From: Trinickia fusca
GTDB lineage: Bacteria > Pseudomonadota > Gammaproteobacteria > Burkholderiales > Burkholderiaceae
Length of the DNA stretch: 64,000 nt
Assembly (NCBI RefSeq): GCF_003628145.1
Contig: NZ_RBZV01000016.1
Coordinates: forward strand, 1,230 to 65,229
Reading direction: 5' to 3'
The notes beneath the pieces are model-generated. The model ran no database searches and had not been told where the DNA came from. It was given only the letters and a program-made list of their open reading frames with translations. The first letter of the stretch is position 1. Each line of letters opens with the position of its first letter. This document shows, piece by piece, positions 1-64,000 of the stretch. The translations under genes and the position numbers were made by a program.

Positions 1-3000
1 CGCTCAGGCCCGTGGAGAGTGAACCGACGTCCGTCGATTCCTGTGTTGCCAGCGCACCGAGATTGCTGTTGGTGGTACTCAAGCCGGTGGAGAGCGAGCT
101 AAGGCCAGCCGAGGCTGAGGTCGAGAGGCTCGTGATGTTGCTGTTGGTCGTGCTCAGGCCCGTGGAGAGCGAACCGACGTCCGTCGACTCCTGCGTCGTC
201 AACGCACCGAGATTGCTGTTAGTGGTGCTCAGGCCGGTGGAAAGTGAACTCACGCCGCTCATGGCCGTGCTCAGACCAGTCGAAGCCGAGGTCGAGATGC
301 TCGTGACGTTGCTATTGGTGGTGCTCAGTCCCGTCGAGAGTGAACCGACGTCAGTCGATTCCTGCGTCGCCAGCGCACCGAGATTGCTGTTGGTGGAGCT
401 TAATCCGGTGGAGAGTGAACTGACGTTGCTGTTCGTCGTGCTGAGGCCGGTGCTCAATGAGCTCACGCCACTTTGTGCTGCGCTGATTCCAGTCGAGGCA
501 GAGGTCGACAGGCTTGTGACGCTGCTGTTGGTCGTGCTCAGGCCTGTCGACAGTGAACCGACGTCCGTCGATTCCTGCGTCGCCAACGCACCAAGATTGC
601 TGTTGGTGGTGCTCAGGCCGGTGGAAAGCGAACTCACGCCGCTTACGGTGGTGCTGAGGCCGGTCGAGGCGGAGGTCGAGAGGCTTGTGACGCTGCTGTT
701 GGTCGTGCTCAGCCCCGTCGAGAGTGAACCGACATCCGTCGACTCCTGAGTCGCCAGCGCACCGAGATTGCTGTTGGTGGTGCTCAAGCCGGTGGAGAGC
801 GTGCTGAGGCCAGTCGAAGCCGAGGTCGAGAGGCTCGTGGCGTTGCTATTGGTCGTGCTCAGGCCCGTCGAGAGCGAACCGACGTCTGTCGATTCCTGTG
901 TTGCTAGTGCACCGAGATTGCTATTGGTGGTGCTTAAGCCTGTGGAGAGTGAGCTGACACCGCTCACTGCGGTACTGAGGCCGGTCGAGGCGGAGGTCGA
1001 GAGGCTTGTGACGCTGCTGTTGGTCGTGCTCAGCCCCGTCGAGAGTGAACCGACATCCGTCGACTCCTGTGTTGCCAGCGCACCGAGATTGCTGTTGGTG
1101 GTGCTCAAGCCGGTGGAGAGCGTGCTGAGGCCAGTCGAAGCCGAGGTCGAGAGGCTTGTGACGCTGCTGTTGGTCGTGCTCAGTCCCGTGGAGAGTGAAC
1201 CGACGTCCGTCGATTCCTGTGTTGCCAGTGCACCGAGATTGCTATTGGTGGTGCTCAAGCCGGTGGAGAGTGAGCTAACGCCGCTTACGGCGGTACTGAG
1301 GCCGGTCGAGGTGGAGGTCGAGAGGCTCGTGACGTTGCTGTTGGTCGTGCTCAGTCCCGTCGAGAGCGAGCCGACGTCCGTCGATTCCTGTGTTGCCAGT
1401 GCACCGAGATTGCTATTGGTGGTGCTCAAGCCGGTGGAGAGTGAGCTAACGCCGCTTACGGCGGTACTGAGGCCGGTCGAGGTGGAGGTCGAGAGGCTCG
1501 TGACGTTGCTGTTGGTCGCGCTCAGGCCAGTCGAGAGCGAACCGACGTCCGTCGATTCCTGCGTCGCCAGCGCACCGAGAGTGCTGTTGGTGGTACTCAA
1601 GCCGGTGGAGAGTGAGCTGACACCGCTCACCGCGGTACTGAGGCCCGTCGAGGCGGAGGTCGACAGGCTCGTGACGTTGCTGTTGGTCGTGCTCAGCCCC
1701 GTCGACAGTGAACCGACATCCGTCGACTCCTGCGTCGCGAGCGTACCGAGATTGCTGTTGGTGGTACTCAAGCCGGTGGAGAGCGAGCTGACACCGCTAA
1801 CTGCGGTACTGAGGCCGGTGGAGGCTGAGGTCGAGAGTCTTGTGACGTTGCTGTTGGTCGTGCTCAGTCCCGTCGACAGTGAACCGACGTTCGTCGATTC
1901 CTGAGTCGCCAGCGCACCGAGATTGCTGTTGGTGGTGCTCAGGCCGGTGGAGAGCGAGCTGACACCGCTCACTGCGGTGGCAAGGCCGGTCGAGGCGGAG
2001 GTCGACAGGCTTGTGACGCTGCTGTTGGTCGTGCTCAGGCCCGTCGAGAGCGAACCGACGTCTGTCGATTCTTGTGTCGCCAACGCACCGAGAGTGCTGT
2101 TGGTGGTGCTTAAGCCGGTGGAGAGTGAACTGACGTTGCTGTTCGTCGTGCCGAGGCCGGTGCTCAATGAGCTCACACCACTTTGCGCCGCGCTGATTCC
2201 AGTCGAGGCGGAAGTCGAGAGGCTCGTGACGTTGCTATTGGTCGTGCTCAGGCCCGTCGAGAGCGAACCGACGTCCGTCGACTCCTGCGTCGCCAGCGCA
2301 CCAAGATTGCTGTTGGTAGTGCTCAGCCCGGTGGAGAGTGAGCTGACACCGCTCACCGCGGTACTGAGGCCCGTCGAGGCTGAGGTCGACAGGCTCGTGA
2401 CGTTGCTGTTGGTTGTGCTCAAGCCCGTCGACAGTGAACCGACATCCGTCGACTCCTGCGTCGCCAACGTACCGAGATTGCTGTTGGTGGTGCTCAAGCC
2501 GGTGGAGAGGGAGCTGACACCGCTCACGGCGGTGGCGAGGCCCGTCGAGGCGGAGGTCGACAGGCTCGTGACATTGCTGTTGGTCGTGCTCAGGCCCGTC
2601 GACAGTGAGCCGACGTCCGTCGATTCCTGCGTCGCCAGCGCACCGAGATTACTGTTGGTGGTGCTCAAGCCGGTGGAAAGCGAACTCACGCCGCTCACTG
2701 CGGTGCTCAGGCCAGTCGAGGTGGAAGTCGACAGGCTCGTGACATTGCTGTTGGTCGTGCTTAAGCCCGTGGAGAGCGAACCGACGTCCGTCGACTCCTG
2801 CGTCGCCAGTGCCCCGAGAGTGCTGTTGGTGGTACTCAAGCCGGTGGAAAGCGAGCTGACGCCGCTCACCGCTGTGCTGATTCCAGTCGAGGCCGAGGTC
2901 GAGAGGCTCGTGACGCCGCTGTTGGTCGTGCTCAGGCCCGTCGAGAGCGAACCGACGTCCGTCGACTCCTGTGTTGCCAGCGCACCGAGAGTGCTGTTGG

Positions 3001-4384
3001 TGGTACTCAAGCCGGTGGAGAGTGAGCTCACACCGCTCACTGCGGTGCTGAGGCCGGTCGAGGCGGAGGTCGACAGGCTCGTGACGTTGCTGTTGGTGGT
3101 GCTCAGGCCGGTGGAAAGCGAACTGACGCCGCTCACCGCCGTGCTGATTCCAGTCGAGGCGGAGATCGACAGGCTCGTGACGCTGCTATTGGTCGCGATC
3201 AGGCCTGTCGAGAGCGAACTCACGCCGCTTACTGCGGTGCTCAGGCCGGTCGAGGTCGAGGTCGACAGGCTCGTGACATTGCTGTTGGTGGTGCTCAGTC
3301 CAGTGGAGAGCGAGCTGACGCCGCTCACTGCCGTGCTGAGGCCGGTCGAGGCGGAGGTCGACAGGGTCGTCACGTTGCTGTTCGTGGTGCTCAAGCCGGT
3401 GGAGAGCGAACTCACGCCGCTCACTGCGGTGCTCAGGCCGGTCGAGGCTGAGGTCGACAGGCTCGTGACGTTGCTGTTGGCGGTGCTCAGTCCAGTGGAG
3501 AGAGAGCTCACGTCTGTTGATTCCTGCGTCGCCAGCGCACCGAGATTGCTGTTAGTGGTGCTGAGGCCTGTGGAAAGCGAACCGACCTTGCCGTTCGTGG
3601 TGCTGAGCCCTGTGCTCAACGAGTTCACACCGCTTTGCGCCGTGCTGATCCCCGTCGAGGCTGAGGTCGAGAGGGTTGTCACGTTGGCATTTGTGGTGCT
3701 CAAGCCAGTGGAGAGCGAGCTGACGTTGCCGTTGGTCGTGCTGAGGCCGGTGCTCAATGAGTTCACGCCACTTTGCGCCGCGCTGATTCCAGTCGAGGCG
3801 GAGGTCGACAGGCTCGTGACATTGCTGTTGGTGGTACTCAAACCGGTGGAGAGCGAGCTGACGCCGCTCACGGCGGTGCTGATCCCGGTCGAGGCGGAGG
3901 TCGAGAGGCTCGTGACGTTGCTATTGGCGGTACTCAGTCCAGTGGAGATCGAGCTGACGTTGCCGTTGGTCGTGCTGAGGCCGGTGCTCAATGAGTTCAC
4001 GCCACTTTGCGCCGCGTTGATCCCGGTCGAGGCGGAGGTCGACAGGCTCGTGACATTGCTGTTGGTGGTACTCAAACCGGTGGAGAGCGAGCTGACGCTG
4101 CTAACCGCGGTGCTGAGACCCGTCGAGGCGGAGGTCGACAGGCTCGTCACATTGCTATTGGTGGTACTCAGTCCAGTGGAGAGCGAGCTGACGTTGTTGT
4201 TCGTGGCGTTGAGTCCCGTGCTCAAAGAGTTCACGCCACTTTGCGCCGCATTGATCCCGGTCGAGGTCGAGGTCGAGAGACTCGTCACGTTGCTATTGGT
4301 CGTTGACAAGCCCGTGGAGAGCGAACCGACGTTGCTGTTCGTCGTACTGAGGCTTGTGCTGAGGCTCGTGCTCACCGAATACAA
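1..4384 (-). repeat. Stalk repeat array of the trimeric autotransporter
   Basis: Read on the minus strand, the stalk alternates a block of about 32 residues (like SLSTSASTGLSTAVSGV plus STGLSTTNSNVT) with a block of about 25 residues (like STGLSTTNSNLGALATQESTDVGSL), so the compound unit is about 57 residues or 171 bp. Hydrophobic residues fall in 3-4 heptad spacing with a 4-residue insertion per 32-residue block, as expected for a trimeric coiled coil. A third variant carrying INAAQSGVNSL occurs sporadically and becomes more frequent toward 3600-4300. DNA identity between copies is high, so copy-number change by recombination is likely. Confidence 0.9.
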
Positions 4385-5038
4385 CTGACCACCATTGACC
4401 GCATCGGTGGACCCCGATGTCACGTTCCCGTTCGACACATTGATGATCTTGCGCTGCTGCGTACTGCTGCCCACGCTCACCACGTTGGCAGCACCCCCGT
4501 CCGTGCTCCCGGCACCCAGTGCAACGGAGTTTGATCCCGTGGCTATCGCACTGGAACCAATGGCCGTGGTGTTCGTGATGTTCAACGGACTCGCGCTTGT
4601 TCCCGATCCCGCAGATGCGCCCACCGCCACATTCCCGCTTCCGTTCACGTACTGCCCGGCGCTCGATCCGATTGCCGTGTTGCTGCTGCCGGTGGCGTTT
4701 TGGCCCGCGTTGGCTCCGTTATCCGTATTGTTGTCGCCCGTGGCGCTTGTGCCGCTCCCGCCACCGTAGAACGTATCGTTATTTCCCGTGCTCGCGGTGT
4801 ACCCGGAACTGACGCCGCAAACAGAGTTAGTCCCGCCGCAAGTATGATCGCCGCTCGATGCCAATGCCCAATTCGGCGAGAGCATATAGGTGGTGGCCGC
4901 CAGCGCCGCAGCCACTGCGTGCGTTCGCCGCACCGCCCGGGTTCTCCCGCCCGACTTGCCCTGTCCCGCCACACCTTCCGCGACAACGACAATCTGATTC
5001 AGCCTACGGCTAAAAATGCACTTATAGACTTTGTTCAC
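1..5038 (-). CDS. Trimeric autotransporter adhesin (YadA/Hia/BpaA type), C-terminus outside the window
   Basis: This is an outer-membrane type V(c) adhesin that should trimerise on the cell surface and bind host or cell partners. The reading frame on the minus strand is open from a GTG at 5038 to the window edge, giving at least 1679 residues. The GTG is preceded by GGGGGAAG and starts MNKVYKCIFSRRLNQ, the extended signal peptide region typical of these proteins, followed by an Ala-rich hydrophobic stretch ending near ALASS. Next come head-type repeats (NTAIGSS, NVAVGAS, NSVALGAGS), then a neck motif STDAVNGGQLYS (near 4384-4420), then a stalk of S/T/N-rich coiled-coil repeats to the edge. 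The C-terminal YadA anchor must lie left of base 1. The long plus-strand open frames over this region are antisense shadows created by the repeats. Confidence 0.93.
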   Translation of the reverse strand, partial: MNKVYKCIFSRRLNQIVVVAEGVAGQGKSGGRTRAVRRTHAVAAALAATTYMLSPNWALASSGDHTCGGTNSVCGVSSGYTASTGNNDTFYGGGSGTSATGDNNTDNGANAGQNATGSSNTAIGSSAGQYVNGSGNVAVGASAGSGTSASPLNITNTTAIGSSAIATGSNSVALGAGSTDGGAANVVSVGSSTQQRKIINVSNGNVTSGSTDAVNGGQLYSVSTSLSTSLSTTNSNVGSLSTGLSTTNSNVTSLSTSTSTGINAAQSGVNSLSTGLNATNNNVSSLSTGLSTTNSNVTSLSTSASTGLSTAVSSVSSLSTGLSTTNSNVTSLSTSASTGINAAQSGVNSLSTGLSTTNGNVSSISTGLSTANSNVTSLSTSASTGISTAVSGVSSLSTGLSTTNSNVTSLSTSASTGISAAQSGVNSLSTGLSTTNGNVSSLSTGLSTTNANVTTLSTSASTGISTAQSGVNSLSTGLSTTNGKVGSLSTGLSTTNSNLGALATQESTDVSSLSTGLSTANSNVTSLSTSASTGLSTAVSGVSSLSTGLSTTNSNVTTLSTSASTGLSTAVSGVSSLSTGLSTTNSNVTSLSTSTSTGLSTAVSGVSSLSTGLIATNSSVTSLSISASTGISTAVSGVSSLSTGLSTTNSNVTSLSTSASTGLSTAVSGVSSLSTGLSTTNSTLGALATQESTDVGSLSTGLSTTNSGVTSLSTSASTGISTAVSGVSSLSTGLSTTNSTLGALATQESTDVGSLSTGLSTTNSNVTSLSTSTSTGLSTAVSGVSSLSTGLSTTNSNLGALATQESTDVGSLSTGLSTTNSNVTSLSTSASTGLATAVSGVSSLSTGLSTTNSNLGTLATQESTDVGSLSTGLSTTNSNVTSLSTSASTGLSTAVSGVSSLSTGLSTTNSNLGALATQESTDVGSLSTGLSTTNSNVTSLSTSASTGISAAQSGVSSLSTGLGTTNSNVSSLSTGLSTTNSTLGALATQESTDVGSLSTGLSTTNSSVTSLSTSASTGLATAVSGVSSLSTGLSTTNSNLGALATQESTNVGSLSTGLSTTNSNVTRLSTSASTGLSTAVSGVSSLSTGLSTTNSNLGTLATQESTDVGSLSTGLSTTNSNVTSLSTSASTGLSTAVSGVSSLSTGLSTTNSTLGALATQESTDVGSLSTGLSATNSNVTSLSTSTSTGLSTAVSGVSSLSTGLSTTNSNLGALATQESTDVGSLSTGLSTTNSNVTSLSTSTSTGLSTAVSGVSSLSTGLSTTNSNLGALATQESTDVGSLSTGLSTTNSSVTSLSTSASTGLSTLSTGLSTTNSNLGALATQESTDVGSLSTGLSTTNSSVTSLSTSASTGLSTAVSGVSSLSTGLSTTNSNLGALATQESTDVGSLSTGLSTTNSNATSLSTSASTGLSTLSTGLSTTNSNLGALATQESTDVGSLSTGLSTTNSSVTSLSTSASTGLSTTVSGVSSLSTGLSTTNSNLGALATQESTDVGSLSTGLSTTNSSVTSLSTSASTGISAAQSGVSSLSTGLSTTNSNVSSLSTGLSSTNSNLGALATQESTDVGSLSTGLSTTNSNVTSISTSASTGLSTAMSGVSSLSTGLSTTNSNLGALTTQESTDVGSLSTGLSTTNSNITSLSTSASAGLSSLSTGLSTTNSNLGALATQESTDVGSLSTGLS

Positions 5039-5710
5039 GACTTCCCCCGGTTTTTTCCGTCAGTTCGCCGAAAGCGATTTCAGATATATTTCGTAGTGCG
5101 AATAATTATCTCGTCTGTACATCAGAACATCGGAATACCAGGTGGTATCCCTGTAGCTTCTTCACCAAAAGAAGATGCGAGTATTCCCACTGCACGACCA
5201 GATCACCGTCTTCGGCTATCTGCACTCGTCCATATGGTGATGCCCCCGTACGAGTAATTTGTATGTCGCTCTTGATGCGGTGTTTGCAGCGACGCGAATC
5301 GCGCGCTCCTTACACCACGGCCGCCGTTGGCGTGCTTTTGTATGACCACGCGACTGTCTATGCAAATAGCGGGCCATTCAAGCACTCGGCCCGCTCGTGC
5401 TGGTGAATAGGGGGCTTTGCGCGGGTAGGCGCCAAGAGGATGGCGCGACTGTGTCATTCTTGAGACGGTAGTTTGGCGTTACCGTCTCTCGTGTTTTCCA
5501 TGGCTGATCGGCGTGCTCAGGCTGATATCAACCTTTGACGGGTAATTGTGGTGGGCGGGAGCTAGTCGAGAGTGTTGCTGAATTGAGATTGCTGCGAGGG
5601 CAGCCGCTAGCATTGATGCGGAATCATCGACTCGACCATGACGAGCAAGTTGTTGAGCATGATAAGGAACTGGCCCGACAACCGCAGTGAATGCCCTTCG
5701 CACGTAAACG
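5039..5710. other. Gene-free stretch between the adhesin and the Tad operon
   Basis: I see no convincing gene here; the short open frames have no recognisable product. The part next to the adhesin (about 5050-5140) is AT-rich and probably holds its promoter. It contains a short inverted repeat at 5132-5150 (GGAATACC and GGTATCC arms). Another perfect inverted repeat has arms at 5462-5470 and 5480-5488 (GAGACGGTA/TACCGTCTC) but lacks a T-run on the minus strand, so it is not a clear terminator for the leftward genes. Confidence 0.5.
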
Positions 5711-5741
5711 AAAAAGATGGGCGCGGGGTGACCGAGCCCAT
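5711..5741 (-). terminator. Rho-independent terminator of the Tad operon
   Basis: On the minus strand the arms ATGGGC and GCCCAT (5741-5736 and 5722-5717) form a hairpin followed by C and five T residues (complement of 5711-5715). It lies about 100 bases downstream of the tadC stop. A second hairpin (5748-5773, arms GTCCGcACGC/GCGTaCGGAC) lies just upstream of it. Confidence 0.65.
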
Positions 5742-5841
5742 CGAAGGGTCCGCACGCGCGGGGGCGTACGGACAGGGGCACCGCACGCGTTGCGGACGCG
5801 CCGTTATGGCATCCGCGAACGCAACGTCGCCGTCGTGAGGG

Positions 5842-6819
5842 TTATAAGGCCGAACCGGTCATGGTCGGCAAGAGGATCCGGTAGACGTGAATGAACGCGG
5901 GTCCGAGCAACACCGTGAGCAGGGCGGGGAAGATGCAAAACGCGAGCGGTAGGAGCAGTTTCAAGGCGATCTTCGCAGCCTGCTCTTCGGCGCGCATGCG
6001 ACGGCGTGTGCGCAATGTGTCGGAAAGCACGCGCAGCGAATCGCCGATGCTCGTACCGAATCGTTCGGCTTGAATCAGCATGGTGCAGAACGAGTCGATA
6101 TCTTCGACACCCGTGCGCAGCGACAGATTGCGCAACGCTTTCTCCTTGGTGAACCCTGAGCGGAGCTCGAGCAGCATCAATTCGAGTTCGCTGGACACCA
6201 CCGTGCTGCGGATCTTGATTTCCTCGGCCACCTTCATGAGTCCCGCGTCGAGACTCAGGCCGGCCTCGATGCAAACGGTCAGCAAATCGAGCGCGTCTGG
6301 AAAGTCCTCGAAGATCGTGCGCTTGCGGCGATCCACGCGGCGGTTCAGCACGAAGGTCGGCAAGTAGTAGCCGAATCCGCCGAGCCCGATCAGGATCGCG
6401 CAGAACCCGAATGGCTTGGCGGTGATCGACGTGCCTAGCAGACCCACGAGCGCAACGAGCGGGAAGGCCAGCGCAAGCACCGTTTTAGCCGCGAAATAGA
6501 CCGCCGAGGCGCCCGAGGATCGCCAACCCGCATTCATGAGGCGGATGCGCAGTGCCGAGGTTTCCCAGTTGTCCTTGGGGATCGACAGCTTCGCAATGGG
6601 TTGCGAAATGTTCGCGATTTTTTCGAGCCACTCTGTGCCGGTACCGATGCCGGTGCCAACAGAGCCGGCCGATGGCGTGGCACGAGCCCCGCCCGCCTGC
6701 TCGATGCGTTGCCGGATGTCGCGCGGCACGAAGAGCAGCATGGCACCGAGCGCGCCCGCGAACACGAAGGCGAACAGGCCGACGAGCAGCAAAACGTTCA
6801 TGGCATTGGATGATTGCAT
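5842..6819 (-). CDS. tadC: Tad pilus inner-membrane platform protein TadC
   Basis: TadC pairs with TadB to form the inner-membrane platform on which the TadA ATPase drives Flp pilus assembly. The 325-residue protein has an N-terminal membrane segment (residues 8-28), two more central segments around 105-155, a cytoplasmic T2SSF/GspF-type domain with FEDFPDALDLLTVCIEAGLSLDAG, and a C-terminal membrane pair after residue 290. GGGAG sits 8 bases before the ATG. It is the last gene of the operon, 50 bases after tadB, and is followed by a terminator. Length and topology match the family. Confidence 0.93.
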   Translation of the reverse strand: MQSSNAMNVLLLVGLFAFVFAGALGAMLLFVPRDIRQRIEQAGGARATPSAGSVGTGIGTGTEWLEKIANISQPIAKLSIPKDNWETSALRIRLMNAGWRSSGASAVYFAAKTVLALAFPLVALVGLLGTSITAKPFGFCAILIGLGGFGYYLPTFVLNRRVDRRKRTIFEDFPDALDLLTVCIEAGLSLDAGLMKVAEEIKIRSTVVSSELELMLLELRSGFTKEKALRNLSLRTGVEDIDSFCTMLIQAERFGTSIGDSLRVLSDTLRTRRRMRAEEQAAKIALKLLLPLAFCIFPALLTVLLGPAFIHVYRILLPTMTGSAL

Positions 6820-6869
6820 GACATCTTCTCCCTATCTTGAACCGTAGCGTGCTTCTCTGGCGCGCAGGA

Positions 6870-7847
6870 CTACACGCGAATCCTGATGATTTTTCGCATC
6901 CAAAGGACGCCGCTTACCATCATCACGGCCATGGCGTACAGCACGTTCAGGCCGGCGGGGTCCGTCCAAAGCACTTCGAGGAACGACCGGTTCAATACCA
7001 TCATGGCACCTGCCGTGATGAAAGGGAGCAGGCCAAGCACCCACGCTGACAACTTGCCTTCCGCGGACAGCACGCGAACCTTGTCGAACAGCTTGAACCG
7101 TTCGCGCAGCAGGAATGCAATGCTGTCGAGCACTTCCGCGAGGTTGCCGCCCGTTTCGCGCTGAATCAGCACGGCGATCACGAAGTAGCGCAAATCGCGA
7201 ATCGGCACGCGTGTCGCAAGGTTCATCAAGGCTTCGTTGAGCGGCACGCCATAGTTGATTTCGTCGAACGTGATGCGGAATTCGCCGCGCATCGGTTCGG
7301 CGAACTCGGTGCTGACCATGCCGATCGCGCTCGGGAACGAGTGGCCTGCGCGCAGCGCGCGGCTGATCGTGTCGGCGACTTCGGGCAGCTGCCGTTCGAG
7401 CTTGCGCAGCCGCTTGGTGCGATGGCGAGAGACATAAAGGAACGGCAGGGCACCGGAGGCGAGCGCGGCCAGTGCGGCAAATGCCATCGGTATCGGCAGG
7501 AACGTGGCCACTGCAAGCAGGACGAGCGGTATCGTCAAGCTCATGAGGCACAGCCGCGAGACGGTCCAGTTCAGTCCTGATTGCTGAATCAGCAGGTCGA
7601 GCGTCTTCACGCGCGGCAACTGCATGATCAGTTTCTCGAACTGGCTCGATTCCTTCAGCATGCGATCCTTGAGGATCGTCAGCCGCTCCTTCTGCACCTG
7701 TCCGCCTGCGGACAGCGCGCGAATGCGCGACTCGATGCGCTTGGCGGCGGCCCCATGCTTGCTGTTCCACCACAGATACAGGCCTTCGAGCGCGAGCACG
7801 ACGGCGACGAACACCAAGACGATAAACGCGTAGTAGATCGGGTCCAT
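6870..7847 (-). CDS. tadB: Tad pilus inner-membrane platform protein TadB
   Basis: TadB is the partner of TadC in the polytopic platform. The 325-residue protein has an N-terminal membrane segment (residues 5-25), a basic cytoplasmic stretch, a central membrane pair (about 95-135), a T2SSF domain with QLPEVADTISRALRAGHSFPSAIG and RETGGNLAEVLDSIA motifs, and a C-terminal membrane pair. It starts 17 bases after the tadA stop, consistent with one transcript. No anomalies were seen. Confidence 0.93.
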   Translation of the reverse strand: MDPIYYAFIVLVFVAVVLALEGLYLWWNSKHGAAAKRIESRIRALSAGGQVQKERLTILKDRMLKESSQFEKLIMQLPRVKTLDLLIQQSGLNWTVSRLCLMSLTIPLVLLAVATFLPIPMAFAALAALASGALPFLYVSRHRTKRLRKLERQLPEVADTISRALRAGHSFPSAIGMVSTEFAEPMRGEFRITFDEINYGVPLNEALMNLATRVPIRDLRYFVIAVLIQRETGGNLAEVLDSIAFLLRERFKLFDKVRVLSAEGKLSAWVLGLLPFITAGAMMVLNRSFLEVLWTDPAGLNVLYAMAVMMVSGVLWMRKIIRIRV

Positions 7848-7864
7848 TCTGGTTACCTATCGGC

Positions 7865-9235
7865 TCAGGTGGTTTCGAAGCGTCGTGCAGGATCGTAGAT
7901 GGCATCCGGCAAGTTGATGCCGAATGCCTGCAAGCGTTCGACGAATTTCGGCCGCACGCCGGTCGCGCAGAAGTAGCCGCGCACGGCACCCGACTGGTCG
8001 ACGCCGGTTCGCTTGAAAGTGAAGATTTCCTGCATGTTGACGACCTCGCCTTCCATGCCGGTCAGCTCCTGGATACTGACGATCTTGCGCCGGCCGTCGG
8101 TCAACCGCGACGCCTGAATGACGACCGAGATCGCGGATGCGATCTGCTGACGCATCGTCTTCGGCGGCAGCCCCATGCCGGCCAGGCTGATCATGTTCTC
8201 GAGGCGGGTGAGCGCGTCACGCGGCGTGTTCGCGTGGATTGTCGCGAGCGAGCCTTCATGGCCGGTATTCATTGCGGCAAGCATGTCGAGCGCTTCCGCG
8301 CCGCGCACTTCGCCGAGGATGATGCGATCGGGACGCATGCGCAGCGAGTTGCGCACGAGCGTGCGCTGCGTGATCTCGCCGCGGCCTTCGATGTTCGGCG
8401 GGCGCGTCTCGAGCCTCAGCACATGAGGCTGCCGCAACTGCAGTTCCGCGGCGTCTTCGATCGTCACGATGCGCTCGTCGCTCGGGATGAACCCGGACAG
8501 GATGTTCAGCAGCGTGGTTTTGCCGCTGCCGGTACCGCCCGATATGAGGATGTTGACTTTGGCCCGCGCCAAGGCATCGAGTAATTCCGCCATCGGCGGC
8601 GTAAGGGTTTGCAGTTGGAGCAGGTCGGAGACCTGCAGGGGAGTGACGGCGAAGCGCCGGATCGAGACGAGCGGCCCATCGATCGCCGAAGGCGGAATGA
8701 TCGCATTGACCCGTGAGCCGTCCGGCAAGCGCGCATCGACCATCGGATTCGATTCGTCGATGCGCCGCCCCATGCGCGACACGATCTTTTCGATCACTTT
8801 CATCAAGTGCGCGTCGTCGTAGAACGTCACGTCGGTCAACTCGAGCCGGCCTTTGCGTTCGACGTAGGTCTGCTTGAACGTGTTGACGAGGATGTCCGAT
8901 ACGGTCGGATCGCGCAGCAGCACCTCGAGCGGCCCGAAGCCGAACATTTCGTCGTACACGTCGACGATGAGCTGCTTGCGTTCGGCATCGCTGGCGGGGG
9001 CCCGCTCTTCTTCGAGAATGCGGCCGATGAGCGCAGCGATCTCCTGGCGGACTTGATCGACCGGCAGCCGTGACAGGCGTTCCAGTTCGACACGCTCGAG
9101 CACCGACAGATGAACCGAGCGCTTGAGTTGCTGATACACGTCGTGCGCCATGCCGTTCGGCGAGGCTGCCGCACTATTGCGCTCGCCGAACGATGGCACG
9201 AACTGATTCGATATTTGTTCACGCAAAGACATCAT
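7865..9235 (-). CDS. tadA: Tad pilus assembly ATPase TadA/CpaF
   Basis: This is the hexameric secretion ATPase that powers Flp pilus assembly at the cytoplasmic face of TadB/TadC. The 456-residue protein has a variable N-terminus, then a T2SE-type core: Walker [13 protein letters not shown] near residue 232, an Asp box with IEDAAELQL, Walker [14 protein letters not shown], and a His box [17 protein letters not shown] lies 3 bases before the first ATG and 6 before the second (9232), so the true start may be the second of the two adjacent Met codons. Confidence 0.95.
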
Positions 9236-9363
9236 GGTCTCCTGTCCCAGGCTGAGGTTTTCCTGGGGTTAGCGCTTCAGCTGTCGGCAAGAGTCAGCGC
9301 TTTATCACTTACGCCTGCCCCACGAAGCGCGCCTACCCCGATCCGATACAAAGCTGCCGTTTC

Positions 9364-10572
9364 TCACATGGTCTTGAGCTTGGGCGCTGCGCTGCGGCTG
9401 AAGAACCTGGATCGCGGCGCTTCGCTACGCATGCGGCCGCGCATGGGCGCCGGCGCGCGGCCCGCGATCTTCTCAGCGAGCTCCCGCACACAGCGCGACA
9501 CGCCGCAGCTGCGGCTCAGCGTGACGAGGGGCACACCTTCGTTCAACGCATCGGCCACGATGTCGGGGTCATCCGGCAGCACCTGATAAGGCTGCATGTC
9601 CAAAACCTCCTCGAGCGCGTCTCGTGCACGTTCGGCGTGACGGGTGTAACGGTTCAGCAAGAACCTGATGCGTTCGGCGGGGTAGCCAAGCGACGCGAGG
9701 ATCTCTTGCAGGCGCCGCCCGGCGCGAACATGGGGCATGCTGGCCTGCAGCACCAGGTAGATTTCGTCGCTGCGATCGAGAGCCAGCATCGAGAGCTGAT
9801 TGAGGGACTGCCCGAGGTCGAAGATCACGAAGTCATAGCGGGGGATCGCGACGCCGAGGATCCATTCGAGCCGTTCCTGCTTGATGTCGGCGGCTTTGAC
9901 AGGGTCGCCTGCGCCGGCCAGCACATGCAGCGTCTCGCTGACATGCGTGACGCTCGCTTCGAAGAAGGCCGAGTCCATGCGATCGATCTGCTCGCAAATG
10001 CGTGGCAGCGTGGAAGAGGGCGTTTCGTTGGTGACGAGAAACGCCGCATCGCCGTAGAGCTGATTGAGGTCGATCAACAGCACGCGATTTTGCCGAACCG
10101 TCGAGAGCGCATGCGCGACGTTGCACGCGATGAAGCTGGTGCCGGCACCGCCCTTGCACGACATGAACGACAAGACCCGCGTGACGGGCGCGCCGTTCTG
10201 AACACGCTTGGCGTCGGCGCGAACGAGTGCGTCGGCTAGCGCGCGCTGATCGAGCGGCCAGCCGAGCACGTCGCGAAAGCCCGCTCGCATCGCGGCGATC
10301 AGCGTTTCCGGTGACGCATCGGGCGTGACCAGAATGCACGTGAGGCGACTGTGCCGATGGCACAGCTCGGACACGGCCTGCAGCTCGGCGTCCTCGAGCG
10401 ACAGCGCGTCGACGATGAGAACATCGAACGCACCGAGGCTGTCTGCCCGTTCCACCAGCTGCGAAAGGCTGTCTGCGGCTCGCGTGGTGCGGCAATTGCC
10501 GCATTCGGTAACCAGATGTGCGACCTGGCCAAGCCGGGCGGTGTCTTTCGAAATGCAGAGAATATCGATCAT
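9364..10572 (-). CDS. tadZ: Tad pilus polar-localisation ATPase TadZ/CpaE
   Basis: TadZ/CpaE proteins place the Tad machine in the cell. The 402-residue protein has an atypical receiver-like N-terminus (residues 1-120, with FDVLIVDA and VTPDASPETL) and a MinD/ParA-type domain beginning with a deviant Walker A, SCKGGAGTSF, near residue 138, followed by LLIDLNQLYGDAA and YDFVIFDLGQ. The C-terminal tail is basic (RMRSEAPRSR). The gap to tadA is 128 bases, the largest inside the distal part of the operon, and I see no promoter in it. Confidence 0.9.
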   Translation of the reverse strand: MIDILCISKDTARLGQVAHLVTECGNCRTTRAADSLSQLVERADSLGAFDVLIVDALSLEDAELQAVSELCHRHSRLTCILVTPDASPETLIAAMRAGFRDVLGWPLDQRALADALVRADAKRVQNGAPVTRVLSFMSCKGGAGTSFIACNVAHALSTVRQNRVLLIDLNQLYGDAAFLVTNETPSSTLPRICEQIDRMDSAFFEASVTHVSETLHVLAGAGDPVKAADIKQERLEWILGVAIPRYDFVIFDLGQSLNQLSMLALDRSDEIYLVLQASMPHVRAGRRLQEILASLGYPAERIRFLLNRYTRHAERARDALEEVLDMQPYQVLPDDPDIVADALNEGVPLVTLSRSCGVSRCVRELAEKIAGRAPAPMRGRMRSEAPRSRFFSRSAAPKLKTM

Positions 10573-10599
10573 GATCTTGCCTGCGTCGCTATTGAAAGT

Positions 10600-11064
10600 T
10601 TATTGACAGACCGTGCCACCGGTGGACGTCGTGAGGCTCTCGCGCGGCAGCGTGGTCGCGAGCGGGGGCATCGTGAGCGTGAGTGGGACGAACGGAATCA
10701 TTGTTTGCACGGTGACACCGGTGATACTGACCGTAACGAACGTGCAGGTGCTGCGCGCCGTCGATGGGTCCGAGTCACAGCCGGACGGCAAGTAGCTCAA
10801 ACTCACGTTCGAGGTGGCGAGCAGGGGCAGCAGTGCAGTCATCTTGGTCTTGATGAACGAGGCATCGGCATCGCAGACCGAGGCGGTGCGCGCGCCAAGG
10901 CGCGTGGCTTCGCTTGCGGTATTCCAGTAGAACAGCACGCGGCCGAACTCGCAGATGCCGATCAGCAAGGTACAGAACACTGCGGCGACGACGGCGAACT
11001 CCACCATGGCAGCACCGCGTTGCTTACGCCCACGCGATGGGAGAGGGTGTGCGTGCGCGTTCAT
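10600..11064 (-). CDS. tadF: TadE/TadF-like minor pseudopilin (second of two)
   Basis: The protein has 154 residues with a short cytoplasmic lead, then RGAAMVEFAVVAAVFCTLLIGICEFGRVLFYWNTASEATR, the hydrophobic TadE-like signature (the conserved E and the GICEFGR turn are visible). The remainder is extracytoplasmic with four scattered Cys residues that could form disulfides. Its ATG overlaps the upstream tadE stop as ATGA (11061-11064), indicating translational coupling. The family is processed by the prepilin peptidase TadV. TadE and TadF are assigned by order, not by a diagnostic residue. Confidence 0.85.
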   Translation of the reverse strand: MNAHAHPLPSRGRKQRGAAMVEFAVVAAVFCTLLIGICEFGRVLFYWNTASEATRLGARTASVCDADASFIKTKMTALLPLLATSNVSLSYLPSGCDSDPSTARSTCTFVTVSITGVTVQTMIPFVPLTLTMPPLATTLPRESLTTSTGGTVCQ

Positions 11065-11600
11065 GACACTTGCCTCATCACGGTGAAGATGTCGTCGAAG
11101 GTGATCGGCAGATTGAGGAACGGCTCGATCGGCGAATACGGGTAGCCTTTGATCTTCACTTCGACGAGGTTGATGCTGCCCGACTGGGCACCTCCAGACG
11201 CGGCGTTGTTCGTGTCGTAAGTCGGGACGTTGCTGAACGCGGCCGGGTCGGTGGAGTCCTGGCAATTCGTCGTGTTCACGGCGTCGCAGACCACCACCAT
11301 CGACGTCTTGAGACCGGTGACGAGCGCGCTGCCCGTGCAAGCCGTATTGCCGTACGTCGCGAGACACTGCGCTTGAGCGAGCGGGTAGGAAGGGTCGGAC
11401 GGAAGGTACGTCGACAGATACCGAGCCGCGTCGCGCGTCGACTTGGTGAGCGCCTCGTATTGAGCGATCGCATGGCCGAACTCGGCGACACCGGTCACGA
11501 GCACCAGGAGCGGGATCAACACGATGGCGAACTCCACGGCGGCTGCGCCGCGCATGCGTTTGAGCGTGCAAGGGCGTGTTTTCATGATGGCCTCGTTCAT
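11061..11600 (-). CDS. tadE: TadE-like minor pseudopilin
   Basis: The 179-residue protein begins MNEAIMKTRPC and carries RGAAAVEFAIVLIPLLVLVTGVAEFGHAI, the TadE hydrophobic signature, then an extracytoplasmic domain of about 120 residues. The ATG at 11600 overlaps the tadG stop (ATGA, 11597-11600), which decides the start over the longer in-frame extension upstream. Minor pseudopilins of this type are needed for Flp pilus biogenesis. The four Cys residues in the secreted part are arranged as two potential pairs. Confidence 0.87.
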   Translation of the reverse strand: MNEAIMKTRPCTLKRMRGAAAVEFAIVLIPLLVLVTGVAEFGHAIAQYEALTKSTRDAARYLSTYLPSDPSYPLAQAQCLATYGNTACTGSALVTGLKTSMVVVCDAVNTTNCQDSTDPAAFSNVPTYDTNNAASGGAQSGSINLVEVKIKGYPYSPIEPFLNLPITFDDIFTVMRQVS

Positions 11601-12847
11601 TGCACCAATACCGGAACCAGCGGACCGACCGCACTGCTGTCGCCGGGAACGCCATGCGTCGCGCACGGCACGCTCGCGTCGGTCGACTTTCCTTCGTACT
11701 CCAGATGGACTGGGCCGGCATTGCCGCCCTTGGCCATCGGATCGAGCATGAGCACGCAGTCCCACCAGAGGATGTTTGCCTTATGGCCGGCCAAGAGTTG
11801 CCCGCAATCGACTTCCGGCGCCAGCGCGAGCCGTCGATCGGCGCCGGCCGTGTAGTTCGTGCCCGAATCCGATCCGCTTGTGCTGACGCCTGAACCTGTG
11901 TCGCCCTGATACGCGGTGAACGTCGTCCGCTTGCTGACGAAATCGGAATACGCGTTGCTTTGCGCCGCCCAACTCGTAGGCGTATAGGCATATCCGGTGA
12001 AATCGGGGGTAGCGCCCGATTGCGAGTACGGATTGGCATAGATGCCGAAACGCGTGTTCCAGGCGCCTGAATCCGTGAGCTTGTTGCCCGGCGAGCCGAT
12101 GCTCGAACCCGTAGCCGGCAAGCTGCAGTAGTTGCCTGTCAGCTCGTTTCTGACCGATACCGCGCTGTTGCTGCCGTCAAGGGCGGACCAGCCGAAATTG
12201 CCGGCCCCGTAGCTCGGCGGCGATCCGGTCTTGGATGAGATCCACTGGCCTACCGAGTAGGACTGGCCGGCTATCGGTGGACTGACTTGCGTGCCGGCCT
12301 GGCAGACGAACACCGGGATGGCGCATGTCGTTTGCGCGGGGCCGATCGTGGCGACTGCGGCGGCCGATACCGCTGCATTGGCAACGTTGACGCCGGGTAT
12401 GAAATCGAGGAGCTGGATGAACCAGTTCTGGATGTTCGTAAGCGACGTCGTGCATTGCACGTATTGGATGGTCGAAGGCGAGGCGACCACGTTCTTCGGC
12501 TGAAACGGCGAGCTCAGCGAAGAGGTGAAGAGCACGTTGGTGTTGACCGCGAGCTGAACCGGATTGCTCTGGAAGAACGCATAGTTGAGGTGGCCGGCGG
12601 TGATGCCGGCCGCCTCCGACACGGACAGATTGATCGTGGCGCCGGTCAGATCGCGAGCGGCTGCAAGCGCGCACGAATCCGCGCTGTTTTGCAGTTCGCT
12701 CTTCACGACATACATCTTGCCGAGATCGAGCGCGAGCCCGACGAATGCGATCAGCGTCGCGAGCGCGAGCGCGACGAGGACCGCCACGGCACCGCCCTCG
12801 GTTCGGCGAGGACTGCCGCGCATGCTTCTTGGGGATTCGCGACGCAT
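11597..12847 (-). CDS. tadG: TadG-like pilus assembly protein (Flp locus, vWA-less)
   Basis: The 416-residue protein starts with a basic tail, then GGAVAVLVALALATLIAFVGLALDLGKMYVVKSELQNSADSCALAAARDL, the TadG/TadE-type membrane signature with the conserved LQNSADSCALAAA motif. The rest is a secreted Ser/Gly/Tyr-rich domain without a visible von Willebrand MIDAS motif, so it is the short TadG form common in beta-proteobacteria. GGGAG precedes the ATG by 6 bases. It is translationally coupled to tadE. Confidence 0.86.
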   Translation of the reverse strand: MRRESPRSMRGSPRRTEGGAVAVLVALALATLIAFVGLALDLGKMYVVKSELQNSADSCALAAARDLTGATINLSVSEAAGITAGHLNYAFFQSNPVQLAVNTNVLFTSSLSSPFQPKNVVASPSTIQYVQCTTSLTNIQNWFIQLLDFIPGVNVANAAVSAAAVATIGPAQTTCAIPVFVCQAGTQVSPPIAGQSYSVGQWISSKTGSPPSYGAGNFGWSALDGSNSAVSVRNELTGNYCSLPATGSSIGSPGNKLTDSGAWNTRFGIYANPYSQSGATPDFTGYAYTPTSWAAQSNAYSDFVSKRTTFTAYQGDTGSGVSTSGSDSGTNYTAGADRRLALAPEVDCGQLLAGHKANILWWDCVLMLDPMAKGGNAGPVHLEYEGKSTDASVPCATHGVPGDSSAVGPLVPVLVQ

Positions 12848-12874
12848 GATGATCTCCCGTGCCTATTGATGACG

Positions 12875-13180
12875 TCATTGAGCGGCGGACGTACCGCTGC
12901 CGATGCCGATTACGAACGGATACGAAGGCGGTGCGGGCGTCGTGTACGACTTGTCGTACGCCGCCATCGTGGACACGGCGGTCTTGCCGTCGATGCCGTC
13001 CGCCGAGGGCTTGTTCACGCCCGCGTTGGCGTCGATGACTTGCGCCTGACGGATGGCGGTGACGGCCTCGCCGAAATGCGCGTCCCAGATGGGCGAGCTG
13101 GACATGCAGCCGCCGAGCAGTGCGCAGGCCGGCACGATGGCGAGGGCCCGGCGCGCGAAGACAATGAGATCGAGTTTCAT
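12875..13180 (-). CDS. Small Tad-locus lipoprotein (CpaD-position)
   Basis: This is a 101-residue lipoprotein with signal sequence and lipobox LLGGC (Cys at about residue 25). The mature part contains WDAHFGEAVTAIRQAQVIDANAG, which resembles the short CpaD-like proteins encoded next to secretin genes. It lies between rcpA and tadG with AGGGG before the ATG. By position it may be the pilotin or secretin-associated lipoprotein, but it is far shorter than classical CpaD/RcpB (about 200 residues), so its function is inferred. Confidence 0.72.
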   Translation of the reverse strand: MKLDLIVFARRALAIVPACALLGGCMSSSPIWDAHFGEAVTAIRQAQVIDANAGVNKPSADGIDGKTAVSTMAAYDKSYTTPAPPSYPFVIGIGSGTSAAQ

Positions 13181-13201
13181 GATGTTCCCCTGGGTATCAC
13201 T

Positions 13202-15523
13202 TCATTGCTTGGCCGGTTCGTCCGATACGCTCGATACCGTGGCAGGCTGTGGCGCTGCTGGTTCGGCGCTTTGGGCGTTCGCCTCATCGAGATGTTCGGT
13301 GGGCATGGCTTGCGTTTCGTCCGCGGTAGCGGGGGCAGGCACGGGTGCAGCGTCATCTGAAGGCGCGGCTGCTGCTGGCGCCGGTGTGCTCGCCGACGGC
13401 GCGCTTTCCTCTGCATGGGTCGGCTGCGTAATGGTGTCTGGCGAAGCCGAACTCGTCGCAGCGGGCGCAGATTCAGCCGCAGGCGCGGGTGCGGGTGTGC
13501 TCGCGGACGGCACGCTTTCCACGACGTTGGTCGTTTGCGGCGCCGTGGTTTCCGGCGCAGCCGAACTCGTAGCAGCGGGCGCAGGTGTGGCTGCTGCCGG
13601 CACGCTTTCCACCACGTTGGTTGGCGTCATCGTGGTTTCCGGCAAAGCCGAGCTCGCTGCTACGGGCGTCAGCACCGGTGCCGGTATAGCCGCCGATGGC
13701 GCGCTTTCCACCGCCTTTGTCGTTTGCGGTGCCGTAGCCTCGGAGGAAGCCGAATGCGTCGAAGCAGGTGCCGGCTCGGTTGCAGGCTTGTCACGCGGCA
13801 CCAGTGCCGAATCGGCCGGAGCCTCCGGTGCGCGCGGCACCGGTGCCGGCAACGCGGCACTCGGTTGCGTGTTCGAAGGCGTAGTCGGCTGTGTCGGCGC
13901 TTTGCTTTGCGGGCTTACAGCAGGAGCGGCCGTCTTCACGTGCGAGGCATTTCGTCCTTCCATGTCGCCGGTGGCATAGACATCGATGTCTTTCGGCTGC
14001 GTGAAGCTGTCGGTCGGCAACGGATAGTTCGGGTTCGTCAGCGGCTTGACCAAGTGCGGCGTGATGACGAACACGAGCTCTGTCCGATCCTGCTGGAACG
14101 ACGTGCTCCGCATGAGCGCACCGATGACCGGCAGTTCGCCGAGTCCAGGCAGTGCCTTGAGCGCCCCCGTGATGTTGTTGCCGATCAGTCCGCCGATGGC
14201 AAACGACTCACCGTCATTCATCTGGACCGTCGTCGATGCGCGGCGCGTCGTGATGAGCGGCAGAATGGCCGTGCTGCTCGTACCGAGGGCGCTGACAGTG
14301 ACGCCGGTCGGCGACAGCTCCGACACTTCCGGCGCGACTCTCAGGTTGATATGGCCGTTGGCGAGTACGGTCGGCGTGAATTTGAGCCCGACGCCGAACT
14401 CCTCCTCTTGAAGCACGATCGTCGTGCCGCCGTTGGAATTGCTTTGCGGCACGGGGATGAACACTTTGCCGCCGGCGAGGAACGAGGCTTCCTGACCGCT
14501 CACGGCGACGAGGTTCGGCTCCGCGAGGATCTTGGTGAGGTTGTCCGTCTTCTGGGCGTCGATCGACATCTGGAGCGGCAGCTTGTTGGCCTTGCTGCCG
14601 GAAAGGAGCGTCGAAGCGCCCGTGAGCAGATTGCTGACGAGGGCACCCTGCCACGAACCGAAGCCGCCTTGAAGATTCAGCGACGAGCCGAGCTGATCGA
14701 TCAACGTCTTCGAGACCTCGGCGACCTTCACCTCGAGCATGACTTGCTGAGGCGAATCGAGGTTCATCATGTTGATGACTTCGGGGTCCTTGTTGGAGCT
14801 CGTCGTCTGCTGGCTCATGCTCGTCGAGCCGTTGCCGGAGCTGGAGGAGGCCGATTGCGATTGCTGCGTGGGCTGCGCGCCTGCGTAGGCTTTCGCGATC
14901 TCCATGGCTTGCACGGCGACGGGCGCGCTCGACACGTGCCCACCGAGCACCAGGTTGCCCGCTGCAGTCGACACGCGAATGCCGTGCTCTTCAGGCAACA
15001 GCTGAGCGAGCGTTTTCTGCAGCCCGACGGCGTCGACGTTGACCATCACGTCGATGATCTGGCAAGCACCGCTTTGTCCCTGGACGATCATGTTGGTCGT
15101 CCCGACGTTCATGCCGACGAGGTAGAGCGTCCGGGGCGACACGAGCGTGCCCTGGACGATCGTCGGATTGCCGAGCGTGCGATTGCGCACCGGTTCGGCG
15201 AGCGGCACGAGCGTCGACTTGCCGACCGCCAAGGTGACGCTGGATTCTTCGCTGATGGCGCCGGTGCAATTCGGGCCACGCAGCGGCGCGGCGGCCGCCG
15301 CAGCTGCCGCGGCCGTTGCGCCGGCAGGCACGGCCGCCATGCTGATCTTCATCGGCATGGGCCTACCACCCTTCGCCATGAGCGGGCCGCTCTCGGCCGC
15401 TACCTGCGCCTGCGCAGCCTGTGGAGTCGCCAGGCCCGCTCCGAGCAGAGCGGCCAATACTGCGGCGCTCAATATGCGGCGCCGTGGAGCCCGGTCCATT
15501 ACGCACTTCAGTTTCGTTTCCAT
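13202..15523 (-). CDS. rcpA: Tad secretin RcpA/CpaC with a long Ala/Pro-rich C-terminal extension
   Basis: This is the outer-membrane secretin channel of the Flp pilus. It is 773 residues with a signal peptide ending near PQAAQA. A pilus-formation N-terminal domain (about 90-175; LAVGKSTLVPLAEPVRNRTLGNP) is followed by a BON-like segment and the secretin homology domain (about 260-485), with LAEPNLVAVSG and the closing FVITPHLVKPL. Residues from about 520 to 773 are an added Ala/Pro/Ser/Thr-rich tail with imperfect repeats built on VVESVPSASTPAPA. Most CpaC proteins stop near 450-550 residues, so the tail is unusual and may reach the periplasm or surface. Confidence 0.9.
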   Translation of the reverse strand: METKLKCVMDRAPRRRILSAAVLAALLGAGLATPQAAQAQVAAESGPLMAKGGRPMPMKISMAAVPAGATAAAAAAAAAPLRGPNCTGAISEESSVTLAVGKSTLVPLAEPVRNRTLGNPTIVQGTLVSPRTLYLVGMNVGTTNMIVQGQSGACQIIDVMVNVDAVGLQKTLAQLLPEEHGIRVSTAAGNLVLGGHVSSAPVAVQAMEIAKAYAGAQPTQQSQSASSSSGNGSTSMSQQTTSSNKDPEVINMMNLDSPQQVMLEVKVAEVSKTLIDQLGSSLNLQGGFGSWQGALVSNLLTGASTLLSGSKANKLPLQMSIDAQKTDNLTKILAEPNLVAVSGQEASFLAGGKVFIPVPQSNSNGGTTIVLQEEEFGVGLKFTPTVLANGHINLRVAPEVSELSPTGVTVSALGTSSTAILPLITTRRASTTVQMNDGESFAIGGLIGNNITGALKALPGLGELPVIGALMRSTSFQQDRTELVFVITPHLVKPLTNPNYPLPTDSFTQPKDIDVYATGDMEGRNASHVKTAAPAVSPQSKAPTQPTTPSNTQPSAALPAPVPRAPEAPADSALVPRDKPATEPAPASTHSASSEATAPQTTKAVESAPSAAIPAPVLTPVAASSALPETTMTPTNVVESVPAAATPAPAATSSAAPETTAPQTTNVVESVPSASTPAPAPAAESAPAATSSASPDTITQPTHAEESAPSASTPAPAAAAPSDDAAPVPAPATADETQAMPTEHLDEANAQSAEPAAPQPATVSSVSDEPAKQ

Positions 15524-15629
15524 TTCGTGTTGCCCCCGGTTGTCAACTTCAGAACTTCATGACATGTCGTGTTTTGCTTTCATTGATTCGCGCGCGTTGG
15601 TCTCATCGCGCGCTTGATTTCGGTGCCTG

Positions 15630-16472
15630 CTAGAAACATTCGACGCTTCCCATCACGCCCGACAGCACGCCAACGCAGTCGCGCTTCACGGGAGCGGCGG
15701 GGCGAGCGGCATAGCGGACAACGCGCGTCACCGGTTTCGCCGCAACAGGTGCCGAGGCCGGAGCAGCGGGCGTGCCGAGCAGCGTGAACTTCGTTGCGCC
15801 GTTCGTATCGAGCGTGTCCTTGTCGACCTGATTGCGCAGCACCAGCGACAGCGTGCCGACGCTGCGCGCGAGATCGAGTTTTTCGGCTTGGTCGGGCGTG
15901 ACTTCGAGCGTGACCGCGTTGACTACCTTCGGTTGCGTATCGTCGCGGCTGACCTGCTGGGCTACGGCGAGCACGAGGATCTTTTCGAGCACGATCTTCG
16001 AAATGCTCTGCTGCTGGTCGTTCTTGGCTTGGGGCTCCTGCGTGTTCACGATGACGTCGACGTAGTTGCCCGGCAAGGCGAAGCCCGCCACGCCGATCAC
16101 GTCATTGACGCGGACCGTGATCGCCCGATCGCCAGGGTTGATGACCGCGGACAAGCCGCCTTTCGTGCCGAGCGGCGCGAGCTTCGATTCGAGCACCGGT
16201 TCGCCGCGACTGAGGGTCGTGCGCACGACGCGTCCGTCAAGCGCCTTCGCATCGGTGAAGGCGCCTGGAGGGACGCTGGCCGTCGGCCAGCTGACGGTAC
16301 GAACCATGTTCGTGTTGAGGGGCTGGCCCAGATTGACGTCCTCCGTCACGACTGCAACCGTGGTGGTAGAGTGCGACGAGGTATTCATCAGCCATCGGGA
16401 TGCGAAGACGACGGCGGCCAGGCCGGCTAGCATGGCCATCACCAGCATGATGAGAGCGCGACTGTTTTTCAT
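15630..16472 (-). CDS. rcpC: Tad pilus assembly protein RcpC/CpaB
   Basis: This periplasmic protein works with the secretin. The 280-residue sequence has an N-terminal membrane segment (residues 8-27), an SAF-type domain (VTEDVNLGQPLN and LDGRVVRTTLSRGEPVLESKL), and the RcpC/CpaB core with GDRAITVRVNDVIGVAGFALPGNYVDVI. AGGAG lies 8 bases before the ATG. The C-terminal 35 residues are basic and contain two Cys residues. Length and motifs match the family. Confidence 0.92.
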   Translation of the reverse strand: MKNSRALIMLVMAMLAGLAAVVFASRWLMNTSSHSTTTVAVVTEDVNLGQPLNTNMVRTVSWPTASVPPGAFTDAKALDGRVVRTTLSRGEPVLESKLAPLGTKGGLSAVINPGDRAITVRVNDVIGVAGFALPGNYVDVIVNTQEPQAKNDQQQSISKIVLEKILVLAVAQQVSRDDTQPKVVNAVTLEVTPDQAEKLDLARSVGTLSLVLRNQVDKDTLDTNGATKFTLLGTPAAPASAPVAAKPVTRVVRYAARPAAPVKRDCVGVLSGVMGSVECF

Positions 16473-16507
16473 GACAAGACTCCTGGTGGATCATGGGTGC
16501 GGGCATT

Positions 16508-17896
16508 TCAGCTCGCGGCGTACTTTTTGTCGGGACGTGTGTCGGTTGGCGGGTAGCGGCTGTTGCTCTCCGTCGAGGTGGTAGCGAAGTAGCTGTTCCA
16601 GGCTTCGCGCAAGCCGTCTCCTGTCACTTCGCGGGCTGTCCCCCGGTAGTCGACGGACGCGCTGATCAGGCTCAACAGGTCACGCGGATAGCAGGCGAGA
16701 AACGGCTTGCCGGTCGGCATGTGCAGCTCGTGCAGCAGGTAGTCGAATGCGGCTTGCGTCGTCGCCAGTCCGAGCGTGGCGCAGCACGCTTCGAATACGA
16801 ACTGGTAGCTCTCGAGCGAGAGCGGACCCATATGCAGCTTCGAGCCGAGGCGGCGCAGAAACGCGTCGTCGCCGATCGCGGCCGGATCGAGGTTGGTCGA
16901 GAACACCGGCCACACGTCGAACGGCGCGGTGAAGCGGGCGCCGGACTGCAGCGTGAATAAGTCGATGCCCCGATCGAGCGGCATGATCCAGCGATTGAGC
17001 AGATCTTGCGCAGCGATTCGCTGGCGTCCCAGATCGTCGACGATATAGAGACCCATGTTCGCCTTCATATGAGGCGGTGCCTGATAGAACCCGGACGCGC
17101 TGTCATAGCGCAAGTCGAGACCTTCGAGCGTGAGCTCCCCGCCCGAGAGCACCATGGGCCGACGGCACAGGCGCCACCGCTTGTCGCCCACCGCCGCGCC
17201 ATCCGCGGCAGGGGCGTCGTGGTGCAGCAGAGGGTCGTACATCTGCACGATCTCACCGCCCACGTAGAGGGCATACGGAATCGGTACGTCGCCTTGCAGC
17301 AGCAACCCGAGCCGCTCGGCGAGGAACGTCTTGCCGCTGCCGGCCGGGCCGTAGAGCATCAGCGGCCGGCCGGCATTCAGCGAGGCCGCTGCCGAGTCGA
17401 GCAAGGCCCGTTCGATGCGCACGTCGCGAAAGGCCGTGCGCACGTCGGCTTGAGTGATGCGCTGGCGCCGCACCGAATGCTCGCGCACGGTCTCGATATA
17501 GCTCTCATAGGACACGGGCGCCGGTCCGCAGTAGCTGCAGCGCGAGATTTCATCGACGGCCATGGTTCGGCCCGCTTCGGTGAGCCTGAAATGAACATCG
17601 ATGTCGGTGGCCCCCCGATGGGTAATCTCGGCCAGGCGCTCGCGCACGAGAAATGCCAGGACGTCTTCGAGCACGGCAATCGGCAGCTTGTGCCGCTCCG
17701 AGAGTTCGGAGAAGTGCGACTTGCCGTTCAGCAGCGTGGACTTGAGCGCGAGGCGGCCGACGAACACGGGCGGCAAACCTGTTTCCGCGAGAGAGCGGGG
17801 CGCACGTAACCACGCACTTGTCTGATCCGCGGGACGTCCGCGGTGCAGGCGCGTGATCTGTGCGGAGCCGCCGTGTTCGGTATTCTGTTCGTTCAT
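16508..17896 (-). CDS. AAA-type ATPase embedded in the Tad operon
   Basis: The 462-residue protein has an N-terminal winged-helix-like region (residues 50-130; LSERHKLPIAVLEDVLAFLVRE), a possible metal site CSYCG, then a P-loop domain with Walker A GPAGSGKTFL near residue 184 and Walker B GLYIVDDLGRQ near residue 282, and an Arg-finger-like region FSTNLDPAAIGDDAFLRRL. I chose the ATG at 17896, which has GGGAG upstream, over a longer frame running into tadV. It is not one of the classical tad genes, although similar genes accompany Burkholderia-type flp loci. Its job is unknown; regulation or remodelling of the machine is an inference. Confidence 0.8.
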   Translation of the reverse strand: MNEQNTEHGGSAQITRLHRGRPADQTSAWLRAPRSLAETGLPPVFVGRLALKSTLLNGKSHFSELSERHKLPIAVLEDVLAFLVRERLAEITHRGATDIDVHFRLTEAGRTMAVDEISRCSYCGPAPVSYESYIETVREHSVRRQRITQADVRTAFRDVRIERALLDSAAASLNAGRPLMLYGPAGSGKTFLAERLGLLLQGDVPIPYALYVGGEIVQMYDPLLHHDAPAADGAAVGDKRWRLCRRPMVLSGGELTLEGLDLRYDSASGFYQAPPHMKANMGLYIVDDLGRQRIAAQDLLNRWIMPLDRGIDLFTLQSGARFTAPFDVWPVFSTNLDPAAIGDDAFLRRLGSKLHMGPLSLESYQFVFEACCATLGLATTQAAFDYLLHELHMPTGKPFLACYPRDLLSLISASVDYRGTAREVTGDGLREAWNSYFATTSTESNSRYPPTDTRPDKKYAAS

Positions 17897-17922
17897 GGTT
17901 TGTCTCCCTGTTTTCGCGCGCG

Positions 17923-18498
17923 TCATGCCGCTGCCGAAAAAATAAGGACACCTACGGTTCCCGCCGCGATCGCCACGCCATACGGAAGCGATCCGACCGA
18001 TTTGATCCGCGCGCCCGTGCCGGATCCTTCCCGGGTTCCGGCGCGCCACCCGCCGTAGGCGAGGTGCACGATGTTCGTGAGCATCTGACCCAGGCGGCCG
18101 CGGCATGCGGAAAAGGCGATCGACCAGGCGCCGCCGATGACGAAGGTCACCAGGGCGATATAAAGAATCATGAGCGGCCCGACCCATGAGCCGATCATCA
18201 GCAGCAGCTTGACGTCGCCGCCTCCCATGCCTTCGAGCACGTATATCGGTACCAGCAGCGCAAATCCAGCCATACCACCCGCGAACCAGTCGCCGCTGCC
18301 CAGCAGCGGACCACGCGCCCATGCTTGAACGAGAAGCGATGCAACCAAGCCGACCCAGATGAGCAGGTTCGGGATGCGGCGGCATACGATGTCCGTGCTT
18401 GCCGCGACAACTACCAGTCCGATCACGCAGAGCGGGATCGGTTGCGGAGGTAAAGAGAGAAGCGACATCATGAGCCTCGGTTTGGTCATTGAGTTCAA
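17923..18498 (-). CDS. tadV: Prepilin peptidase TadV/CpaA (A24 family)
   Basis: This inner-membrane aspartyl protease cleaves the leader of Flp, TadE and TadF. The 191-residue, multi-membrane-span protein has both catalytic Asp motifs of the family: STDIVCRRIPN (about residue 35) and the GxGD-type GMGGGDVKLL (about residue 95). It lacks the methyltransferase zinc domain of the long PilD type, as expected for TadV. The ATG overlaps the preceding flp stop by 4 bases. Confidence 0.93.
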   Translation of the reverse strand: MNSMTKPRLMMSLLSLPPQPIPLCVIGLVVVAASTDIVCRRIPNLLIWVGLVASLLVQAWARGPLLGSGDWFAGGMAGFALLVPIYVLEGMGGGDVKLLLMIGSWVGPLMILYIALVTFVIGGAWSIAFSACRGRLGQMLTNIVHLAYGGWRAGTREGSGTGARIKSVGSLPYGVAIAAGTVGVLIFSAAA

Positions 18499-18680
18499 GG
18501 GAGCGCTGCGGCCAATTCGTTAATGATGGTTTGATAGAGGGCGTACACCGCGTTGCCGAACAGTCCGACCCCGGACAAGGCTGCGATGGCGATGAGCGAA
18601 GCCATCAACGCGTACTCGATCGCGGTGGCACCTCGATCCTCTTGCAGCAACCTCCGGACAATCACGAACCATGCACGCAT
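18495..18680 (-). CDS. flp3: Flp pilin paralogue, divergent
   Basis: This is a 61-residue Flp-family pilin. The leader MRAWFVIVRRLLQEDRG is followed by ATAIEYALMASLIAIAALSG, with the invariant Glu and Tyr of the Flp motif after the predicted cleavage at the Gly. GGAGG sits 5 bases before the ATG at 18680, which decides the start against a longer upstream frame. It differs strongly from the two upstream pilins after the motif and may be a minor or alternative subunit. It is coupled to tadV. Confidence 0.9.
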   Translation of the reverse strand: MRAWFVIVRRLLQEDRGATAIEYALMASLIAIAALSGVGLFGNAVYALYQTIINELAAALP

Positions 18681-18788
18681 CACAGCCTCCACATCGAAAT
18701 GAACCGGGCATCGTGTAACGCGATGCCCTAAGGGCCAAAGCAGTCGACGACGGATTGACGAGGAAGCGAACGCTTCCACACCATCCGG

Positions 18789-18989
18789 TCACAGCAGGGC
18801 CGCAATGTCGCTGAACACGGCATTCAACGTCGTGCCGATCGTCGTGACGGCGCCGATACAAACGATCGCAATGAGTGCGACCATCAGTCCGTACTCGACC
18901 ATCGTTGCGCCTTCTTCATCGCGAAGAAGCGCCTTCGACATGGCAACCGCCTTTGGGCTTGGGTGTCCCATGAAAATAACTTGGCTCAC
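18789..18989 (-). CDS. flp2: Flp major pilin paralogue 2
   Basis: I place the start at a GTG (18989) because AAGGAG lies exactly 6 bases upstream; this gives a 66-residue protein with a long leader, MSQVIFMGHPSPKAVAMSK, before LLRDEEG. The pilin motif ATMVEYGLMVALIAIVCIGA follows. An internal Met (MSKALL) is an alternative start that would give a leader of usual Flp length. The mature part is nearly identical to the upstream flp gene, differing at an Ile/Val and near the C-terminus (AALL versus AAKL). Confidence 0.88.
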   Translation of the reverse strand: MSQVIFMGHPSPKAVAMSKALLRDEEGATMVEYGLMVALIAIVCIGAVTTIGTTLNAVFSDIAALL

Positions 18990-19219
18990 GATCAACTCCT
19001 TGGTGACGCGTCGGAATGGAACTTTTTGCGTGGCTGGGAAAAAAGGCGAGCGAAACGATTGATACGTCCGCTCGCCAGACCCCATCACAGCTTCGCCGCG
19101 ATATCGCTGAAAACGGCATTCAACGTGGTGCCGATCGTCGTGATAGCGCCGATACAAACGATCGCGATGAGGGCGACCATCAGGCCGTACTCGACCATCG
19201 TTGCGCCTTCTTCGTCGCG
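18799..19219 (-). repeat. Direct duplication of flp coding sequence
   Basis: Bases 18799-18923 and 19095-19219 are aligned copies of 125 bp without gaps, covering the RDEEGATMVEYG to SDIAA part of the two flp genes. They differ at a limited number of mostly silent positions. The leaders and spacers are unrelated, so the repeat is confined to the mature pilin. Confidence 0.85.
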
Positions 19220-19255
19220 GACGAAGCGCTTTGCTTGAGCAATGAAATTTTGCAT
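19085..19255 (-). CDS. flp1: Flp major pilin paralogue 1
   Basis: This is a 56-residue pilin: leader MQNFIAQAKRFVRDEEG, predicted cleavage after the Gly by TadV, then ATMVEYGLMVALIAIVCIGA with the Flp Glu-Tyr motif. GGAG lies 7 bases before the ATG at 19255; the upstream in-frame Met is less well placed. It is the first gene of the operon and probably the most highly transcribed, so the major subunit. No canonical sigma70 or sigma54 promoter is obvious upstream. Confidence 0.92.
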   Translation of the reverse strand: MQNFIAQAKRFVRDEEGATMVEYGLMVALIAIVCIGAITTIGTTLNAVFSDIAAKL

Positions 19256-20338
19256 CTTTAACTCCATTAGGATGACGAACTACAGGGCCCAGGCCAGGAA
19301 TGGCTTTAGGGTTGAACTACGGGTGCTGCAGGAAAGCCGGAGATACCCGTCTACCGGAGATGTCTACGTCCATCGAGATGACTGGATGCGTAGAGACAAG
19401 TAGAAGATCCGACACAGCGGACACAGCGGGTCCGTCCACGCGACGCGAAATGCTTGGCGCGGAGTGTGGAACCCGTGGAGAAGGAACGGCCGTGATTGAC
19501 GCGGCTGGTCGATCGATGATCGACTGGACGCGAACAATTCAGGTCGCGGTTGCGACATCCGACGTGTCGCGTTGATGCACTGTTTTTCATGCTTCGGCCC
19601 CCCGACTTTCAGTGCTTGCTCCCGGCATCCGGTCAAGACCGGTGCACGCTGCGCGGTCGGCGATTGTCCGTTGTCCTATCCGAGCTCATGTCGCCCTCGA
19701 GGGCGGCAGGAAAAGAGAAGGAACATCCCCGCGGGTAACACCGGTTGCCATTCCAGTTCGATCTTTGCCGAGCGGTTCGAATGGTTTCCAGTTGTTACGT
19801 CGCCGACTTCCGCGCCGACCACCTCGCAAGTGATGGGCCAGTTGTCGCGAAAGCTCGGAAATTCAAGGGTTCGCGCGGCTCGCTCGCCAGAGGGGATCGA
19901 GCGTTGCCGCACAAGCTGTCTCAACTCTGCGACAACGTTGGGGGCAGGCCTGTTACCTCTTGATACAGTTGAACGCCTTGTGCCTGTTAGGTCTGACGAG
20001 ATTGCTAGGGATATACCCTCGACTCGGCCGAACGTGGATTTCCTCGAAGAACACAGTGTTTCGAGTGGCGCATCGGCACAAAACGTTTCGATGTTGAAAC
20101 GAGCGCCATCGAGAACGCGCGCGCCCCGACATTGGCTATGTGCGCAGGCGCACGTAATGGGCAATTGCACTGCTCATTAAGGAAAAGACAGGGTTGAAAG
20201 TCGCATTGTTTTCTCCAAACAATGAGCCCACGGATAGGCGCAACGTCTCGCACTCAATCGCGCAATCCAATCAAAAGAAAACATGAACGGATGGCTCCAG
20301 GATCGAAGCCCTGTGGCCACGCCATATAAGGCGGCAAT
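19256..20338. other. Gene-free region between flp1 and the glycosylation cassette
   Basis: About 1.1 kb separates the divergent flp1 and GT87 genes. Open frames exist on both strands (for example 19572-20180 plus and 19676-20170 minus), but their products have no recognisable family, many Cys/Arg residues and no good ribosome-binding site. I therefore do not call genes. The region must hold the Tad operon promoter and may hold a small RNA or a decayed gene. Confidence 0.5.
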
Positions 20339-21682
20339 ATGCATCTGTTACAACGGGGGCCGCGCGGCGCACAGAGCCGCGCGCACGAGCATGAATGGTG
20401 GGTAGCCGTGTCCGAGGCCGGGGCAAGCCTCTTGTCGAGCAGACCTGCGCGACGAGAGGCCATATTGCCAGCGGCTTCTCCCACGCGCCGCCCGCACTGG
20501 CTCGACAGCGAGCGCTTGCGGCTTTATCCGGCCGTGGTGCTGATTTGTTATCTCGTATGGGTCTTGATCTATCTGTACAAGGCCGTGTGGCATCCACACG
20601 AATACATCAGCCCGCTCGCTATCGACTTTCTGCCGTTTTGGAGCTCGTCGTACCTTGCGTTGCATGGACACGCCGCGGACGCATACAACCTCGGTGTGTT
20701 GGGCAATGTCGAGCAAAATGCACTCGCGCATACGGTCGGCCTTCTGCCTTGGCTCTACCCGCCAACGTTCTTGCTGTTCGTCTATCCGTTGGCGCTCTTG
20801 CCGTGGAAGATCGCCGCAGCGACGTTTCTCGGCGGCACCTATGCGCTCTTCGTTAGAGCAATTCGCGCGATCGTTCCTCGCCGCGAGGCGCTGCTCATTG
20901 CCATGGCTTTTCCCGGTGCCGCGCTGGTTGCGGTATCCGGACAAAACGGCCTCCTGACCGCCTCGCTTGCCGCGCTGGGGCTCGTGTTGCTTCGTCGCCG
21001 TCCTGTGGCAGCGGGAATTTGCTTCGGCATCCTATGCATGAAACCGCATCTGGCGGTGCTCTTTCCCCTCGCGTTGCTGTGCTCCCGTTCGTGGCGCGCA
21101 CTGGCATCGCTCGCGTTGACCGCGATGTCGATGCTGGCCATCTCGGTGCTAGTGTTCGGTGGGGGAACCCTTGCTGCATTTCTCCATAACGCCAGCATGG
21201 CGGCCGGCTACGTCGAATCTGGCCGCGCTGCCTTGGCGCGGGTCCCGACGATGTTTGCGCTCGCGAAGCTGGCGCACGTGCCATCGGCGCTTGCCTATGC
21301 GGCGCAGGGCCTGTCGGCCATCTTGGCCGCAGCGGCAGTGTGCTATGCCTGGGGGCGCGAAACCTCTCATGCGTTGCGCGCGGCGACGCTGGTTTGCGCG
21401 AGCCTCATGGTTTGTCCGTACCTGTTCGATTACGACCTCACCTGGTACGGCGTGCTCATCGCCTGGTACGGAAAATACGCCCTTGAAAGCGGATGGAAGC
21501 GCGGCGAGCGCGAGTGGCTCATCTTGCTTTGGCTGACACCACTGGCAGGCATTCTCATCGTCAGTCACGTGAAGGTCCAGTTCATGCCGCTCATTTCGGC
21601 AATCACGCTTTGGATGCTGGTGCGGCGCATCGCGCAGCAAAGACGCGAGCCCGTTGTCCTCGGACGGCATTCAGGCGAATGA
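20339..21682 (+). CDS. GT87/DUF2029 family polyprenol-dependent glycosyltransferase
   Basis: This integral membrane GT-C type enzyme is likely to transfer a sugar from a polyprenyl-phosphate carrier on the outer face of the inner membrane. The 447-residue sequence has about ten hydrophobic segments from residue 62 onward. The family signature region with an acidic loop after the first segment is visible (PLAIDFLPFWSSSYLALHG), and FAxPGxxxVxxGQNG-like and KPHLAVLFPLAL motifs follow. The first 55 residues are polar, so a downstream start such as the Met at about residue 23 is possible. The linked GtrB-like synthase could provide its donor. Confidence 0.8.
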   Translation: MHLLQRGPRGAQSRAHEHEWWVAVSEAGASLLSSRPARREAILPAASPTRRPHWLDSERLRLYPAVVLICYLVWVLIYLYKAVWHPHEYISPLAIDFLPFWSSSYLALHGHAADAYNLGVLGNVEQNALAHTVGLLPWLYPPTFLLFVYPLALLPWKIAAATFLGGTYALFVRAIRAIVPRREALLIAMAFPGAALVAVSGQNGLLTASLAALGLVLLRRRPVAAGICFGILCMKPHLAVLFPLALLCSRSWRALASLALTAMSMLAISVLVFGGGTLAAFLHNASMAAGYVESGRAALARVPTMFALAKLAHVPSALAYAAQGLSAILAAAAVCYAWGRETSHALRAATLVCASLMVCPYLFDYDLTWYGVLIAWYGKYALESGWKRGEREWLILLWLTPLAGILIVSHVKVQFMPLISAITLWMLVRRIAQQRREPVVLGRHSGE

Positions 21683-21724
21683 GAACAAGCAGCAAGCATC
21701 AAGGATCAAAAAACGGGGGGCATC

Positions 21725-22786
21725 ATGTTTTCGGGGACCGCATATCCACTGATATCGCTGGTCGTGCCGTTCTATAACGAGCGCGACGCCGTCGATACCT
21801 TCTTCGCCAAGATCGTTCCGGTACTCGAGGCGATCACCTCGATACGTTTCGAAATCGTCTGTGTCAACGATGGCAGCCGCGATGGCACGCTCGACAAATT
21901 GATCGAGCAGAGCAAGCGGGATGCGCGCGTGCGCGTCATCGATCTCACGCGCAACTTCGGCAAGGAAGCCGCGCTGACCGCGGGACTCGACGAGGCATCG
22001 GGCGATGCCGTCATTCCGATCGATGCCGACTTGCAAGATCCGCCCGGCTTGATTCCCGTGATGATCGAACACTGGCGCGCAGGCGCCGAAGTGGTCGCCG
22101 CGAAGCGGGCCAACCGCGCGTGCGACACGTTCGCGAAACGCACGGCGGCCGGGCTCTATTACCGCATTCACAACGCGCTTTCTGACGTCAAGCTGCCGGA
22201 AAACGTGGGCGATTTTCGACTGATGGACCGCGCGGTCGTCAATGCGTTGCGCAGCTTGCCCGAGCGGCGCCGCTTCATGAAGGGGCTGTTCGCGTGGGTC
22301 GGCTATCGGACCGTGATCGTCGAGTATCAGCGCGAGGCGCGCTGCGCGGGAAAGTCGAAATTCTCGGGGTGGCGGCTTTGGAATTTCGCGCTCGAAGGCA
22401 TCACGAGCTTCAGCACGGTGCCACTGCGAAGCTGGACCTATATCGGCCTCGCGATTGCCGCGCTCGCTTTCTGTTACGGCGGGTTGATCGTCGGCCGCAC
22501 GCTGTTGTTCGGCAACCCCGTACCGGGATATGCCTCGCTGCTTTCGGTCCTGCTCTTCATAGGAGGGATCGAACTGGTCGGCATCGGGGTGATCGGCGAA
22601 TACGTCGGGCGCATTTACGACGAGACCAAAGAGCGCCCCATCTATCTGATACGTCGCCGCTACCAAGCGAAGAGCAAGGTCAGCACGCTGCCCGTGGCGC
22701 GTCGCGAATCGCGCTTGCCGAGCGCATCCCGGGTTGACGCTTCGCGCAGGCGAGCGGCATCGCGCGTGCGGGCGGCCAATCATTGA
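21725..22786 (+). CDS. GtrB/ArnC-like polyprenyl-phosphate glycosyltransferase (GT2)
   Basis: This protein probably makes undecaprenyl-phosphate-linked sugar from a nucleotide sugar. The 353 residues include an N-terminal GT-A domain with LVVPFYNERDAV, VNDGSRDGT, the metal-binding DADLQDPP and KREAR-like acceptor loop (REARCAGKSKFS), then two membrane segments (about 240-262 and 275-297). The C-terminal 40 residues are Arg/Ser-rich. It follows the GT87 gene by 42 bases. This is the classic companion of GtrA flippases, found three genes on. Confidence 0.88.
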   Translation: MFSGTAYPLISLVVPFYNERDAVDTFFAKIVPVLEAITSIRFEIVCVNDGSRDGTLDKLIEQSKRDARVRVIDLTRNFGKEAALTAGLDEASGDAVIPIDADLQDPPGLIPVMIEHWRAGAEVVAAKRANRACDTFAKRTAAGLYYRIHNALSDVKLPENVGDFRLMDRAVVNALRSLPERRRFMKGLFAWVGYRTVIVEYQREARCAGKSKFSGWRLWNFALEGITSFSTVPLRSWTYIGLAIAALAFCYGGLIVGRTLLFGNPVPGYASLLSVLLFIGGIELVGIGVIGEYVGRIYDETKERPIYLIRRRYQAKSKVSTLPVARRESRLPSASRVDASRRRAASRVRAANH

Positions 22787-22806
22787 ACGGGAAAGGAGGG
22801 CGAATC

Positions 22807-23544
22807 ATGTCACCGGAAGCCTATCTGGAGATGGCTGCAACCGAAACCGAGCATTGGTGGTTTCGCGGCCGTCGCGATGTTCTTCGTTCCGTTTTGCACG
22901 GGATCACGTTACCGCGTCGAGCGCATGTGCTCGAGGTCGGTTCCGGCACAGGCGGCAATCTGGAGATGCTTGCCGAATTCGGCAGCGTGAGCGGACTTGA
23001 AATGGACGAGACGGCGCTCGCGTTGACGGCAAGGCGCACCGATGGCCGTTTCGACATCCGCGCGGGGCACTGCCCGGACGACGTGCCTTTCGACGGCCAC
23101 CGTTTCGATCTGATTTGCTTTTTCGACTGCCTGGAGCATATCGTCGACGATACCGAATCGCTTGCGCGCATGCGTGATTTGATGGCGCCGGGCGGTGCGA
23201 TCGTCGTGACCGTGCCGGCCTATCAATGGCTATGGAGCGCGCATGACGTGTTTCTCCACCACCACCGGCGTTATAGCCGCGAATCGTTGATTGCGTGCGC
23301 GCGAGCGGCGGGGTACCGTATCGAAAATGTAACGTATTTCAACACGTTGCTCTTCCCGCTTGCGGCTGCCGCGCGATTGACCGACCGGCTGCTTCGCCGC
23401 AATAAATCGAGCGGCGATGCCGTTCCAACGGAGCGATTGAATGCGCTGCTCTACAGCATTTTCAAGGCGGAGTCCCGATGGCTCGCGTATGGCACGTTTC
23501 CCTTCGGCATGTCGTTGCTCGCCGTGCTGACGGTGGACGAGTGA
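22807..23544 (+). CDS. Class I SAM-dependent methyltransferase
   Basis: The 245-residue protein begins MSPEAYLEMAATETEHWWF, a start common in polysaccharide-locus methyltransferases, with AAAGGAGG 7 bases upstream; this start is preferred over an in-frame ATG overlapping the previous gene. It has motif I LEVGSGTGGNLEML, the acidic loop GLEMDE, and FDLICFFDCLEHIVDD. The substrate is unknown; methylation of a lipid-linked sugar or glycan end is likely from context. The stop overlaps the next gene as GTGA. Confidence 0.85.
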   Translation: MSPEAYLEMAATETEHWWFRGRRDVLRSVLHGITLPRRAHVLEVGSGTGGNLEMLAEFGSVSGLEMDETALALTARRTDGRFDIRAGHCPDDVPFDGHRFDLICFFDCLEHIVDDTESLARMRDLMAPGGAIVVTVPAYQWLWSAHDVFLHHHRRYSRESLIACARAAGYRIENVTYFNTLLFPLAAAARLTDRLLRRNKSSGDAVPTERLNALLYSIFKAESRWLAYGTFPFGMSLLAVLTVDE

Positions 23545-23963
23545 AGCTCGCCGATCATTCGTCCGTGCGGTATCTGCTGGTGGGGGTGTCGAACACCGCG
23601 ATTGGATTCGCGGTGATCTGGATCGCGTTGAGCGGGTTGGGATTCGGCAATGTCGCCGCGAATGTGACAGGCTATGCGATCGCTTTTCTGTGGAGCTTTG
23701 CGCTCAATCGCAAGTGGACGTTTCGCCATCGCGGCGCGATAGGCAAGGGCTTGCTTCGCTATGCACTCGTTTGCCTCGTCGCCTACTTGGCGAATCTGGC
23801 GATCGTGGTATGGCTGAGCGAATTTTTGGGGCAGCGCAGCTTGCTGGTTCAGGTTGGCGGAATGATCACCTACACGGTGCTCGCTTATGTAGGATCGCGA
23901 TGCTTTGCCTTTCCGGCGCCGGCAGCGTCGGCGGCCGCGGTAGCATCGGATCGATACACGTAG
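23541..23963 (+). CDS. GtrA-like membrane protein (lipid-linked sugar flippase family)
   Basis: GtrA-family proteins are thought to flip polyprenyl-phosphate sugars across the inner membrane. The 140-residue protein has four hydrophobic segments, with the family pattern VRYLLVGVSNTAIGF at the start and FLWSFALNRKWTF in the middle. I place the start at the GTG at 23541, which overlaps the methyltransferase stop (GTGA). The last 79 bases overlap the end of a convergent gene on the other strand. Confidence 0.87.
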   Translation: MKLADHSSVRYLLVGVSNTAIGFAVIWIALSGLGFGNVAANVTGYAIAFLWSFALNRKWTFRHRGAIGKGLLRYALVCLVAYLANLAIVVWLSEFLGQRSLLVQVGGMITYTVLAYVGSRCFAFPAPAASAAAVASDRYT

Positions 23964-25381
23964 ACCACCGCAATCCTATCCGCATACAGACGCCGCCATT
24001 GAGGCAGTGCGTCGATCATATCCACTACGGGGCTGCGAGCAGCCAGGATCACCCAGTGGATGTCATAGCGCTTCACGATCCGCTCGAACGCCACTCGGTT
24101 TGGCCTCGAGGCATCGAGATAAGCGGATATGAAGTCGTCGCCATACATGTCGGCGCGGCCGTCTATGAATGGTTTGACACCTTTGAAGATCAGATAGCCA
24201 CCGAATTCATAGCTGTTGAATACCGGCTCGCGTTGAATGTCGACGGGCACATGATCGAGCGCCATGATCGGCGATGCCGGATCGTCGGTGCGCTGAAACG
24301 GGTGCGCCAAGCGGATCGCGGTCAATAACGTGACGCAGGCAAGACCGCCTAAAGCCCACCGCAATGAGGACTGGCGGCTCGACGCTTCGCTGGCGCCATC
24401 GGAAAGCGCATGCGCGAGTGGCCTGGCGAGTAGGATCGCGCCGACGACGCCTGCCAGCATCTGATGGCGAGAGTGGGCCAGCGCGAGATGAAGCAGCCCA
24501 AGCAAGATAATCAATCGCCAGAACGGCACGCGCACGTCTCGCGAAAAGGCGACATAAATCAACGCCACCAAGGCGCCTTCCAGCGGCTGAAGCGTTTGAA
24601 AGTTCGTCGGGCTCCATTCGCTGATGCTTGCCGCGCTCGCCAAGTGCATGAGCTGGAAGGGGAACGTCAAACCTTGCCAACCATTCGGGGTCAATAGAGA
24701 CGCCGCGATGGCCGCGCCAAGAAACAGGCCCCAACGTCGCACTGCCTGCCTGCGCTCCGACTTCGCTTCGACGATGGCCTCGAGTGCGATCGGCACGGTG
24801 AGCGCAAGGCCCAGAATGAAGCTGGCGTGAAGGTTGGCCCAGATCACCATCAGCGGCAGCAGGAGCGGGGATGGCGCGCTACCTCGCTCCCTGGCCGTCA
24901 CCAAACTGACGGTCCATTGAGTGAGGGCGACGAGGGCAAGCAAATGCGGGCGCGCAAGCAGGCTGGAGCTGACGCATGCAATGCCGAGCAAGAAGACGAC
25001 AGAGGCGGCCGGTTGATTCAGGCAACGCGCAAGGTAGCGCGCGAGCACACCGAATGTCGTCGCGGCAGCGATGCCGAAAAGAATTTGAATGCCGCTCCAT
25101 GCGCCGGCGCGATAGGCGATCGCCATGAGCACTTCGGATAGCCATTCGTGCGCTACCCAGGGTGCGCCCGAGAGCGTATAGGAGAAAGGATCGGCATGTG
25201 GGATCGCATGATGCCGAAGCATCCACATGCCTGTCGCGATATGCCAGTAGGTATCAGGATCGTTCAAGACGGGCGGCGCGAGCAGCACAATGCCGTAGCC
25301 GATCAATGCAGCGACGATCAACAGGGGAGGCATGCCCCAGGCGCCGTCGATTCCCCGCGGCGTCGCAATGCTTTTATCCAA
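23885..25381 (-). CDS. Large polytopic membrane protein, probable GT-C type glycosyltransferase
   Basis: The 498-residue protein has about ten membrane segments. The first periplasmic loop holds NDPDTYWHIATGMWM and a later loop DPFSYTLSGAPWVAHEWLSE, matching the acidic first-loop arrangement of GT-C enzymes. The C-terminal region FNSYEFGGYLIFKGVKPFIDGRADMYG is highly typical of a family of uncharacterised bacterial membrane proteins. It converges on gtrA with an overlap of 79 bases. A role in the neighbouring glycosylation pathway is inferred from position. Confidence 0.75.
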   Translation of the reverse strand: MDKSIATPRGIDGAWGMPPLLIVAALIGYGIVLLAPPVLNDPDTYWHIATGMWMLRHHAIPHADPFSYTLSGAPWVAHEWLSEVLMAIAYRAGAWSGIQILFGIAAATTFGVLARYLARCLNQPAASVVFLLGIACVSSSLLARPHLLALVALTQWTVSLVTARERGSAPSPLLLPLMVIWANLHASFILGLALTVPIALEAIVEAKSERRQAVRRWGLFLGAAIAASLLTPNGWQGLTFPFQLMHLASAASISEWSPTNFQTLQPLEGALVALIYVAFSRDVRVPFWRLIILLGLLHLALAHSRHQMLAGVVGAILLARPLAHALSDGASEASSRQSSLRWALGGLACVTLLTAIRLAHPFQRTDDPASPIMALDHVPVDIQREPVFNSYEFGGYLIFKGVKPFIDGRADMYGDDFISAYLDASRPNRVAFERIVKRYDIHWVILAARSPVVDMIDALPQWRRLYADRIAVVYVYRSDATAAADAAGAGKAKHRDPT

Positions 25382-25727
25382 TTACGTTCCCCCTGAGCGA
25401 CGGCAGGCATACCTGCCGGACTCGTGCCTTCATTTTTTCGTTTTCATGGATAGGCGTCATGGCCTCTATGTGGCAGTGCTTATCTAGGCAGACGATAAGT
25501 GCAGTCGCATCGATTTGCACGTGCGGCGGATCACATAGCGCGTCGTTTCATCGTCGATACGTTTTTTAGCGCTGTGGGTTGAGGGCGATTTGCGCCGTTT
25601 TGCGCTCGCTATGTCGTTGGCGCTTGCCGCCACAGTGGTTCGTAACTTGCTTTTTCGCGTTGGCGAGTCACCGAACCCGGATGGGGGGGACCTGTACGGG
25701 TCGATCGGTGCGAGTTGGAGAAAAAGA
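25382..25727. other. Intergenic region with hairpin, upstream of an orphan TadE gene
   Basis: The region separates divergent genes. It holds a perfect inverted repeat with arms at 25401-25407 and 25412-25418 (CGGCAGG/CCTGCCG), followed on the plus strand by a T-rich stretch at 25432-25445. The reading frame of the downstream TadE gene extends into it, but without a ribosome-binding site. Confidence 0.4.
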
Positions 25728-26219
25728 ATGAACACGGTAATCAGGCGGTCAACGGCGATTCTACGGTCGCGGTATTCAGTCAACCGGAATTTGCCTCGAT
25801 TCCGGTGGCGTGTCGGGCGCCTTTGCCAGTTGGGTCGGGCCAGCCTCGAATTTACGGTTCTCTTGCCTCTCCTGTGCCTGCTTCTGCTGGGTATCACCGA
25901 GTTCAGCTTCGGCATGTACAACAAGGCGATGGTGGTCGAAGCGAGCCGTGAGGCGGTGCTCGAAGGCGTCGCGGTGCCAAGGTTGACGCCGTTGCAGCTG
26001 ACGAGCATTGCGCGTAATTACGCTTCGGATAAGTTGATTACGTTCGGCGATCCGCCCTCGATCGTCGTCGACGTGAACCAGTCGTCGGGCACGTCTTCCG
26101 GCAATCCACTCAAGGTGACCGTGAGCTACGCGTACAACGGGCTCGCCATCGGACGGGTAATGAACATGCTGGGTGAAACGGTGGAGCTCTCCGGCGCGAC
26201 GACTATGAACTATCAGTAG
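25728..26219 (+). CDS. Orphan TadE-like minor pseudopilin
   Basis: This is a 163-residue protein: basic lead, then GRASLEFTVLLPLLCLLLLGITEFSFGMYNKAMVVEASREAV, the TadE signature with the conserved Glu residues, then about 90 secreted residues. GGAG lies 7 bases before the ATG at 25728, which is preferred to the longer frame from 25590. It lies 6.5 kb from the Tad operon on the other strand, so it is a second TadE-class gene possibly feeding the same machine. Confidence 0.82.
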   Translation: MNTVIRRSTAILRSRYSVNRNLPRFRWRVGRLCQLGRASLEFTVLLPLLCLLLLGITEFSFGMYNKAMVVEASREAVLEGVAVPRLTPLQLTSIARNYASDKLITFGDPPSIVVDVNQSSGTSSGNPLKVTVSYAYNGLAIGRVMNMLGETVELSGATTMNYQ

Positions 26220-26704
26220 GAGGAAACAAGTTTTGCTTGGTGGGTTGACTTCTGCATGGGCACCGCATCCAGCATGCAATGCGCCGGCCGAATTGGTATT
26301 CGGCCGGATGGCGTTTATTCCTATGGATATTCGTATCGCCGAAGCCTATTTTTCTACCCATGCGAAAACGAAATGCGCGACGCGCGCGGCGGCTCGAACG
26401 AATCGGCCGCGCCCGGCAAAGCGCTTCGATCAAGCAATCATTCCCAGGGGGGGCAAGCATGCGCGCGAGGTTCGGCCCGGGAGGGGACGAAGCCTCGCGC
26501 GGTGCGAGTCGATGGGGCTTGCCGCATCACGCGGCAGGATAAGACGGCAGAGTCGCGACAAGATGGCTCGCCTGGACGATTTCGAACGAGACCGAACGAA
26601 CGCGTGAATGGCGCCACCCGGCTTTGATCGAGATCAACAAAGCATCGATGCGCGCGATGTAACGTGCCTCACGGCACGTTCGGCGTGTCGAGCCGGGGGG
26701 CAAT
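26220..26704. other. Gene-free stretch between tadE-like gene and sigma54 activator
   Basis: Overlapping short frames on the plus strand lack a ribosome-binding site and any recognisable family, so no gene is called. The stretch holds a strong hairpin (listed separately) and presumably the promoter of the activator. Confidence 0.45.
26284..26307 (+). terminator. Perfect 9-bp hairpin downstream of the orphan tadE
   Basis: The arms CCGGCCGAA and TTCGGCCGG are separated by a 6-base loop. Only a weak T-rich tail follows, so it is terminator-like rather than a textbook intrinsic terminator. Confidence 0.4.
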
Positions 26705-28162
26705 ATGACTATCGCTTTCAATCCGTCGCATGCTGAGCGGACCGTCCTTTTTGTTTCGCTCAAGCCAGACACGGAAAGCATCGATGCGCTGATCGCGGCC
26801 GGATGGCACGTCGTCCATGCGAAACCATCACAGCAGGTGGAGCGCTTGCTCGAGCGAGGCGCGATTCGCGTCGGCGTGGTCGATCTGCCGAAAGCGTGCG
26901 ACGCTCAGCAACTGGCCGAAATCGAATCCTGCATCTCGCGCACTGACGCGACCTGGATCGCGCAAGTGTGTCCAGGCCAGGCCGACGAGGAGCCGATACG
27001 CCGTTTCATCCTCGATTACTGCTTCGATTTCGTGACCTTGCCGTGCATGGATGAGCGGCTCGCGATGGTGCTCGGCCATGCCCGGGGGCTCTCGGTGTTG
27101 CGCGAGAAGGTCGTTCAAGAGCCGCCCGCGGCGCATTGCAGCACGATGATCGGCGAGTGCGAAGCGATGCAGCAACTCTATCGCGGCGTCGACAAATGCG
27201 CGCGCACCAATGCGCCCGTATTCATCGCCGGAGAATCGGGCACGGGCAAAGAGCTTACCGCTTGTGCGATTCATGAACGCTCGACCCGCTCGGGCCGCCC
27301 CTTCGTCGCGATCAACTGCGCGGCCATTCCGCCGTCGCTCCTGCAGTCCGAGCTCTTCGGTCATGAGCGTGGCGCGTTCACGGGTGCGTTGCAAAAGAAG
27401 ATCGGCCGTATCGAGGCTGCCGCCGGAGGTACGCTCTTTCTCGACGAAATCGGCGACATGCCTCATGAATGCCAGGCCGTGCTGCTGCGCTTCTTGCAGG
27501 AAGGCACGATCGAGCGGCTCGGCGGCAATGGCCCGATCAAGGTCGACGCGCGCATCGTATCCGCTACGCACGTCGATTTGATGAGTGCGATCGAAGCAGG
27601 GCGTTTCCGCTCGGACCTTTACCATCGTCTTTGCGTGTTGCGTCTCGACGAGCCGCCGCTGCGCGCGCGCGGCAATGACATCAAGCTGCTAGCGCAACAC
27701 GCGCTCGCGCTGCACAAACGCGACGGTGCTCGCAAGCTACGCGGCTTTTCGAGCGATGCGATTGCGTCGATGTTCAACTACGGCTGGCCCGGCAACGTTC
27801 GAGAGTTGATCAACTGTGTGCGCCGCGCGGTCGTGATGGCGGAAGGGCGCTTCATCACGTCGGCCGATCTCGGGTTGCCCGACGCCGGCCATCGCGTCGG
27901 CCGCACGTTGGCAGAGATCCGATGCGACGCCGAGCGTGCGGCCGTGCGAGAGGCGCTGGCGCGTCATGCGTACAGTCTCTCGAGTGCCGCACAGGAGCTG
28001 GGTATCTCGCGCGCCACGCTTTACCGCCTGCTCAATTCGATCGGCTTGCGGACGGAGGCGCCGATGATGCGGCATCTGCGCATGATGGACGCGGAGAACA
28101 CGCCGCCAGAGGTGCCTTGCGCAGCGCCGCGTCCCGAAGCCGAGCACCGCGTCTCGCCCTGA
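26705..28162 (+). CDS. Sigma54-dependent transcriptional activator, VpsR-like
   Basis: The 485-residue bacterial enhancer-binding protein has a receiver-like N-terminus (1-125) with a lone Asp in VGVVDLP and no typical acidic pocket. It is followed by an AAA+ domain (about 145-375) with Walker A GESGTGKE near 175, the sigma54-contact loop GAFTGA near 222, Walker B GGTLFLDEIGDM, and GNVRELINCVRR; a Fis-type helix-turn-helix lies near 415-445 (SLSSAAQELGISRATLYRLL). The plan matches VpsR of Vibrio cholerae, a regulator of exopolysaccharide genes that responds to c-di-GMP. Its position between the pilus and the polysaccharide locus makes either a candidate target. Confidence 0.88.
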   Translation: MTIAFNPSHAERTVLFVSLKPDTESIDALIAAGWHVVHAKPSQQVERLLERGAIRVGVVDLPKACDAQQLAEIESCISRTDATWIAQVCPGQADEEPIRRFILDYCFDFVTLPCMDERLAMVLGHARGLSVLREKVVQEPPAAHCSTMIGECEAMQQLYRGVDKCARTNAPVFIAGESGTGKELTACAIHERSTRSGRPFVAINCAAIPPSLLQSELFGHERGAFTGALQKKIGRIEAAAGGTLFLDEIGDMPHECQAVLLRFLQEGTIERLGGNGPIKVDARIVSATHVDLMSAIEAGRFRSDLYHRLCVLRLDEPPLRARGNDIKLLAQHALALHKRDGARKLRGFSSDAIASMFNYGWPGNVRELINCVRRAVVMAEGRFITSADLGLPDAGHRVGRTLAEIRCDAERAAVREALARHAYSLSSAAQELGISRATLYRLLNSIGLRTEAPMMRHLRMMDAENTPPEVPCAAPRPEAEHRVSP

Positions 28163-28327
28163 GGCTTCACCGGGTGGGTCTCTTCGTCGTACGGTGTGCG
28201 TGTGCGTGCACGCGCGCCGCAAGCCGCCACGCTTGGAAAACGGAGACACAGCGCATATCCTGAGCAACGATGTCCGCGTATCCGCGCCGGGCATTGCCTT
28301 CGTTGGCTTCCCTGGAGGACTTTGCTC

Positions 28328-28756
28328 ATGACGCGTCCCGTCGATTCCGGCGTCATTCTCATCGCGCGTCTCGCGCTGGCCGTGCTGTTCCTGTGGGGCG
28401 GCGTCATGAAGCTGCTCGGCTATGCAGGCTTCGTCAGCTATCTGCAGGCACAGGGCGTCCCGTTCGCGCAGATCGGCGCGCCGGTGGCGACGGCGATCGA
28501 AGCGATCGGCGGGTTACTCCTCGTCGTCGGCTTCCTGATCCGGCCGCTCGCACTCGTGATGGCTGTCTATACGATTGCCACGGCCATCTACGGACATGAC
28601 TTCTGGAACGTCACGAACGCTGCCGCGCAGCACGACATGGTGATTCATTTCTGGAAAAACGTCGGCATTGCGGGTGGTTTTTTGTTGCTATTTGTAACGG
28701 GTGCAGGCCGTATCAGCATCGACGCCGCGCGCACCCCCAGGCGGCATTTGCGCTGA
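28328..28756 (+). CDS. DoxX family membrane protein
   Basis: The 142-residue protein has four hydrophobic segments with the DoxX pattern LIARLALAVLFLWGGVMKLLGYAGF and LLVVGFLIRPLALVMAVYT. The ATG at 28328 with GGAGG upstream is preferred over an in-frame start at 28196 that would add 44 Arg-rich residues. DoxX proteins have been linked to redox and thiol stress, but the biochemical role of most members is unknown. Confidence 0.85.
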   Translation: MTRPVDSGVILIARLALAVLFLWGGVMKLLGYAGFVSYLQAQGVPFAQIGAPVATAIEAIGGLLLVVGFLIRPLALVMAVYTIATAIYGHDFWNVTNAAAQHDMVIHFWKNVGIAGGFLLLFVTGAGRISIDAARTPRRHLR

Positions 28757-28877
28757 TCGACGTGGGCAATACGTCTGCGCACCTACGTACCAGCCTATCA
28801 GCCATGGATGCGCATGAAGTTTGCTTGCTGGTCTATGTGGAGACGAACGCTGCGGCCCAGCGACGGAGGGCGGTGCG

Positions 28878-29150
28878 ATGATCCAAACCTTCGAACAGAC
28901 GATCGACGGCCAACCCCTGCGCTTCTGCGCGAGCCTTGGCGAAGGAGAAACGAAGCACCGCGTCATCATCAGCCGCATGGACTCGGCGGAAACGCTCGTC
29001 GTCTTCGATGCCGCAGGTCTGCTCGGCGCATTGAAAGCGGATATGGCGCCGCCCGATCAGCTGATTGCCGACGCCATTCGTAAAGCGGTGGATGAGGGCC
29101 TGATCGAGCGCGCGCTTGATACAGGTGCGATTCAGAACGCTACGTTATAA
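28878..29150 (+). CDS. Small hypothetical protein
   Basis: This is a 90-residue soluble protein (MIQTFEQTIDGQPLRFCASLGEG...) with GGAGGG 7 bases before the ATG. It shows no signal peptide or membrane segment. The composition and codon use are normal for the genome and the C-terminal half looks helical (DQLIADAIRKAVDEGLIERAL). I do not recognise the family. It lies 121 bases after doxX on the same strand. Confidence 0.6.
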   Translation: MIQTFEQTIDGQPLRFCASLGEGETKHRVIISRMDSAETLVVFDAAGLLGALKADMAPPDQLIADAIRKAVDEGLIERALDTGAIQNATL

Positions 29151-29248
29151 GCACACACGTAGGGTCTCTTGTTAGTGTGGACAGGCCCTTGGCTGCGTGC
29201 AAGCGTTGCTCAGGTACGCATGCGTCCATCACCGTACGGCTTATCTGC

Positions 29249-30718
29249 CTATCTGCTTCCAGCCGAGCCCGCTGGTGCGGTGCCGCGCGCCCCTTGCCGC
29301 GCGTGTGAACGCGGATGAATGAGGCTGCCCAGCAGCACGCCCACTACCAGCAGCGCGGTCGCAATGGCCGCCGATGTTCTCAAGCCGCCTACGACAGCGG
29401 CTGCACCCGCACCGCTTGCCAGCGCACCGAACGCCGCCACACCGACAGCGCCCCCCGCTTGTCGTGCCGTATTGAGCAGTGCCGATGCGGTACCGGCGCG
29501 CTTGGGCTCGACGGAGGCGAGGATGGCCGTCGTCATGGCCGGGACCGCCAGCCCCATGCCGGAGGGGATCAGCAGAAACGGGACGATCAACAGCGCAATC
29601 GGCGTGGTGGCCTGCGTGGCGTGCAAGAGCCCATAGCCAAGCGCACCGACTGCCGCACCCACCATCATCGGCACACGGGGGCCATATCGTGCGACGACCC
29701 AGCCGCTCGCGATGTTCGACAGCAGGAAGCCACCCGTAAGCGGCAGGAACGCAAGACCGGCCTGCAGCGCCGTATCGCCGCGCACGCGTTGCAGATAGAG
29801 GCTCAGCACGAATACGGTGCCGTAGTAGGCCAGGTTCATGCACACGCCGAACAACACGGCGGCGCTGAACGTCGTGTCGCGCAGCAGGCTCAACGGCAGC
29901 ATTGGCGCGGCACTCTTCGCTTCGACGGCAACGAACGCGAGCGTGGCGAGCCCGGCGAGCACGAAGCTGCCGACAACGAACGGATTGCCGATGCCGGCAG
30001 GGTGCAGCTCGATCACCGCCCCCGTGAAGGCAGTCAACGCGACGATCGCGATGCACTGACCGGGCAAATCGATGCCCATAGGGGAGCCGGGTTGCTTGGG
30101 CGCGCTGCGGTCGTGGCCGTCCGGCACCCAGGCGAAGGTCGCGGCAAGGCCGGCGAGACAAATCGGCAGGTTCACGAGGAAGATGCTACGCCAGCCGAAT
30201 GCCGCGATCAGCATGCCACCGACGACAGGGCCCGCCGCGATCGATATGGCACCCGACGCGGTCCATAGGCCCACGGCGCGCGCACGTAGGCGCGGATCAT
30301 GGCTACATGCGCGATTAAGGAGCGCGAGCGAATTCGGCAGCATGGCGGCGGCGCTGACGCCTTGCAGTGCGCGGGCGGCGACCAGGGCGGCCGTGTTTGG
30401 CGCAAGGCCGCATGCGAGCGAGGCAAAGGCAAAGAGCGCGATGCCGGCGGCGAACAGGCGCCGCGGGCCGAAACGGTCGCCGAGCACGCCGGCCGACAGC
30501 ATCAGTACGGCAAACGCGAGTGTGTAGGCATCGACGATCCATTGCAGGCCGGAGACGGGCGCGTGCAATTGCGCGCTGATGCTCGGCAGCGCGATGTTGA
30601 CGATCGTCACGTCGAGCTGTGTGACGACGAATGCGACGCTGACGGTCGCGAGCACGCGGGCGATGGCCGGCGTGAAGACGGGGGCGGAGGTCTGGGTAGG
30701 TGAGTTCATGGGGGGCAT
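29249..30718 (-). CDS. MFS multidrug exporter, DHA2 (EmrB/QacA) family
   Basis: The protein has about 489 residues with 14 hydrophobic segments. The motif LDVTIVNIALPSI in the first segment and GDRFGPRRLFAAGI in the first cytoplasmic loop mark the DHA2 drug:proton antiporters; VxGPxxGGxL is present as VGGMLIAAFGW. I take the Met at 30718; the Met at 30709 is equally possible, as neither has a strong ribosome-binding site. No membrane-fusion partner is adjacent, so it may export into the periplasm alone. Confidence 0.88.
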   Translation of the reverse strand: MPPMNSPTQTSAPVFTPAIARVLATVSVAFVVTQLDVTIVNIALPSISAQLHAPVSGLQWIVDAYTLAFAVLMLSAGVLGDRFGPRRLFAAGIALFAFASLACGLAPNTAALVAARALQGVSAAAMLPNSLALLNRACSHDPRLRARAVGLWTASGAISIAAGPVVGGMLIAAFGWRSIFLVNLPICLAGLAATFAWVPDGHDRSAPKQPGSPMGIDLPGQCIAIVALTAFTGAVIELHPAGIGNPFVVGSFVLAGLATLAFVAVEAKSAAPMLPLSLLRDTTFSAAVLFGVCMNLAYYGTVFVLSLYLQRVRGDTALQAGLAFLPLTGGFLLSNIASGWVVARYGPRVPMMVGAAVGALGYGLLHATQATTPIALLIVPFLLIPSGMGLAVPAMTTAILASVEPKRAGTASALLNTARQAGGAVGVAAFGALASGAGAAAVVGGLRTSAAIATALLVVGVLLGSLIHPRSHARQGARGTAPAGSAGSR

Positions 30719-31092
30719 GCTACCAACCCACCGCACGGAACGTTTTGCTCTCTCGTGAACCATGCAATGCATTGGCCTGCCGCCCGCGGCATTGGTGATA
30801 TCAATGCATGGATGTTCTTGATTGATGTAATGAATGATGATCTTATGAAATCATATTTAAATAATTTGGCGCTGACTTGATTCGGGATACGAAAATAAGA
30901 AAATACCAAAAGACATTTGCTTTGCTTTCGAAAAATGTGCGTCGACCGACATTTTTATTCATTTGATTGAGGCGTAAAGGCTGCCGGCGATCCATGCTAA
31001 TGAGGCGGGGTTGGGGATAAGTACTACCCCTGCCGGGTGTTTTGGTATGAATTGTTGTGATTGTCTATTTGTAGACTAATAGGGAGAAGGCC
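30719..31092. promoter_or_regulatory. AT-rich intergenic region between MFS exporter and polysaccharide locus
   Basis: The 374 bases separate divergent genes and become strongly AT-rich at 30830-30960. Close to the exporter lies an inverted repeat, GCATTG-GTGATAT-CAATGC (30790-30808), with further ATGCAT elements at 30761-30775 and 30803-30810, which could be an operator for the exporter. Nothing matching a consensus sigma54 promoter was found. Confidence 0.4.
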
Positions 31093-31410
31093 ATGCGTTA
31101 TCGACACACTCAGTCGCTCCAACGCCAATTGATTTCCTCGTTAATTGTCGGTTCAGTGGTGGTTGCATTGGTCGGCGCATTCAGCTTCTACTCGGATCAT
31201 GCGCAGGGAGCGGGAGGAGTGGCCAATGCACAAGCCGCCGATCCGACCCACAGCTACAAGGTGCCGGCGTTGCCCAATGGCTCCGCGCACGCCGTCGTGC
31301 AAGCGGGCATGTCGAAGAAGGGCTGGGAGGAAGGATACAAGGAATCGGGGCGCCCGAAATTCCCGACGAATTCGGTCAAACGCGAAGGCGGCAACGTCGA
31401 GCGCGACTAA
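31093..31410 (+). CDS. Small secreted or membrane-anchored protein heading the polysaccharide locus
   Basis: The 105-residue protein has a basic N-terminus, one hydrophobic segment (about residues 13-34, LISSLIVGSVVVALVGAFSF) and a polar periplasmic part with VPALPNGSAHAVVQAGMSKKGWEEGYKES. AGGGAGAAGG precedes the ATG. It is 12 bases upstream of the deacetylase gene, so probably cotranscribed. I do not recognise the family. Confidence 0.68.
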   Translation: MRYRHTQSLQRQLISSLIVGSVVVALVGAFSFYSDHAQGAGGVANAQAADPTHSYKVPALPNGSAHAVVQAGMSKKGWEEGYKESGRPKFPTNSVKREGGNVERD

Positions 31411-31422
31411 GGGGACGCCATC

Positions 31423-33063
31423 ATGAAGAAAATCATTCTGATCATTGCACTGATGGCCGGATTTTGGCAGGGGTTGCCAAGCACGGCTCAAGCGCAAACG
31501 ACGACGCTGCATACGATGATTTTGTACGACAATCCCGCCAATGATCCGTATTCAAAGCTCGGGCTTATGTACGCGATCATGTTGCGCAATTTGCTCGGAC
31601 ATTTCAATACGACGGTCGATCTGGTGCCCGTGCAAAACTATACAACTGGACAAATCGGCGCCCATGATGCGACGTTCTACATCGGCGACTATTACAACAA
31701 TCCGTTGCCTGCGGCGTTCATGAGCGACGTGATGTCGGCTACCAAGACGGTCGTATGGTTTAAATACAACCTCTGGGAAATTGCTTGGAATACGGCGTAC
31801 ACGTTCAATCAGACGTTCGGCTTCAGCTTCCTCGGTCTAGCAGGCCTCAACGCGACGCCGTCGTCGAGCAATCCGACCCCAGGCTTCTACGACACGGTCA
31901 CTTACAAGAATCTGCCGATGGTCAAGTACTACGCGTACAACGCCACGACCGGCGTGGTGGAGGCCGACCCCGATATCGGTCTCACGCAGGTGCTCGATTC
32001 GACGAAGGCCCAGTCGCTAGTGACGATCACGAACAGCACGACCAAAGCGACGGCACCGTACATCATGCGTTCCGGCAACTTCTGGTACTTCGCGGACAAT
32101 CCGTTCTCGTACATCGGGACGACCGACCGCTACCTCGTGATCTGCGACGTGCTGCACGACATCCTCAATACGGGCGCACCGGTCAACCATCGCGCGCTGG
32201 TCCGTCTGGAAGATCTCGACGCGTACACCACGACGAGCTCGATGAGGCAGCTGACGAACTATCTGTATAGCAAGCACATCCCGTTCACGATGGCGACGAT
32301 TCCGCTCTACACGGACCCGAACGGCTATTACAACGGCGGCGTGCCGGAGACGATCCACCTGGCGCAAGCGACCGGGCTCAAGTCGGCGCTGAACTATGCG
32401 TTGCTGCACGGCGGCTCGATCGTCATGCACGGTTATACGCACCAGTACGATTCGACGCCGAACCTGCAAAACGCGGTCAGCGGCAACGACTATGAGTTCT
32501 GGTACGCAGTGCAGGACCGCCCCGTGGACGAGGATTCGGAGCAATGGGCCGAGGGACGCATGCAGGACGGTCTGGCCGAGTTCACGAGTAACGGCTATAA
32601 GGTTGCCGGCTGGGCGTCGCCACAGTATCAGATGTCGCCGCTCGCGTCACAGGCTGCGGCCGCGGAATTCCCGACGTCGTTCCAGCGGGCCGTCTACTAC
32701 ACGGCGACGAACCCGCAAATCGGTACAGGTGCAGCCAATCAGGATTTCTCGGCCGGACAGTTCTTTCCATACATCATCAACAGTGATTATTACGGAGAAC
32801 GAATCATTCCGGAAAACATGGGGAGCATCCAGTACAACATCTGCAATATCGATCCGTTCTCGTGCATCGCCTATACGTGGCAGCAGATGCTGACCAACGC
32901 GCAGTATGCGCTGGTCGTTCGTGACGGGTTCGCGTCGTTCTTCTTTCACCCGTACTGGCTCGAGCCCAATCTCAAATTGCCTGCGCTGCAGGATTTCGAA
33001 AGTCTCGTTTCCGGGATTACGAATCTGGGCTTTACATGGGTCGACGGTACGACGGCGAAGTGA
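31423..33063 (+). CDS. Secreted DUF2334 polysaccharide deacetylase
   Basis: The protein has 546 residues with a signal peptide ending at TAQA (about residue 25). A long N-terminal domain (30-255) is followed by a deacetylase barrel with the family motifs RLEDLDAYTT (about 263-272) and MHGYTHQYD (about 332-340), which supply the metal-binding Asp and His residues. It probably removes N-acetyl groups from the nascent polymer in the periplasm or at the surface, as PelA and IcaB-type enzymes do. A 187-base gap precedes wecB. Confidence 0.85.
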   Translation: MKKIILIIALMAGFWQGLPSTAQAQTTTLHTMILYDNPANDPYSKLGLMYAIMLRNLLGHFNTTVDLVPVQNYTTGQIGAHDATFYIGDYYNNPLPAAFMSDVMSATKTVVWFKYNLWEIAWNTAYTFNQTFGFSFLGLAGLNATPSSSNPTPGFYDTVTYKNLPMVKYYAYNATTGVVEADPDIGLTQVLDSTKAQSLVTITNSTTKATAPYIMRSGNFWYFADNPFSYIGTTDRYLVICDVLHDILNTGAPVNHRALVRLEDLDAYTTTSSMRQLTNYLYSKHIPFTMATIPLYTDPNGYYNGGVPETIHLAQATGLKSALNYALLHGGSIVMHGYTHQYDSTPNLQNAVSGNDYEFWYAVQDRPVDEDSEQWAEGRMQDGLAEFTSNGYKVAGWASPQYQMSPLASQAAAAEFPTSFQRAVYYTATNPQIGTGAANQDFSAGQFFPYIINSDYYGERIIPENMGSIQYNICNIDPFSCIAYTWQQMLTNAQYALVVRDGFASFFFHPYWLEPNLKLPALQDFESLVSGITNLGFTWVDGTTAK

Positions 33064-33250
33064 CGTGACATCCTGGTTGTTTCAATGTTGCGACTCGCCC
33101 CCGCAAAGGGTGGGTCGCACACCTTACCCGGGCGATGCCGCTGCCGGCAGTGAGGCTAAGGCCACACTCACTAGGTGCGGCGATCTTCTACAGTGACGTG
33201 ACAGTCGAGAGAACGTTAACGAAGCAAATCGACGAGGTGCGGGGGAACCC

Positions 33251-34468
33251 ATGAAAAAGGTATTGACGGTGTTCGGTACGCGGCCCGAAGCGATCAAGAT
33301 GGCGCCGCTAGTCCATGTGCTGGCGGGACAGCGGAACATCGACGCAAAAGTGTGCGTGACGGCGCAGCATCGCGAAATGCTCGATCAGGTCTTGGAGCTT
33401 TTCGGCATCACACCCGATTACGATCTGAATTTGATGCGCGAGGGACAAACGCTGGGCGATCTGACCTCCGGCATCCTGCAGTCGATCGGCACCATCTACG
33501 ATGAATGGCAGCCCGACGTCGTGCTCGTGCACGGCGATACGACGACGACGCTGGCGGCGAGCCTCGCAGCCTTTTATCGCTACATTCCGCTTGGTCATGT
33601 CGAGGCCGGTTTGCGTACCGGCAATGTATGGTCACCCTGGCCCGAAGAGTTGAATCGCCGCGTGACCGATGCCGTGTCGTCGTGGCTGTTCGCACCGACC
33701 GAACAGGCCAAGCACAACTTGTTCAGCGAAGGTGCGCCGGCCTCGCAAGTGATCTTGACGGGCAATACCGTCATCGACGCCTTGCAGCAGGTCAAGTGCC
33801 GGCTCGACGGCGATCAGGTATTGAGCGAGCGCATTGCCGCGCGTTATCCGTTTCTCGATCCGGCGCGGCGCATGATTCTCGTGACGGGCCATCGCCGCGA
33901 GAGCTTCGGGGAGCCGTTCCGCAACTTCTGCGAAGCGTTGCGGCAGCTGGCGACGACGCACGATGACATTCAGCTCGTTTATCCCGTGCATCTGAATCCG
34001 AACGTGCGCGAACCCGTGCATGCGATTCTCGGCGAAGAGGCGAACGTGCATTTGATCGAGCCGCAGGACTATCTGCCGTTCGTGTTCCTGATGTCGCGTG
34101 CGTATCTGATCATCACGGACTCGGGCGGCATTCAGGAAGAAGGGCCCGCTCTGGGCAAGCCCGTACTCGTGACGCGCGAGACGACGGAGCGCCCCGAAGC
34201 CGTACGCGCCGGGACGGCGCGGCTCGTCGGCACGCATACCGAGCGCATCGTGTCGGAGGTCAACTGCCTGCTGAACGATCGCGCGCAATACGACGCGATG
34301 GCGCGCGCGAACAATCCCTATGGTGACGGTCACGCCAGCGAACGCATTGTCGATGCGCTACTGAACGTGCCGGTGACGTTCGCGTCGGTGAACCACCATG
34401 CCATCGCTCAGCCGGCATTGCTGCTCAACGCCGTGGCCACCGGGCTGCAGGCGTTACGCTCGGCGTAG
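33251..34468 (+). CDS. wecB: UDP-N-acetylglucosamine 2-epimerase
   Basis: This enzyme makes UDP-ManNAc from UDP-GlcNAc. The 405-residue protein has the family start [19 protein letters not shown], substrate motifs [28 protein letters not shown] and [10 protein letters not shown], and the usual length plus a C-terminal extension of about 20 residues. In E. coli WecB supplies the sugar donor for the NfrB polysaccharide, so its location just before an nfrB-like gene is informative. It may equally serve another surface glycan. Confidence 0.95.
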
Positions 34469-34939
34469 CGAGTCGCTTTTCAACCAACCATCATATCTTC
34501 AATAACGCACTCCGTGCGCCGGCGCCCGCCGGCTGACGGGGTGCGCGCGTTTGTGCGCTTGTGCACCGATTGACGATGCGGGTAGTGCTTATCCTCCGAT
34601 ATTTTTAATTTGTGCGAATGCGCACATTGTGTTTTTTTTGTTGGGGTTTTGCCTTAGTAAGTATAAAAATCAATGTCTAATTTTATGGGAATTTACTGTT
34701 GGGTGGATAACAAATTTAATAATTAAATTAAAAGCAGTGTGCGACGACGTACGGTGATATTGCTTTATTCATTACACGATATGCGAACCTGGCGGCGCAT
34801 TGCGGCGTGACGAAACCGGGGGGGACGTCACGCTCCTATAGAAGGCCCGCTCGGGAGCGAATCCAGGGGATTCGTGCGTTCGTGCGGGGCGGCTGCCGGG
34901 CCGCCCCATTCGGTGCTCATATCTGTGTGGTAGATAAAA
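34469..34939. promoter_or_regulatory. AT-rich intergenic region before the glycosyltransferase gene
   Basis: The first part carries a strong inverted repeat at 34507-34544 (outer arms GCACTCCGT/ACGGGGTGC, inner arms GCCGGC/GCCGGC) that may end the wecB transcript. From about 34570 to 34760 the sequence is very AT-rich with runs of T and A, unlike the genome average. This is likely the promoter region of the downstream genes. A short open frame at 34551-34757 is not convincing. Confidence 0.45.
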
Positions 34940-36886
34940 ATGCACACGACCTCGATTTGGCTTGACTATATCTATGTCCTGAATGGTGTCGCGCTATTCA
35001 CGGCGGTCATCATATTCGTCAGCACAATAGACGACCTATTCCTTGATGGTTTTTACTGGCTAACCGAGCTCAGACGGATATTGCGCGGGGAAAAGACGCA
35101 AGCGATCGACGCCCAGGAATTGAGAAGCGAGGATGAGCGTTATTTGGCGATCATGGTGCCCGCGTGGAAGGAGTACGACGTAATCGCCAAGATGATCGAG
35201 AACACGCTCGAAACGCTCGAGTACGAGCGATACGTGATTTTCGCCGGGGCCTACCACAACGATGCGGAAACCACGGCCGAGGTCGAACGCATGGTGAGGC
35301 GGCACCCTGGGCGCGTCGTGCGCGCGACGGTACTCAACGATGGGCCGACTTGCAAAGCCGACTGTCTGAACTGGATCGTTGCAGCGATCCTGCGTTACGA
35401 ACAGTCGCATCACATCGAGTTTGCCGGTGTCGTCATGCACGACTGCGAAGACGTGATCCACCCGATCGAGCTCAAGTACTTCAACCATGCCGTGCTCGAC
35501 AGCGACCTCGTGCAGTTGCCGGTACTGTCCTTGCCGCGCAAGTGGAACGAGTTCGTCGCGGGCACCTATATGGACGACTTCAGCGAGACACATCAAAAGG
35601 ACATCCCGACGCGCCAACTGCTGACCGGCATCGTGCCGGGCGCTGGTGTGGCGTCGTGCTACAGCCGCCGCGCGATCAAGGCGACCATGGCCGAGCGCGA
35701 GGGCAGACCGTTCAACACCGATTCGCTGACCGAGGATTACGACTTCAGCTTCCGTCTACGCGAACTCGGCATGAAGGAAACCTTCGCGCGTTTTCCGCTT
35801 GCCGAGGCAGTGCGCGAGCGTGCCCGAGGCGGCTTCGCACGCGCCCGTAATCTGCTCGCGACGAAGGAGTACTTCCCGAGCACCTTGCGTAGCGCCTATC
35901 GTCAGCGTGCGCGATGGATTCTCGGCATCGCGTTTCAAGGATGGCAGCAGCTCGGATGGAGGGGCAGCCTGCGCGATCGCTATATGTTCTTTCGTGACCG
36001 TAAGGGCATGGTGACGTCGATCTTCTCGATCGTGGCTTATGCGGTGCTCATCAACTATCTGTCGGTGGCGGCCGTGCAGGCGGCGGGCCTCGCGCCGTCG
36101 CATGTCGGTCCGGGCTCGCTCATGAGCAGCTGGCTCTCGCCGCTGCTGTCGATCAACTGCGCCATGATGGTCATTCGCCTGGCCGAGCGCTACTACTTCG
36201 TTGCCAAGCTCAACGGAGCAATGCAAGGCTTGCTTTCCTTGCCTAGACTCCTTGTCAACAATCTGATTAATTTCCTTGCAGTCTGTCGAGCGTGGCGCAT
36301 CTTTGGTGAGTACCTCATCACCGGCAAGCCGATCGCGTGGGACAAGACGAGCCATACCTATCTGTCCGACGAGGAACTCGGCAAGACGCGTCGCAAACTC
36401 GGCGAAATTCTCGTGGAGTGGGGCGTGCTGACACAAGAGAAACTCGAAGCGTGTCTGGAGCGTCAGGCGGCTTGCGGCAAGCGGCTTGGCGAGCTGCTGC
36501 TCGAAGAGGCCGAGATCAGCGCCGAATCGCTGGCCGATGCGCTGGCCGAGCAGGCGGGGTTGCCGCGCGTGAGCCTGGCGAACGTGGCGGTCGGCCACTT
36601 CGCGGCGTCGCTGGCGCACGAGCTTCGGCACAGCTACCGGATCGTGCCGTTTTCTACTTCCGATGACGGCACGCTCAACGTTGCAGTGGGCAGCCCGCTG
36701 TCCGACGACGAGCGGCACATCGTCAAGCGCGGGGCTGGCGGCAACGTGGCGTACTTCATTGCGAGCGATGCGGAGATCGCGGCCGAGCTGGCTCGGCATG
36801 CGCACTTCGTCGAGCTCGAGCGCGGCGAGGCGCGGGCCAAGACGTTCGCGGTCCGCAACGCGCCGCCGCAAGGCCCGGGGGAATAA
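34940..36886 (+). CDS. nfrB: NfrB-like glycosyltransferase with C-terminal MshEN c-di-GMP-binding type domain
   Basis: This is an inner-membrane processive-type GT2 enzyme. Of its 648 residues, an N-terminal membrane segment (about 10-30) precedes a GT-A domain with the acidic sites near 85-180 (HDCEDVIHP near 168), TEDYDFSFRL near 264 and QRARW near 323; further membrane segments lie around 345-440. From about 473 a MshEN/GSPII_E_N domain follows, with two copies of the LGEIL..G.L....L...L..Q pattern (KLGEILVEWGVLTQEKL and RLGELLLEEAEIS). MshEN domains bind c-di-GMP, and E. coli NfrB is c-di-GMP-dependent. The product is probably an N-acetylhexosamine polymer. Confidence 0.9.
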   Translation: MHTTSIWLDYIYVLNGVALFTAVIIFVSTIDDLFLDGFYWLTELRRILRGEKTQAIDAQELRSEDERYLAIMVPAWKEYDVIAKMIENTLETLEYERYVIFAGAYHNDAETTAEVERMVRRHPGRVVRATVLNDGPTCKADCLNWIVAAILRYEQSHHIEFAGVVMHDCEDVIHPIELKYFNHAVLDSDLVQLPVLSLPRKWNEFVAGTYMDDFSETHQKDIPTRQLLTGIVPGAGVASCYSRRAIKATMAEREGRPFNTDSLTEDYDFSFRLRELGMKETFARFPLAEAVRERARGGFARARNLLATKEYFPSTLRSAYRQRARWILGIAFQGWQQLGWRGSLRDRYMFFRDRKGMVTSIFSIVAYAVLINYLSVAAVQAAGLAPSHVGPGSLMSSWLSPLLSINCAMMVIRLAERYYFVAKLNGAMQGLLSLPRLLVNNLINFLAVCRAWRIFGEYLITGKPIAWDKTSHTYLSDEELGKTRRKLGEILVEWGVLTQEKLEACLERQAACGKRLGELLLEEAEISAESLADALAEQAGLPRVSLANVAVGHFAASLAHELRHSYRIVPFSTSDDGTLNVAVGSPLSDDERHIVKRGAGGNVAYFIASDAEIAAELARHAHFVELERGEARAKTFAVRNAPPQGPGE

Positions 36887-36888
36887 CG

Positions 36889-38568
36889 ATGAAACGCATA
36901 AGATCAACGCGCGTGCGGCGCTTCGGCGCGCTCGCGCGGATGGGGGGGCTCGTCGCGGTCGCCACGTTGGCGTTGCATGCTCAGGGGGCCGAGACGCTTT
37001 CGCCGCGCGCCTACCGGCTGGCCGATTCGGCATACAAGGCGATCGCGGCCGGCGATCTGCCGCGCGCCGAAGATTTCGCTTCGCGCGCTTTCAAGGTGCA
37101 GCCCGGCAGTCAGCAATTGGGGCTGCTGCTGCTCGATGTACTGTCGCGCGAAGGCAAGATCGCCGAGGCTGATCAGCTCGCCGAGACGTTGTTGAGCCGC
37201 TATCCCGACAACGCGCAGGTGTTGGCGCAGCATGGCTTTCTACAACAGCGCCAGCAACGGTACGACGTCGCGGCACGCGATTTTTCGGCAGCCCTGACCA
37301 ACGGCAAGGACACCTGGTCGGACGAGCAGCAACGCAACCTGCGCCTCGCGTGGGCCGACAGCGCGCTCGAAGCGCATGAGCCCGACGAGGCGAGCAAGGC
37401 GCTGGCACCGCTGCAAGACGACCCGGACCCGCGTGTGCAACTGCGCATTGCGCAACTGCGCTTGCGCAACGGCGACCGGGCCGGCGCCCGGCGTGCGGCG
37501 CAACTTGCGCAGAGCCATGCGACGAGCGAAGAGGACAAAAAGAGCGCGGCTGAGCTGATCGAATTTGCAAAGGAGCCCGAGCCGATCGACGACACGGCCA
37601 GAAAGACGCTGCAAACGGCTTACGACCTGCTGCGTCAGAACAAGGATAGTGAGGCGTTGGCCTCATTCCAGCAGGGTTTTGCCGGCGGCGCGGGCACGGC
37701 CGGGAACTTTGCCGATGCGGGCTATGCAGCCAAGCGTCTGTCGCAAAACGACGAGGCGGTCGCGCTGTTCAAGCGCAGCCTCGATGCCGACGACAGCGAG
37801 CACACGTTCGACGAGCAGCGGCGCTTCGGTTATCGGCGCGAGGTACAGCAGCTCGAGCGCACATGGGGATTCGTGCTGAGCCTGCCTTATCAGGTGTCCG
37901 CATTCTCGCCCACAGGCACCGTCAACGTGCTGCAACCGGGTATCGAAGCGTACTGGCAGCCGCCGAAGATCGGCTATCGGAACGGCCGCATCCTGCAGTT
38001 CTTCGTGCGCGGCTACGGCACGGCTTACGATGGCTCGGGCAACGTGACGGGCGCGCCGACGGTGCAAGGTTCCGTCGGTGCGCGCTACAAGCCGATCATC
38101 GACCAGAACCTCGTGGTGTCGGCTGAACGCCTGGTGCGTATCGGGCGTTTCTCGCAGAACGATTGGCTTGCGCGCCTCGGGTACTCGTCGGAGGCGGGCA
38201 GCGACCTGCGGGTGACGGAGCCGAGTTGGCGCAGTTGGCAGGTCTATGGCGAAGCGGACTACTTTTTTCATCAAGGCCGTTACGTGCTGTATTCTGAGCT
38301 GCGCTACGGTCACACCTGGGCGCTACCGCAGATCAGTGATCACTTGACCGTCTACCCCCACGTGGCGTTCGTGTTCGATCACGACAGTCGCGAGGTCGAC
38401 GAGACGGCGATGGGCATCGGGCCCGGCGTGCAGTTTCGCTTCTGGTTTCGCGAGAGCCACTACAGTGCGCCGGCCAGTTGGGCCGACGTGACAGTGCAAT
38501 ATCGCGCCCCGCTCACGCATGCCTCGCGTGCGAAAGGGCTCGTCGTGCAGGCGACGCTATGGTTCTAG
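36889..38568 (+). CDS. nfrA: NfrA-like TPR/outer-membrane beta-barrel protein
   Basis: The 559-residue protein has a signal peptide (cleavage near LHAQGAE). Residues 40-300 are TPR-like helical repeats (AIAAGDLPRAEDFASRAFKV, AQHGFLQQRQQRYDVAARDF). A C-terminal domain of about 230 residues is rich in alternating beta strands, ending in the aromatic residue of LVVQATLWF as outer-membrane barrels do. This matches NfrA, the outer-membrane exporter and phage N4 receptor partner. It is half the length of E. coli NfrA (about 990). It starts two bases after the nfrB stop. Confidence 0.83.
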   Translation: MKRIRSTRVRRFGALARMGGLVAVATLALHAQGAETLSPRAYRLADSAYKAIAAGDLPRAEDFASRAFKVQPGSQQLGLLLLDVLSREGKIAEADQLAETLLSRYPDNAQVLAQHGFLQQRQQRYDVAARDFSAALTNGKDTWSDEQQRNLRLAWADSALEAHEPDEASKALAPLQDDPDPRVQLRIAQLRLRNGDRAGARRAAQLAQSHATSEEDKKSAAELIEFAKEPEPIDDTARKTLQTAYDLLRQNKDSEALASFQQGFAGGAGTAGNFADAGYAAKRLSQNDEAVALFKRSLDADDSEHTFDEQRRFGYRREVQQLERTWGFVLSLPYQVSAFSPTGTVNVLQPGIEAYWQPPKIGYRNGRILQFFVRGYGTAYDGSGNVTGAPTVQGSVGARYKPIIDQNLVVSAERLVRIGRFSQNDWLARLGYSSEAGSDLRVTEPSWRSWQVYGEADYFFHQGRYVLYSELRYGHTWALPQISDHLTVYPHVAFVFDHDSREVDETAMGIGPGVQFRFWFRESHYSAPASWADVTVQYRAPLTHASRAKGLVVQATLWF

Positions 38569-39494
38569 AATTTAGTTCGGTGTACTTCGTATTATGGCGA
38601 CGCGTGAGGCGAGCCAGAGTCACGCTTGCCGCCATGTGCAGCGCGGCGTTGTTCGCGAGCGGCTGTAGCAATCTCGGTGAGACGCATGCCGACGGCATCG
38701 TCTGGCAGACCGATGCGACCACCACGCGTCCCACCGGACACTGGCAGTGGCTCGGCGTGCGCGATCTGCTGATTCAGTGGGTCGTCGTCGACGATACGGC
38801 GTTCGTGCCGGTCGATACGCAAGGCGCTTCAGGATTGCCAGCGCTGCAAGGCGTGCACATGGCATCGCAGTTGCCCGATTGGGATCGCATCAGTCGCGAA
38901 CCGTGGGCGTCGAATGTGATTCTGGGGCTCGCCGGCTATTCGGACGAGAAGCGGGCGAGAGACAACATCGCCAAACTGGCCGATATGTCGGCGTCCGTGG
39001 CGCATCTCGCGACACCGCTGCATGTGAAGGGCTACTACTTCCCGGTCGAGATCGATCCGAGCTGGACCGACGCGTCGAAGCTTGCGGCGGTGTTGAACAA
39101 GTTGCCGCGGCCGCTATGGGTCACGGTGTACGACCGCAAGAACATTGGCGGTGGGACGCTGGCCGATTGGCTCGCCACATGGCTGCCGGCAGACGTCGGG
39201 GTGTTCTTCCAGGATGGATGCGGGGTCTATGCGCGTGTGCCGTCGGTGGCGCGCGTGTATCTCGACGCGTTGTCGTCGCGGTTGGGACGGCGTCGCGTGC
39301 GGGTGATCGCGGAGGCATTCCGGCCCAGCGAGCACGGTGGTTTTCGTGCGGCGACGGCGGAGGAGCTGAAGGAACAGCTGGCGACTTACAACGGGTATTC
39401 GGTTTACCTGTTCGACGGCCCGCACTACGTGTCAGATCCACTCGTGCGGGCCCTCGCGCCCCAAGCCGCCGAGCGGCAAGGGGCGAGCCGGTAA
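38559..39494 (+). CDS. Putative lipoprotein with a DUF4434-like TIM-barrel fold
   Basis: This is a 311-residue protein whose ATG overlaps the end of nfrA by 10 bases. A basic lead and hydrophobic segment end in a lipobox-like FASGC (Cys near 34). The body contains WDRISREPW, GYYFPVEIDPSW and AFRPSEHGGFRAA, which resemble DUF4434 glycoside-hydrolase-like proteins found in polysaccharide loci. E. coli nfrAB is followed by ybcH, another accessory gene of unknown function; whether this is its counterpart is open. Confidence 0.7.
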   Translation: MVLEFSSVYFVLWRRVRRARVTLAAMCSAALFASGCSNLGETHADGIVWQTDATTTRPTGHWQWLGVRDLLIQWVVVDDTAFVPVDTQGASGLPALQGVHMASQLPDWDRISREPWASNVILGLAGYSDEKRARDNIAKLADMSASVAHLATPLHVKGYYFPVEIDPSWTDASKLAAVLNKLPRPLWVTVYDRKNIGGGTLADWLATWLPADVGVFFQDGCGVYARVPSVARVYLDALSSRLGRRRVRVIAEAFRPSEHGGFRAATAEELKEQLATYNGYSVYLFDGPHYVSDPLVRALAPQAAERQGASR

Positions 39495-39504
39495 GGCAAG
39501 AGGC

Positions 39505-40476
39505 TTACTGCGGTGCCTTCAGCGGCAGAATCGTTTGGCGCAGCAGCTTGAAGTACGAGCTGGTCGTGTAGGGGACCATTTCTTCGGCGTAATACCACCA
39601 GAAGAAGCCGCCGATGAAGCGCGGATCGTTCATGGTGTTGACCATCGGGTAGTACGTCTTGATCAGGTTGTCCTGCACGGTCGCGGGAGCGCCTGTGTCG
39701 GACGTGCCGATTTCGCCGAAGCCGACCTTCGCGTTCGGGAAGATCTGCTCAAGTGCCGAGAAATCGTTGTTCCACGACGGATTCAGACCCGGGCAGTCCT
39801 GGTACGGGTAGTAGCTGAACAGCGCGTAGTCGGCCTGCTGGCGCACGGTCGACGACAGGAACTGCGTCGGCCAGGTTTTCCAGTAGTCCTGCGGCAATTC
39901 CCAGCAGTTGTTGCCCTTGCTGTCGTCGTTGTAGTACAGCGTGACGGCGGTCTTGCCGCCGTTCGATTTGACGATGGTGTTCGCTGCCGCGACCATCTGT
40001 CCGATTTGTGTCTCCTCACCATTGATCAGCGAGTTGGGGCCGTCCATGTCGGGGCGCAGCCATTCGCCGTTGATCTCGTTCGCGATTTCCCAGACGTCGA
40101 CCGTATTCTTCAGCGTCGACACGAGTTCTTGCGTACGTGCCGTGTAGGTCGCGAGGGTGGTCGGGAAGTAGTACGAATCATAGATTTCGCCCATGATGTA
40201 CGCGTACTGGTGCAGCTTCACGAGCGCGGGGTAATACTCGGCCGCGGTCGTACCCGGATCGAACACGACGCGAACGGTCGGACGATACGGCAGGTTTTGA
40301 AGGGAAGCGATGATAGCGTTGAGATTGCTCAGATCATCGAGCGTCACGCCATAAGTAGGATTTTTTAGAGGTTCGACTTGCGCTTGCGCCGGTTGGCTCA
40401 GCGACATCGATATTGCACATGTGGCGAGCGTAGCGGCAGCTACGCGCGTCCATGATTTCGTAAGTTGATTCGCCAC
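39505..40476 (-). CDS. Secreted glycoside hydrolase, clan A-like TIM barrel
   Basis: The 323-residue protein is read from a GTG at 40476 with AGGAAG just upstream. This start gives a clean signal peptide ending at QPAQA, unlike the ATG at 40554, which would add 26 residues. The motif VDVWEIANEINGEW supplies the Asn-Glu acid/base pair of clan GH-A and FGEIGTSDTG a candidate nucleophile Glu. It converges on the lipoprotein gene, 10 bases apart. It may trim or release the polymer of this locus. The exact GH family is not assigned. Confidence 0.75.
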   Translation of the reverse strand: MANQLTKSWTRVAAATLATCAISMSLSQPAQAQVEPLKNPTYGVTLDDLSNLNAIIASLQNLPYRPTVRVVFDPGTTAAEYYPALVKLHQYAYIMGEIYDSYYFPTTLATYTARTQELVSTLKNTVDVWEIANEINGEWLRPDMDGPNSLINGEETQIGQMVAAANTIVKSNGGKTAVTLYYNDDSKGNNCWELPQDYWKTWPTQFLSSTVRQQADYALFSYYPYQDCPGLNPSWNNDFSALEQIFPNAKVGFGEIGTSDTGAPATVQDNLIKTYYPMVNTMNDPRFIGGFFWWYYAEEMVPYTTSSYFKLLRQTILPLKAPQ

Positions 40477-40520
40477 GTTCTTCCTGATGATTGGTGTTGG
40501 AGGAAGGGCGATGTTAACCG

Positions 40521-40571
40521 AAAATAAAACATAATTATCTGACGATAACGGCATGATGCGTTATCGCCAGA
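40521..40571 (-). terminator. Intrinsic terminator of the hydroxyproline deaminase gene
   Basis: On the minus strand a hairpin (arms 40571-40559 and 40550-40538, TCTGGCGATAACG/CGTTATCGTCAGA) is followed by a T-rich tail (TAATTATGTTTTATTTT, complement of 40521-40537). A second perfect 9-bp hairpin (GGCGAAACA/TGTTTCGCC) sits at 40574-40596, between this one and the stop codon. Confidence 0.7.
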
Positions 40572-40635
40572 TGGGCGAAACATGGTGTGTTTCGCCGAAG
40601 TTCGCAGCGAGTTTGCAGCGGCTTCGCTGCGCGAA

Positions 40636-41532
40636 TCAAAGCGTTGGACGACGCTCGATCGCGCTACGAATCAAGGCTTCGACAGCGCGTCGTTCATCGC
40701 CGGCAAGTGGCAAACGAGGCGGACGAACATGCTCGGTTCCGAGGCCTACGATGGCTTCGGCGAGCTTGATGTTCTGCACGAGTTTGGACGAGACATCGAG
40801 CGCGAGCAGCGGCGCGAACCAGCGATAGATCTCGCGTGCTTCGACGATGCGGCCTTGTTGAAGATGCTTGTAGATCGCGACTGTTTCGCGCGGAAACGCG
40901 CAAACGAGGCCGGCGACCCAGCCATGTGCGCCCATCAGCATCGATTCCATTGCGAGGTTGTCGACGCCGCAGAAAATCGCATAGCGTTCGCCCACTGCAT
41001 TGATGAGATCGGTCACGCGCCGCACGTCGCCACACGATTCCTTGATCGCGACGACCTTCGGCTCGTCCGCGATCTCCGCAAACATATCGGGCGTCATGTC
41101 GACGCCGTACGCGAGCGGGTTGTTGTAGATCATCAGCGGTAATGGGCTTGCTTTGGCGATCGTGCGGAAGTGATGCAGCGTCTCGCGTCGATCGGACAGG
41201 TAACGCAGTCCGGGCAGCACCATGTAGCCAGCGGCGCCATGCTTGGCCGCGCGCTCGACCTGACGGCACCCGTCGAGCGTGGCGTTCTCGGCGATCGTCA
41301 GCAGCACGGGCACGCGGCCATGCGCGGCTTCGACAGCCACGTCGAGCACCTCGAGCTTTTCATCGAGCGATAGCGTCGATGCTTCGCCGAGCGACCCGCA
41401 GACGATGATGCCGTCGACGCCTGCGTCGATTTGCGCGTCGATGTTCTTCGCCGTCCATGCCCGATCTATGCTGAAATCCTCGTGGAACTTGGTCGTGACG
41501 GCGGGCATGACGCCCTTCCAGACTGGTGCCAT
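40636..41532 (-). CDS. lhpC: Dihydrodipicolinate synthase family protein, probable pyrroline-4-hydroxy-2-carboxylate deaminase
   Basis: This enzyme should convert delta1-pyrroline-4-hydroxy-2-carboxylate to 2-oxoglutarate semialdehyde in the cytoplasm. The 298 residues from the ATG at 41532 (AGGAG upstream) form a typical class I aldolase barrel, with GSLGEASTLS, the Tyr motif MIYNNPLAYGVDM and the Schiff-base Lys in VVAIKESCGD. Divergent epimerase and dehydrogenase genes complete the pathway, which supports this function over lysine biosynthesis. Confidence 0.88.
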   Translation of the reverse strand: MAPVWKGVMPAVTTKFHEDFSIDRAWTAKNIDAQIDAGVDGIIVCGSLGEASTLSLDEKLEVLDVAVEAAHGRVPVLLTIAENATLDGCRQVERAAKHGAAGYMVLPGLRYLSDRRETLHHFRTIAKASPLPLMIYNNPLAYGVDMTPDMFAEIADEPKVVAIKESCGDVRRVTDLINAVGERYAIFCGVDNLAMESMLMGAHGWVAGLVCAFPRETVAIYKHLQQGRIVEAREIYRWFAPLLALDVSSKLVQNIKLAEAIVGLGTEHVRPPRLPLAGDERRAVEALIRSAIERRPTL

Positions 41533-41732
41533 TACTTGTCTCCTGAACGTAACTGATAGGCGGGATGCAGGGGCAGTGTATGCAGCGCGTCGGCCGGCGT
41601 CTTGCGTCGTTCGCGCGTCAAGGATGCCGATTTCGGCACAGTGTCGACGAATCGCATGCTGTGCTGAAATCGGCATGTGATGCGCGCATCGTCGCCAAGA
41701 CGCATGCGGGTCGCGTTCCTACCATGTGCGGC

Positions 41733-42722
41733 ATGAACACGACCCACTTCATCGATTCCCATACCGGCGGGGAGCCCACGCGTTTGATCGTGGAGGGCGG
41801 GCCGGATCTCGGTAGCGGACCGCTCGACGTGCGGCTCGCCAGATTGCGCGAACACTTCGACGATTGGCGTGCGGGCATCGTGCTCGAACCGCGCGGTTCG
41901 GACGTCATCGTCGGTGCGCTGTTGTGCGCGCCGCACGACCTGACCTGTGCGGCCGGCGTCATCTTCTTCAACAACGTCGGCTATCTCGGCATGTGCGGCC
42001 ACGGCACGATCGGCCTGATCGCGTCGCTGGCGGACATGGGGCGGCTCGCGCCAGGGCGGCATCGCATCGAGACGCCGGTGGGCGTCGTCGAAGCCACACT
42101 GAACGGCGACGGCAGCGTGTCGGTGCGCAATGTTCCTGCCTATCGATACCGTCACGCGGTGGCTGTCGACGTGCCGGGTCACGGTAAGCTCACGGGCGAC
42201 ATTGCGTGGGGCGGCAACTGGTTCTTCCTCGTCGCCGATCATGGTCGCACGCTCGAGCCCGAGCACATCGGCGAGCTCGCGGCGTTCACGCACGCCGTGC
42301 GTGAAGCGTTGATCGCGCAGGGCATTACCGGCGCGAATGGGGCGCTCATCGATCACATCGAACTGTTCGCACCCGGTGCGAGCAGTGATGTCGATAGCCG
42401 CAACTTCGTGCTGTGCCCCGGCGGTGCCTACGATCGTTCGCCGTGTGGCACCGGCACGAGCGCGAAGCTCGCTTGCCTGGCAGCCGATGGCAAGCTTGCG
42501 CCCGGTGAGGTTTGGCGGCAGCAGAGCATCATTGGCAGCATGTTCGAAGGCAGTTACGTGCCATTCGACGCGGCCAGCGGAGCGCAGCAGGTCGACATCG
42601 CCGACGGCCCCGTCATCGTGCCGACGATTACGGGCCGCGCCTACGTGATGGCCGAAGGCCGCTTGCGCTTCGAAGCCGACGACCCGTTCGCGACCGGCAT
42701 CCCGACTGCACACAGCGTATGA
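41733..42722 (+). CDS. lhpA: 4-Hydroxyproline 2-epimerase (proline racemase family)
   Basis: It interconverts trans-4-hydroxy-L-proline and cis-4-hydroxy-D-proline. The 329-residue protein begins [18 protein letters not shown] and has both catalytic Cys residues in MCGHGTIG and [10 protein letters not shown], the Cys/Cys pair expected of an epimerase, not a dehydratase. An in-frame Met nine bases upstream (41724) is also possible; no strong ribosome-binding site decides. Its stop overlaps the next start as ATGA. It lies 200 bases from the divergent lhpC. Confidence 0.92.
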
Positions 42723-43834
42723 ATGCCGACGTCGTCGTCGTCGGTGCCGGCATCGTCGGCGCGGCCTGCGCGCAAGCGCTCGCCGAGCGCGGCATGACCG
42801 TTCAGGTGCTGGAAGCCGGCGGGATTGGCGGTGGTGCAACCGCGGCAGGAATGGGCCATCTCGTGGTCATGAACGACTCCCCGGCCGAATTCGCATTGAC
42901 TCGCTATTCGCGCGAACTGTGGCTTGCGTTCGCGCCGCAATTGCGCGCCGCCGATGCGTTCGTACGCTGCGGCTCGTTGTGGGTGGCCGCCGACGATGAG
43001 GAGTGTGCGGCCGCGCGTGCGATGCATCAGTCGTTTGCGGCGCGGTGTGTCGCTTCGCAACTGCTCGATGCCAGGACATTGCGCGAGTGCGAGCCGGCGC
43101 TTGCGCCGTCGATGGCGGGGGGCTTACTGGTCGAGGACGACAGCATCGTTTATGCGCCGCGAGCTGCTCAATGGCTGCTTGCCGAATCGCTCGGTGCGCG
43201 TCGTATTCGTGTGCGCACGGCCGTCGAGGTGGTGGCCGTCGAGCGTGGCGCGGTGACACTCGCGAGCGGCGAGCGGGTGTCGGGTCAACACATCGTCGTC
43301 GCAAACGGACTGGCTGCAACGCGTTTGTTGCCGACCTTGCCGATGCAGGCAAAGAAGGGGCATCTGCTCATTACAGACCGCTATCCTGGCTTCATCTCGC
43401 ATCAATTGCTCGAACTCGGCTACATCAAGAGCGCTCACCATGCGACCGGGACGTCGGTGGCTTTCAATGCGCAGCCGCGGCCGACGGGACAACTGCTGAT
43501 CGGCTCCTCGCGCCAGTTCGATGCGCTTGACGCGGACGTCGAGCTGCCCGTGCTGGCGAGGATGCTCGAGCGCGCCGTCCAGTATTTGCCGGCGCTCGCT
43601 CAGATGAATGGATTGCGCTCATGGACCGGCTTTCGCGCTGCGACGCCCGACGGCTTGCCGCTGATCGGACCCATCGGCGATACCGCGAACAGAATATGGG
43701 CGGCAACGGGGCACGAAGGTCTCGGCGTGACGACTTCGCTGGCGACCGCGCAATTGCTGGCTGCGCAGATCGTCGGCGAAACACCGCCGATTGCCTGCGA
43801 ACCTTATTTGCCCGCCCGCTTTCCACAGGACTGA
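42719..43834 (+). CDS. lhpB: D-hydroxyproline dehydrogenase, FAD-binding catalytic subunit
   Basis: The 371-residue DadA/glycine-oxidase-type protein starts with the Rossmann motif [21 protein letters not shown] and has [18 protein letters not shown] and [18 protein letters not shown] near the C-terminus. It should oxidise cis-4-hydroxy-D-proline to the pyrroline. The downstream ferredoxin-like and NAD(P)/FAD-type subunits show it is the heteromeric enzyme described for Pseudomonas LhpB/E/F. ATGA overlap with the epimerase indicates coupled translation. Confidence 0.9.
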
Positions 43835-43837
43835 ACG

Positions 43838-44125
43838 ATGGCGCTTGAACATGAGCCCGACCGAACCGAGCGCGTGAGCGTGACGGTCGACGGCAAGACA
43901 CTCGATCTACCTGCGTATACGACGGTGACCGCGGCACTCGTCGTGGCGAACGGTTTGTGCGGAACACGGACGTCGGTGTCGGGTGAGCCGCGTACGGCAC
44001 TGTGCGGCATGGGAATTTGTCAGGAGTGCAGAGTGTGCATCGACGGCCGCATGCATGTGCTTGCTTGCCAGACGATTTGCCGCGACGGCATGACGATCGA
44101 CACTGACACGGAGCGTGCCCGATGA
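43838..44125 (+). CDS. lhpF: D-hydroxyproline dehydrogenase small (2Fe-2S) subunit
   Basis: This is a 95-residue ferredoxin-like subunit: SVTVDGKTLDLPAYTTVTAALV followed by a Cys cluster CGMGICQECRVC and a later LACQTIC, the Fer2_4 pattern for a 2Fe-2S cluster. It probably relays electrons between the two flavin subunits. It starts three bases after lhpB and overlaps lhpE by four. Confidence 0.9.
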   Translation: MALEHEPDRTERVSVTVDGKTLDLPAYTTVTAALVVANGLCGTRTSVSGEPRTALCGMGICQECRVCIDGRMHVLACQTICRDGMTIDTDTERAR

Positions 44126-45408
44126 CGATGCAGCACTTCGATGTCGTCGTGATCGGCGCGGGGCCGGCCGGCTTGGCCGCGGTGCAGGCAGCGGCCTCGA
44201 GCGGTGCTCGCATTGCACTGGTCGACGACAACCCGCGCGCAGGTGGTCAAGTCTGGCGGCAAGGTCCCGGACGCGGCGCGGCCAAGCCATTGCAGGACAT
44301 GCTGACGGCGCTCGATGCCCAAGCTGGCCTCACAATCTTTTCTTCGACACGCGTCATTGCCGCCGCGCCCGCCAAGACGTTGCTGCTCGAATCGTCCGAT
44401 CAGGGCGGTGTGCATCTGTCGTACGAGCGCCTGATCGTCTGTACCGGGGCGCGTGAACGGCTGTTGCCGTGCCGTGGCTGGACGCTGCCCGGCGTGACCG
44501 GCGCGGGCGGCTTACAAGCGCTGATCAAAGGCGGTGTGCCCGTCGGCGGTCAGCGCATCGTGATCGGTGGCAGCGGTCCGCTGCTGATCGCGGCGCTGGC
44601 CACCGCGCGTGAAGCCGGTGCGCGCGTGCTCGCCGTCGTCGAGCACGCGCCGCGCGCGGCCGTGGCGCGTTTCGGGTTGTCGCTGGCTGCTACGCCGTCG
44701 AAGCTGTGGCAGGCGGCTCGGCTCACAAGGGGCTTTGGGGGCGTGCCCTATTGGACCGATAGCGTCGTGCGCGAGGTGCGCGGCAACGGTCGCGTCGAAG
44801 CCGTGACGATCGCTCGCGGGACGCGCGAGATGACGCTAGCGTGCGATCGCGTGGCGCTCGGCTACGGCCTCGTGCCGAACCTGACGCTCGCTCAAGCGCT
44901 CGGTTGCGCGGTCGAGGCGGAGGGGATCGTCGTCGACGACTTGCAACGCACGTCGGTCGACGATGTGCTGGCGGCGGGTGAATGCACAGGCATCGGCGGA
45001 GTCGAGCTTGCCACAGCGGAGGGGGCGATTGCTGGTTGCATCGCGGGCAAGGTGAGCGTTCCGGCACAGCTCGTGCATGAACGCACGCGTTGGCGGCGCT
45101 TCGCGGCGCGCGTCGAGCGCGGTTTCGCGCTCGGTGAGGCCGCACGCGCATGGCCCACTCCGGATACGTTGCTGTGCCGCTGCGAAGACGTGCCGTTCGG
45201 CGAAGTCGCCGCGCACGGCAGCTGGCGCGACGCGAAGCTGCACACACGCTGCGGCATGGGCGCGTGTCAAGGGCGCATCTGCGGGACTGCTGCCCAAACG
45301 CTGTTGGGGTGGGACATGGCCGCGCCGCGTCCGCCGCTCGCCCCCACGCGCATCGAGACGCTGCTCGCTGCCTGCGCGCACGAACAGCATCTCGACTGCC
45401 CCCTATAA
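44122..45408 (+). CDS. lhpE: D-hydroxyproline dehydrogenase NAD(P)/FAD-type subunit
   Basis: The 428-residue protein has an N-terminal FAD site VVVIGAGPAGLAAVQAAASSG, a central nucleotide-binding site (RIVIGGSGPLLIAALATAREAG) and a C-terminal Cys cluster (LCRCEDVPFGEV ... HTRCGMGACQGRICG), the BFD-like 2Fe-2S site seen in the large subunit of such oxidases. ATGA overlap with the small subunit. It completes the three-subunit dehydrogenase. Confidence 0.9.
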   Translation: MTMQHFDVVVIGAGPAGLAAVQAAASSGARIALVDDNPRAGGQVWRQGPGRGAAKPLQDMLTALDAQAGLTIFSSTRVIAAAPAKTLLLESSDQGGVHLSYERLIVCTGARERLLPCRGWTLPGVTGAGGLQALIKGGVPVGGQRIVIGGSGPLLIAALATAREAGARVLAVVEHAPRAAVARFGLSLAATPSKLWQAARLTRGFGGVPYWTDSVVREVRGNGRVEAVTIARGTREMTLACDRVALGYGLVPNLTLAQALGCAVEAEGIVVDDLQRTSVDDVLAAGECTGIGGVELATAEGAIAGCIAGKVSVPAQLVHERTRWRRFAARVERGFALGEAARAWPTPDTLLCRCEDVPFGEVAAHGSWRDAKLHTRCGMGACQGRICGTAAQTLLGWDMAAPRPPLAPTRIETLLAACAHEQHLDCPL

Positions 45409-45434
45409 TCGACCGTCTAGAGACGCGCGCCACC

Positions 45435-46232
45435 ATGCGCCGACGTTCAGCTACTTCTCGTACGATGACGCCGACGATTCCTTTGCCAGAGATGCCTGCC
45501 GCGGAAACGCTCGCGCAGATGCTGCCGTACTTCGCGCAACTCGAGCCGGTGCTCGACACGCTGCCCGACGTGGTCTTCTTCGTGAAGGACGGCGAGGCTC
45601 GTTACGCGATGATCAATCGCACGCTGGCCTCGCGTTGCGGCTGCAAGGACAAGCGCATGCTGCTCGGCAAGACCGCCGAGCAAGTGTTCCCGAGCCGCTT
45701 CGGCCGTGCGTATCTGGAGCAGGATCGGGCGATCATCGAATCGGGCACATCGATGATCGATGAGCTCGAGCTGCACCTCTATCCAGGCCGCGAGCAGGGC
45801 TGGTGCCTGACCTCGAAGGTGCCGTTGCGCAATGCCGCGGGAAGCATCGTCGGCGTAGCCGGCATTTCACGCGACTTGAAGGCCAATGCCAAGACGCATC
45901 CGGCCTATATGCGTCTTGCCGAAGTCGTCCAATACATCCAGGACAATTACGTCCAGCCGCTGAATCTCACGCAGCTGGCAGAGATGGCCGGCATGTCGGT
46001 CGCGCAGCTCGAGCGCTATTTCCATAAGGTATTTCATCTGACGCCACGACAAGTGCTGCTGAAGACACGGCTCGATGCGGCCACGGCCCTGCTCGTGACG
46101 CAAGAAAAGGTGACCGACGTGGCGGCATTGTGCGGTTACACCGATCACAGCGCGTTCACACGGCAATTCAAGGCGACGGTCGGCGTGACGCCCACGGAGT
46201 ACCGGATGCTGCTCGGGGGGCATTCGCGCTGA
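45435..46232 (+). CDS. PAS-domain AraC-family regulator of hydroxyproline genes
   Basis: The 265-residue protein has an N-terminal PAS-like domain (about 30-150; LPDVVFFVKDGEARYAMINRTLA) and a C-terminal AraC double helix-turn-helix (LTQLAEMAGMSVAQLERYFHKVF, VTDVAALCGYTDHSAFTRQFK). It lies 26 bases after lhpE and is likely the local regulator, in the position of LhpR of Pseudomonas. A TATAAT (45404-45409) and a CGTCTAGAGACG palindrome (45414-45425) lie just before the start and suggest a promoter of its own. A later Met at 45465 is an alternative start. Confidence 0.85.
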   Translation: MRRRSATSRTMTPTIPLPEMPAAETLAQMLPYFAQLEPVLDTLPDVVFFVKDGEARYAMINRTLASRCGCKDKRMLLGKTAEQVFPSRFGRAYLEQDRAIIESGTSMIDELELHLYPGREQGWCLTSKVPLRNAAGSIVGVAGISRDLKANAKTHPAYMRLAEVVQYIQDNYVQPLNLTQLAEMAGMSVAQLERYFHKVFHLTPRQVLLKTRLDAATALLVTQEKVTDVAALCGYTDHSAFTRQFKATVGVTPTEYRMLLGGHSR

Positions 46233-46392
46233 CGTGACGTGCAAATTGCGCGCCACAAGATTTGGATGGTGGTCTGAGTCGATTAGGATCGCAAACTGTT
46301 TTTCGCAGAATGCCTAGGTAATGGCGGAATGGCACTGATGCTAATTCGCCATTCGCCTTGACGCTCGGCAAGGGCTGTTCGATAGTGGCCTG

Positions 46393-47736
46393 GTGGTCCG
46401 ATTCGATTCCTACGACATGCCTACGACGTCAGACCCCCGTGCGAGCGATATCACTTTTCCGGCGACATGCGGACGCTGCGGTGCCCGCGTGTCCGAGCCC
46501 GTATCGTTCTGTCCGCATTGCGGCGCCCACGCGAGACTAGCGTTTCGCCGTGATGCGTCGCAGCCCGCTTCTCGTGCTACGCCGACGGAATCAGTCAAGC
46601 GGGCAAGTGCAGGTGCAGGCGTAGCGTCGACGAGCGAGCGTACGGCGCGTACCGAGCGTACGGCTTCCGCGCTCGGCGATGCGTTGTGGCCGGAATTGCG
46701 GCCTAAGCCGTTGTTCGCAACAGGCGACCCAGATCCGTATGGTGATGCGCGCGGTTCGTCCAAGGCGCCGTCACGTCATTGGGGATTGAAAAGCGGAACC
46801 GGCCTCGTGTTGTGCGCCTTCGTCGTGCTGTATGGCGGCGTGGTGCTGCTGCATAGCCACAACCGGGATGTTTCGAGCGAGCAGGAGTCGTCCTCGAGTA
46901 CTGCCGAGGGTAGTGTGACCGTGGGCAGCGTCGCGCACACGCCGTCACAGCCGTCAGCGACATCGAACCCATCGGCTCAAGCGAAGCCCGATGCGATCGC
47001 AGCGGCACCCGCACCCGCCTCGATCATGCCGCTCCCGCCCATCGTGTCGGCTGCACCTTCGGCGTCTCGAGCCATCGCACAGGCGCCCCCCGCGAATGTG
47101 CCGGCCATGCTGCCTGAGCCGGCGCCGAAGCCCGCACCGACGCAGGCACAAACACCGATGCAGACGCCGAACGCCGTCGCTACCGACGCTCGCCATCCGC
47201 ATCGTTCGCGCACGGCAGTGGCGCAAGTGTTCGTTCCCTCGCAGACACCGTCGCACGCGGCAAGCGCCAAGCCAGTGCCGCGCCCGCCTGGCGCACGTGT
47301 ACCGTCCTGGACTGCGCCGCGACAAGACTACGCTATGCGCAGTGATCGCCGTGAAATGCCCGCGCCCACCTCGGTCTCGCGCGCCGTGGCAAGTGCGCAA
47401 GCGAGCCTCGAGAAAAACGACCTCAGCGCGGCACGTGCAGCGTTGGCGAGCGTTCAGGCTACCGAGCCCGACAACAGCGAGGCGTTCATGCTGCGGCAGG
47501 ATTTGGCCTCACGTGAACGCGCTCGCGACGCTGCATTGAACGCGGCGCGCGGCTGTATGGCGCAGGAGCGCTGGAAATGCGCATGGCACAACGCGGGCAA
47601 CGCGTTGTCGATCGATTCGAGCAACGCCGAAGCGAAGGCGCTCATCGAGCGCTCGATCGTCGACTCGGGCGAAGCCACTCGGCCGGCAGGCCCTGGGCCT
47701 GATCCCGATCTGCCGGGCTTCCCTGAAGTTCAGTAA
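46393..47736 (+). CDS. Zinc-ribbon membrane protein with Pro/Ala-rich linker and TPR-like C-terminus
   Basis: This is a protein of 447 residues (GTG at 46393; the Met at 46417 is an alternative). A zinc ribbon CGRCG...CPHCG (residues 26-44) is followed by a polar region, one membrane segment (about 137-155, TGLVLCAFVVLYGGVVLL), a long Pro/Ala/Thr-rich periplasmic linker (about 175-310) and a helical C-terminus resembling TPR (AQASLEKNDLSAARAALASVQATEP). Function unknown. Nothing links it to the neighbouring operons. Confidence 0.75.
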   Translation: MVRFDSYDMPTTSDPRASDITFPATCGRCGARVSEPVSFCPHCGAHARLAFRRDASQPASRATPTESVKRASAGAGVASTSERTARTERTASALGDALWPELRPKPLFATGDPDPYGDARGSSKAPSRHWGLKSGTGLVLCAFVVLYGGVVLLHSHNRDVSSEQESSSSTAEGSVTVGSVAHTPSQPSATSNPSAQAKPDAIAAAPAPASIMPLPPIVSAAPSASRAIAQAPPANVPAMLPEPAPKPAPTQAQTPMQTPNAVATDARHPHRSRTAVAQVFVPSQTPSHAASAKPVPRPPGARVPSWTAPRQDYAMRSDRREMPAPTSVSRAVASAQASLEKNDLSAARAALASVQATEPDNSEAFMLRQDLASRERARDAALNAARGCMAQERWKCAWHNAGNALSIDSSNAEAKALIERSIVDSGEATRPAGPGPDPDLPGFPEVQ

Positions 47737-47772
47737 ATAAAATCAGTAAAACTAAATAATAAGCGTTCGCTT
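47735..47772 (-). terminator. Probable terminator of the FAD oxidoreductase gene
   Basis: On the minus strand a perfect 12-base palindrome AAGCGAACGCTT (47761-47772) is followed by a T-rich tract (complement of 47735-47760). An additional small hairpin, GCCTACGCTAGGC, lies at 47781-47793. The arrangement sits between convergent genes. Confidence 0.45.
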
Positions 47773-47801
47773 GAAGTGAGGCCTACGCTAGGCGGGGAAG
47801 G

Positions 47802-49094
47802 TCAATGGCCGCGGCTGGCTAGTGCATCGGCGGCGATCTTGCGCAGATACGTGAGCTCAGCGGCCACGAGCCCCAATGGCCCGAATGTGCGTGTGAGCCC
47901 GAATCGCGCGAACGCAGGCGGGATAGAGCGGCCTTCGGCGATCGCGGAGGCGATCAGCTCGCCGGCAACCGTCGTCGGTGCGAGGCCGTGCCCGCCGAAG
48001 CCGACGGCATGCCAGACGCCGTCGACCGAGCGGCCGATCTGCGGCATCTGGTGGCGCGCATAGCTCATGAGGCCGCCCCACGCGTATTCGATCTTGACGC
48101 CGCGCAATTGCGGATACACATGCAACAGATCGCGCGTGAGCAACCGCTCGATCCGTTGTGGTTCACGCTCGAAGATGGAAATGCGCCCGCCCCATAGGAT
48201 GCGCGTGTCGCTTAGCGGCCGGTAATAGTCGAAGGCAAAGCGCGAATCATAGACGGCCGAGGCGCAATCGATCGCCTCCTTGAGTCGCGCGCCGAGCGGC
48301 TCGGTCGTGACGATGTACGTGGCGATCGGCAACACGGCGCGCTCGACACGGCGATAGACGTTGCGCGCATAGCCACCGCCAGCCATGACGACATGCCGGG
48401 CAGCGATCGATCCGCCAGATGTCTGTACCAGATAACCTTCGCGCGTCCGATCGAGCTTCACGACCGGGCTGTGTTCATACACGCGCACGCCAGCTTTGGT
48501 GAGCGTGGTGGCAAGACCGAGCACGTACTTGAGCGGATGAAGATGAAACCCGTTGGGCTCGAACAGGCCCGCGTGATAGCGCTCGGTTTTCAAGCGGCTG
48601 CGCATGTTGTCGACGGAAAGCGGTTGCCACTCGACGCCGAACGCTTCGAGCATGAGCTTGCGCTGCGCTTCGAGCGCGGTGGGCCTGCCGAACCAGTCGG
48701 CGAGGATCGCGCCCGCATGCACCGCGTCGCACGCGATGGCGTAGCGCGCGATGCGCGAGCGAATCAGCTCGACGGCATCGAGCGTCAGCGCATAGAGCGC
48801 TCGCGCGTCATGCGAGCCCAGCACGCGTAACAACTCGGCGCAGTCGAGGCTGTACCCGCCGAACACGAACCCGCCGTTGCGTCCCGACGCGCCGAAGCCG
48901 ACGCGCTCGGCCTCGAGCACGGCGATATTGGATACGCCGCGTTCGACGAGCCCGAGCGCCGTACAAAGCCCGGCGAGGCCGCCGCCGACGATACAGACTT
49001 CGGTCTCGTCGTGCGGCGTGGCGAGTGCCGGCCATGCCGGGCGCTCGACGCTCGCTTCGTAATAGCTGGCGGGGAGCGGCGTGGGCGGGGGCAT
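47802..49094 (-). CDS. FAD-dependent amine/amino-acid oxidoreductase (PuuB/AmaA/DadA type)
   Basis: The 430-residue protein starts SYYEASVERPAWPAL, then the FAD motif VCIVGGGLAGLCTALGLVERG and GFGASGRNGGFVFGGYS, which is typical of the gamma-glutamylputrescine oxidase and L-pipecolate oxidase group. A GFGGHGLAPTTVAGELIA stretch closes the FAD site. The substrate cannot be settled from sequence; the lysine-catabolism genes 10 kb away make pipecolate (AmaA function) a reasonable candidate, and putrescine derivatives the alternative. Confidence 0.82.
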   Translation of the reverse strand: MPPPTPLPASYYEASVERPAWPALATPHDETEVCIVGGGLAGLCTALGLVERGVSNIAVLEAERVGFGASGRNGGFVFGGYSLDCAELLRVLGSHDARALYALTLDAVELIRSRIARYAIACDAVHAGAILADWFGRPTALEAQRKLMLEAFGVEWQPLSVDNMRSRLKTERYHAGLFEPNGFHLHPLKYVLGLATTLTKAGVRVYEHSPVVKLDRTREGYLVQTSGGSIAARHVVMAGGGYARNVYRRVERAVLPIATYIVTTEPLGARLKEAIDCASAVYDSRFAFDYYRPLSDTRILWGGRISIFEREPQRIERLLTRDLLHVYPQLRGVKIEYAWGGLMSYARHQMPQIGRSVDGVWHAVGFGGHGLAPTTVAGELIASAIAEGRSIPPAFARFGLTRTFGPLGLVAAELTYLRKIAADALASRGH

Positions 49095-49124
49095 GCCGTC
49101 GTCGGGGAGGCTGGCGGGCTTGGC

Positions 49125-50159
49125 TTAGACCACCGGCGGATTGAGCCGCGTGAAGCCCGCCTGCCGGTAGTAGGGCGTATGAGGATAGGCCGGTGTGACC
49201 GCGCTGACTGCGTCGAGCCGTGCGATCTGCTCCTTCTCGAGTTGCCAGCCGACGGCACCGAGGTTCTGACGCAACTGCTCTTCGTTGCGCGCGCCGATGA
49301 TGACCGACGACACCGTAGGCCGCTGCAACAGCCAGTTCAGTGCGATTTGCGGCACGCTCTTGCCGGTTTCCTCGGCGATCGCATCGAGCACATCAACCAC
49401 GCTGTAGAGCAGCTCGTCGGCCACAGGCGGCGCCCAGATGGTCGTCTCATGCAGACGGCTTTGTTGCGGCAGGGGTTGCCCGCGTCGCACTTTGCCGGTC
49501 AGCCGGCCCCAGCCGAGCGGGCTCCACACGAGCGCGCCGACGCCCTGATCGATACCGAGCGGCATCAGATCCCATTCGTAGTCGCGGCCGACCAGCGAGT
49601 AGTACGCCTGGTGCGCGACATAACGCTGATAGCCGTACTTTTCTGCCACGGCGAGCGACTTCATGAGCTGCCAGCCCGAGAAATTCGACACGCCGATGTA
49701 GCGGATCTTGCCGGCGCGCACGAGCTCGTCAAGTGTGGCGACCACTTCTTCCACGGGCGTACTCGCATCGAAGGCGTGCAGCTGAAAGATGTCGATGTGA
49801 TCGATGCTCATGCGCTGGAGCGCGGCGTCGACTGCGCGGATCAGGCGCGAGCGTGACGAGCCCGCATCGTTGGGACCGTCGCCGGTCGGCAGCGACGCTT
49901 TCGTCGAAATCAGCACGCTGTTGCGCCGGCCCTTGATCGCTTCGCCGAGCACTTGCTCGGAAGCGCCGTCCGAATAGACATCGGCCGTGTCGAACAGCGT
50001 GAGGCCCGCGTCGAGGCAGATGTCGACGATGCGGCGCGCTTCGTCGGCGTTCGTCGTCCCCCAGTTGCTGAAGAGCGGACCCGTCCCGCCGAACGTGCCA
50101 GCGCCAAAGCTCAAGACGGGCACTTTGAGGCCGGACTGACCCAGATTCCGATATTCCAT
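49125..50159 (-). CDS. Aldo/keto reductase
   Basis: This is a 344-residue barrel enzyme reducing carbonyls with NADPH. The start at 50159 has GGAG upstream; the longer frame is not supported. Motifs seen are LGQSGLKVPVLSFGAGTFGG, FDTADVYSDGASEQVLGEAI (active-site Asp and Tyr) and SVIIGARNEEQLRQNL. It resembles YajO/Gpr-type members; the substrate is unknown. It lies 30 bases before the FAD oxidoreductase on the same strand. Confidence 0.88.
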   Translation of the reverse strand: MEYRNLGQSGLKVPVLSFGAGTFGGTGPLFSNWGTTNADEARRIVDICLDAGLTLFDTADVYSDGASEQVLGEAIKGRRNSVLISTKASLPTGDGPNDAGSSRSRLIRAVDAALQRMSIDHIDIFQLHAFDASTPVEEVVATLDELVRAGKIRYIGVSNFSGWQLMKSLAVAEKYGYQRYVAHQAYYSLVGRDYEWDLMPLGIDQGVGALVWSPLGWGRLTGKVRRGQPLPQQSRLHETTIWAPPVADELLYSVVDVLDAIAEETGKSVPQIALNWLLQRPTVSSVIIGARNEEQLRQNLGAVGWQLEKEQIARLDAVSAVTPAYPHTPYYRQAGFTRLNPPVV

Positions 50160-50255
50160 CGCGTTTTCTCCGTTCTCGATTCGTTTGAGGCGGCGCGCAT
50201 TGACTGCGCACCACCGGTTGACCGGCACGGGAACCGCGGTTTGGCGGAACCCGGG

Positions 50256-51173
50256 CTAGCCGAGGCTCGACGCTACCGCTTCGCCGACATCGGCAAGCGC
50301 GGCATCGCACCGAGCGAAGGGGGCATCCGTTTGCGTCAGATAGGCCGCCACGAAGATCGGCGCGCGCTCGGGCGGCCACATGATCGCGATATCGTTGTGC
50401 GTACCGTGCTCGCCCCCGCCCGTTTTGTCGCCAACGCGCCAATCCTTCGGCAGCTTCGCGCGCAGCTTCGCGCCGCCGGTCTGGCATCCCACGAGCCACG
50501 CGATCATCTGCGCGCGCGATTGCGCGGTCAGCACGTCGCCGAGCAACACGTTGCGCATATCGGCGAGCATGGCGATGGGTGTGGTCGTGTCGCGCGGATC
50601 GCCGGGAATGGCTTCGTTCACCGTGGGCTCGTTGCGGTCGAGCCGCGTGACAGTATCCCCCAATTGCCGGACGAATGCAGTGAGCTGCGCGGGGCCGCCG
50701 AAGCTGGCGAGCAAGAGATTGCCAGCCGTGTCGTCGCTGAGCGTGATGGCCGCTTCGCACAGCTCGCCCATCGTCATGCCGGTGTCCGTATGCTTTTCTG
50801 TCGCAGGCGAGGCGATGACGACATCGCTACGCGCGTACATGATGCGGCGCGCGAGATCCTCTTCGCGACGGTCGACACGCGCCAGGACCGCAGCGGCCGC
50901 GAGGAACTTGAACGTGCTGCACATGGGAAACAGCTCGTGCATGCGATGGCCTGCCGTCAAGCCCGAGGCCGAATCGTAGATTGCGACGCCGAGCCGGCCG
51001 TCGACCTCGCGCTCGATCTGCGCGAGCCGCGCTTCAATCTGGTCCGGCAGGGCCTTCATCCTGCGTGCATCACTGGCTGACGCACTGTGCTTCGATGCGC
51101 GGGCCAAGATGGGATCCGAAAGCCCTGCTATGACACCGCCCATCAGCGTACCGAGAAAATGTCTGCGCTCCAT
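50256..51173 (-). CDS. Class A beta-lactamase with Tat-type signal (PenA-like)
   Basis: This is a serine beta-lactamase of 305 residues. The N-terminus MERRHFLGTLMGGVIAG is a twin-arginine signal, as in Burkholderia PenA. Active-site elements are CSTFK (Ser70, Lys73), SDD at the 130 loop, RNEPTVN in the omega loop (Glu166, Asn170) and KTG (234-236). Cys69 is present. Two positions differ from the usual pattern: Asp at 132 instead of Asn and Gly at 237 instead of Ser/Thr. It is divergent from a LysR gene 104 bases away. Confidence 0.92.
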   Translation of the reverse strand: MERRHFLGTLMGGVIAGLSDPILARASKHSASASDARRMKALPDQIEARLAQIEREVDGRLGVAIYDSASGLTAGHRMHELFPMCSTFKFLAAAAVLARVDRREEDLARRIMYARSDVVIASPATEKHTDTGMTMGELCEAAITLSDDTAGNLLLASFGGPAQLTAFVRQLGDTVTRLDRNEPTVNEAIPGDPRDTTTPIAMLADMRNVLLGDVLTAQSRAQMIAWLVGCQTGGAKLRAKLPKDWRVGDKTGGGEHGTHNDIAIMWPPERAPIFVAAYLTQTDAPFARCDAALADVGEAVASSLG

Positions 51174-51277
51174 CGTTGCGGCTCCTTGAGAAAGCGGAGA
51201 ATATCGCGGTAATTCGGGAAGTCGACAATCGACGAATACTTTCCGCTGACAAAACTATTTCTTATGGATCGACGCGC

Positions 51278-52147
51278 ATGGCCCGACATCTTCCGTTGAA
51301 CGCGCTGCGCGCTTTCGAGGCGTCGGCGCGGCATGCGAGCTTCACACGCGCCGCGCGCGAATTGAGCGTGACGCAGGCTGCCGTGAGTCAGCAGGTGCGC
51401 GCGCTCGAGGAGCGGCTTGGTGTCGCACTGTTCAAACGCTTGCCGCGCGGGCTCGGCTTGACCGACGAAGGACTCGCGCTGTTGCCCGTGCTGACCGATG
51501 CATTCGATCGCATCGATGCAGTGCTGCGCCGTTTCGAGGGCGGCCACTTTCATGAGGTGCTGACGGTGGGCGTGGTGGGTACGTTCGCGGTGGGTTGGCT
51601 GATGCCGCGCTTGCAGCGGTTTCGCGTGGCTCATCCGTTCATCGAGCTGCGATTGCTGACGCACAACAACCTCGTCGACGTGGCGGCGGAGGGCTTCGAC
51701 TTTGCCATTCGCTTCGGCGACGGCAACTGGCCGGGCACGCAAGCCACGCCGCTGCTCAATGCACCGCTGGGCGCAATGTGCACGCCGGAGCTCGCGCGCA
51801 GGCTGAAGCATCCGCGCGAGTTGGCGAACGAGACGTTGCTGCGCTCGTATCGTGCCGACGAGTGGGCGCTATGGTTCGAGGCGGCCGGCGTGGTGCCGCC
51901 AGCCATCCGCGGGCCCGTGTTCGATTCGTCGCAGTTGATGGTCGAAGCGGCCGTGCAAGGGGCGGGCGTCGCGCTCGCGCCCGTGCGCATGTTCGAGCGC
52001 GAACTGCGTTCGGGCCGGCTCGTGCGTGCGTTCGACGTCGAAGTCGATACGGGTAGCTACTGGCTCACGTGGCTCAAGTCCAAGCACGTGACGCCGGCCA
52101 TGCAGTCGTTCATGAACTGGATCGGTGCGGAGACGGCTGGCGTTTAA
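51278..52147 (+). CDS. LysR regulator, AmpR/PenR-like
   Basis: The 289-residue protein starts MARHLPLNALRAFEASARHASF with the winged helix-turn-helix ARELSVTQAAVSQQVRALEERLG, followed by an effector domain with AEGFDFAIRFGDGNWPG. These segments match the AmpR/GcvA branch. The ATG at 51278 is preferred over the in-frame start at 51176, which would overlap the promoter region. Divergent placement against the beta-lactamase gene indicates it controls that gene. The intergenic 51174-51277 should carry the T-N11-A operator. Confidence 0.9.
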   Translation: MARHLPLNALRAFEASARHASFTRAARELSVTQAAVSQQVRALEERLGVALFKRLPRGLGLTDEGLALLPVLTDAFDRIDAVLRRFEGGHFHEVLTVGVVGTFAVGWLMPRLQRFRVAHPFIELRLLTHNNLVDVAAEGFDFAIRFGDGNWPGTQATPLLNAPLGAMCTPELARRLKHPRELANETLLRSYRADEWALWFEAAGVVPPAIRGPVFDSSQLMVEAAVQGAGVALAPVRMFERELRSGRLVRAFDVEVDTGSYWLTWLKSKHVTPAMQSFMNWIGAETAGV

Positions 52148-52167
52148 CTCGGCGCGCCGCGGATACG

Positions 52168-52422
52168 TCAAGTGACTGCTAGATTTCTCTGCCGATCTGC
52201 GCCTTGATGCAGCGTTCGCTTATTCGTGCGCGCAGGAAAGCCCCTGCGCCGATCATCGCGCTGCGCTTGCGGGGCCTGTGCCACCTGCAAGGCGTGACTC
52301 CGACGCTTGTGCTCGACGATCGCACCGGCATCCACTTTGGCAAGCTTGTCGTACTCGCGATAGGGCAGCGGCTGGCCATCAGCCGAAAAACACAACATCT
52401 TTATCTTGCTGGAACGCGACAT
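52168..52422 (-). CDS. Small hypothetical protein
   Basis: This is an 84-residue frame starting MSRSSKIKMLCFSADGQPL, with AGGAG about 10 bases upstream of the ATG. The first 45 residues look protein-like; the C-terminal half is Gln/Arg-rich. No family is recognised. It overlaps a plus-strand frame with no ribosome-binding site. It sits at the left edge of the lower-GC island. Confidence 0.4.
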   Translation of the reverse strand: MSRSSKIKMLCFSADGQPLPYREYDKLAKVDAGAIVEHKRRSHALQVAQAPQAQRDDRRRGFPARTNKRTLHQGADRQRNLAVT

Positions 52423-52658
52423 TAGGATATTGCTCCTACACGGGTCTTTAAAAATTCCGGCATTATGTCGATTTTTTGGGTGGTTAATTTTATTTCCGGT
52501 CGTGACATAAGCTTGTGGGGCGTAAATTTTGGCGAAAGTAGACGAAATTGTATGGTTTGTGTCGACTGCGTTTGGTATGGAAGGGGTGTTATCGGTGAGG
52601 CTGCGACAAAGTCGCGCGTTTTGGCTTTGATGATACGTGGATTGCGTGCGAGAGCGAT

Positions 52659-52997
52659 ATGAAGAAGCGATTTTTGTTTGTTTTAGATGCTGCAGTGATA
52701 TTGGTCGTTGTTTGTTTTTTTCTGTCTATTTGTTACCGCATGGCTTTTCCGATGTGGAGGTATGATAGGCAGATTTCGTTCGTTCAATTATTTATGATAT
52801 TGCCGGTGGCGACTGGTGGTTTGTGGTTGCTTTTTAGGATGCTGAGAAAAGACCGGTCGAACACTTGCTTCTATAAATTTTGCCGTTGGATGGCTGATGG
52901 TGAGCCGAATCGCCGCTTGCTTGTAACTGCTGTCGGTGCGGTGACTTTTATTTGCATTATGGAATTTATATCTTTCGTTATGAAGGTGGCGCTCTAA
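52659..52997 (+). CDS. Small three-segment membrane protein
   Basis: The 112-residue protein has hydrophobic segments at about 5-28, 44-60 and 88-110 and a Lys/Arg-rich loop with RKDRSNTCFYKFCRWM. The coding sequence is distinctly AT-rich for the window. It ends one base before the start of the large repeat protein, so the two are almost certainly cotranscribed. The family is not recognised. An open frame at 52465-52662 overlaps its start but lacks support. Confidence 0.65.
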   Translation: MKKRFLFVLDAAVILVVVCFFLSICYRMAFPMWRYDRQISFVQLFMILPVATGGLWLLFRMLRKDRSNTCFYKFCRWMADGEPNRRLLVTAVGAVTFICIMEFISFVMKVAL

Positions 52998-52998
52998 T

Positions 52999-55401
52999 AT
53001 GGATCCCGTTTCGTCTACAATTAACATACTTGTTGTTGGTGATAATACCATTTCCGCTACGAATTCTGGGCTGAAGGAAGGGGCTGCGTTTGTTTCTGCA
53101 AGTGGCCAGGTCGTGGCAACGATCGGTTCAGCGACCCCGGCCGGAACGATTGCAACCAATCCGGCCGCCGCTGTGGTCACGGTATTGAAAATAACCGTCG
53201 ATATTCAAGCCGGAAAGCCGGTGCAGATGGGGGACGTTCTTTCGGTGGTTGGCAATATTTTTGCAACCGCTGGGGCGGTCGTCGCCTTCTATGTACCTGG
53301 CGGGCAAATTGTTGGCCTGACGGCTCTTGTTATAGGTGATTTGTTGAATGTTGGCGGTCTTTATCTCGATCGTCAATCAATGGGGGATGCATTTAAATCG
53401 GTCTACGGCGATATCGTCAAAAATGGATCTGTCCCCGCCAATTCTCCTGATGGAGCGACGCTTCAAAGCTTCATTGCGGACCATAACGGCAAGAACAGCG
53501 GAGGTGCAACCGTCGCGGCGGTCTTCAACGACGACGACACAGTGAGCAAGATCGTTTCCTACGACAAGGCCGGTAACGTAGTTCAGACGGACAGTTATAC
53601 ATACACTCATGACGGAGCGGGAACGATCGCGACGGTCACCGAAAGTATCTACAACGCCAACGGCACATTACTGTCGACCACTGTGACAAACGCGGATAAC
53701 TCCAGCGTCACAACCGCCTACAAGAGCCTCGCCGACTCGCATCTCACCACCGTTACCCGCACAGATGCCAACGGCAAAGTCACCCAAATCGCCACTACCG
53801 TTGCCGACAGCAGCCCGAACACCTATGACACGACCGTCACCGACGGTTCGGGAAAATTGCTCTACAAACAGACCAGCACATACGTCAACGGCGTGCTGTC
53901 GACCCAGTCCGAATACGACCCATCAGGGGCTCTGACTCGTCAATATTCTTATCAGTCTGGAAAGCTAGTCGAGGTCAGTAGTTACTCCGGTGGCGCTCTA
54001 GTCGGGCAGGTTGATTATCTATACGACGAGAACGGCAAATTAAGCAGCATCAATGCGTCGGGAACAGGCTCGATCACTGCGAACAATGTCCCGATCAATC
54101 TAGCCAATGCGCCCGGCGCGAACCTGACGCTGGTCGGCACCGGCGATACGGTGGTGGCAATGCGGCCCAACGAGCCCTACCGCGCCTACGACTCTGTTTT
54201 CAATTTAATGGCAGGCGACAGTGTAAATATCGTCGACATGGGAGGCAATACGATCAACGGCGGCGTCGGCGAAGCCATTACGTTGACGAGCTCGGGCGAT
54301 ACGGTCAACGTGAGCGGTGACTCCGCGAACCGTGTCGCAGCGGATGGCCAAGCCGCAGGCATTACGTTGACGCAAGGTGCCGAAGGTATTTTCGCCGGGA
54401 GCGGCAACACGATAAGGGCGGCTGCGGGAGCATTCATCATGAAGGCAACCGGCGACGACATCATATTGAACGGCAACGGAGTATATGTGGAATCAGGCAG
54501 CGGCAATCGAATTGCCGCCGCCGACGGCACCAGCGTGAATATCAACGGGGAAACGAACGACACGATCTCCGGTAACAACGAAGCGATCAGCCTCACCAGC
54601 GGCAGCCTGACGTTGAAAGGGACCGGCGATACTGTCACGACGAGTTCCGGCGCGTGCACGCTAACCCTCACCGGCAATGCAAGTGTGACTGTCAACGGCA
54701 ATGCCACGATCAATGCCGGCGCTGGCGAGGCGATCATTGTCGGGGGTGCCGCGAGCAACGTGACTGTCAATGCAAACGGCGATGCGGCTGGCAGTAAGAC
54801 AGCCGACGGCCGAGCAACGGGCATTGTGCTGGGCAGCAACGACAATGCGACCATCGTTGGTGGCGGCAACGCGGTGATGGCTGTCGGAAACAACCAAATA
54901 ACGGCGAGCCACGACGACATCACCCTGAACGGCACGGGCGTAACCGTAACGGGCACAGGAAATCACATCACCGCAATCGACAACGCTGCCGTTACCTTGT
55001 CCGGCGCAAATACTCCATTCGACGAAACTATCGCCGGCAACGGCGAAACAATCACTTCGCTCGGCCAAGGTTCCTTGACGCTACAGGGCACCGGCGACAT
55101 CGTCACCGCCTCCAGCAACACGGTCACGCTCGCAAACGCAGGATCCAGTCTGACGATGAGCGGTGGCGACAATACAATCGTCTCCAGCGGAGGTGATTCG
55201 ATCACGATTGCTTCCGCGCCTGCTAGGATTCCGCTGACCAACTACCTGCTTCGTGCCTCCGGCTCCGACAGTGTCGTGCTCGGTCAAAACATCAACTTGA
55301 CCATTAACGGTAGCGGAAACGCCATTACCGCTGCGGGCAACGACGGCATCACCGGGAGCGGGAACAAAATCACATTGACCGGCGCCGGCAGCTCGATTTA
55401 G
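52999..55401 (+). CDS. Large beta-repeat protein, first part, ended by an in-frame TAG
   Basis: Reading from the ATG at 52999 gives 800 residues. Residues 1-70 are Ala/Thr-rich and 75-125 contain a long hydrophobic stretch (VVAFYVPGGQIVGLTALVIG). About 185-350 form YD/RHS-like repeats (YDPSGALTRQYSY, YDENGKLSSI). From 355 to the stop are repeats of about 20-50 residues built on NGNGVYVESGSGN and GSLTLKGTGDTVT, predicted as a beta-helix. The TAG at 55399-55401 is followed in the same frame by more of the same repeats. The 5' end is AT-rich, so recent acquisition is likely. Confidence 0.8.
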   Translation: MDPVSSTINILVVGDNTISATNSGLKEGAAFVSASGQVVATIGSATPAGTIATNPAAAVVTVLKITVDIQAGKPVQMGDVLSVVGNIFATAGAVVAFYVPGGQIVGLTALVIGDLLNVGGLYLDRQSMGDAFKSVYGDIVKNGSVPANSPDGATLQSFIADHNGKNSGGATVAAVFNDDDTVSKIVSYDKAGNVVQTDSYTYTHDGAGTIATVTESIYNANGTLLSTTVTNADNSSVTTAYKSLADSHLTTVTRTDANGKVTQIATTVADSSPNTYDTTVTDGSGKLLYKQTSTYVNGVLSTQSEYDPSGALTRQYSYQSGKLVEVSSYSGGALVGQVDYLYDENGKLSSINASGTGSITANNVPINLANAPGANLTLVGTGDTVVAMRPNEPYRAYDSVFNLMAGDSVNIVDMGGNTINGGVGEAITLTSSGDTVNVSGDSANRVAADGQAAGITLTQGAEGIFAGSGNTIRAAAGAFIMKATGDDIILNGNGVYVESGSGNRIAAADGTSVNINGETNDTISGNNEAISLTSGSLTLKGTGDTVTTSSGACTLTLTGNASVTVNGNATINAGAGEAIIVGGAASNVTVNANGDAAGSKTADGRATGIVLGSNDNATIVGGGNAVMAVGNNQITASHDDITLNGTGVTVTGTGNHITAIDNAAVTLSGANTPFDETIAGNGETITSLGQGSLTLQGTGDIVTASSNTVTLANAGSSLTMSGGDNTIVSSGGDSITIASAPARIPLTNYLLRASGSDSVVLGQNINLTINGSGNAITAAGNDGITGSGNKITLTGAGSSI

Positions 55402-55437
55402 GGCGATAACAACACGATCGCGGCATCGGGCACGAGC

Positions 55438-56535
55438 TTGTACGTCTTCAACGGCAATAACGATACGCTGTCCGGCAACAACGATACGATTCTTGGCGAT
55501 GGCGGAACGCTGACGCTGGAAGGCACGGGCGACGTGATAGCCGCGTCGATGACCACCGTCAAGCTCGGTGCCGGCGCCAGCGTCACGGTGAACGGTGCCC
55601 AGGATGCGGTGTATGCCGGTGCGGGCAATGCGGTGACGATCAATGCATCGACGGACGGTTTCCGGCCTTCGCGCACCATCGTCTACGCGAGCAACGACAC
55701 GACCGGTATCGTGGTGAACCAAGGCGCGCAGGCCGATATTTACGGAACGGGCGACAGCATCACCGCGCAAGGCGCATACCACATCGCGGCCGACGGCGAC
55801 ACCATTACCTTGGTTGGGAGCGGTACGGGCGTCACTGGCAGCAACGACGTGCTTCACGCGGCCGACAAACTGAGCTTGTCCGTCTATGGGAGCAATAACG
55901 TTGTCTTCGGCAATAACGAATCCATCACCTCCGGTCGCGGCAGCCTCACGCTGAACGGTAGCGGCGACAGCGTGACGACGTACGGCAGCACGCTGACGGC
56001 GAACGGCGTCAGTGTCACGCTCAACGGCCCGGACAACACGATCGCCGGCGATAGCGATGTGCTGACGCTCGGTGCCGACACGACGAATCTCACGGTCCAA
56101 GGGGCCGGCGAGACGATCGTCCTGTCCGATCCCACGATCACCGCAGCGTCGTTGAAGGTGAGCGCTTCCGCTAGCGGAAAGGACTTGCTGTTGACCGATA
56201 GCGCGACGGGTAATCAAAGGATCGCATTCGACGGAATGCTGGCGGTAGGCAATCAGGGTGCGACGCAACTGAAGTTTGCCGACGGCACGGTGTGGACGCG
56301 TGCGCAGATGCTGTCGATGGCGCATGCGGCAGGTACGCCAAGTGTGACGCCGCCTCCGGTTGGAACGCCGGGCAAGCACTCGACCGATGTGCAGGTCAGC
56401 CAGTTGATCCACGCAATGGCGGCGTTTTCGGCAAGGCACTCGAGCGCGGATTGGAGTTCGCCGACGAGTCCGACGACGGCCGACACAGCAGTATTGGCCC
56501 AGGGGCACTACGCTTCGCATCAGCACAGGCTGTAA
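55438..56535 (+). CDS. In-frame continuation of the repeat protein after the TAG stop
   Basis: The frame continues without shift from the TAG to a TAA at 56533, adding 377 codons; the first possible start is a TTG at 55438 with no ribosome-binding site. The same GSLTLNGSGDSVT-type repeats continue to about residue 240 of this part. The end carries QLKFADGTVWTRAQMLSMA, a motif of RTX-associated (HCBP-related) C-terminal domains, suggesting type I secretion, followed by a Thr/Pro/His tail. It probably belongs to one 1178-codon gene that is either a pseudogene or read through. Confidence 0.6.
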   Translation: MYVFNGNNDTLSGNNDTILGDGGTLTLEGTGDVIAASMTTVKLGAGASVTVNGAQDAVYAGAGNAVTINASTDGFRPSRTIVYASNDTTGIVVNQGAQADIYGTGDSITAQGAYHIAADGDTITLVGSGTGVTGSNDVLHAADKLSLSVYGSNNVVFGNNESITSGRGSLTLNGSGDSVTTYGSTLTANGVSVTLNGPDNTIAGDSDVLTLGADTTNLTVQGAGETIVLSDPTITAASLKVSASASGKDLLLTDSATGNQRIAFDGMLAVGNQGATQLKFADGTVWTRAQMLSMAHAAGTPSVTPPPVGTPGKHSTDVQVSQLIHAMAAFSARHSSADWSSPTSPTTADTAVLAQGHYASHQHRL

Positions 56536-56559
56536 AGGTGCCGAAGCGGTGAATGTCAA

Positions 56560-56588
56560 GCGCGGGGCCGTCGATGGCGGCCCCGCGC
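56560..56588. terminator. GC-rich hairpin between convergent genes
   Basis: The arms GCGCGGGGCC and GGCCCCGCGC (10 bp) are separated by a 9-base loop. It lies between the repeat protein and the LysR gene on the opposite strand and could serve both, but neither side has a T-run. Confidence 0.45.
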
Positions 56589-56654
56589 GCCGGCGGTTTG
56601 AAACTCGCCGTCAGTCCGTCTGATACCTTGGTGAATGCCGACCGGGCCGAAACA

Positions 56655-57575
56655 CTAGCCCGACACCACGCTTGCTTCGGGCAAGCCCGGCACACACGAG
56701 GTCAGCCATTCCGACAGCGCAACGAACGGCTCATCCTGCGCGCCGGCATCGGGGGCCACGAGGTAGTAGCCGGCATCGCTCGCGAGCGGCAGATCGAGCG
56801 CCACGGCCAGGCGTTGAGACGCCAGCTCATCGGCAATGAGGATTTCCGGCATCAGCGCGACCCCCATACCCGAGAGCGCCGCGCTCGACAGCATCGTGAA
56901 CAGCTCGTAGCGTGGCCCGCGCACCGCGCGGGCGTCGTCGCCGAGTCCGTGCGCACGGAACCAGTCGCGCCAGGCGTCGGGGCGCGTCGACAGATGCAGC
57001 AGCGGCATGTCGGCCAGCGTGGCTGGCGTCAGCGGTGCCGCGCGCGAGACGAGCGCGGGGCTGCACACGGGCACGGCAGAACCCTCGCGAAACAGCAGCT
57101 TGCCCTGCGTGCCCGGCCACACCGCGTGGCCGAAGTAGATAGCCGCATCGAACGGCGAATCACTGAACAAGAAAGGTTCGGTACGGATCGACAGATTGAT
57201 CGTGATGTCGGGCCGTAGCGCACGGAATTGCGGCAGCCGCGGAATCAGCCATTGGCTCGCGAAGGTCGGCACGACGGCCAGCTCGAGCACGCGGCCGATG
57301 CCGCGCTGGGCCATGAGCTCGAGCGTGTCGCGTTCGATGCGCTCGAGGCTCTTGCGGATCTGCGCCGCGTAGTGCCGCCCATGCGGCGTCAGCACGACGC
57401 GCTTCTTGATGCGCAGGAACAACGCGACGCCGAGCCGGTTCTCGAGCGACGCCACCTGGCGGCACACGGCGCTCTGCGTCAGCGCGAGCTCGTCGGCTGC
57501 GCGCGTGAAGCTCTCGTGCCGTGCGGCGGCTTCGAAGACCTGGAGCGCGGCGAGGTTCGGAATGCCCTTTCTCAT
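56655..57575 (-). CDS. LysR-family regulator (GcvA-like) next to lysine catabolism genes
   Basis: The 306-residue protein starts MRKGIPNLAALQVFEAAARHESF with helix-turn-helix ADELALTQSAVCRQVASLENRLG and a substrate-binding domain with SPFDAAIYFGHAVWPGT. It is divergent from the DUF1338 gene with 196 bases between, so it probably controls that operon. No effector can be named from the sequence. Confidence 0.9.
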   Translation of the reverse strand: MRKGIPNLAALQVFEAAARHESFTRAADELALTQSAVCRQVASLENRLGVALFLRIKKRVVLTPHGRHYAAQIRKSLERIERDTLELMAQRGIGRVLELAVVPTFASQWLIPRLPQFRALRPDITINLSIRTEPFLFSDSPFDAAIYFGHAVWPGTQGKLLFREGSAVPVCSPALVSRAAPLTPATLADMPLLHLSTRPDAWRDWFRAHGLGDDARAVRGPRYELFTMLSSAALSGMGVALMPEILIADELASQRLAVALDLPLASDAGYYLVAPDAGAQDEPFVALSEWLTSCVPGLPEASVVSG

Positions 57576-57771
57576 CGTGTGTGGCGATTCGGTGGGTAGT
57601 CGTTTTCTATCGACTTAGTGCGTTTTTGGAATGAAGTGGTGAGTTTAAATCAATTGCCGCTCCGTCTCCACGAGACGAGAATCGCATGCACCGAGGCGCC
57701 GGACGTCGTCGCATGCCGCCGATATCGCGTAGAAAACAAGCGCCACCCCATGCCACACGGAGAATTATTCG

Positions 57772-58791
57772 ATGAATCGCAATCTCGACGCCTTGCTCGA
57801 CGCCACATGCGGCCCCGGCGCCTGCGCGCAGTTGGTGCAATTGATGAACCTTCCGCCTTGCGTGGAGCGGTGGGAGGAGGGCGTTGTGACGCGCGTCGAA
57901 CTCGCCCAGGCGCTGAACATGGCTCTGTTCTCCGGGCTCCTGGCGCGCGTGCCGACGGGCCGTGCCTATACCGATGACGTGATTCGCGAGGGCGGGCGCG
58001 TGCAGTTCGATCACGGGGCGCTGCGCACCGTGCGCTGGCCGCATTGTGGCGCATTGCCGCCCGGCGAAGCCGCTTTTACGCGAATTCTGAAGCCGCTCGG
58101 CTATCGGCTGAATGGCACCTATCCGCTCGATCGCATCAAGATGACGGGGCGCTCGTATGCGCACCTCGATGCACCTGAGCAAATCGCCCAGTTCTTCGTC
58201 AGCGAACTGCACCCCGAGCGCTTTTCGCCGGCATTCCAGCAGGCCGTGACCGACGTACTCGGCTCGTCGGCCGATCCGCTGACGCCGCAGGCCGTCACAT
58301 GGCTCGCCGAGCTCGAACGCGACGCCGCGTTGCCGCTGGCCGATGCCTGCGCGCTGCTGCCGGTGCTCGTGCGCTGCTTCGACCGTCAGCATACGATTCC
58401 GCGCCTCGCCGACTACCAGACGCTGCTGGCGGAGTCGGCCGAGATGGCATGGATCGCGACCGAAGGCAACGCATTCAATCACGTGACGGATCGCGTGGAC
58501 GACGTATTCGCCGTCGCCGATCTGCAGCGCGCGTTGGGCCGGCGCATCAAGGAGCGCGTCGAAGTCTCGAAATCGGGCCGTGTGAAGCAGACGGCCTATC
58601 AGGCCGACCCCGTGGTGCGCAGGTTCATCGACGAAGCGGGCGATTCGGTCGAACGCGAGGTGCCGGGCTCGTTCTACGAGTTCATCACGCGCGATACCTA
58701 CGTCGATGAAGAGACGGGCCGCGAGATGCTCGATCTGGGCTTCGATGCCGGCAACGCGACGGGCATCTTCAAGATGACGGCCGCGGCCTGA
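57772..58791 (+). CDS. hglS: DUF1338 2-oxoadipate dioxygenase/decarboxylase (HglS type)
   Basis: Family members convert 2-oxoadipate to D-2-hydroxyglutarate in lysine degradation using Fe(II). The 339-residue protein shows candidate metal ligands in FDHGALRT (about residue 80), NHVTDRVDD (about 239) and PGSFYEFITRD (about 302), the HHE triad of HglS. It is about 120 residues shorter than Pseudomonas HglS/YdcJ, so it belongs to the short subfamily, and the assignment is supported by the neighbouring aminotransferase and aldehyde dehydrogenase. CGGAGAA lies upstream of the ATG. The stop overlaps the next start (TGATG). Confidence 0.87.
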   Translation: MNRNLDALLDATCGPGACAQLVQLMNLPPCVERWEEGVVTRVELAQALNMALFSGLLARVPTGRAYTDDVIREGGRVQFDHGALRTVRWPHCGALPPGEAAFTRILKPLGYRLNGTYPLDRIKMTGRSYAHLDAPEQIAQFFVSELHPERFSPAFQQAVTDVLGSSADPLTPQAVTWLAELERDAALPLADACALLPVLVRCFDRQHTIPRLADYQTLLAESAEMAWIATEGNAFNHVTDRVDDVFAVADLQRALGRRIKERVEVSKSGRVKQTAYQADPVVRRFIDEAGDSVEREVPGSFYEFITRDTYVDEETGREMLDLGFDAGNATGIFKMTAAA

Positions 58792-60089
58792 TGCAGCCAA
58801 CGCGCGGCGCACCCATGGCGCCGCGCCACTACATGGAGGCAACCCGATTGACGCTGAATACCCCGACCCCGGCGAACGCGAGCGACGACGCATACGGCTT
58901 TACCGAGCCGTTTCGTGCACCGCAAGGTTCGCCGATTCGTGAGCTGTTCAAGTACGTCGGCCGCCCGGGGATGATTTCGTTTGCGGGCGGTTACCCGTCG
59001 AAGGATCTGTTCGATCGCGAAGGCATTGCGGCTGCGCTCGATGTCGCCTATCGCAGCGATCCGATCGCGTGTCTGCAATACGGTGACACGGCCGGCGCGC
59101 CGGCGCTGCGTCGCTCGCTGACGCGGCTCATGGCGACGCGCGGCGTGACCTGCACGCTTGATGACCTGGTGGTCACCACCGGATCGCAGCAAGGCTTCGA
59201 TTTGTTGATCCGCACGCTCGTGGCGCCGGGCGATACGGTGCTGATCGAGGAGCCTGCCTATCCGGCCGCGATCCAGGCACTGCGGCTCGCGGGCGCACAG
59301 ATCGTGACGGTGCGGACCGATCACGACGGCATCGACGTCGACGCGCTCGCAGCGCAGCTCGAGGCGATGCGCGATGGTCCGCGCCCGAAGCTGCTCTACA
59401 CGGTGCCGACGTTCGCGAATCCGACCGGCGCCACGTTGCCGCGCGCGCGCCGCGAAGCGCTCGTGCGGCTGGCGGTGGCGCATCGCTTCGTACTCGTCGA
59501 GGACGATCCGTATGGAGAGCTGCGTTTCTCGGGCGAGCCCGTGCCGCCCATCATCGCGTTGGCCGGAAACGTCGACGGCGCGAAGGACTGGATCGTCTAC
59601 CTGGGCAGCTTGTCGAAGATCGTGGCGCCGGGTTTGCGCGTAGGCTGGGCCATCGCGCCGGCACCGATCGCTCGGCGCATGATCGTCGCGAAGCAGACGG
59701 GTGATCTGTGCACGGCGCCGTTGTCGCAGGAGCTTGTGCGGCACTATTTGGACAGCGGCCGGCTCGATACGCATCTGCAGACAATCGTGGACGCTTATCG
59801 CAAACGTTGCGACGCGCTGGTCAGCGCGCTCGCGCATTTCGCGCCAGGGCAAATCGAGTTGGCGGCGCCATCGGGCGGCATGTTCGTGTGGGCGCGCTTT
59901 ACCGGCGGACGCGATGCGAGCGAGACGCTCAAGCGGGCACTCGAGCAGAATGTCATGTATGTGCCGGGTCAGGCGTTTTACGTGCGCGATGCCGATGCAA
60001 GCAGCCTGCGGCTGTCGTTCGCGGCGCCGAGCGAGGCGGAAGCGTTCGAAGGCGCGCGGCGGCTGGCACAGGCGCTCGCCAGCGGCTGA
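58791..60089 (+). CDS. PLP aminotransferase, probable 2-aminoadipate aminotransferase
   Basis: This is a fold type I (MocR-domain/LysN-like) aminotransferase of up to 432 residues. The PLP Lys lies in GSLSKIVAPGLRVGW; other motifs are TVPTFANPTG and EDDPYGELRF. It should convert 2-aminoadipate to 2-oxoadipate, feeding hglS. The ATG at 58791 overlaps the hglS stop; however, GGAGG at 58835-58839 sits 8 bases before an in-frame TTG at 58848, which would give a protein of 413 residues starting LTLNTPTPA. Either start is possible. Confidence 0.87.
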   Translation: MQPTRGAPMAPRHYMEATRLTLNTPTPANASDDAYGFTEPFRAPQGSPIRELFKYVGRPGMISFAGGYPSKDLFDREGIAAALDVAYRSDPIACLQYGDTAGAPALRRSLTRLMATRGVTCTLDDLVVTTGSQQGFDLLIRTLVAPGDTVLIEEPAYPAAIQALRLAGAQIVTVRTDHDGIDVDALAAQLEAMRDGPRPKLLYTVPTFANPTGATLPRARREALVRLAVAHRFVLVEDDPYGELRFSGEPVPPIIALAGNVDGAKDWIVYLGSLSKIVAPGLRVGWAIAPAPIARRMIVAKQTGDLCTAPLSQELVRHYLDSGRLDTHLQTIVDAYRKRCDALVSALAHFAPGQIELAAPSGGMFVWARFTGGRDASETLKRALEQNVMYVPGQAFYVRDADASSLRLSFAAPSEAEAFEGARRLAQALASG

Positions 60090-60318
60090 ACGGCATTCAG
60101 GATTCAGGATTCAGGACGTTGCCGCGAGCGAGGCGCGGGTTGCACATGACGTGCGAACGCGTTTCAATCGCCAGGTAGACGAAAGCAGTGGAACAATGAA
60201 CCAATCGCGCATGGCAGTCCGCTGCCGTGCAATCGCGTGTGCCGACGGCGCCGCGCCCGCCGACCCGGCGGTTAGCGGCGGCCTATGGACACGCACTCAC
60301 CCACCCATAGAGGACGTG

Positions 60319-61830
60319 ATGGTAGTCAACGACATTCTTGCAGCGCTCAACGTCGATCTTTCCGCTTGGAAGGGCAACGCCCTGACGGCCCGCTCGCCGC
60401 GCGACGGCGCGACGCTCGCGACGCTTGCCGTCGATACGGTGGCCGATGTCGAGTGCAAGATCGATAGCGCGCACGCCGCGTTCCTGAAGTGGCGCACCGT
60501 GCCGGCGCCCGTGCGCGGCGAACTCGTGCGCGTGTTCGGCAATGTGCTGCGCGAGCACAAGGACGCACTGGGCCGGCTCGTCACGCTCGAAGCCGGCAAG
60601 ATCCGCTCGGAAGGGCTCGGCGAAGTGCAGGAAATGATCGACATCTGCGATTTCGCGGTCGGCCTCTCGCGGCAGCTGTACGGTCTGACGATCGCGTCGG
60701 AGCGTCCCGGCCATCGCATGATGGAAACGTGGCATCCGCTCGGCGTGTGCGGCGTCATCTCGGCGTTCAACTTCCCCGTGGCCGTGTGGGCCTGGAACGC
60801 GGCGCTCGCGTTCGTGTGCGGTGATCCGGTCGTCTGGAAGCCGTCGGAGAAAACGCCTCTGACCGCGATCGCATGCCAGGTGCTGTTCGAGCGGGCCGTT
60901 GCCGAGTTCGAGAAGACGCACCCCGGCATCGTGCCCGCAGGGCTGATGCAAGTGTCGATCGGCGGGCGGGACGTCGGTGAAGCGCTCGCGCGTTCGCACA
61001 AAGTGCCGCTCGTGAGTGCGACGGGCAGCGTGCGCATGGGCATCGAAGTGGCGCAGACGCTCAGCAAGCGCCTCGCACGCAGCATCCTCGAGCTGGGTGG
61101 CAACAACGGCATGATCGTCGCGCCGAGCGCCGATCTGGACCTCGTCGTGCGCGCGGTCACGTTCTCCGCCGTCGGCACGGCTGGTCAGCGCTGCACGACG
61201 CTGCGTCGCCTGATCGTTCACCGCAGCGTGGTCGATACGCTGCTGCCGCGTCTGGAAAAGGCGTTCGCGTCGGTCAAGGTCGGTGATCCGCTCGAAGCCG
61301 AGACGCTGGTTGGTCCGCTGATCGACCGCGCTTCCTACGACGGCATGCAGAAGGCGCTTGCCGATGCGCGTACGGATGGCGGCAAGGTCGTCGGCGGGGA
61401 GCGCGTCGATGTCGGCCATGACGAGGCTTACTACGTGCGCCCCGCGATCGTGCGCATGCCGGCGCAGACGGCCGTCGTCGAGCGCGAGACGTTCGCGCCG
61501 ATCCTCTACGTGCTCGTCTATGACACGCTCGACGAAGCGCTCGCGCTGCACAACGGCGTGCCGCAGGGGCTGTCCTCGTCGATCTTCACGAACGATGTGC
61601 GTGAGGCCGAATGGTTCATGTCGGCGGCCGGCAGCGATTGCGGCATCGTCAACGTGAACATCGGCACGAGCGGTGCCGAGATCGGCGGCGCGTTCGGCGG
61701 CGAGAAGGAAACGGGCGGTGGCCGCGAGTCGGGTTCCGATTCGTGGAAGAGCTACATGCGCCGCGCGACGAACACGATCAACTACAGCCGTGAGCTGCCG
61801 CTGGCTCAGGGCGTGCGGTTCGACGTTTAA
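60319..61830 (+). CDS. amaB: Alpha-aminoadipate semialdehyde dehydrogenase (ALDH7)
   Basis: The 503-residue aldehyde dehydrogenase should oxidise 2-aminoadipate 6-semialdehyde to 2-aminoadipate with NAD. Motifs seen are the cofactor region SAFNFPVAVWAWN, ELGGNNGMIV with the general-base Glu, and GTAGQRCTTLRR with the catalytic Cys, all typical of the ALDH7 subfamily. AGAGGA precedes the ATG at 60319; the longer frame is rejected. It lies 229 bases after the aminotransferase and is followed by a terminator. Confidence 0.93.
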   Translation: MVVNDILAALNVDLSAWKGNALTARSPRDGATLATLAVDTVADVECKIDSAHAAFLKWRTVPAPVRGELVRVFGNVLREHKDALGRLVTLEAGKIRSEGLGEVQEMIDICDFAVGLSRQLYGLTIASERPGHRMMETWHPLGVCGVISAFNFPVAVWAWNAALAFVCGDPVVWKPSEKTPLTAIACQVLFERAVAEFEKTHPGIVPAGLMQVSIGGRDVGEALARSHKVPLVSATGSVRMGIEVAQTLSKRLARSILELGGNNGMIVAPSADLDLVVRAVTFSAVGTAGQRCTTLRRLIVHRSVVDTLLPRLEKAFASVKVGDPLEAETLVGPLIDRASYDGMQKALADARTDGGKVVGGERVDVGHDEAYYVRPAIVRMPAQTAVVERETFAPILYVLVYDTLDEALALHNGVPQGLSSSIFTNDVREAEWFMSAAGSDCGIVNVNIGTSGAEIGGAFGGEKETGGGRESGSDSWKSYMRRATNTINYSRELPLAQGVRFDV

Positions 61831-61862
61831 GGAAGGGCGCACGCGGCCTAAGTGCCGCGTGT

Positions 61863-61915
61863 GTGCCTGCGGCCGGCCCAGTGGGGCTGGCCCCGCAGGC
61901 ACAGTCAGAGTTTTT
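61863..61915 (+). terminator. Intrinsic terminator of the lysine catabolism operon
   Basis: A long GC-rich hairpin with arms GTGCCTGCGG and CCGCAGGCAC (61863-61872 and 61893-61902), with additional pairing inside, is followed after eight bases by a run of five T residues. Confidence 0.65.
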
Positions 61916-62093
61916 CGGACAACTTGCGCAACATCGTCGCCTTCCGCAATGTCGACGAGATCTTCAGTGAACGTTCAAGGGCGGTATTTGAAAATCGCGA
62001 CTGGCAATTCAGGCCTCGCGCAAAAATAGCACGCACCCCAAACAACCGGCCGCGCGCCGGGCTCCCAGCCCATGGTATGGGAGGCGCGTACCT

Positions 62094-63101
62094 TTAACGC
62101 ACGAGGAAGCCGTAGGCGAGCGGGTCACGCTCGTCGATGATCCACTGTGCGAAGCCGCAGATGTACGCCTCGCCTGTGACCTCCGGAATCACAGCGGGAA
62201 TGCCCTTTACCGAGGTCTCCCGCAGAACTCTACCCTTGAAAATCGTGCCGACGATCGACTCATTGACGAGCGTTTCGTCGGCCTTGAGTTCGCCGCGCTG
62301 GTACAGCTGCGCGACGCGACCGCCAGTTCCCGAACCCGTCGGAGAGCGGTCGACTTCGCGATCCGCGAACACGCAACAGTTAGCCTGCGTGGAACCCGGA
62401 TGCCGCGGTTTGTTGGCGATGATCGTGCCGTAAATGTGATTGATCTCCGGTATCTCAGGGTGCTGTACCGGAAATGCCTTGTTTGCCGCTTCCTTCACCT
62501 CCGCGCCGAAGCGGATGAGTTTTTCGACGGCCCACTCGCGCACCGGTAAGTCGAACGGCTCCCCATCGACATAGAAGTAGAAGGCCCCGCCGTATGCGAT
62601 GTCGCCCGTGACTTTGCCGAACGTCGGCGTTTCTACCGTCACATCGCGCTTCCAGAGGAACGACGGCACATTCACGAAGCGCACCGTGCCTGCGTGCTGC
62701 CCGTCCCATTTGACAAAGGCTTCGATGAAACCGCACGGCGCGTCGATGCCGACTCGCGTCTCGGGAACCGTTCGTTGAACCCATCCGAGTTCAACGGCCG
62801 CCGTCGATAGCGCAATCACGCCGTGGCCGCAGTGGTCGCTGTAGCCTTCGTTGTGCAGAAAGATCACGCCGAAGTCGGCATCAGGCGAAACCGGATCGGT
62901 CAGGTAGCCGCCGTACATGTCTGCGTGGCCGCGCGGCTCGAACATCAGCGCGCGACGGATATCGTCGGCATTTTCCTTGAGCCAGGCACGCCGTTGCACG
63001 ATCGTGTCACCCGGCAGGCGCGGCAAACCGCTCGTGACGATGCGGAAGGCCTCGCCGCCGGTATGTACCTCGACGGTCGAAATGGTTCGAGTCGGTTTCA
63101 T
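62094..63101 (-). CDS. trans-3-Hydroxy-L-proline dehydratase (proline racemase family)
   Basis: The 335-residue protein begins MKPTRTISTVEVHTGGEAFRI. The first catalytic site has Cys (DHCGHGVIA) while the second has Thr in place of Cys (RSPTGSGTGGR), the Cys/Thr pair that marks trans-3-hydroxyproline dehydratases. It should produce delta1-pyrroline-2-carboxylate in the cytoplasm. It lies 31 bases downstream of a LivK-type binding protein gene on the same strand, suggesting import and use of the same substrate. Confidence 0.9.
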   Translation of the reverse strand: MKPTRTISTVEVHTGGEAFRIVTSGLPRLPGDTIVQRRAWLKENADDIRRALMFEPRGHADMYGGYLTDPVSPDADFGVIFLHNEGYSDHCGHGVIALSTAAVELGWVQRTVPETRVGIDAPCGFIEAFVKWDGQHAGTVRFVNVPSFLWKRDVTVETPTFGKVTGDIAYGGAFYFYVDGEPFDLPVREWAVEKLIRFGAEVKEAANKAFPVQHPEIPEINHIYGTIIANKPRHPGSTQANCCVFADREVDRSPTGSGTGGRVAQLYQRGELKADETLVNESIVGTIFKGRVLRETSVKGIPAVIPEVTGEAYICGFAQWIIDERDPLAYGFLVR

Positions 63102-63132
63102 GGGTAGGGGGTCGCTCCGTGCGCGAAAGACG

Positions 63133-64000
63133 TTACTGGACGTACGGTACGGGCAACCCGTTTCGAATGACGTACACCGAGGTCGGCGCGCCCTTCAGGT
63201 CACCTTTGGCGTCAAACGAATAAGTGCCGGCGATCCCCTTGTACTGCTCCTTCGAAAGTTGCGCGATGAGCTTCGCTCTATCCGTGGTCGTGCCGGCCTT
63301 GGTCATCGCGTCGGCAAGCAGCTTTACGCCATCGTAGTAGTTCACGCCGTAGACCTGCGGGTCGGTGTGATACGTATCGTGATACTTCTTCAGGAAGTCG
63401 CGTCCTTCAGGTGTCTTGTCCAATGCAATGCCGCCTTGCGCGCAGTAGACGATAGAAGCCGCGTCGCCGGCGACCTTGCCCATATCTGCGGAACAGATGC
63501 CATCGCCGCCGAGCAGCTTGGCACGCACGCCGCGCTGACGCATCTGCTTCGCCATCGGTGCGCCCTGAGACGCGTAGCCCCCGAAAAAGATCACGTCCGG
63601 GTCCTCGCCCTTGATTGCCGTGAGGATGCCGAGGAAGTCGGTGGCCTGGGAGTTCGTGAATTGATGGTCGATGATCTTCAGGCCGTTGGCCTTCGCGACT
63701 TGCTCGAACTGCTGGGCAACGCCCTGACCGTAAGCCGTCCGGTCATCGATGATGGCCGCGGTCTTCGCCTTGAGCGTCTTTGCCGCGAACTCGGCCATCG
63801 TTCCGCCGAGTTGCTCGTCACTCGCCCCGATGCGGAAAATGTTCTTGAAGCCCTGTTGCGTCAGCGCCGGGTTCGAAGCAACCGGCAACATCGGGATGTT
63901 TGCGTTGCTGTAAACACGGGACGAGGGAATCGCTACGCCGGAGTTATACGGACCCACCACAGCGATTACGCCCTGGTCGACCAGGTTCTGGGCAACCTGC
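63133..64000 (-). CDS. Periplasmic amino-acid binding protein of an ABC transporter (LivK family), N-terminus outside the window
   Basis: The visible 289 residues begin inside the type I periplasmic-binding fold (QVAQNLVDQGVIAVVGPYNS) and run to the natural C-terminus. Motifs include AAIIDDRTAYGQGVAQQFE and DVIFFGGYASQGAPMAKQMRQRG, typical of branched-chain amino-acid binding proteins. The signal peptide lies right of base 64000. The neighbour suggests a hydroxyproline or proline-like ligand. Permease and ATPase genes are not in view. Confidence 0.9.
   Translation of the reverse strand, partial: QVAQNLVDQGVIAVVGPYNSGVAIPSSRVYSNANIPMLPVASNPALTQQGFKNIFRIGASDEQLGGTMAEFAAKTLKAKTAAIIDDRTAYGQGVAQQFEQVAKANGLKIIDHQFTNSQATDFLGILTAIKGEDPDVIFFGGYASQGAPMAKQMRQRGVRAKLLGGDGICSADMGKVAGDAASIVYCAQGGIALDKTPEGRDFLKKYHDTYHTDPQVYGVNYYDGVKLLADAMTKAGTTTDRAKLIAQLSKEQYKGIAGTYSFDAKGDLKGAPTSVYVIRNGLPVPYVQ

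Follow-up and report, generated by a model that had tools for sequence, protein, structure and literature searches.

The closest described relative of the locus examined here is the Nfr system of E. coli, which, according to two papers (PMC8669469, PMC8669472), comprises NfrB, NfrA and YbcH together with WecB. The same papers describe nfr clusters of a BcsB/acetyltransferase type in Achromobacter and Simplicispira (PMC8669469, PMC8669472) and report that N4-related phages bear glycan deacetylase tailspikes (PMC8669472). It is these phage tailspikes that are meant where the accessible literature mentions NfrB together with "deacetylase"; no paper tying Nfr to DUF2334 or to any deacetylase of bacterial origin was found among the matches listed from the open literature, a body of text that mostly excludes subscription papers and preprints. 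Likeness to known systems extends to Pga/PNAG (PgaABCD), with its GT2 synthase, deacetylase and glycoside hydrolase, outer-membrane exporter and c-di-GMP control, and to Pel, whose exporter PelB is a TPR-barrel protein. For Pel, PMC12022489 also describes an alpha/beta plus deacetylase domain plan in PelA, a hydrolase and a deacetylated polymer.

In this study, we examine a locus at positions 31093-40554 of a 64,000-nucleotide stretch of DNA from the soil bacterium Trinickia fusca (the window). Judged from its sequence, it encodes all parts of an NfrB-NfrA-YbcH exopolysaccharide machine, a WecB to go with it, a DUF2334 protein, a GH-A-like protein and a predicted small anchored protein. The Nfr core is already known from E. 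coli; what is new is the variant with DUF2334 and the hydrolase. We consider it likely that the locus represents a deacetylase-type branch of Nfr, making a c-di-GMP-controlled and probably partly de-N-acetylated ManNAc polymer. All seven reading frames reported earlier are present, but they do not form one operon, since the last gene is convergent and the 471-bp gap 3' of wecB contains a hairpin that, with its T run, resembles a terminator (34611..34626, plus strand). The hairpin is a consensus match, in a region with 14 terminator-like sites against 9.0 in shuffled sequence (sd 3.1).

The wecB gene (33251..34468, plus strand), encoding a UDP-GlcNAc 2-epimerase for UDP-ManNAc supply, matches Pfam Epimerase_2 at 1.2e-121 and NCBIfam wecB at 518.5 bits (cut-off 210). 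The genome holds just two wecB matches at E 1e-60 or better, each adjoining an Nfr locus; in E. coli, by contrast, wecB is not beside nfrBA-ybcH. The synthase gene (34940..36886, plus strand) encodes a processive GT2 enzyme (Pfam, 3.4e-30) with 41% identity to E. coli NfrB over 623 aa. Alignment to that protein showed that the GT2 residues D168, D266, Q322, R325 and W326 (DxD, TED, QxxRW) are kept, with E170 accompanying D168 as the equivalent of E. coli E171. The C-terminus passes the thresholds of Pfam MshEN (24.6 bits, cut-off 23.1) and an NCBIfam c-di-GMP motif (53.7 bits, cut-off 38), as the earlier note had anticipated, and the same alignment places L487, G488, L502, L506, L516 and G517 of the predicted c-di-GMP site among the kept residues. 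The NCBIfam NfrB equivalog NF008411 scores 577 bits over 612 residues, under its cut-off of 1170, and the unnamed glycosyltransferase model NF012033 scores 982.6 bits, above its cut-off of 537.

Other polysaccharide synthases fared poorly as candidates. A Pga/PNAG synthase was rejected, as the PgaC/IcaA model gave 23.4 bits against a cut-off of 422.3 and BLASTP at 1e-3 returned no match to E. coli PgaC. Bacterial cellulose synthase (BcsA with PilZ and a BcsB partner) was likewise rejected, there being no BLASTP match to BcsA at 1e-3, no PilZ Pfam match among the six proteins scanned (all but the small 105-aa protein) and no BcsB relative at the locus. The earlier note had named grouping of the glycosyltransferase with another family as an outcome that would count against it; given the 41% identity to NfrB and the absence of BLASTP matches to PgaC or BcsA, no such grouping was seen in a comparison that covered these two synthases. 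Pel membership was rejected on other grounds, as the synthase is GT2 and not PelF (GT4-type), and no Pfam family for PelF, PelD or PelG appeared among the six scanned proteins.

The exporter gene (36889..38568, plus strand) encodes TPR repeats and an outer-membrane barrel that matches Pfam NfrA_C (2.1e-45; 154.8 bits, cut-off 25). At 559 aa the protein is shorter than E. coli NfrA (990 aa), and it resembles PelB in being a TPR-barrel. Together, the Pfam and NCBIfam matches, the NfrB alignment and NfrA_C bear out an Nfr-type synthase and exporter with WecB. The lipoprotein frame (38478-39494, plus strand) most likely starts at 38559, overlapping nfrA by 10 nt. The earlier description of this protein as DUF4434-like holds as a family likeness, with a sub-threshold Pfam match (0.0017), but its standing as an addition does not: a profile of the window lipoprotein family, built without E. 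coli, finds E. coli YbcH at 8.9e-19. NCBIfam NF007404/PRK09936 matches at 1.4e-6, under its equivalog cut-off. As a YbcH counterpart, present in E. coli nfrBA-ybcH, the lipoprotein belongs to the core. Of 40 full-flank loci with a DUF2334 neighbour (DUF2334-type loci), 15 have no YbcH within 7.5 kb. The window and E. coli thus share the GT2-MshEN synthase, the TPR-barrel exporter, YbcH, WecB and key residues, whereas no deacetylase or GH-A hydrolase gene adjoins E. coli nfrBA-ybcH. The true addition is the pair of DUF2334 and hydrolase.

The DUF2334 gene (31423..33063, plus strand) encodes a two-domain protein, secreted by its signal as read by eye, which we predict to be a polysaccharide N-deacetylase. 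Pfam DUF2334 matches residues 257-512 (9.7e-43), and in the predicted model an alpha/beta domain is followed by a deacetylase domain of the NodB/CE4 type. All 30 sequences compared share residues E263, D264, H336, H340 and H509. A putative Asp-His-His metal triad (D264, H336, H340) was assigned by motif and not by superposition, and on the same motif reading Glu263 stands, in all 30, where CE4 enzymes carry the catalytic Asp. The predicted NodB fold and the invariant motif residues thus agree with the earlier claim of a deacetylase. Foldseek also listed ThuA-like proteins (4jqs, 4pxy) and PhzE (3r75), which we take to match the N-terminal domain, the output giving no query ranges; PMC12022489 names the same two kinds of protein for the mixed alpha/beta domain of PelA. 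PelA itself was a match by fold alone, at rank 50 among the best 50 rows listed with an rmsd of 6.0, and the DUF2334 profile matched no PelA chain at E 1 and did not match E. coli PgaB. Pfam DUF2334 occurs in 39 of 397 Pseudomonadota genomes, mostly distant from NfrA. Upstream lies the small gene (31093..31410, plus strand; 105 aa), with an N-terminal anchor or signal by eye and no NCBIfam match. Alignment showed a conserved C-terminal motif around GMS...W...YKE.GRP.F, and in the 22 loci having such an ORF (<140 aa) a gap of 6-12 bp separates it from the DUF2334 gene, which follows downstream in the same orientation. One genome of the same genus lacks both genes at its locus and has a copy about 200 kb away.

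The hydrolase gene (39505..40476, minus strand) lies in a frame that opens at 40554; the position given earlier, 40476, is a GTG, and a protein starting there has 323 aa, similar in length to most of its relatives in Burkholderia and Trinickia (322-327 aa). The protein, secreted by its signal as read by eye, matched no Pfam family, and its profile did not match E. coli PgaB. Its predicted model is a TIM barrel in which Asn-Glu follows strand 4 and a further Glu lies at strand 7, the GH-A clan signature (strands read from the model's DSSP), and the model with its catalytic Glu placement bears out the hydrolase fold proposed earlier. The proposed pathway would follow the same logic as Pga with its PgaB and Pel with its PelA, except that here one polypeptide carries the PelA-like alpha/beta and deacetylase part and another the hydrolase. 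The window differs from Pga in its synthase, its predicted MshEN c-di-GMP site and the lack of PgaB matches by either profile, and from Pel in its GT2 synthase, its separate hydrolase and the lack of a sequence match to PelA.

Among 299 Burkholderiaceae genomes, NfrB of the window type (at least 60% identity) occurs in 41, the two-domain DUF2334 protein in 42 and the hydrolase in 41, in nearly identical sets of genomes. The 42nd DUF2334 genome has NfrB as a fragment at a contig edge, and another DUF2334 genome lacks the hydrolase. Neither protein was found in the remaining 257 genomes; the DUF2334/hydrolase association has a Fisher p of 8e-50, uncorrected for kinship. As the earlier note had proposed a search for synteny, it is relevant that Burkholderia, Ralstonia, Acidobacteria and a further family of the same class all keep DUF2334, hydrolase and nfr genes as neighbours, and this co-occurrence in other genera means that the grouping is not due to chance. 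The hydrolase is absent within 7.5 kb from 7 of the 40 full-flank DUF2334-type loci. No wecB lies within 7.5 kb of the 13 full-flank named Burkholderia loci, and all 22 DUF2334-type genomes tested have wecB somewhere.

When NfrB-type frames were scored for their neighbours, 56 of 112 had DUF2334, 43 BcsB, one both and 12 neither. The two partners thus show near-complete mutual exclusion. In a neutral sample of 19 NfrA_C loci from 18 of the 397 Pseudomonadota genomes, two had DUF2334, seven BcsB, ten neither and none both within the stretch examined. The two types sit on separate branches of the glycosyltransferase tree, which requires 2 changes from one type to the other. Alginate-type O-acetylation genes were restricted to BcsB-type loci, lying near 15 of 33 full-flank BcsB rows and 0 of 48 DUF2334 rows. 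The genome that holds the window carries a second Nfr locus of the BcsB/O-acetylation type, and a second NfrA-family copy on contig C6. This second locus and the BcsB-type clusters share wecB, nfrB and nfrA with the window, but have BcsB, and often AlgF/AlgX/MBOAT O-acetylation genes, in place of DUF2334 and the hydrolase. The earlier interpretation therefore stands in part: the Nfr core, enzyme folds and neighbours hold, and the "larger version" of Nfr is instead one of two alternative branches, both found in this genome.

In the mechanism we propose, WecB would supply UDP-ManNAc, and c-di-GMP at the MshEN domain would switch on NfrB, which would polymerise ManNAc and move the chain across the inner membrane. 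The periplasmic DUF2334 enzyme would then strip part of the N-acetyl groups, the NfrA TPR domain would take up the modified chain for export through the NfrA barrel, and the GH-A hydrolase, perhaps also YbcH, would cut it. DUF2334 could instead be a periplasmic scaffold that replaces BcsB beside NfrB, its deacetylase fold incidental; the mutual exclusion would fit this, as would Myxococcales loci where DUF2334 lies directly upstream of the glycosyltransferase, just where the other branch has BcsB. We consider such a role quite improbable because the putative catalytic and metal residues are invariant in all 30 sequences; the hydrolase co-occurs with DUF2334, and the ten neutral-sample loci have neither partner, as in E. 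coli.

It is also unlikely, in our view, that the deacetylase and hydrolase serve to release or recycle the polymer, or to degrade that of a competitor, rather than to modify the chain before export. The near-perfect co-inheritance with window-type NfrB points to one pathway, and so does gene spacing in Ralstonia and its g25 kin, where 10 of 11 tabulated loci have the DUF2334 and hydrolase genes either overlapping by 4 bp or separated by no more than 2-3 bp (in the eleventh, and in the untabulated L141 and L173, the hydrolase frames open far upstream). What favours release or recycling is that the hydrolase gene is convergent in the window and placed differently across genera, that g25 genomes carry another copy of the hydrolase gene at a different site, and that several genomes carry further DUF2334 copies outside nfr loci, with no nfrB, BcsB or hydrolase relatives, so that the enzyme may act on another substrate as well. 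Least probable by far is that the Nfr system is an ordinary one, flanked by housekeeping genes that are simply syntenic with it. Flanking genes are likewise conserved within Trinickia (a VpsR-type regulator, DoxX-like, MFS and a downstream DHDPS-like gene), but apart from a weak regulator relative in L080 they are absent from the other loci searched, where the nfr genes still keep company with DUF2334 and the hydrolase; the genome survey contradicts this reading.

If the deacetylase reading is correct, the biofilm matrices under c-di-GMP control would include one more deacetylated polymer system, found in genera whose matrix composition is of agricultural and clinical concern (Burkholderia, Ralstonia, Trinickia, Paraburkholderia). 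Candidate roles would follow for YbcH and for DUF2334, a family that has been little studied. The presence of DUF2334 or BcsB, hardly ever both, offers a simple genomic rule to sort Nfr loci. More tentatively, Nfr machines may form two chemical branches, a BcsB branch that often O-acetylates and a DUF2334 branch that N-deacetylates and cuts; this cell would run both, each with its own WecB, and might turn one precursor into two ManNAc-type coats that differ in charge. On this view the deacetylated coat would be a cationic polymannosamine, joining PNAG and Pel as a deacetylated biofilm polymer controlled by c-di-GMP. The earlier suggestion of a phage receptor found no support, as 0 of 118 records with N4 gp65 relatives (among 50,697 phage records) are named for Burkholderia, Ralstonia or Trinickia, genera whose share of the collection was not counted. 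Since N4-related phages carry deacetylase tailspikes, self-deacetylation might blunt phages that rely on them; one gp65-like match is annotated as a tail carbohydrate esterase.

The region 31093-40554, on contig C8 of a genome of 6.1 Mb in 41 contigs, is occupied by seven reading frames, among which Pfam and NCBIfam match a DUF2334 protein, WecB, a GT2 glycosyltransferase with a C-terminal MshEN domain, and a TPR protein with NfrA_C. Because the genes run in at least two transcription directions, the locus is not one operon. The synthase is NfrB-like by sequence comparison, as the earlier note had proposed: across 623 residues it shares 41% identity with E. coli NfrB, and BLASTP at 1e-3 returned no match to PgaC or BcsA. 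Its score against the NCBIfam NfrB equivalog is 577 bits, under the cut-off of 1170, and its nearest named relatives are from Trinickia species (74-77% identity). Substitutions at D169, D267 and W330 of the E. coli NfrB GT domain are described in PMC8669469 as failing to restore N4 plating; all three residues have counterparts in the window synthase, as do the six MshEN residues named for E. coli (L490, G491, L505, L509, L518, G519) in PMC8669469 and PMC8669472. Among rows with a DUF2334 neighbour, the D, D, Q, R and W of the GT domain are conserved in 48 of 48, and each of the two MshEN glycines is kept in 46 of 48. For the lipoprotein described earlier as DUF4434-like, the DUF4434 match is below cut-off. 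A profile of its family, with no E. coli member in the training set, recovers E. coli YbcH (8.9e-19), and 24 aligned sequences, E. coli YbcH included, have 25 invariant columns. With the lipoprotein taken as the YbcH counterpart, 34940-39494 reads nfrB-nfrA-ybcH, the same order as in E. coli, with one 2-bp gap and one 10-nt overlap between the genes.

Among 299 Burkholderiaceae genomes, window-type NfrB (60% identity or more), two-domain DUF2334 and the hydrolase mark nearly one genome set (41, 42 and 41 genomes). The exceptions are G164, 88% complete, where NfrB is only a fragment at a contig edge, and G037, which is without the hydrolase. DUF2334 and hydrolase profiles at E 1e-15 found nothing in the remaining 257 genomes, and both proteins are likewise absent from three genomes of the same genus without window-type NfrB (G068, G088, G114). 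The DUF2334/hydrolase association has a Fisher p of 8e-50, kinship ignored.

The same genome carries a second NfrA_C match, on contig C6, in a locus (L003, 4620-17688) that runs wecB, a BcsB relative, nfrB with MshEN, nfrA, an AlgF relative scoring slightly below the Pfam cut-off, two AlgX relatives and MBOAT. Its gene set resembles the Achromobacter and Simplicispira nfr clusters mentioned by PMC8669472 and PMC8669469. The two NfrB proteins are 43% identical, and wecB is matched twice in this genome (E 1e-60 or better), once beside each Nfr locus.

DUF2334 and BcsB neighbours were surveyed, with profiles built from window and L003 proteins, in 73 named loci, 40 fetched stretches, the window and L003, a sample biased by the use of the window's NfrB to select it, and in which some genomes are counted twice, via two collections. 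GT frames longer than 450 aa and scoring above 300 were kept (n=112), shorter or contig-cut frames being excluded. Neighbours found up to 7.5 kb away were DUF2334 alone for 56 frames, BcsB alone for 43, both for 1 and neither for 12; full-flank frames alone gave 47, 33, 0 and 8, and thinning at 97% identity gave 48, 43, 1 and 12. The one frame with both lies in a short-flank Ramlibacter MAG locus (L096, 2299-11472). On a quick GT tree built from 104 rows and three E. coli proteins (107 in total), the DUF2334/BcsB split costs 2 changes and DUF2334 against everything else 5; given this cost and the very long E. coli PgaC and BcsA branches, we draw on the tree only for DUF2334 versus BcsB. Of the full-flank BcsB rows, 15 of 33 have O-acetylation genes nearby, as against none of the 48 DUF2334 rows. 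Sources of the DUF2334-type loci include Trinickia, Paraburkholderia, Pararobbsia, Burkholderia and Ralstonia, and further Myxococcales, Holophagaceae/Acidobacteria and one Ectothiorhodospiraceae MAG. In one genus (g11; loci L123, L124, L136) most NfrB frames measure about 570-590 aa, with an alignment that stops at about residues 540-565 of window NfrB, which suggests that MshEN is missing or cut at some BcsB-type loci.

A neutral sample of 397 Pseudomonadota genomes held NfrA_C in 18, at 19 loci (15 newly taken stretches plus the window, L003, L127 and L132): 2 DUF2334-type, 7 BcsB-type, 10 with neither and 0 with both. The DUF2334-type pair is the window and L153; the latter belongs to a different family within the class and has the six-gene set DUF2334, wecB, nfrB, nfrA, ybcH and hydrolase. 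PF10096 (DUF2334), in 39 of the 397, is commoner than NfrA_C, and only the window's genome and that of L153 (G674) hold both; the Nfr link is therefore one of the two-domain protein, not of DUF2334 generally.

Two-domain DUF2334 genes also occur outside nfr loci, at L166-L172 and L175-L179 (genomes G025, G106, G063, G140, G043, G097, G059, G122, G251, G067, G192), in stretches where nfrB, BcsB and hydrolase relatives were sought and none found; NfrA-profile matches in L167, L176 and L177 are weak (30-78 bits). This copy is the sole one in G097 and an extra one in the other genomes. G097, of the same genus, has its nfr locus (L144) at the same chromosomal place without DUF2334 and the small gene, its DUF2334 copy sitting about 200 kb away, and so offers a natural comparison strain. 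Within 7.5 kb, wecB is absent from all 13 full-flank named Burkholderia loci and present at fragments L045 and L097 of strain Bp8963; all 22 DUF2334-type genomes tested have wecB somewhere. The survey profiles found no YbcH at Ralstonia and myxobacterial DUF2334-type loci. Among the matches listed, all 15 genomes of one genus of Ralstonia relatives (g25) have a second, off-locus hydrolase copy.

In the pathway we propose, WecB would make UDP-ManNAc, NfrB would polymerise it under c-di-GMP control, the periplasmic DUF2334 protein would strip some acetyl groups, NfrA would export the polymer, and the hydrolase and YbcH would trim it; we infer its substrate, step order and regulation. Since PelA, according to its paper's abstract (PMC12022489), deacetylates and hydrolyses Pel ahead of PelB export, deacetylation may by analogy be needed for export here. 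A search of phage records for relatives of N4 gp65 lent no support to the earlier suggestion of a phage receptor. Both the Nfr family and the BcsB/O-acetylation type within it are already published; in the open literature searched, available in part, we found no description of the DUF2334/hydrolase type, and the only mention of DUF2334 was in one paper on marine metagenome statistics.

Elsewhere in the window, a GT87 glycosyltransferase (20339-21682, plus strand, 5.3e-35) has no link to the Nfr locus. A VpsR-domain sigma-54 regulator (26705-28162, plus strand; PF20161, 1e-26) precedes the Nfr locus by about 3 kb; it has the same place in other Trinickia loci, and the remaining loci searched gave just one weak relative, in L080. 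It could control the Nfr locus or the nearby Tad/Flp-type pilus genes, which comprise T2SSF, T2SSE and TadE at about 6870-12039 on the minus strand and a frame read by eye at 25590-26219 on the plus strand.
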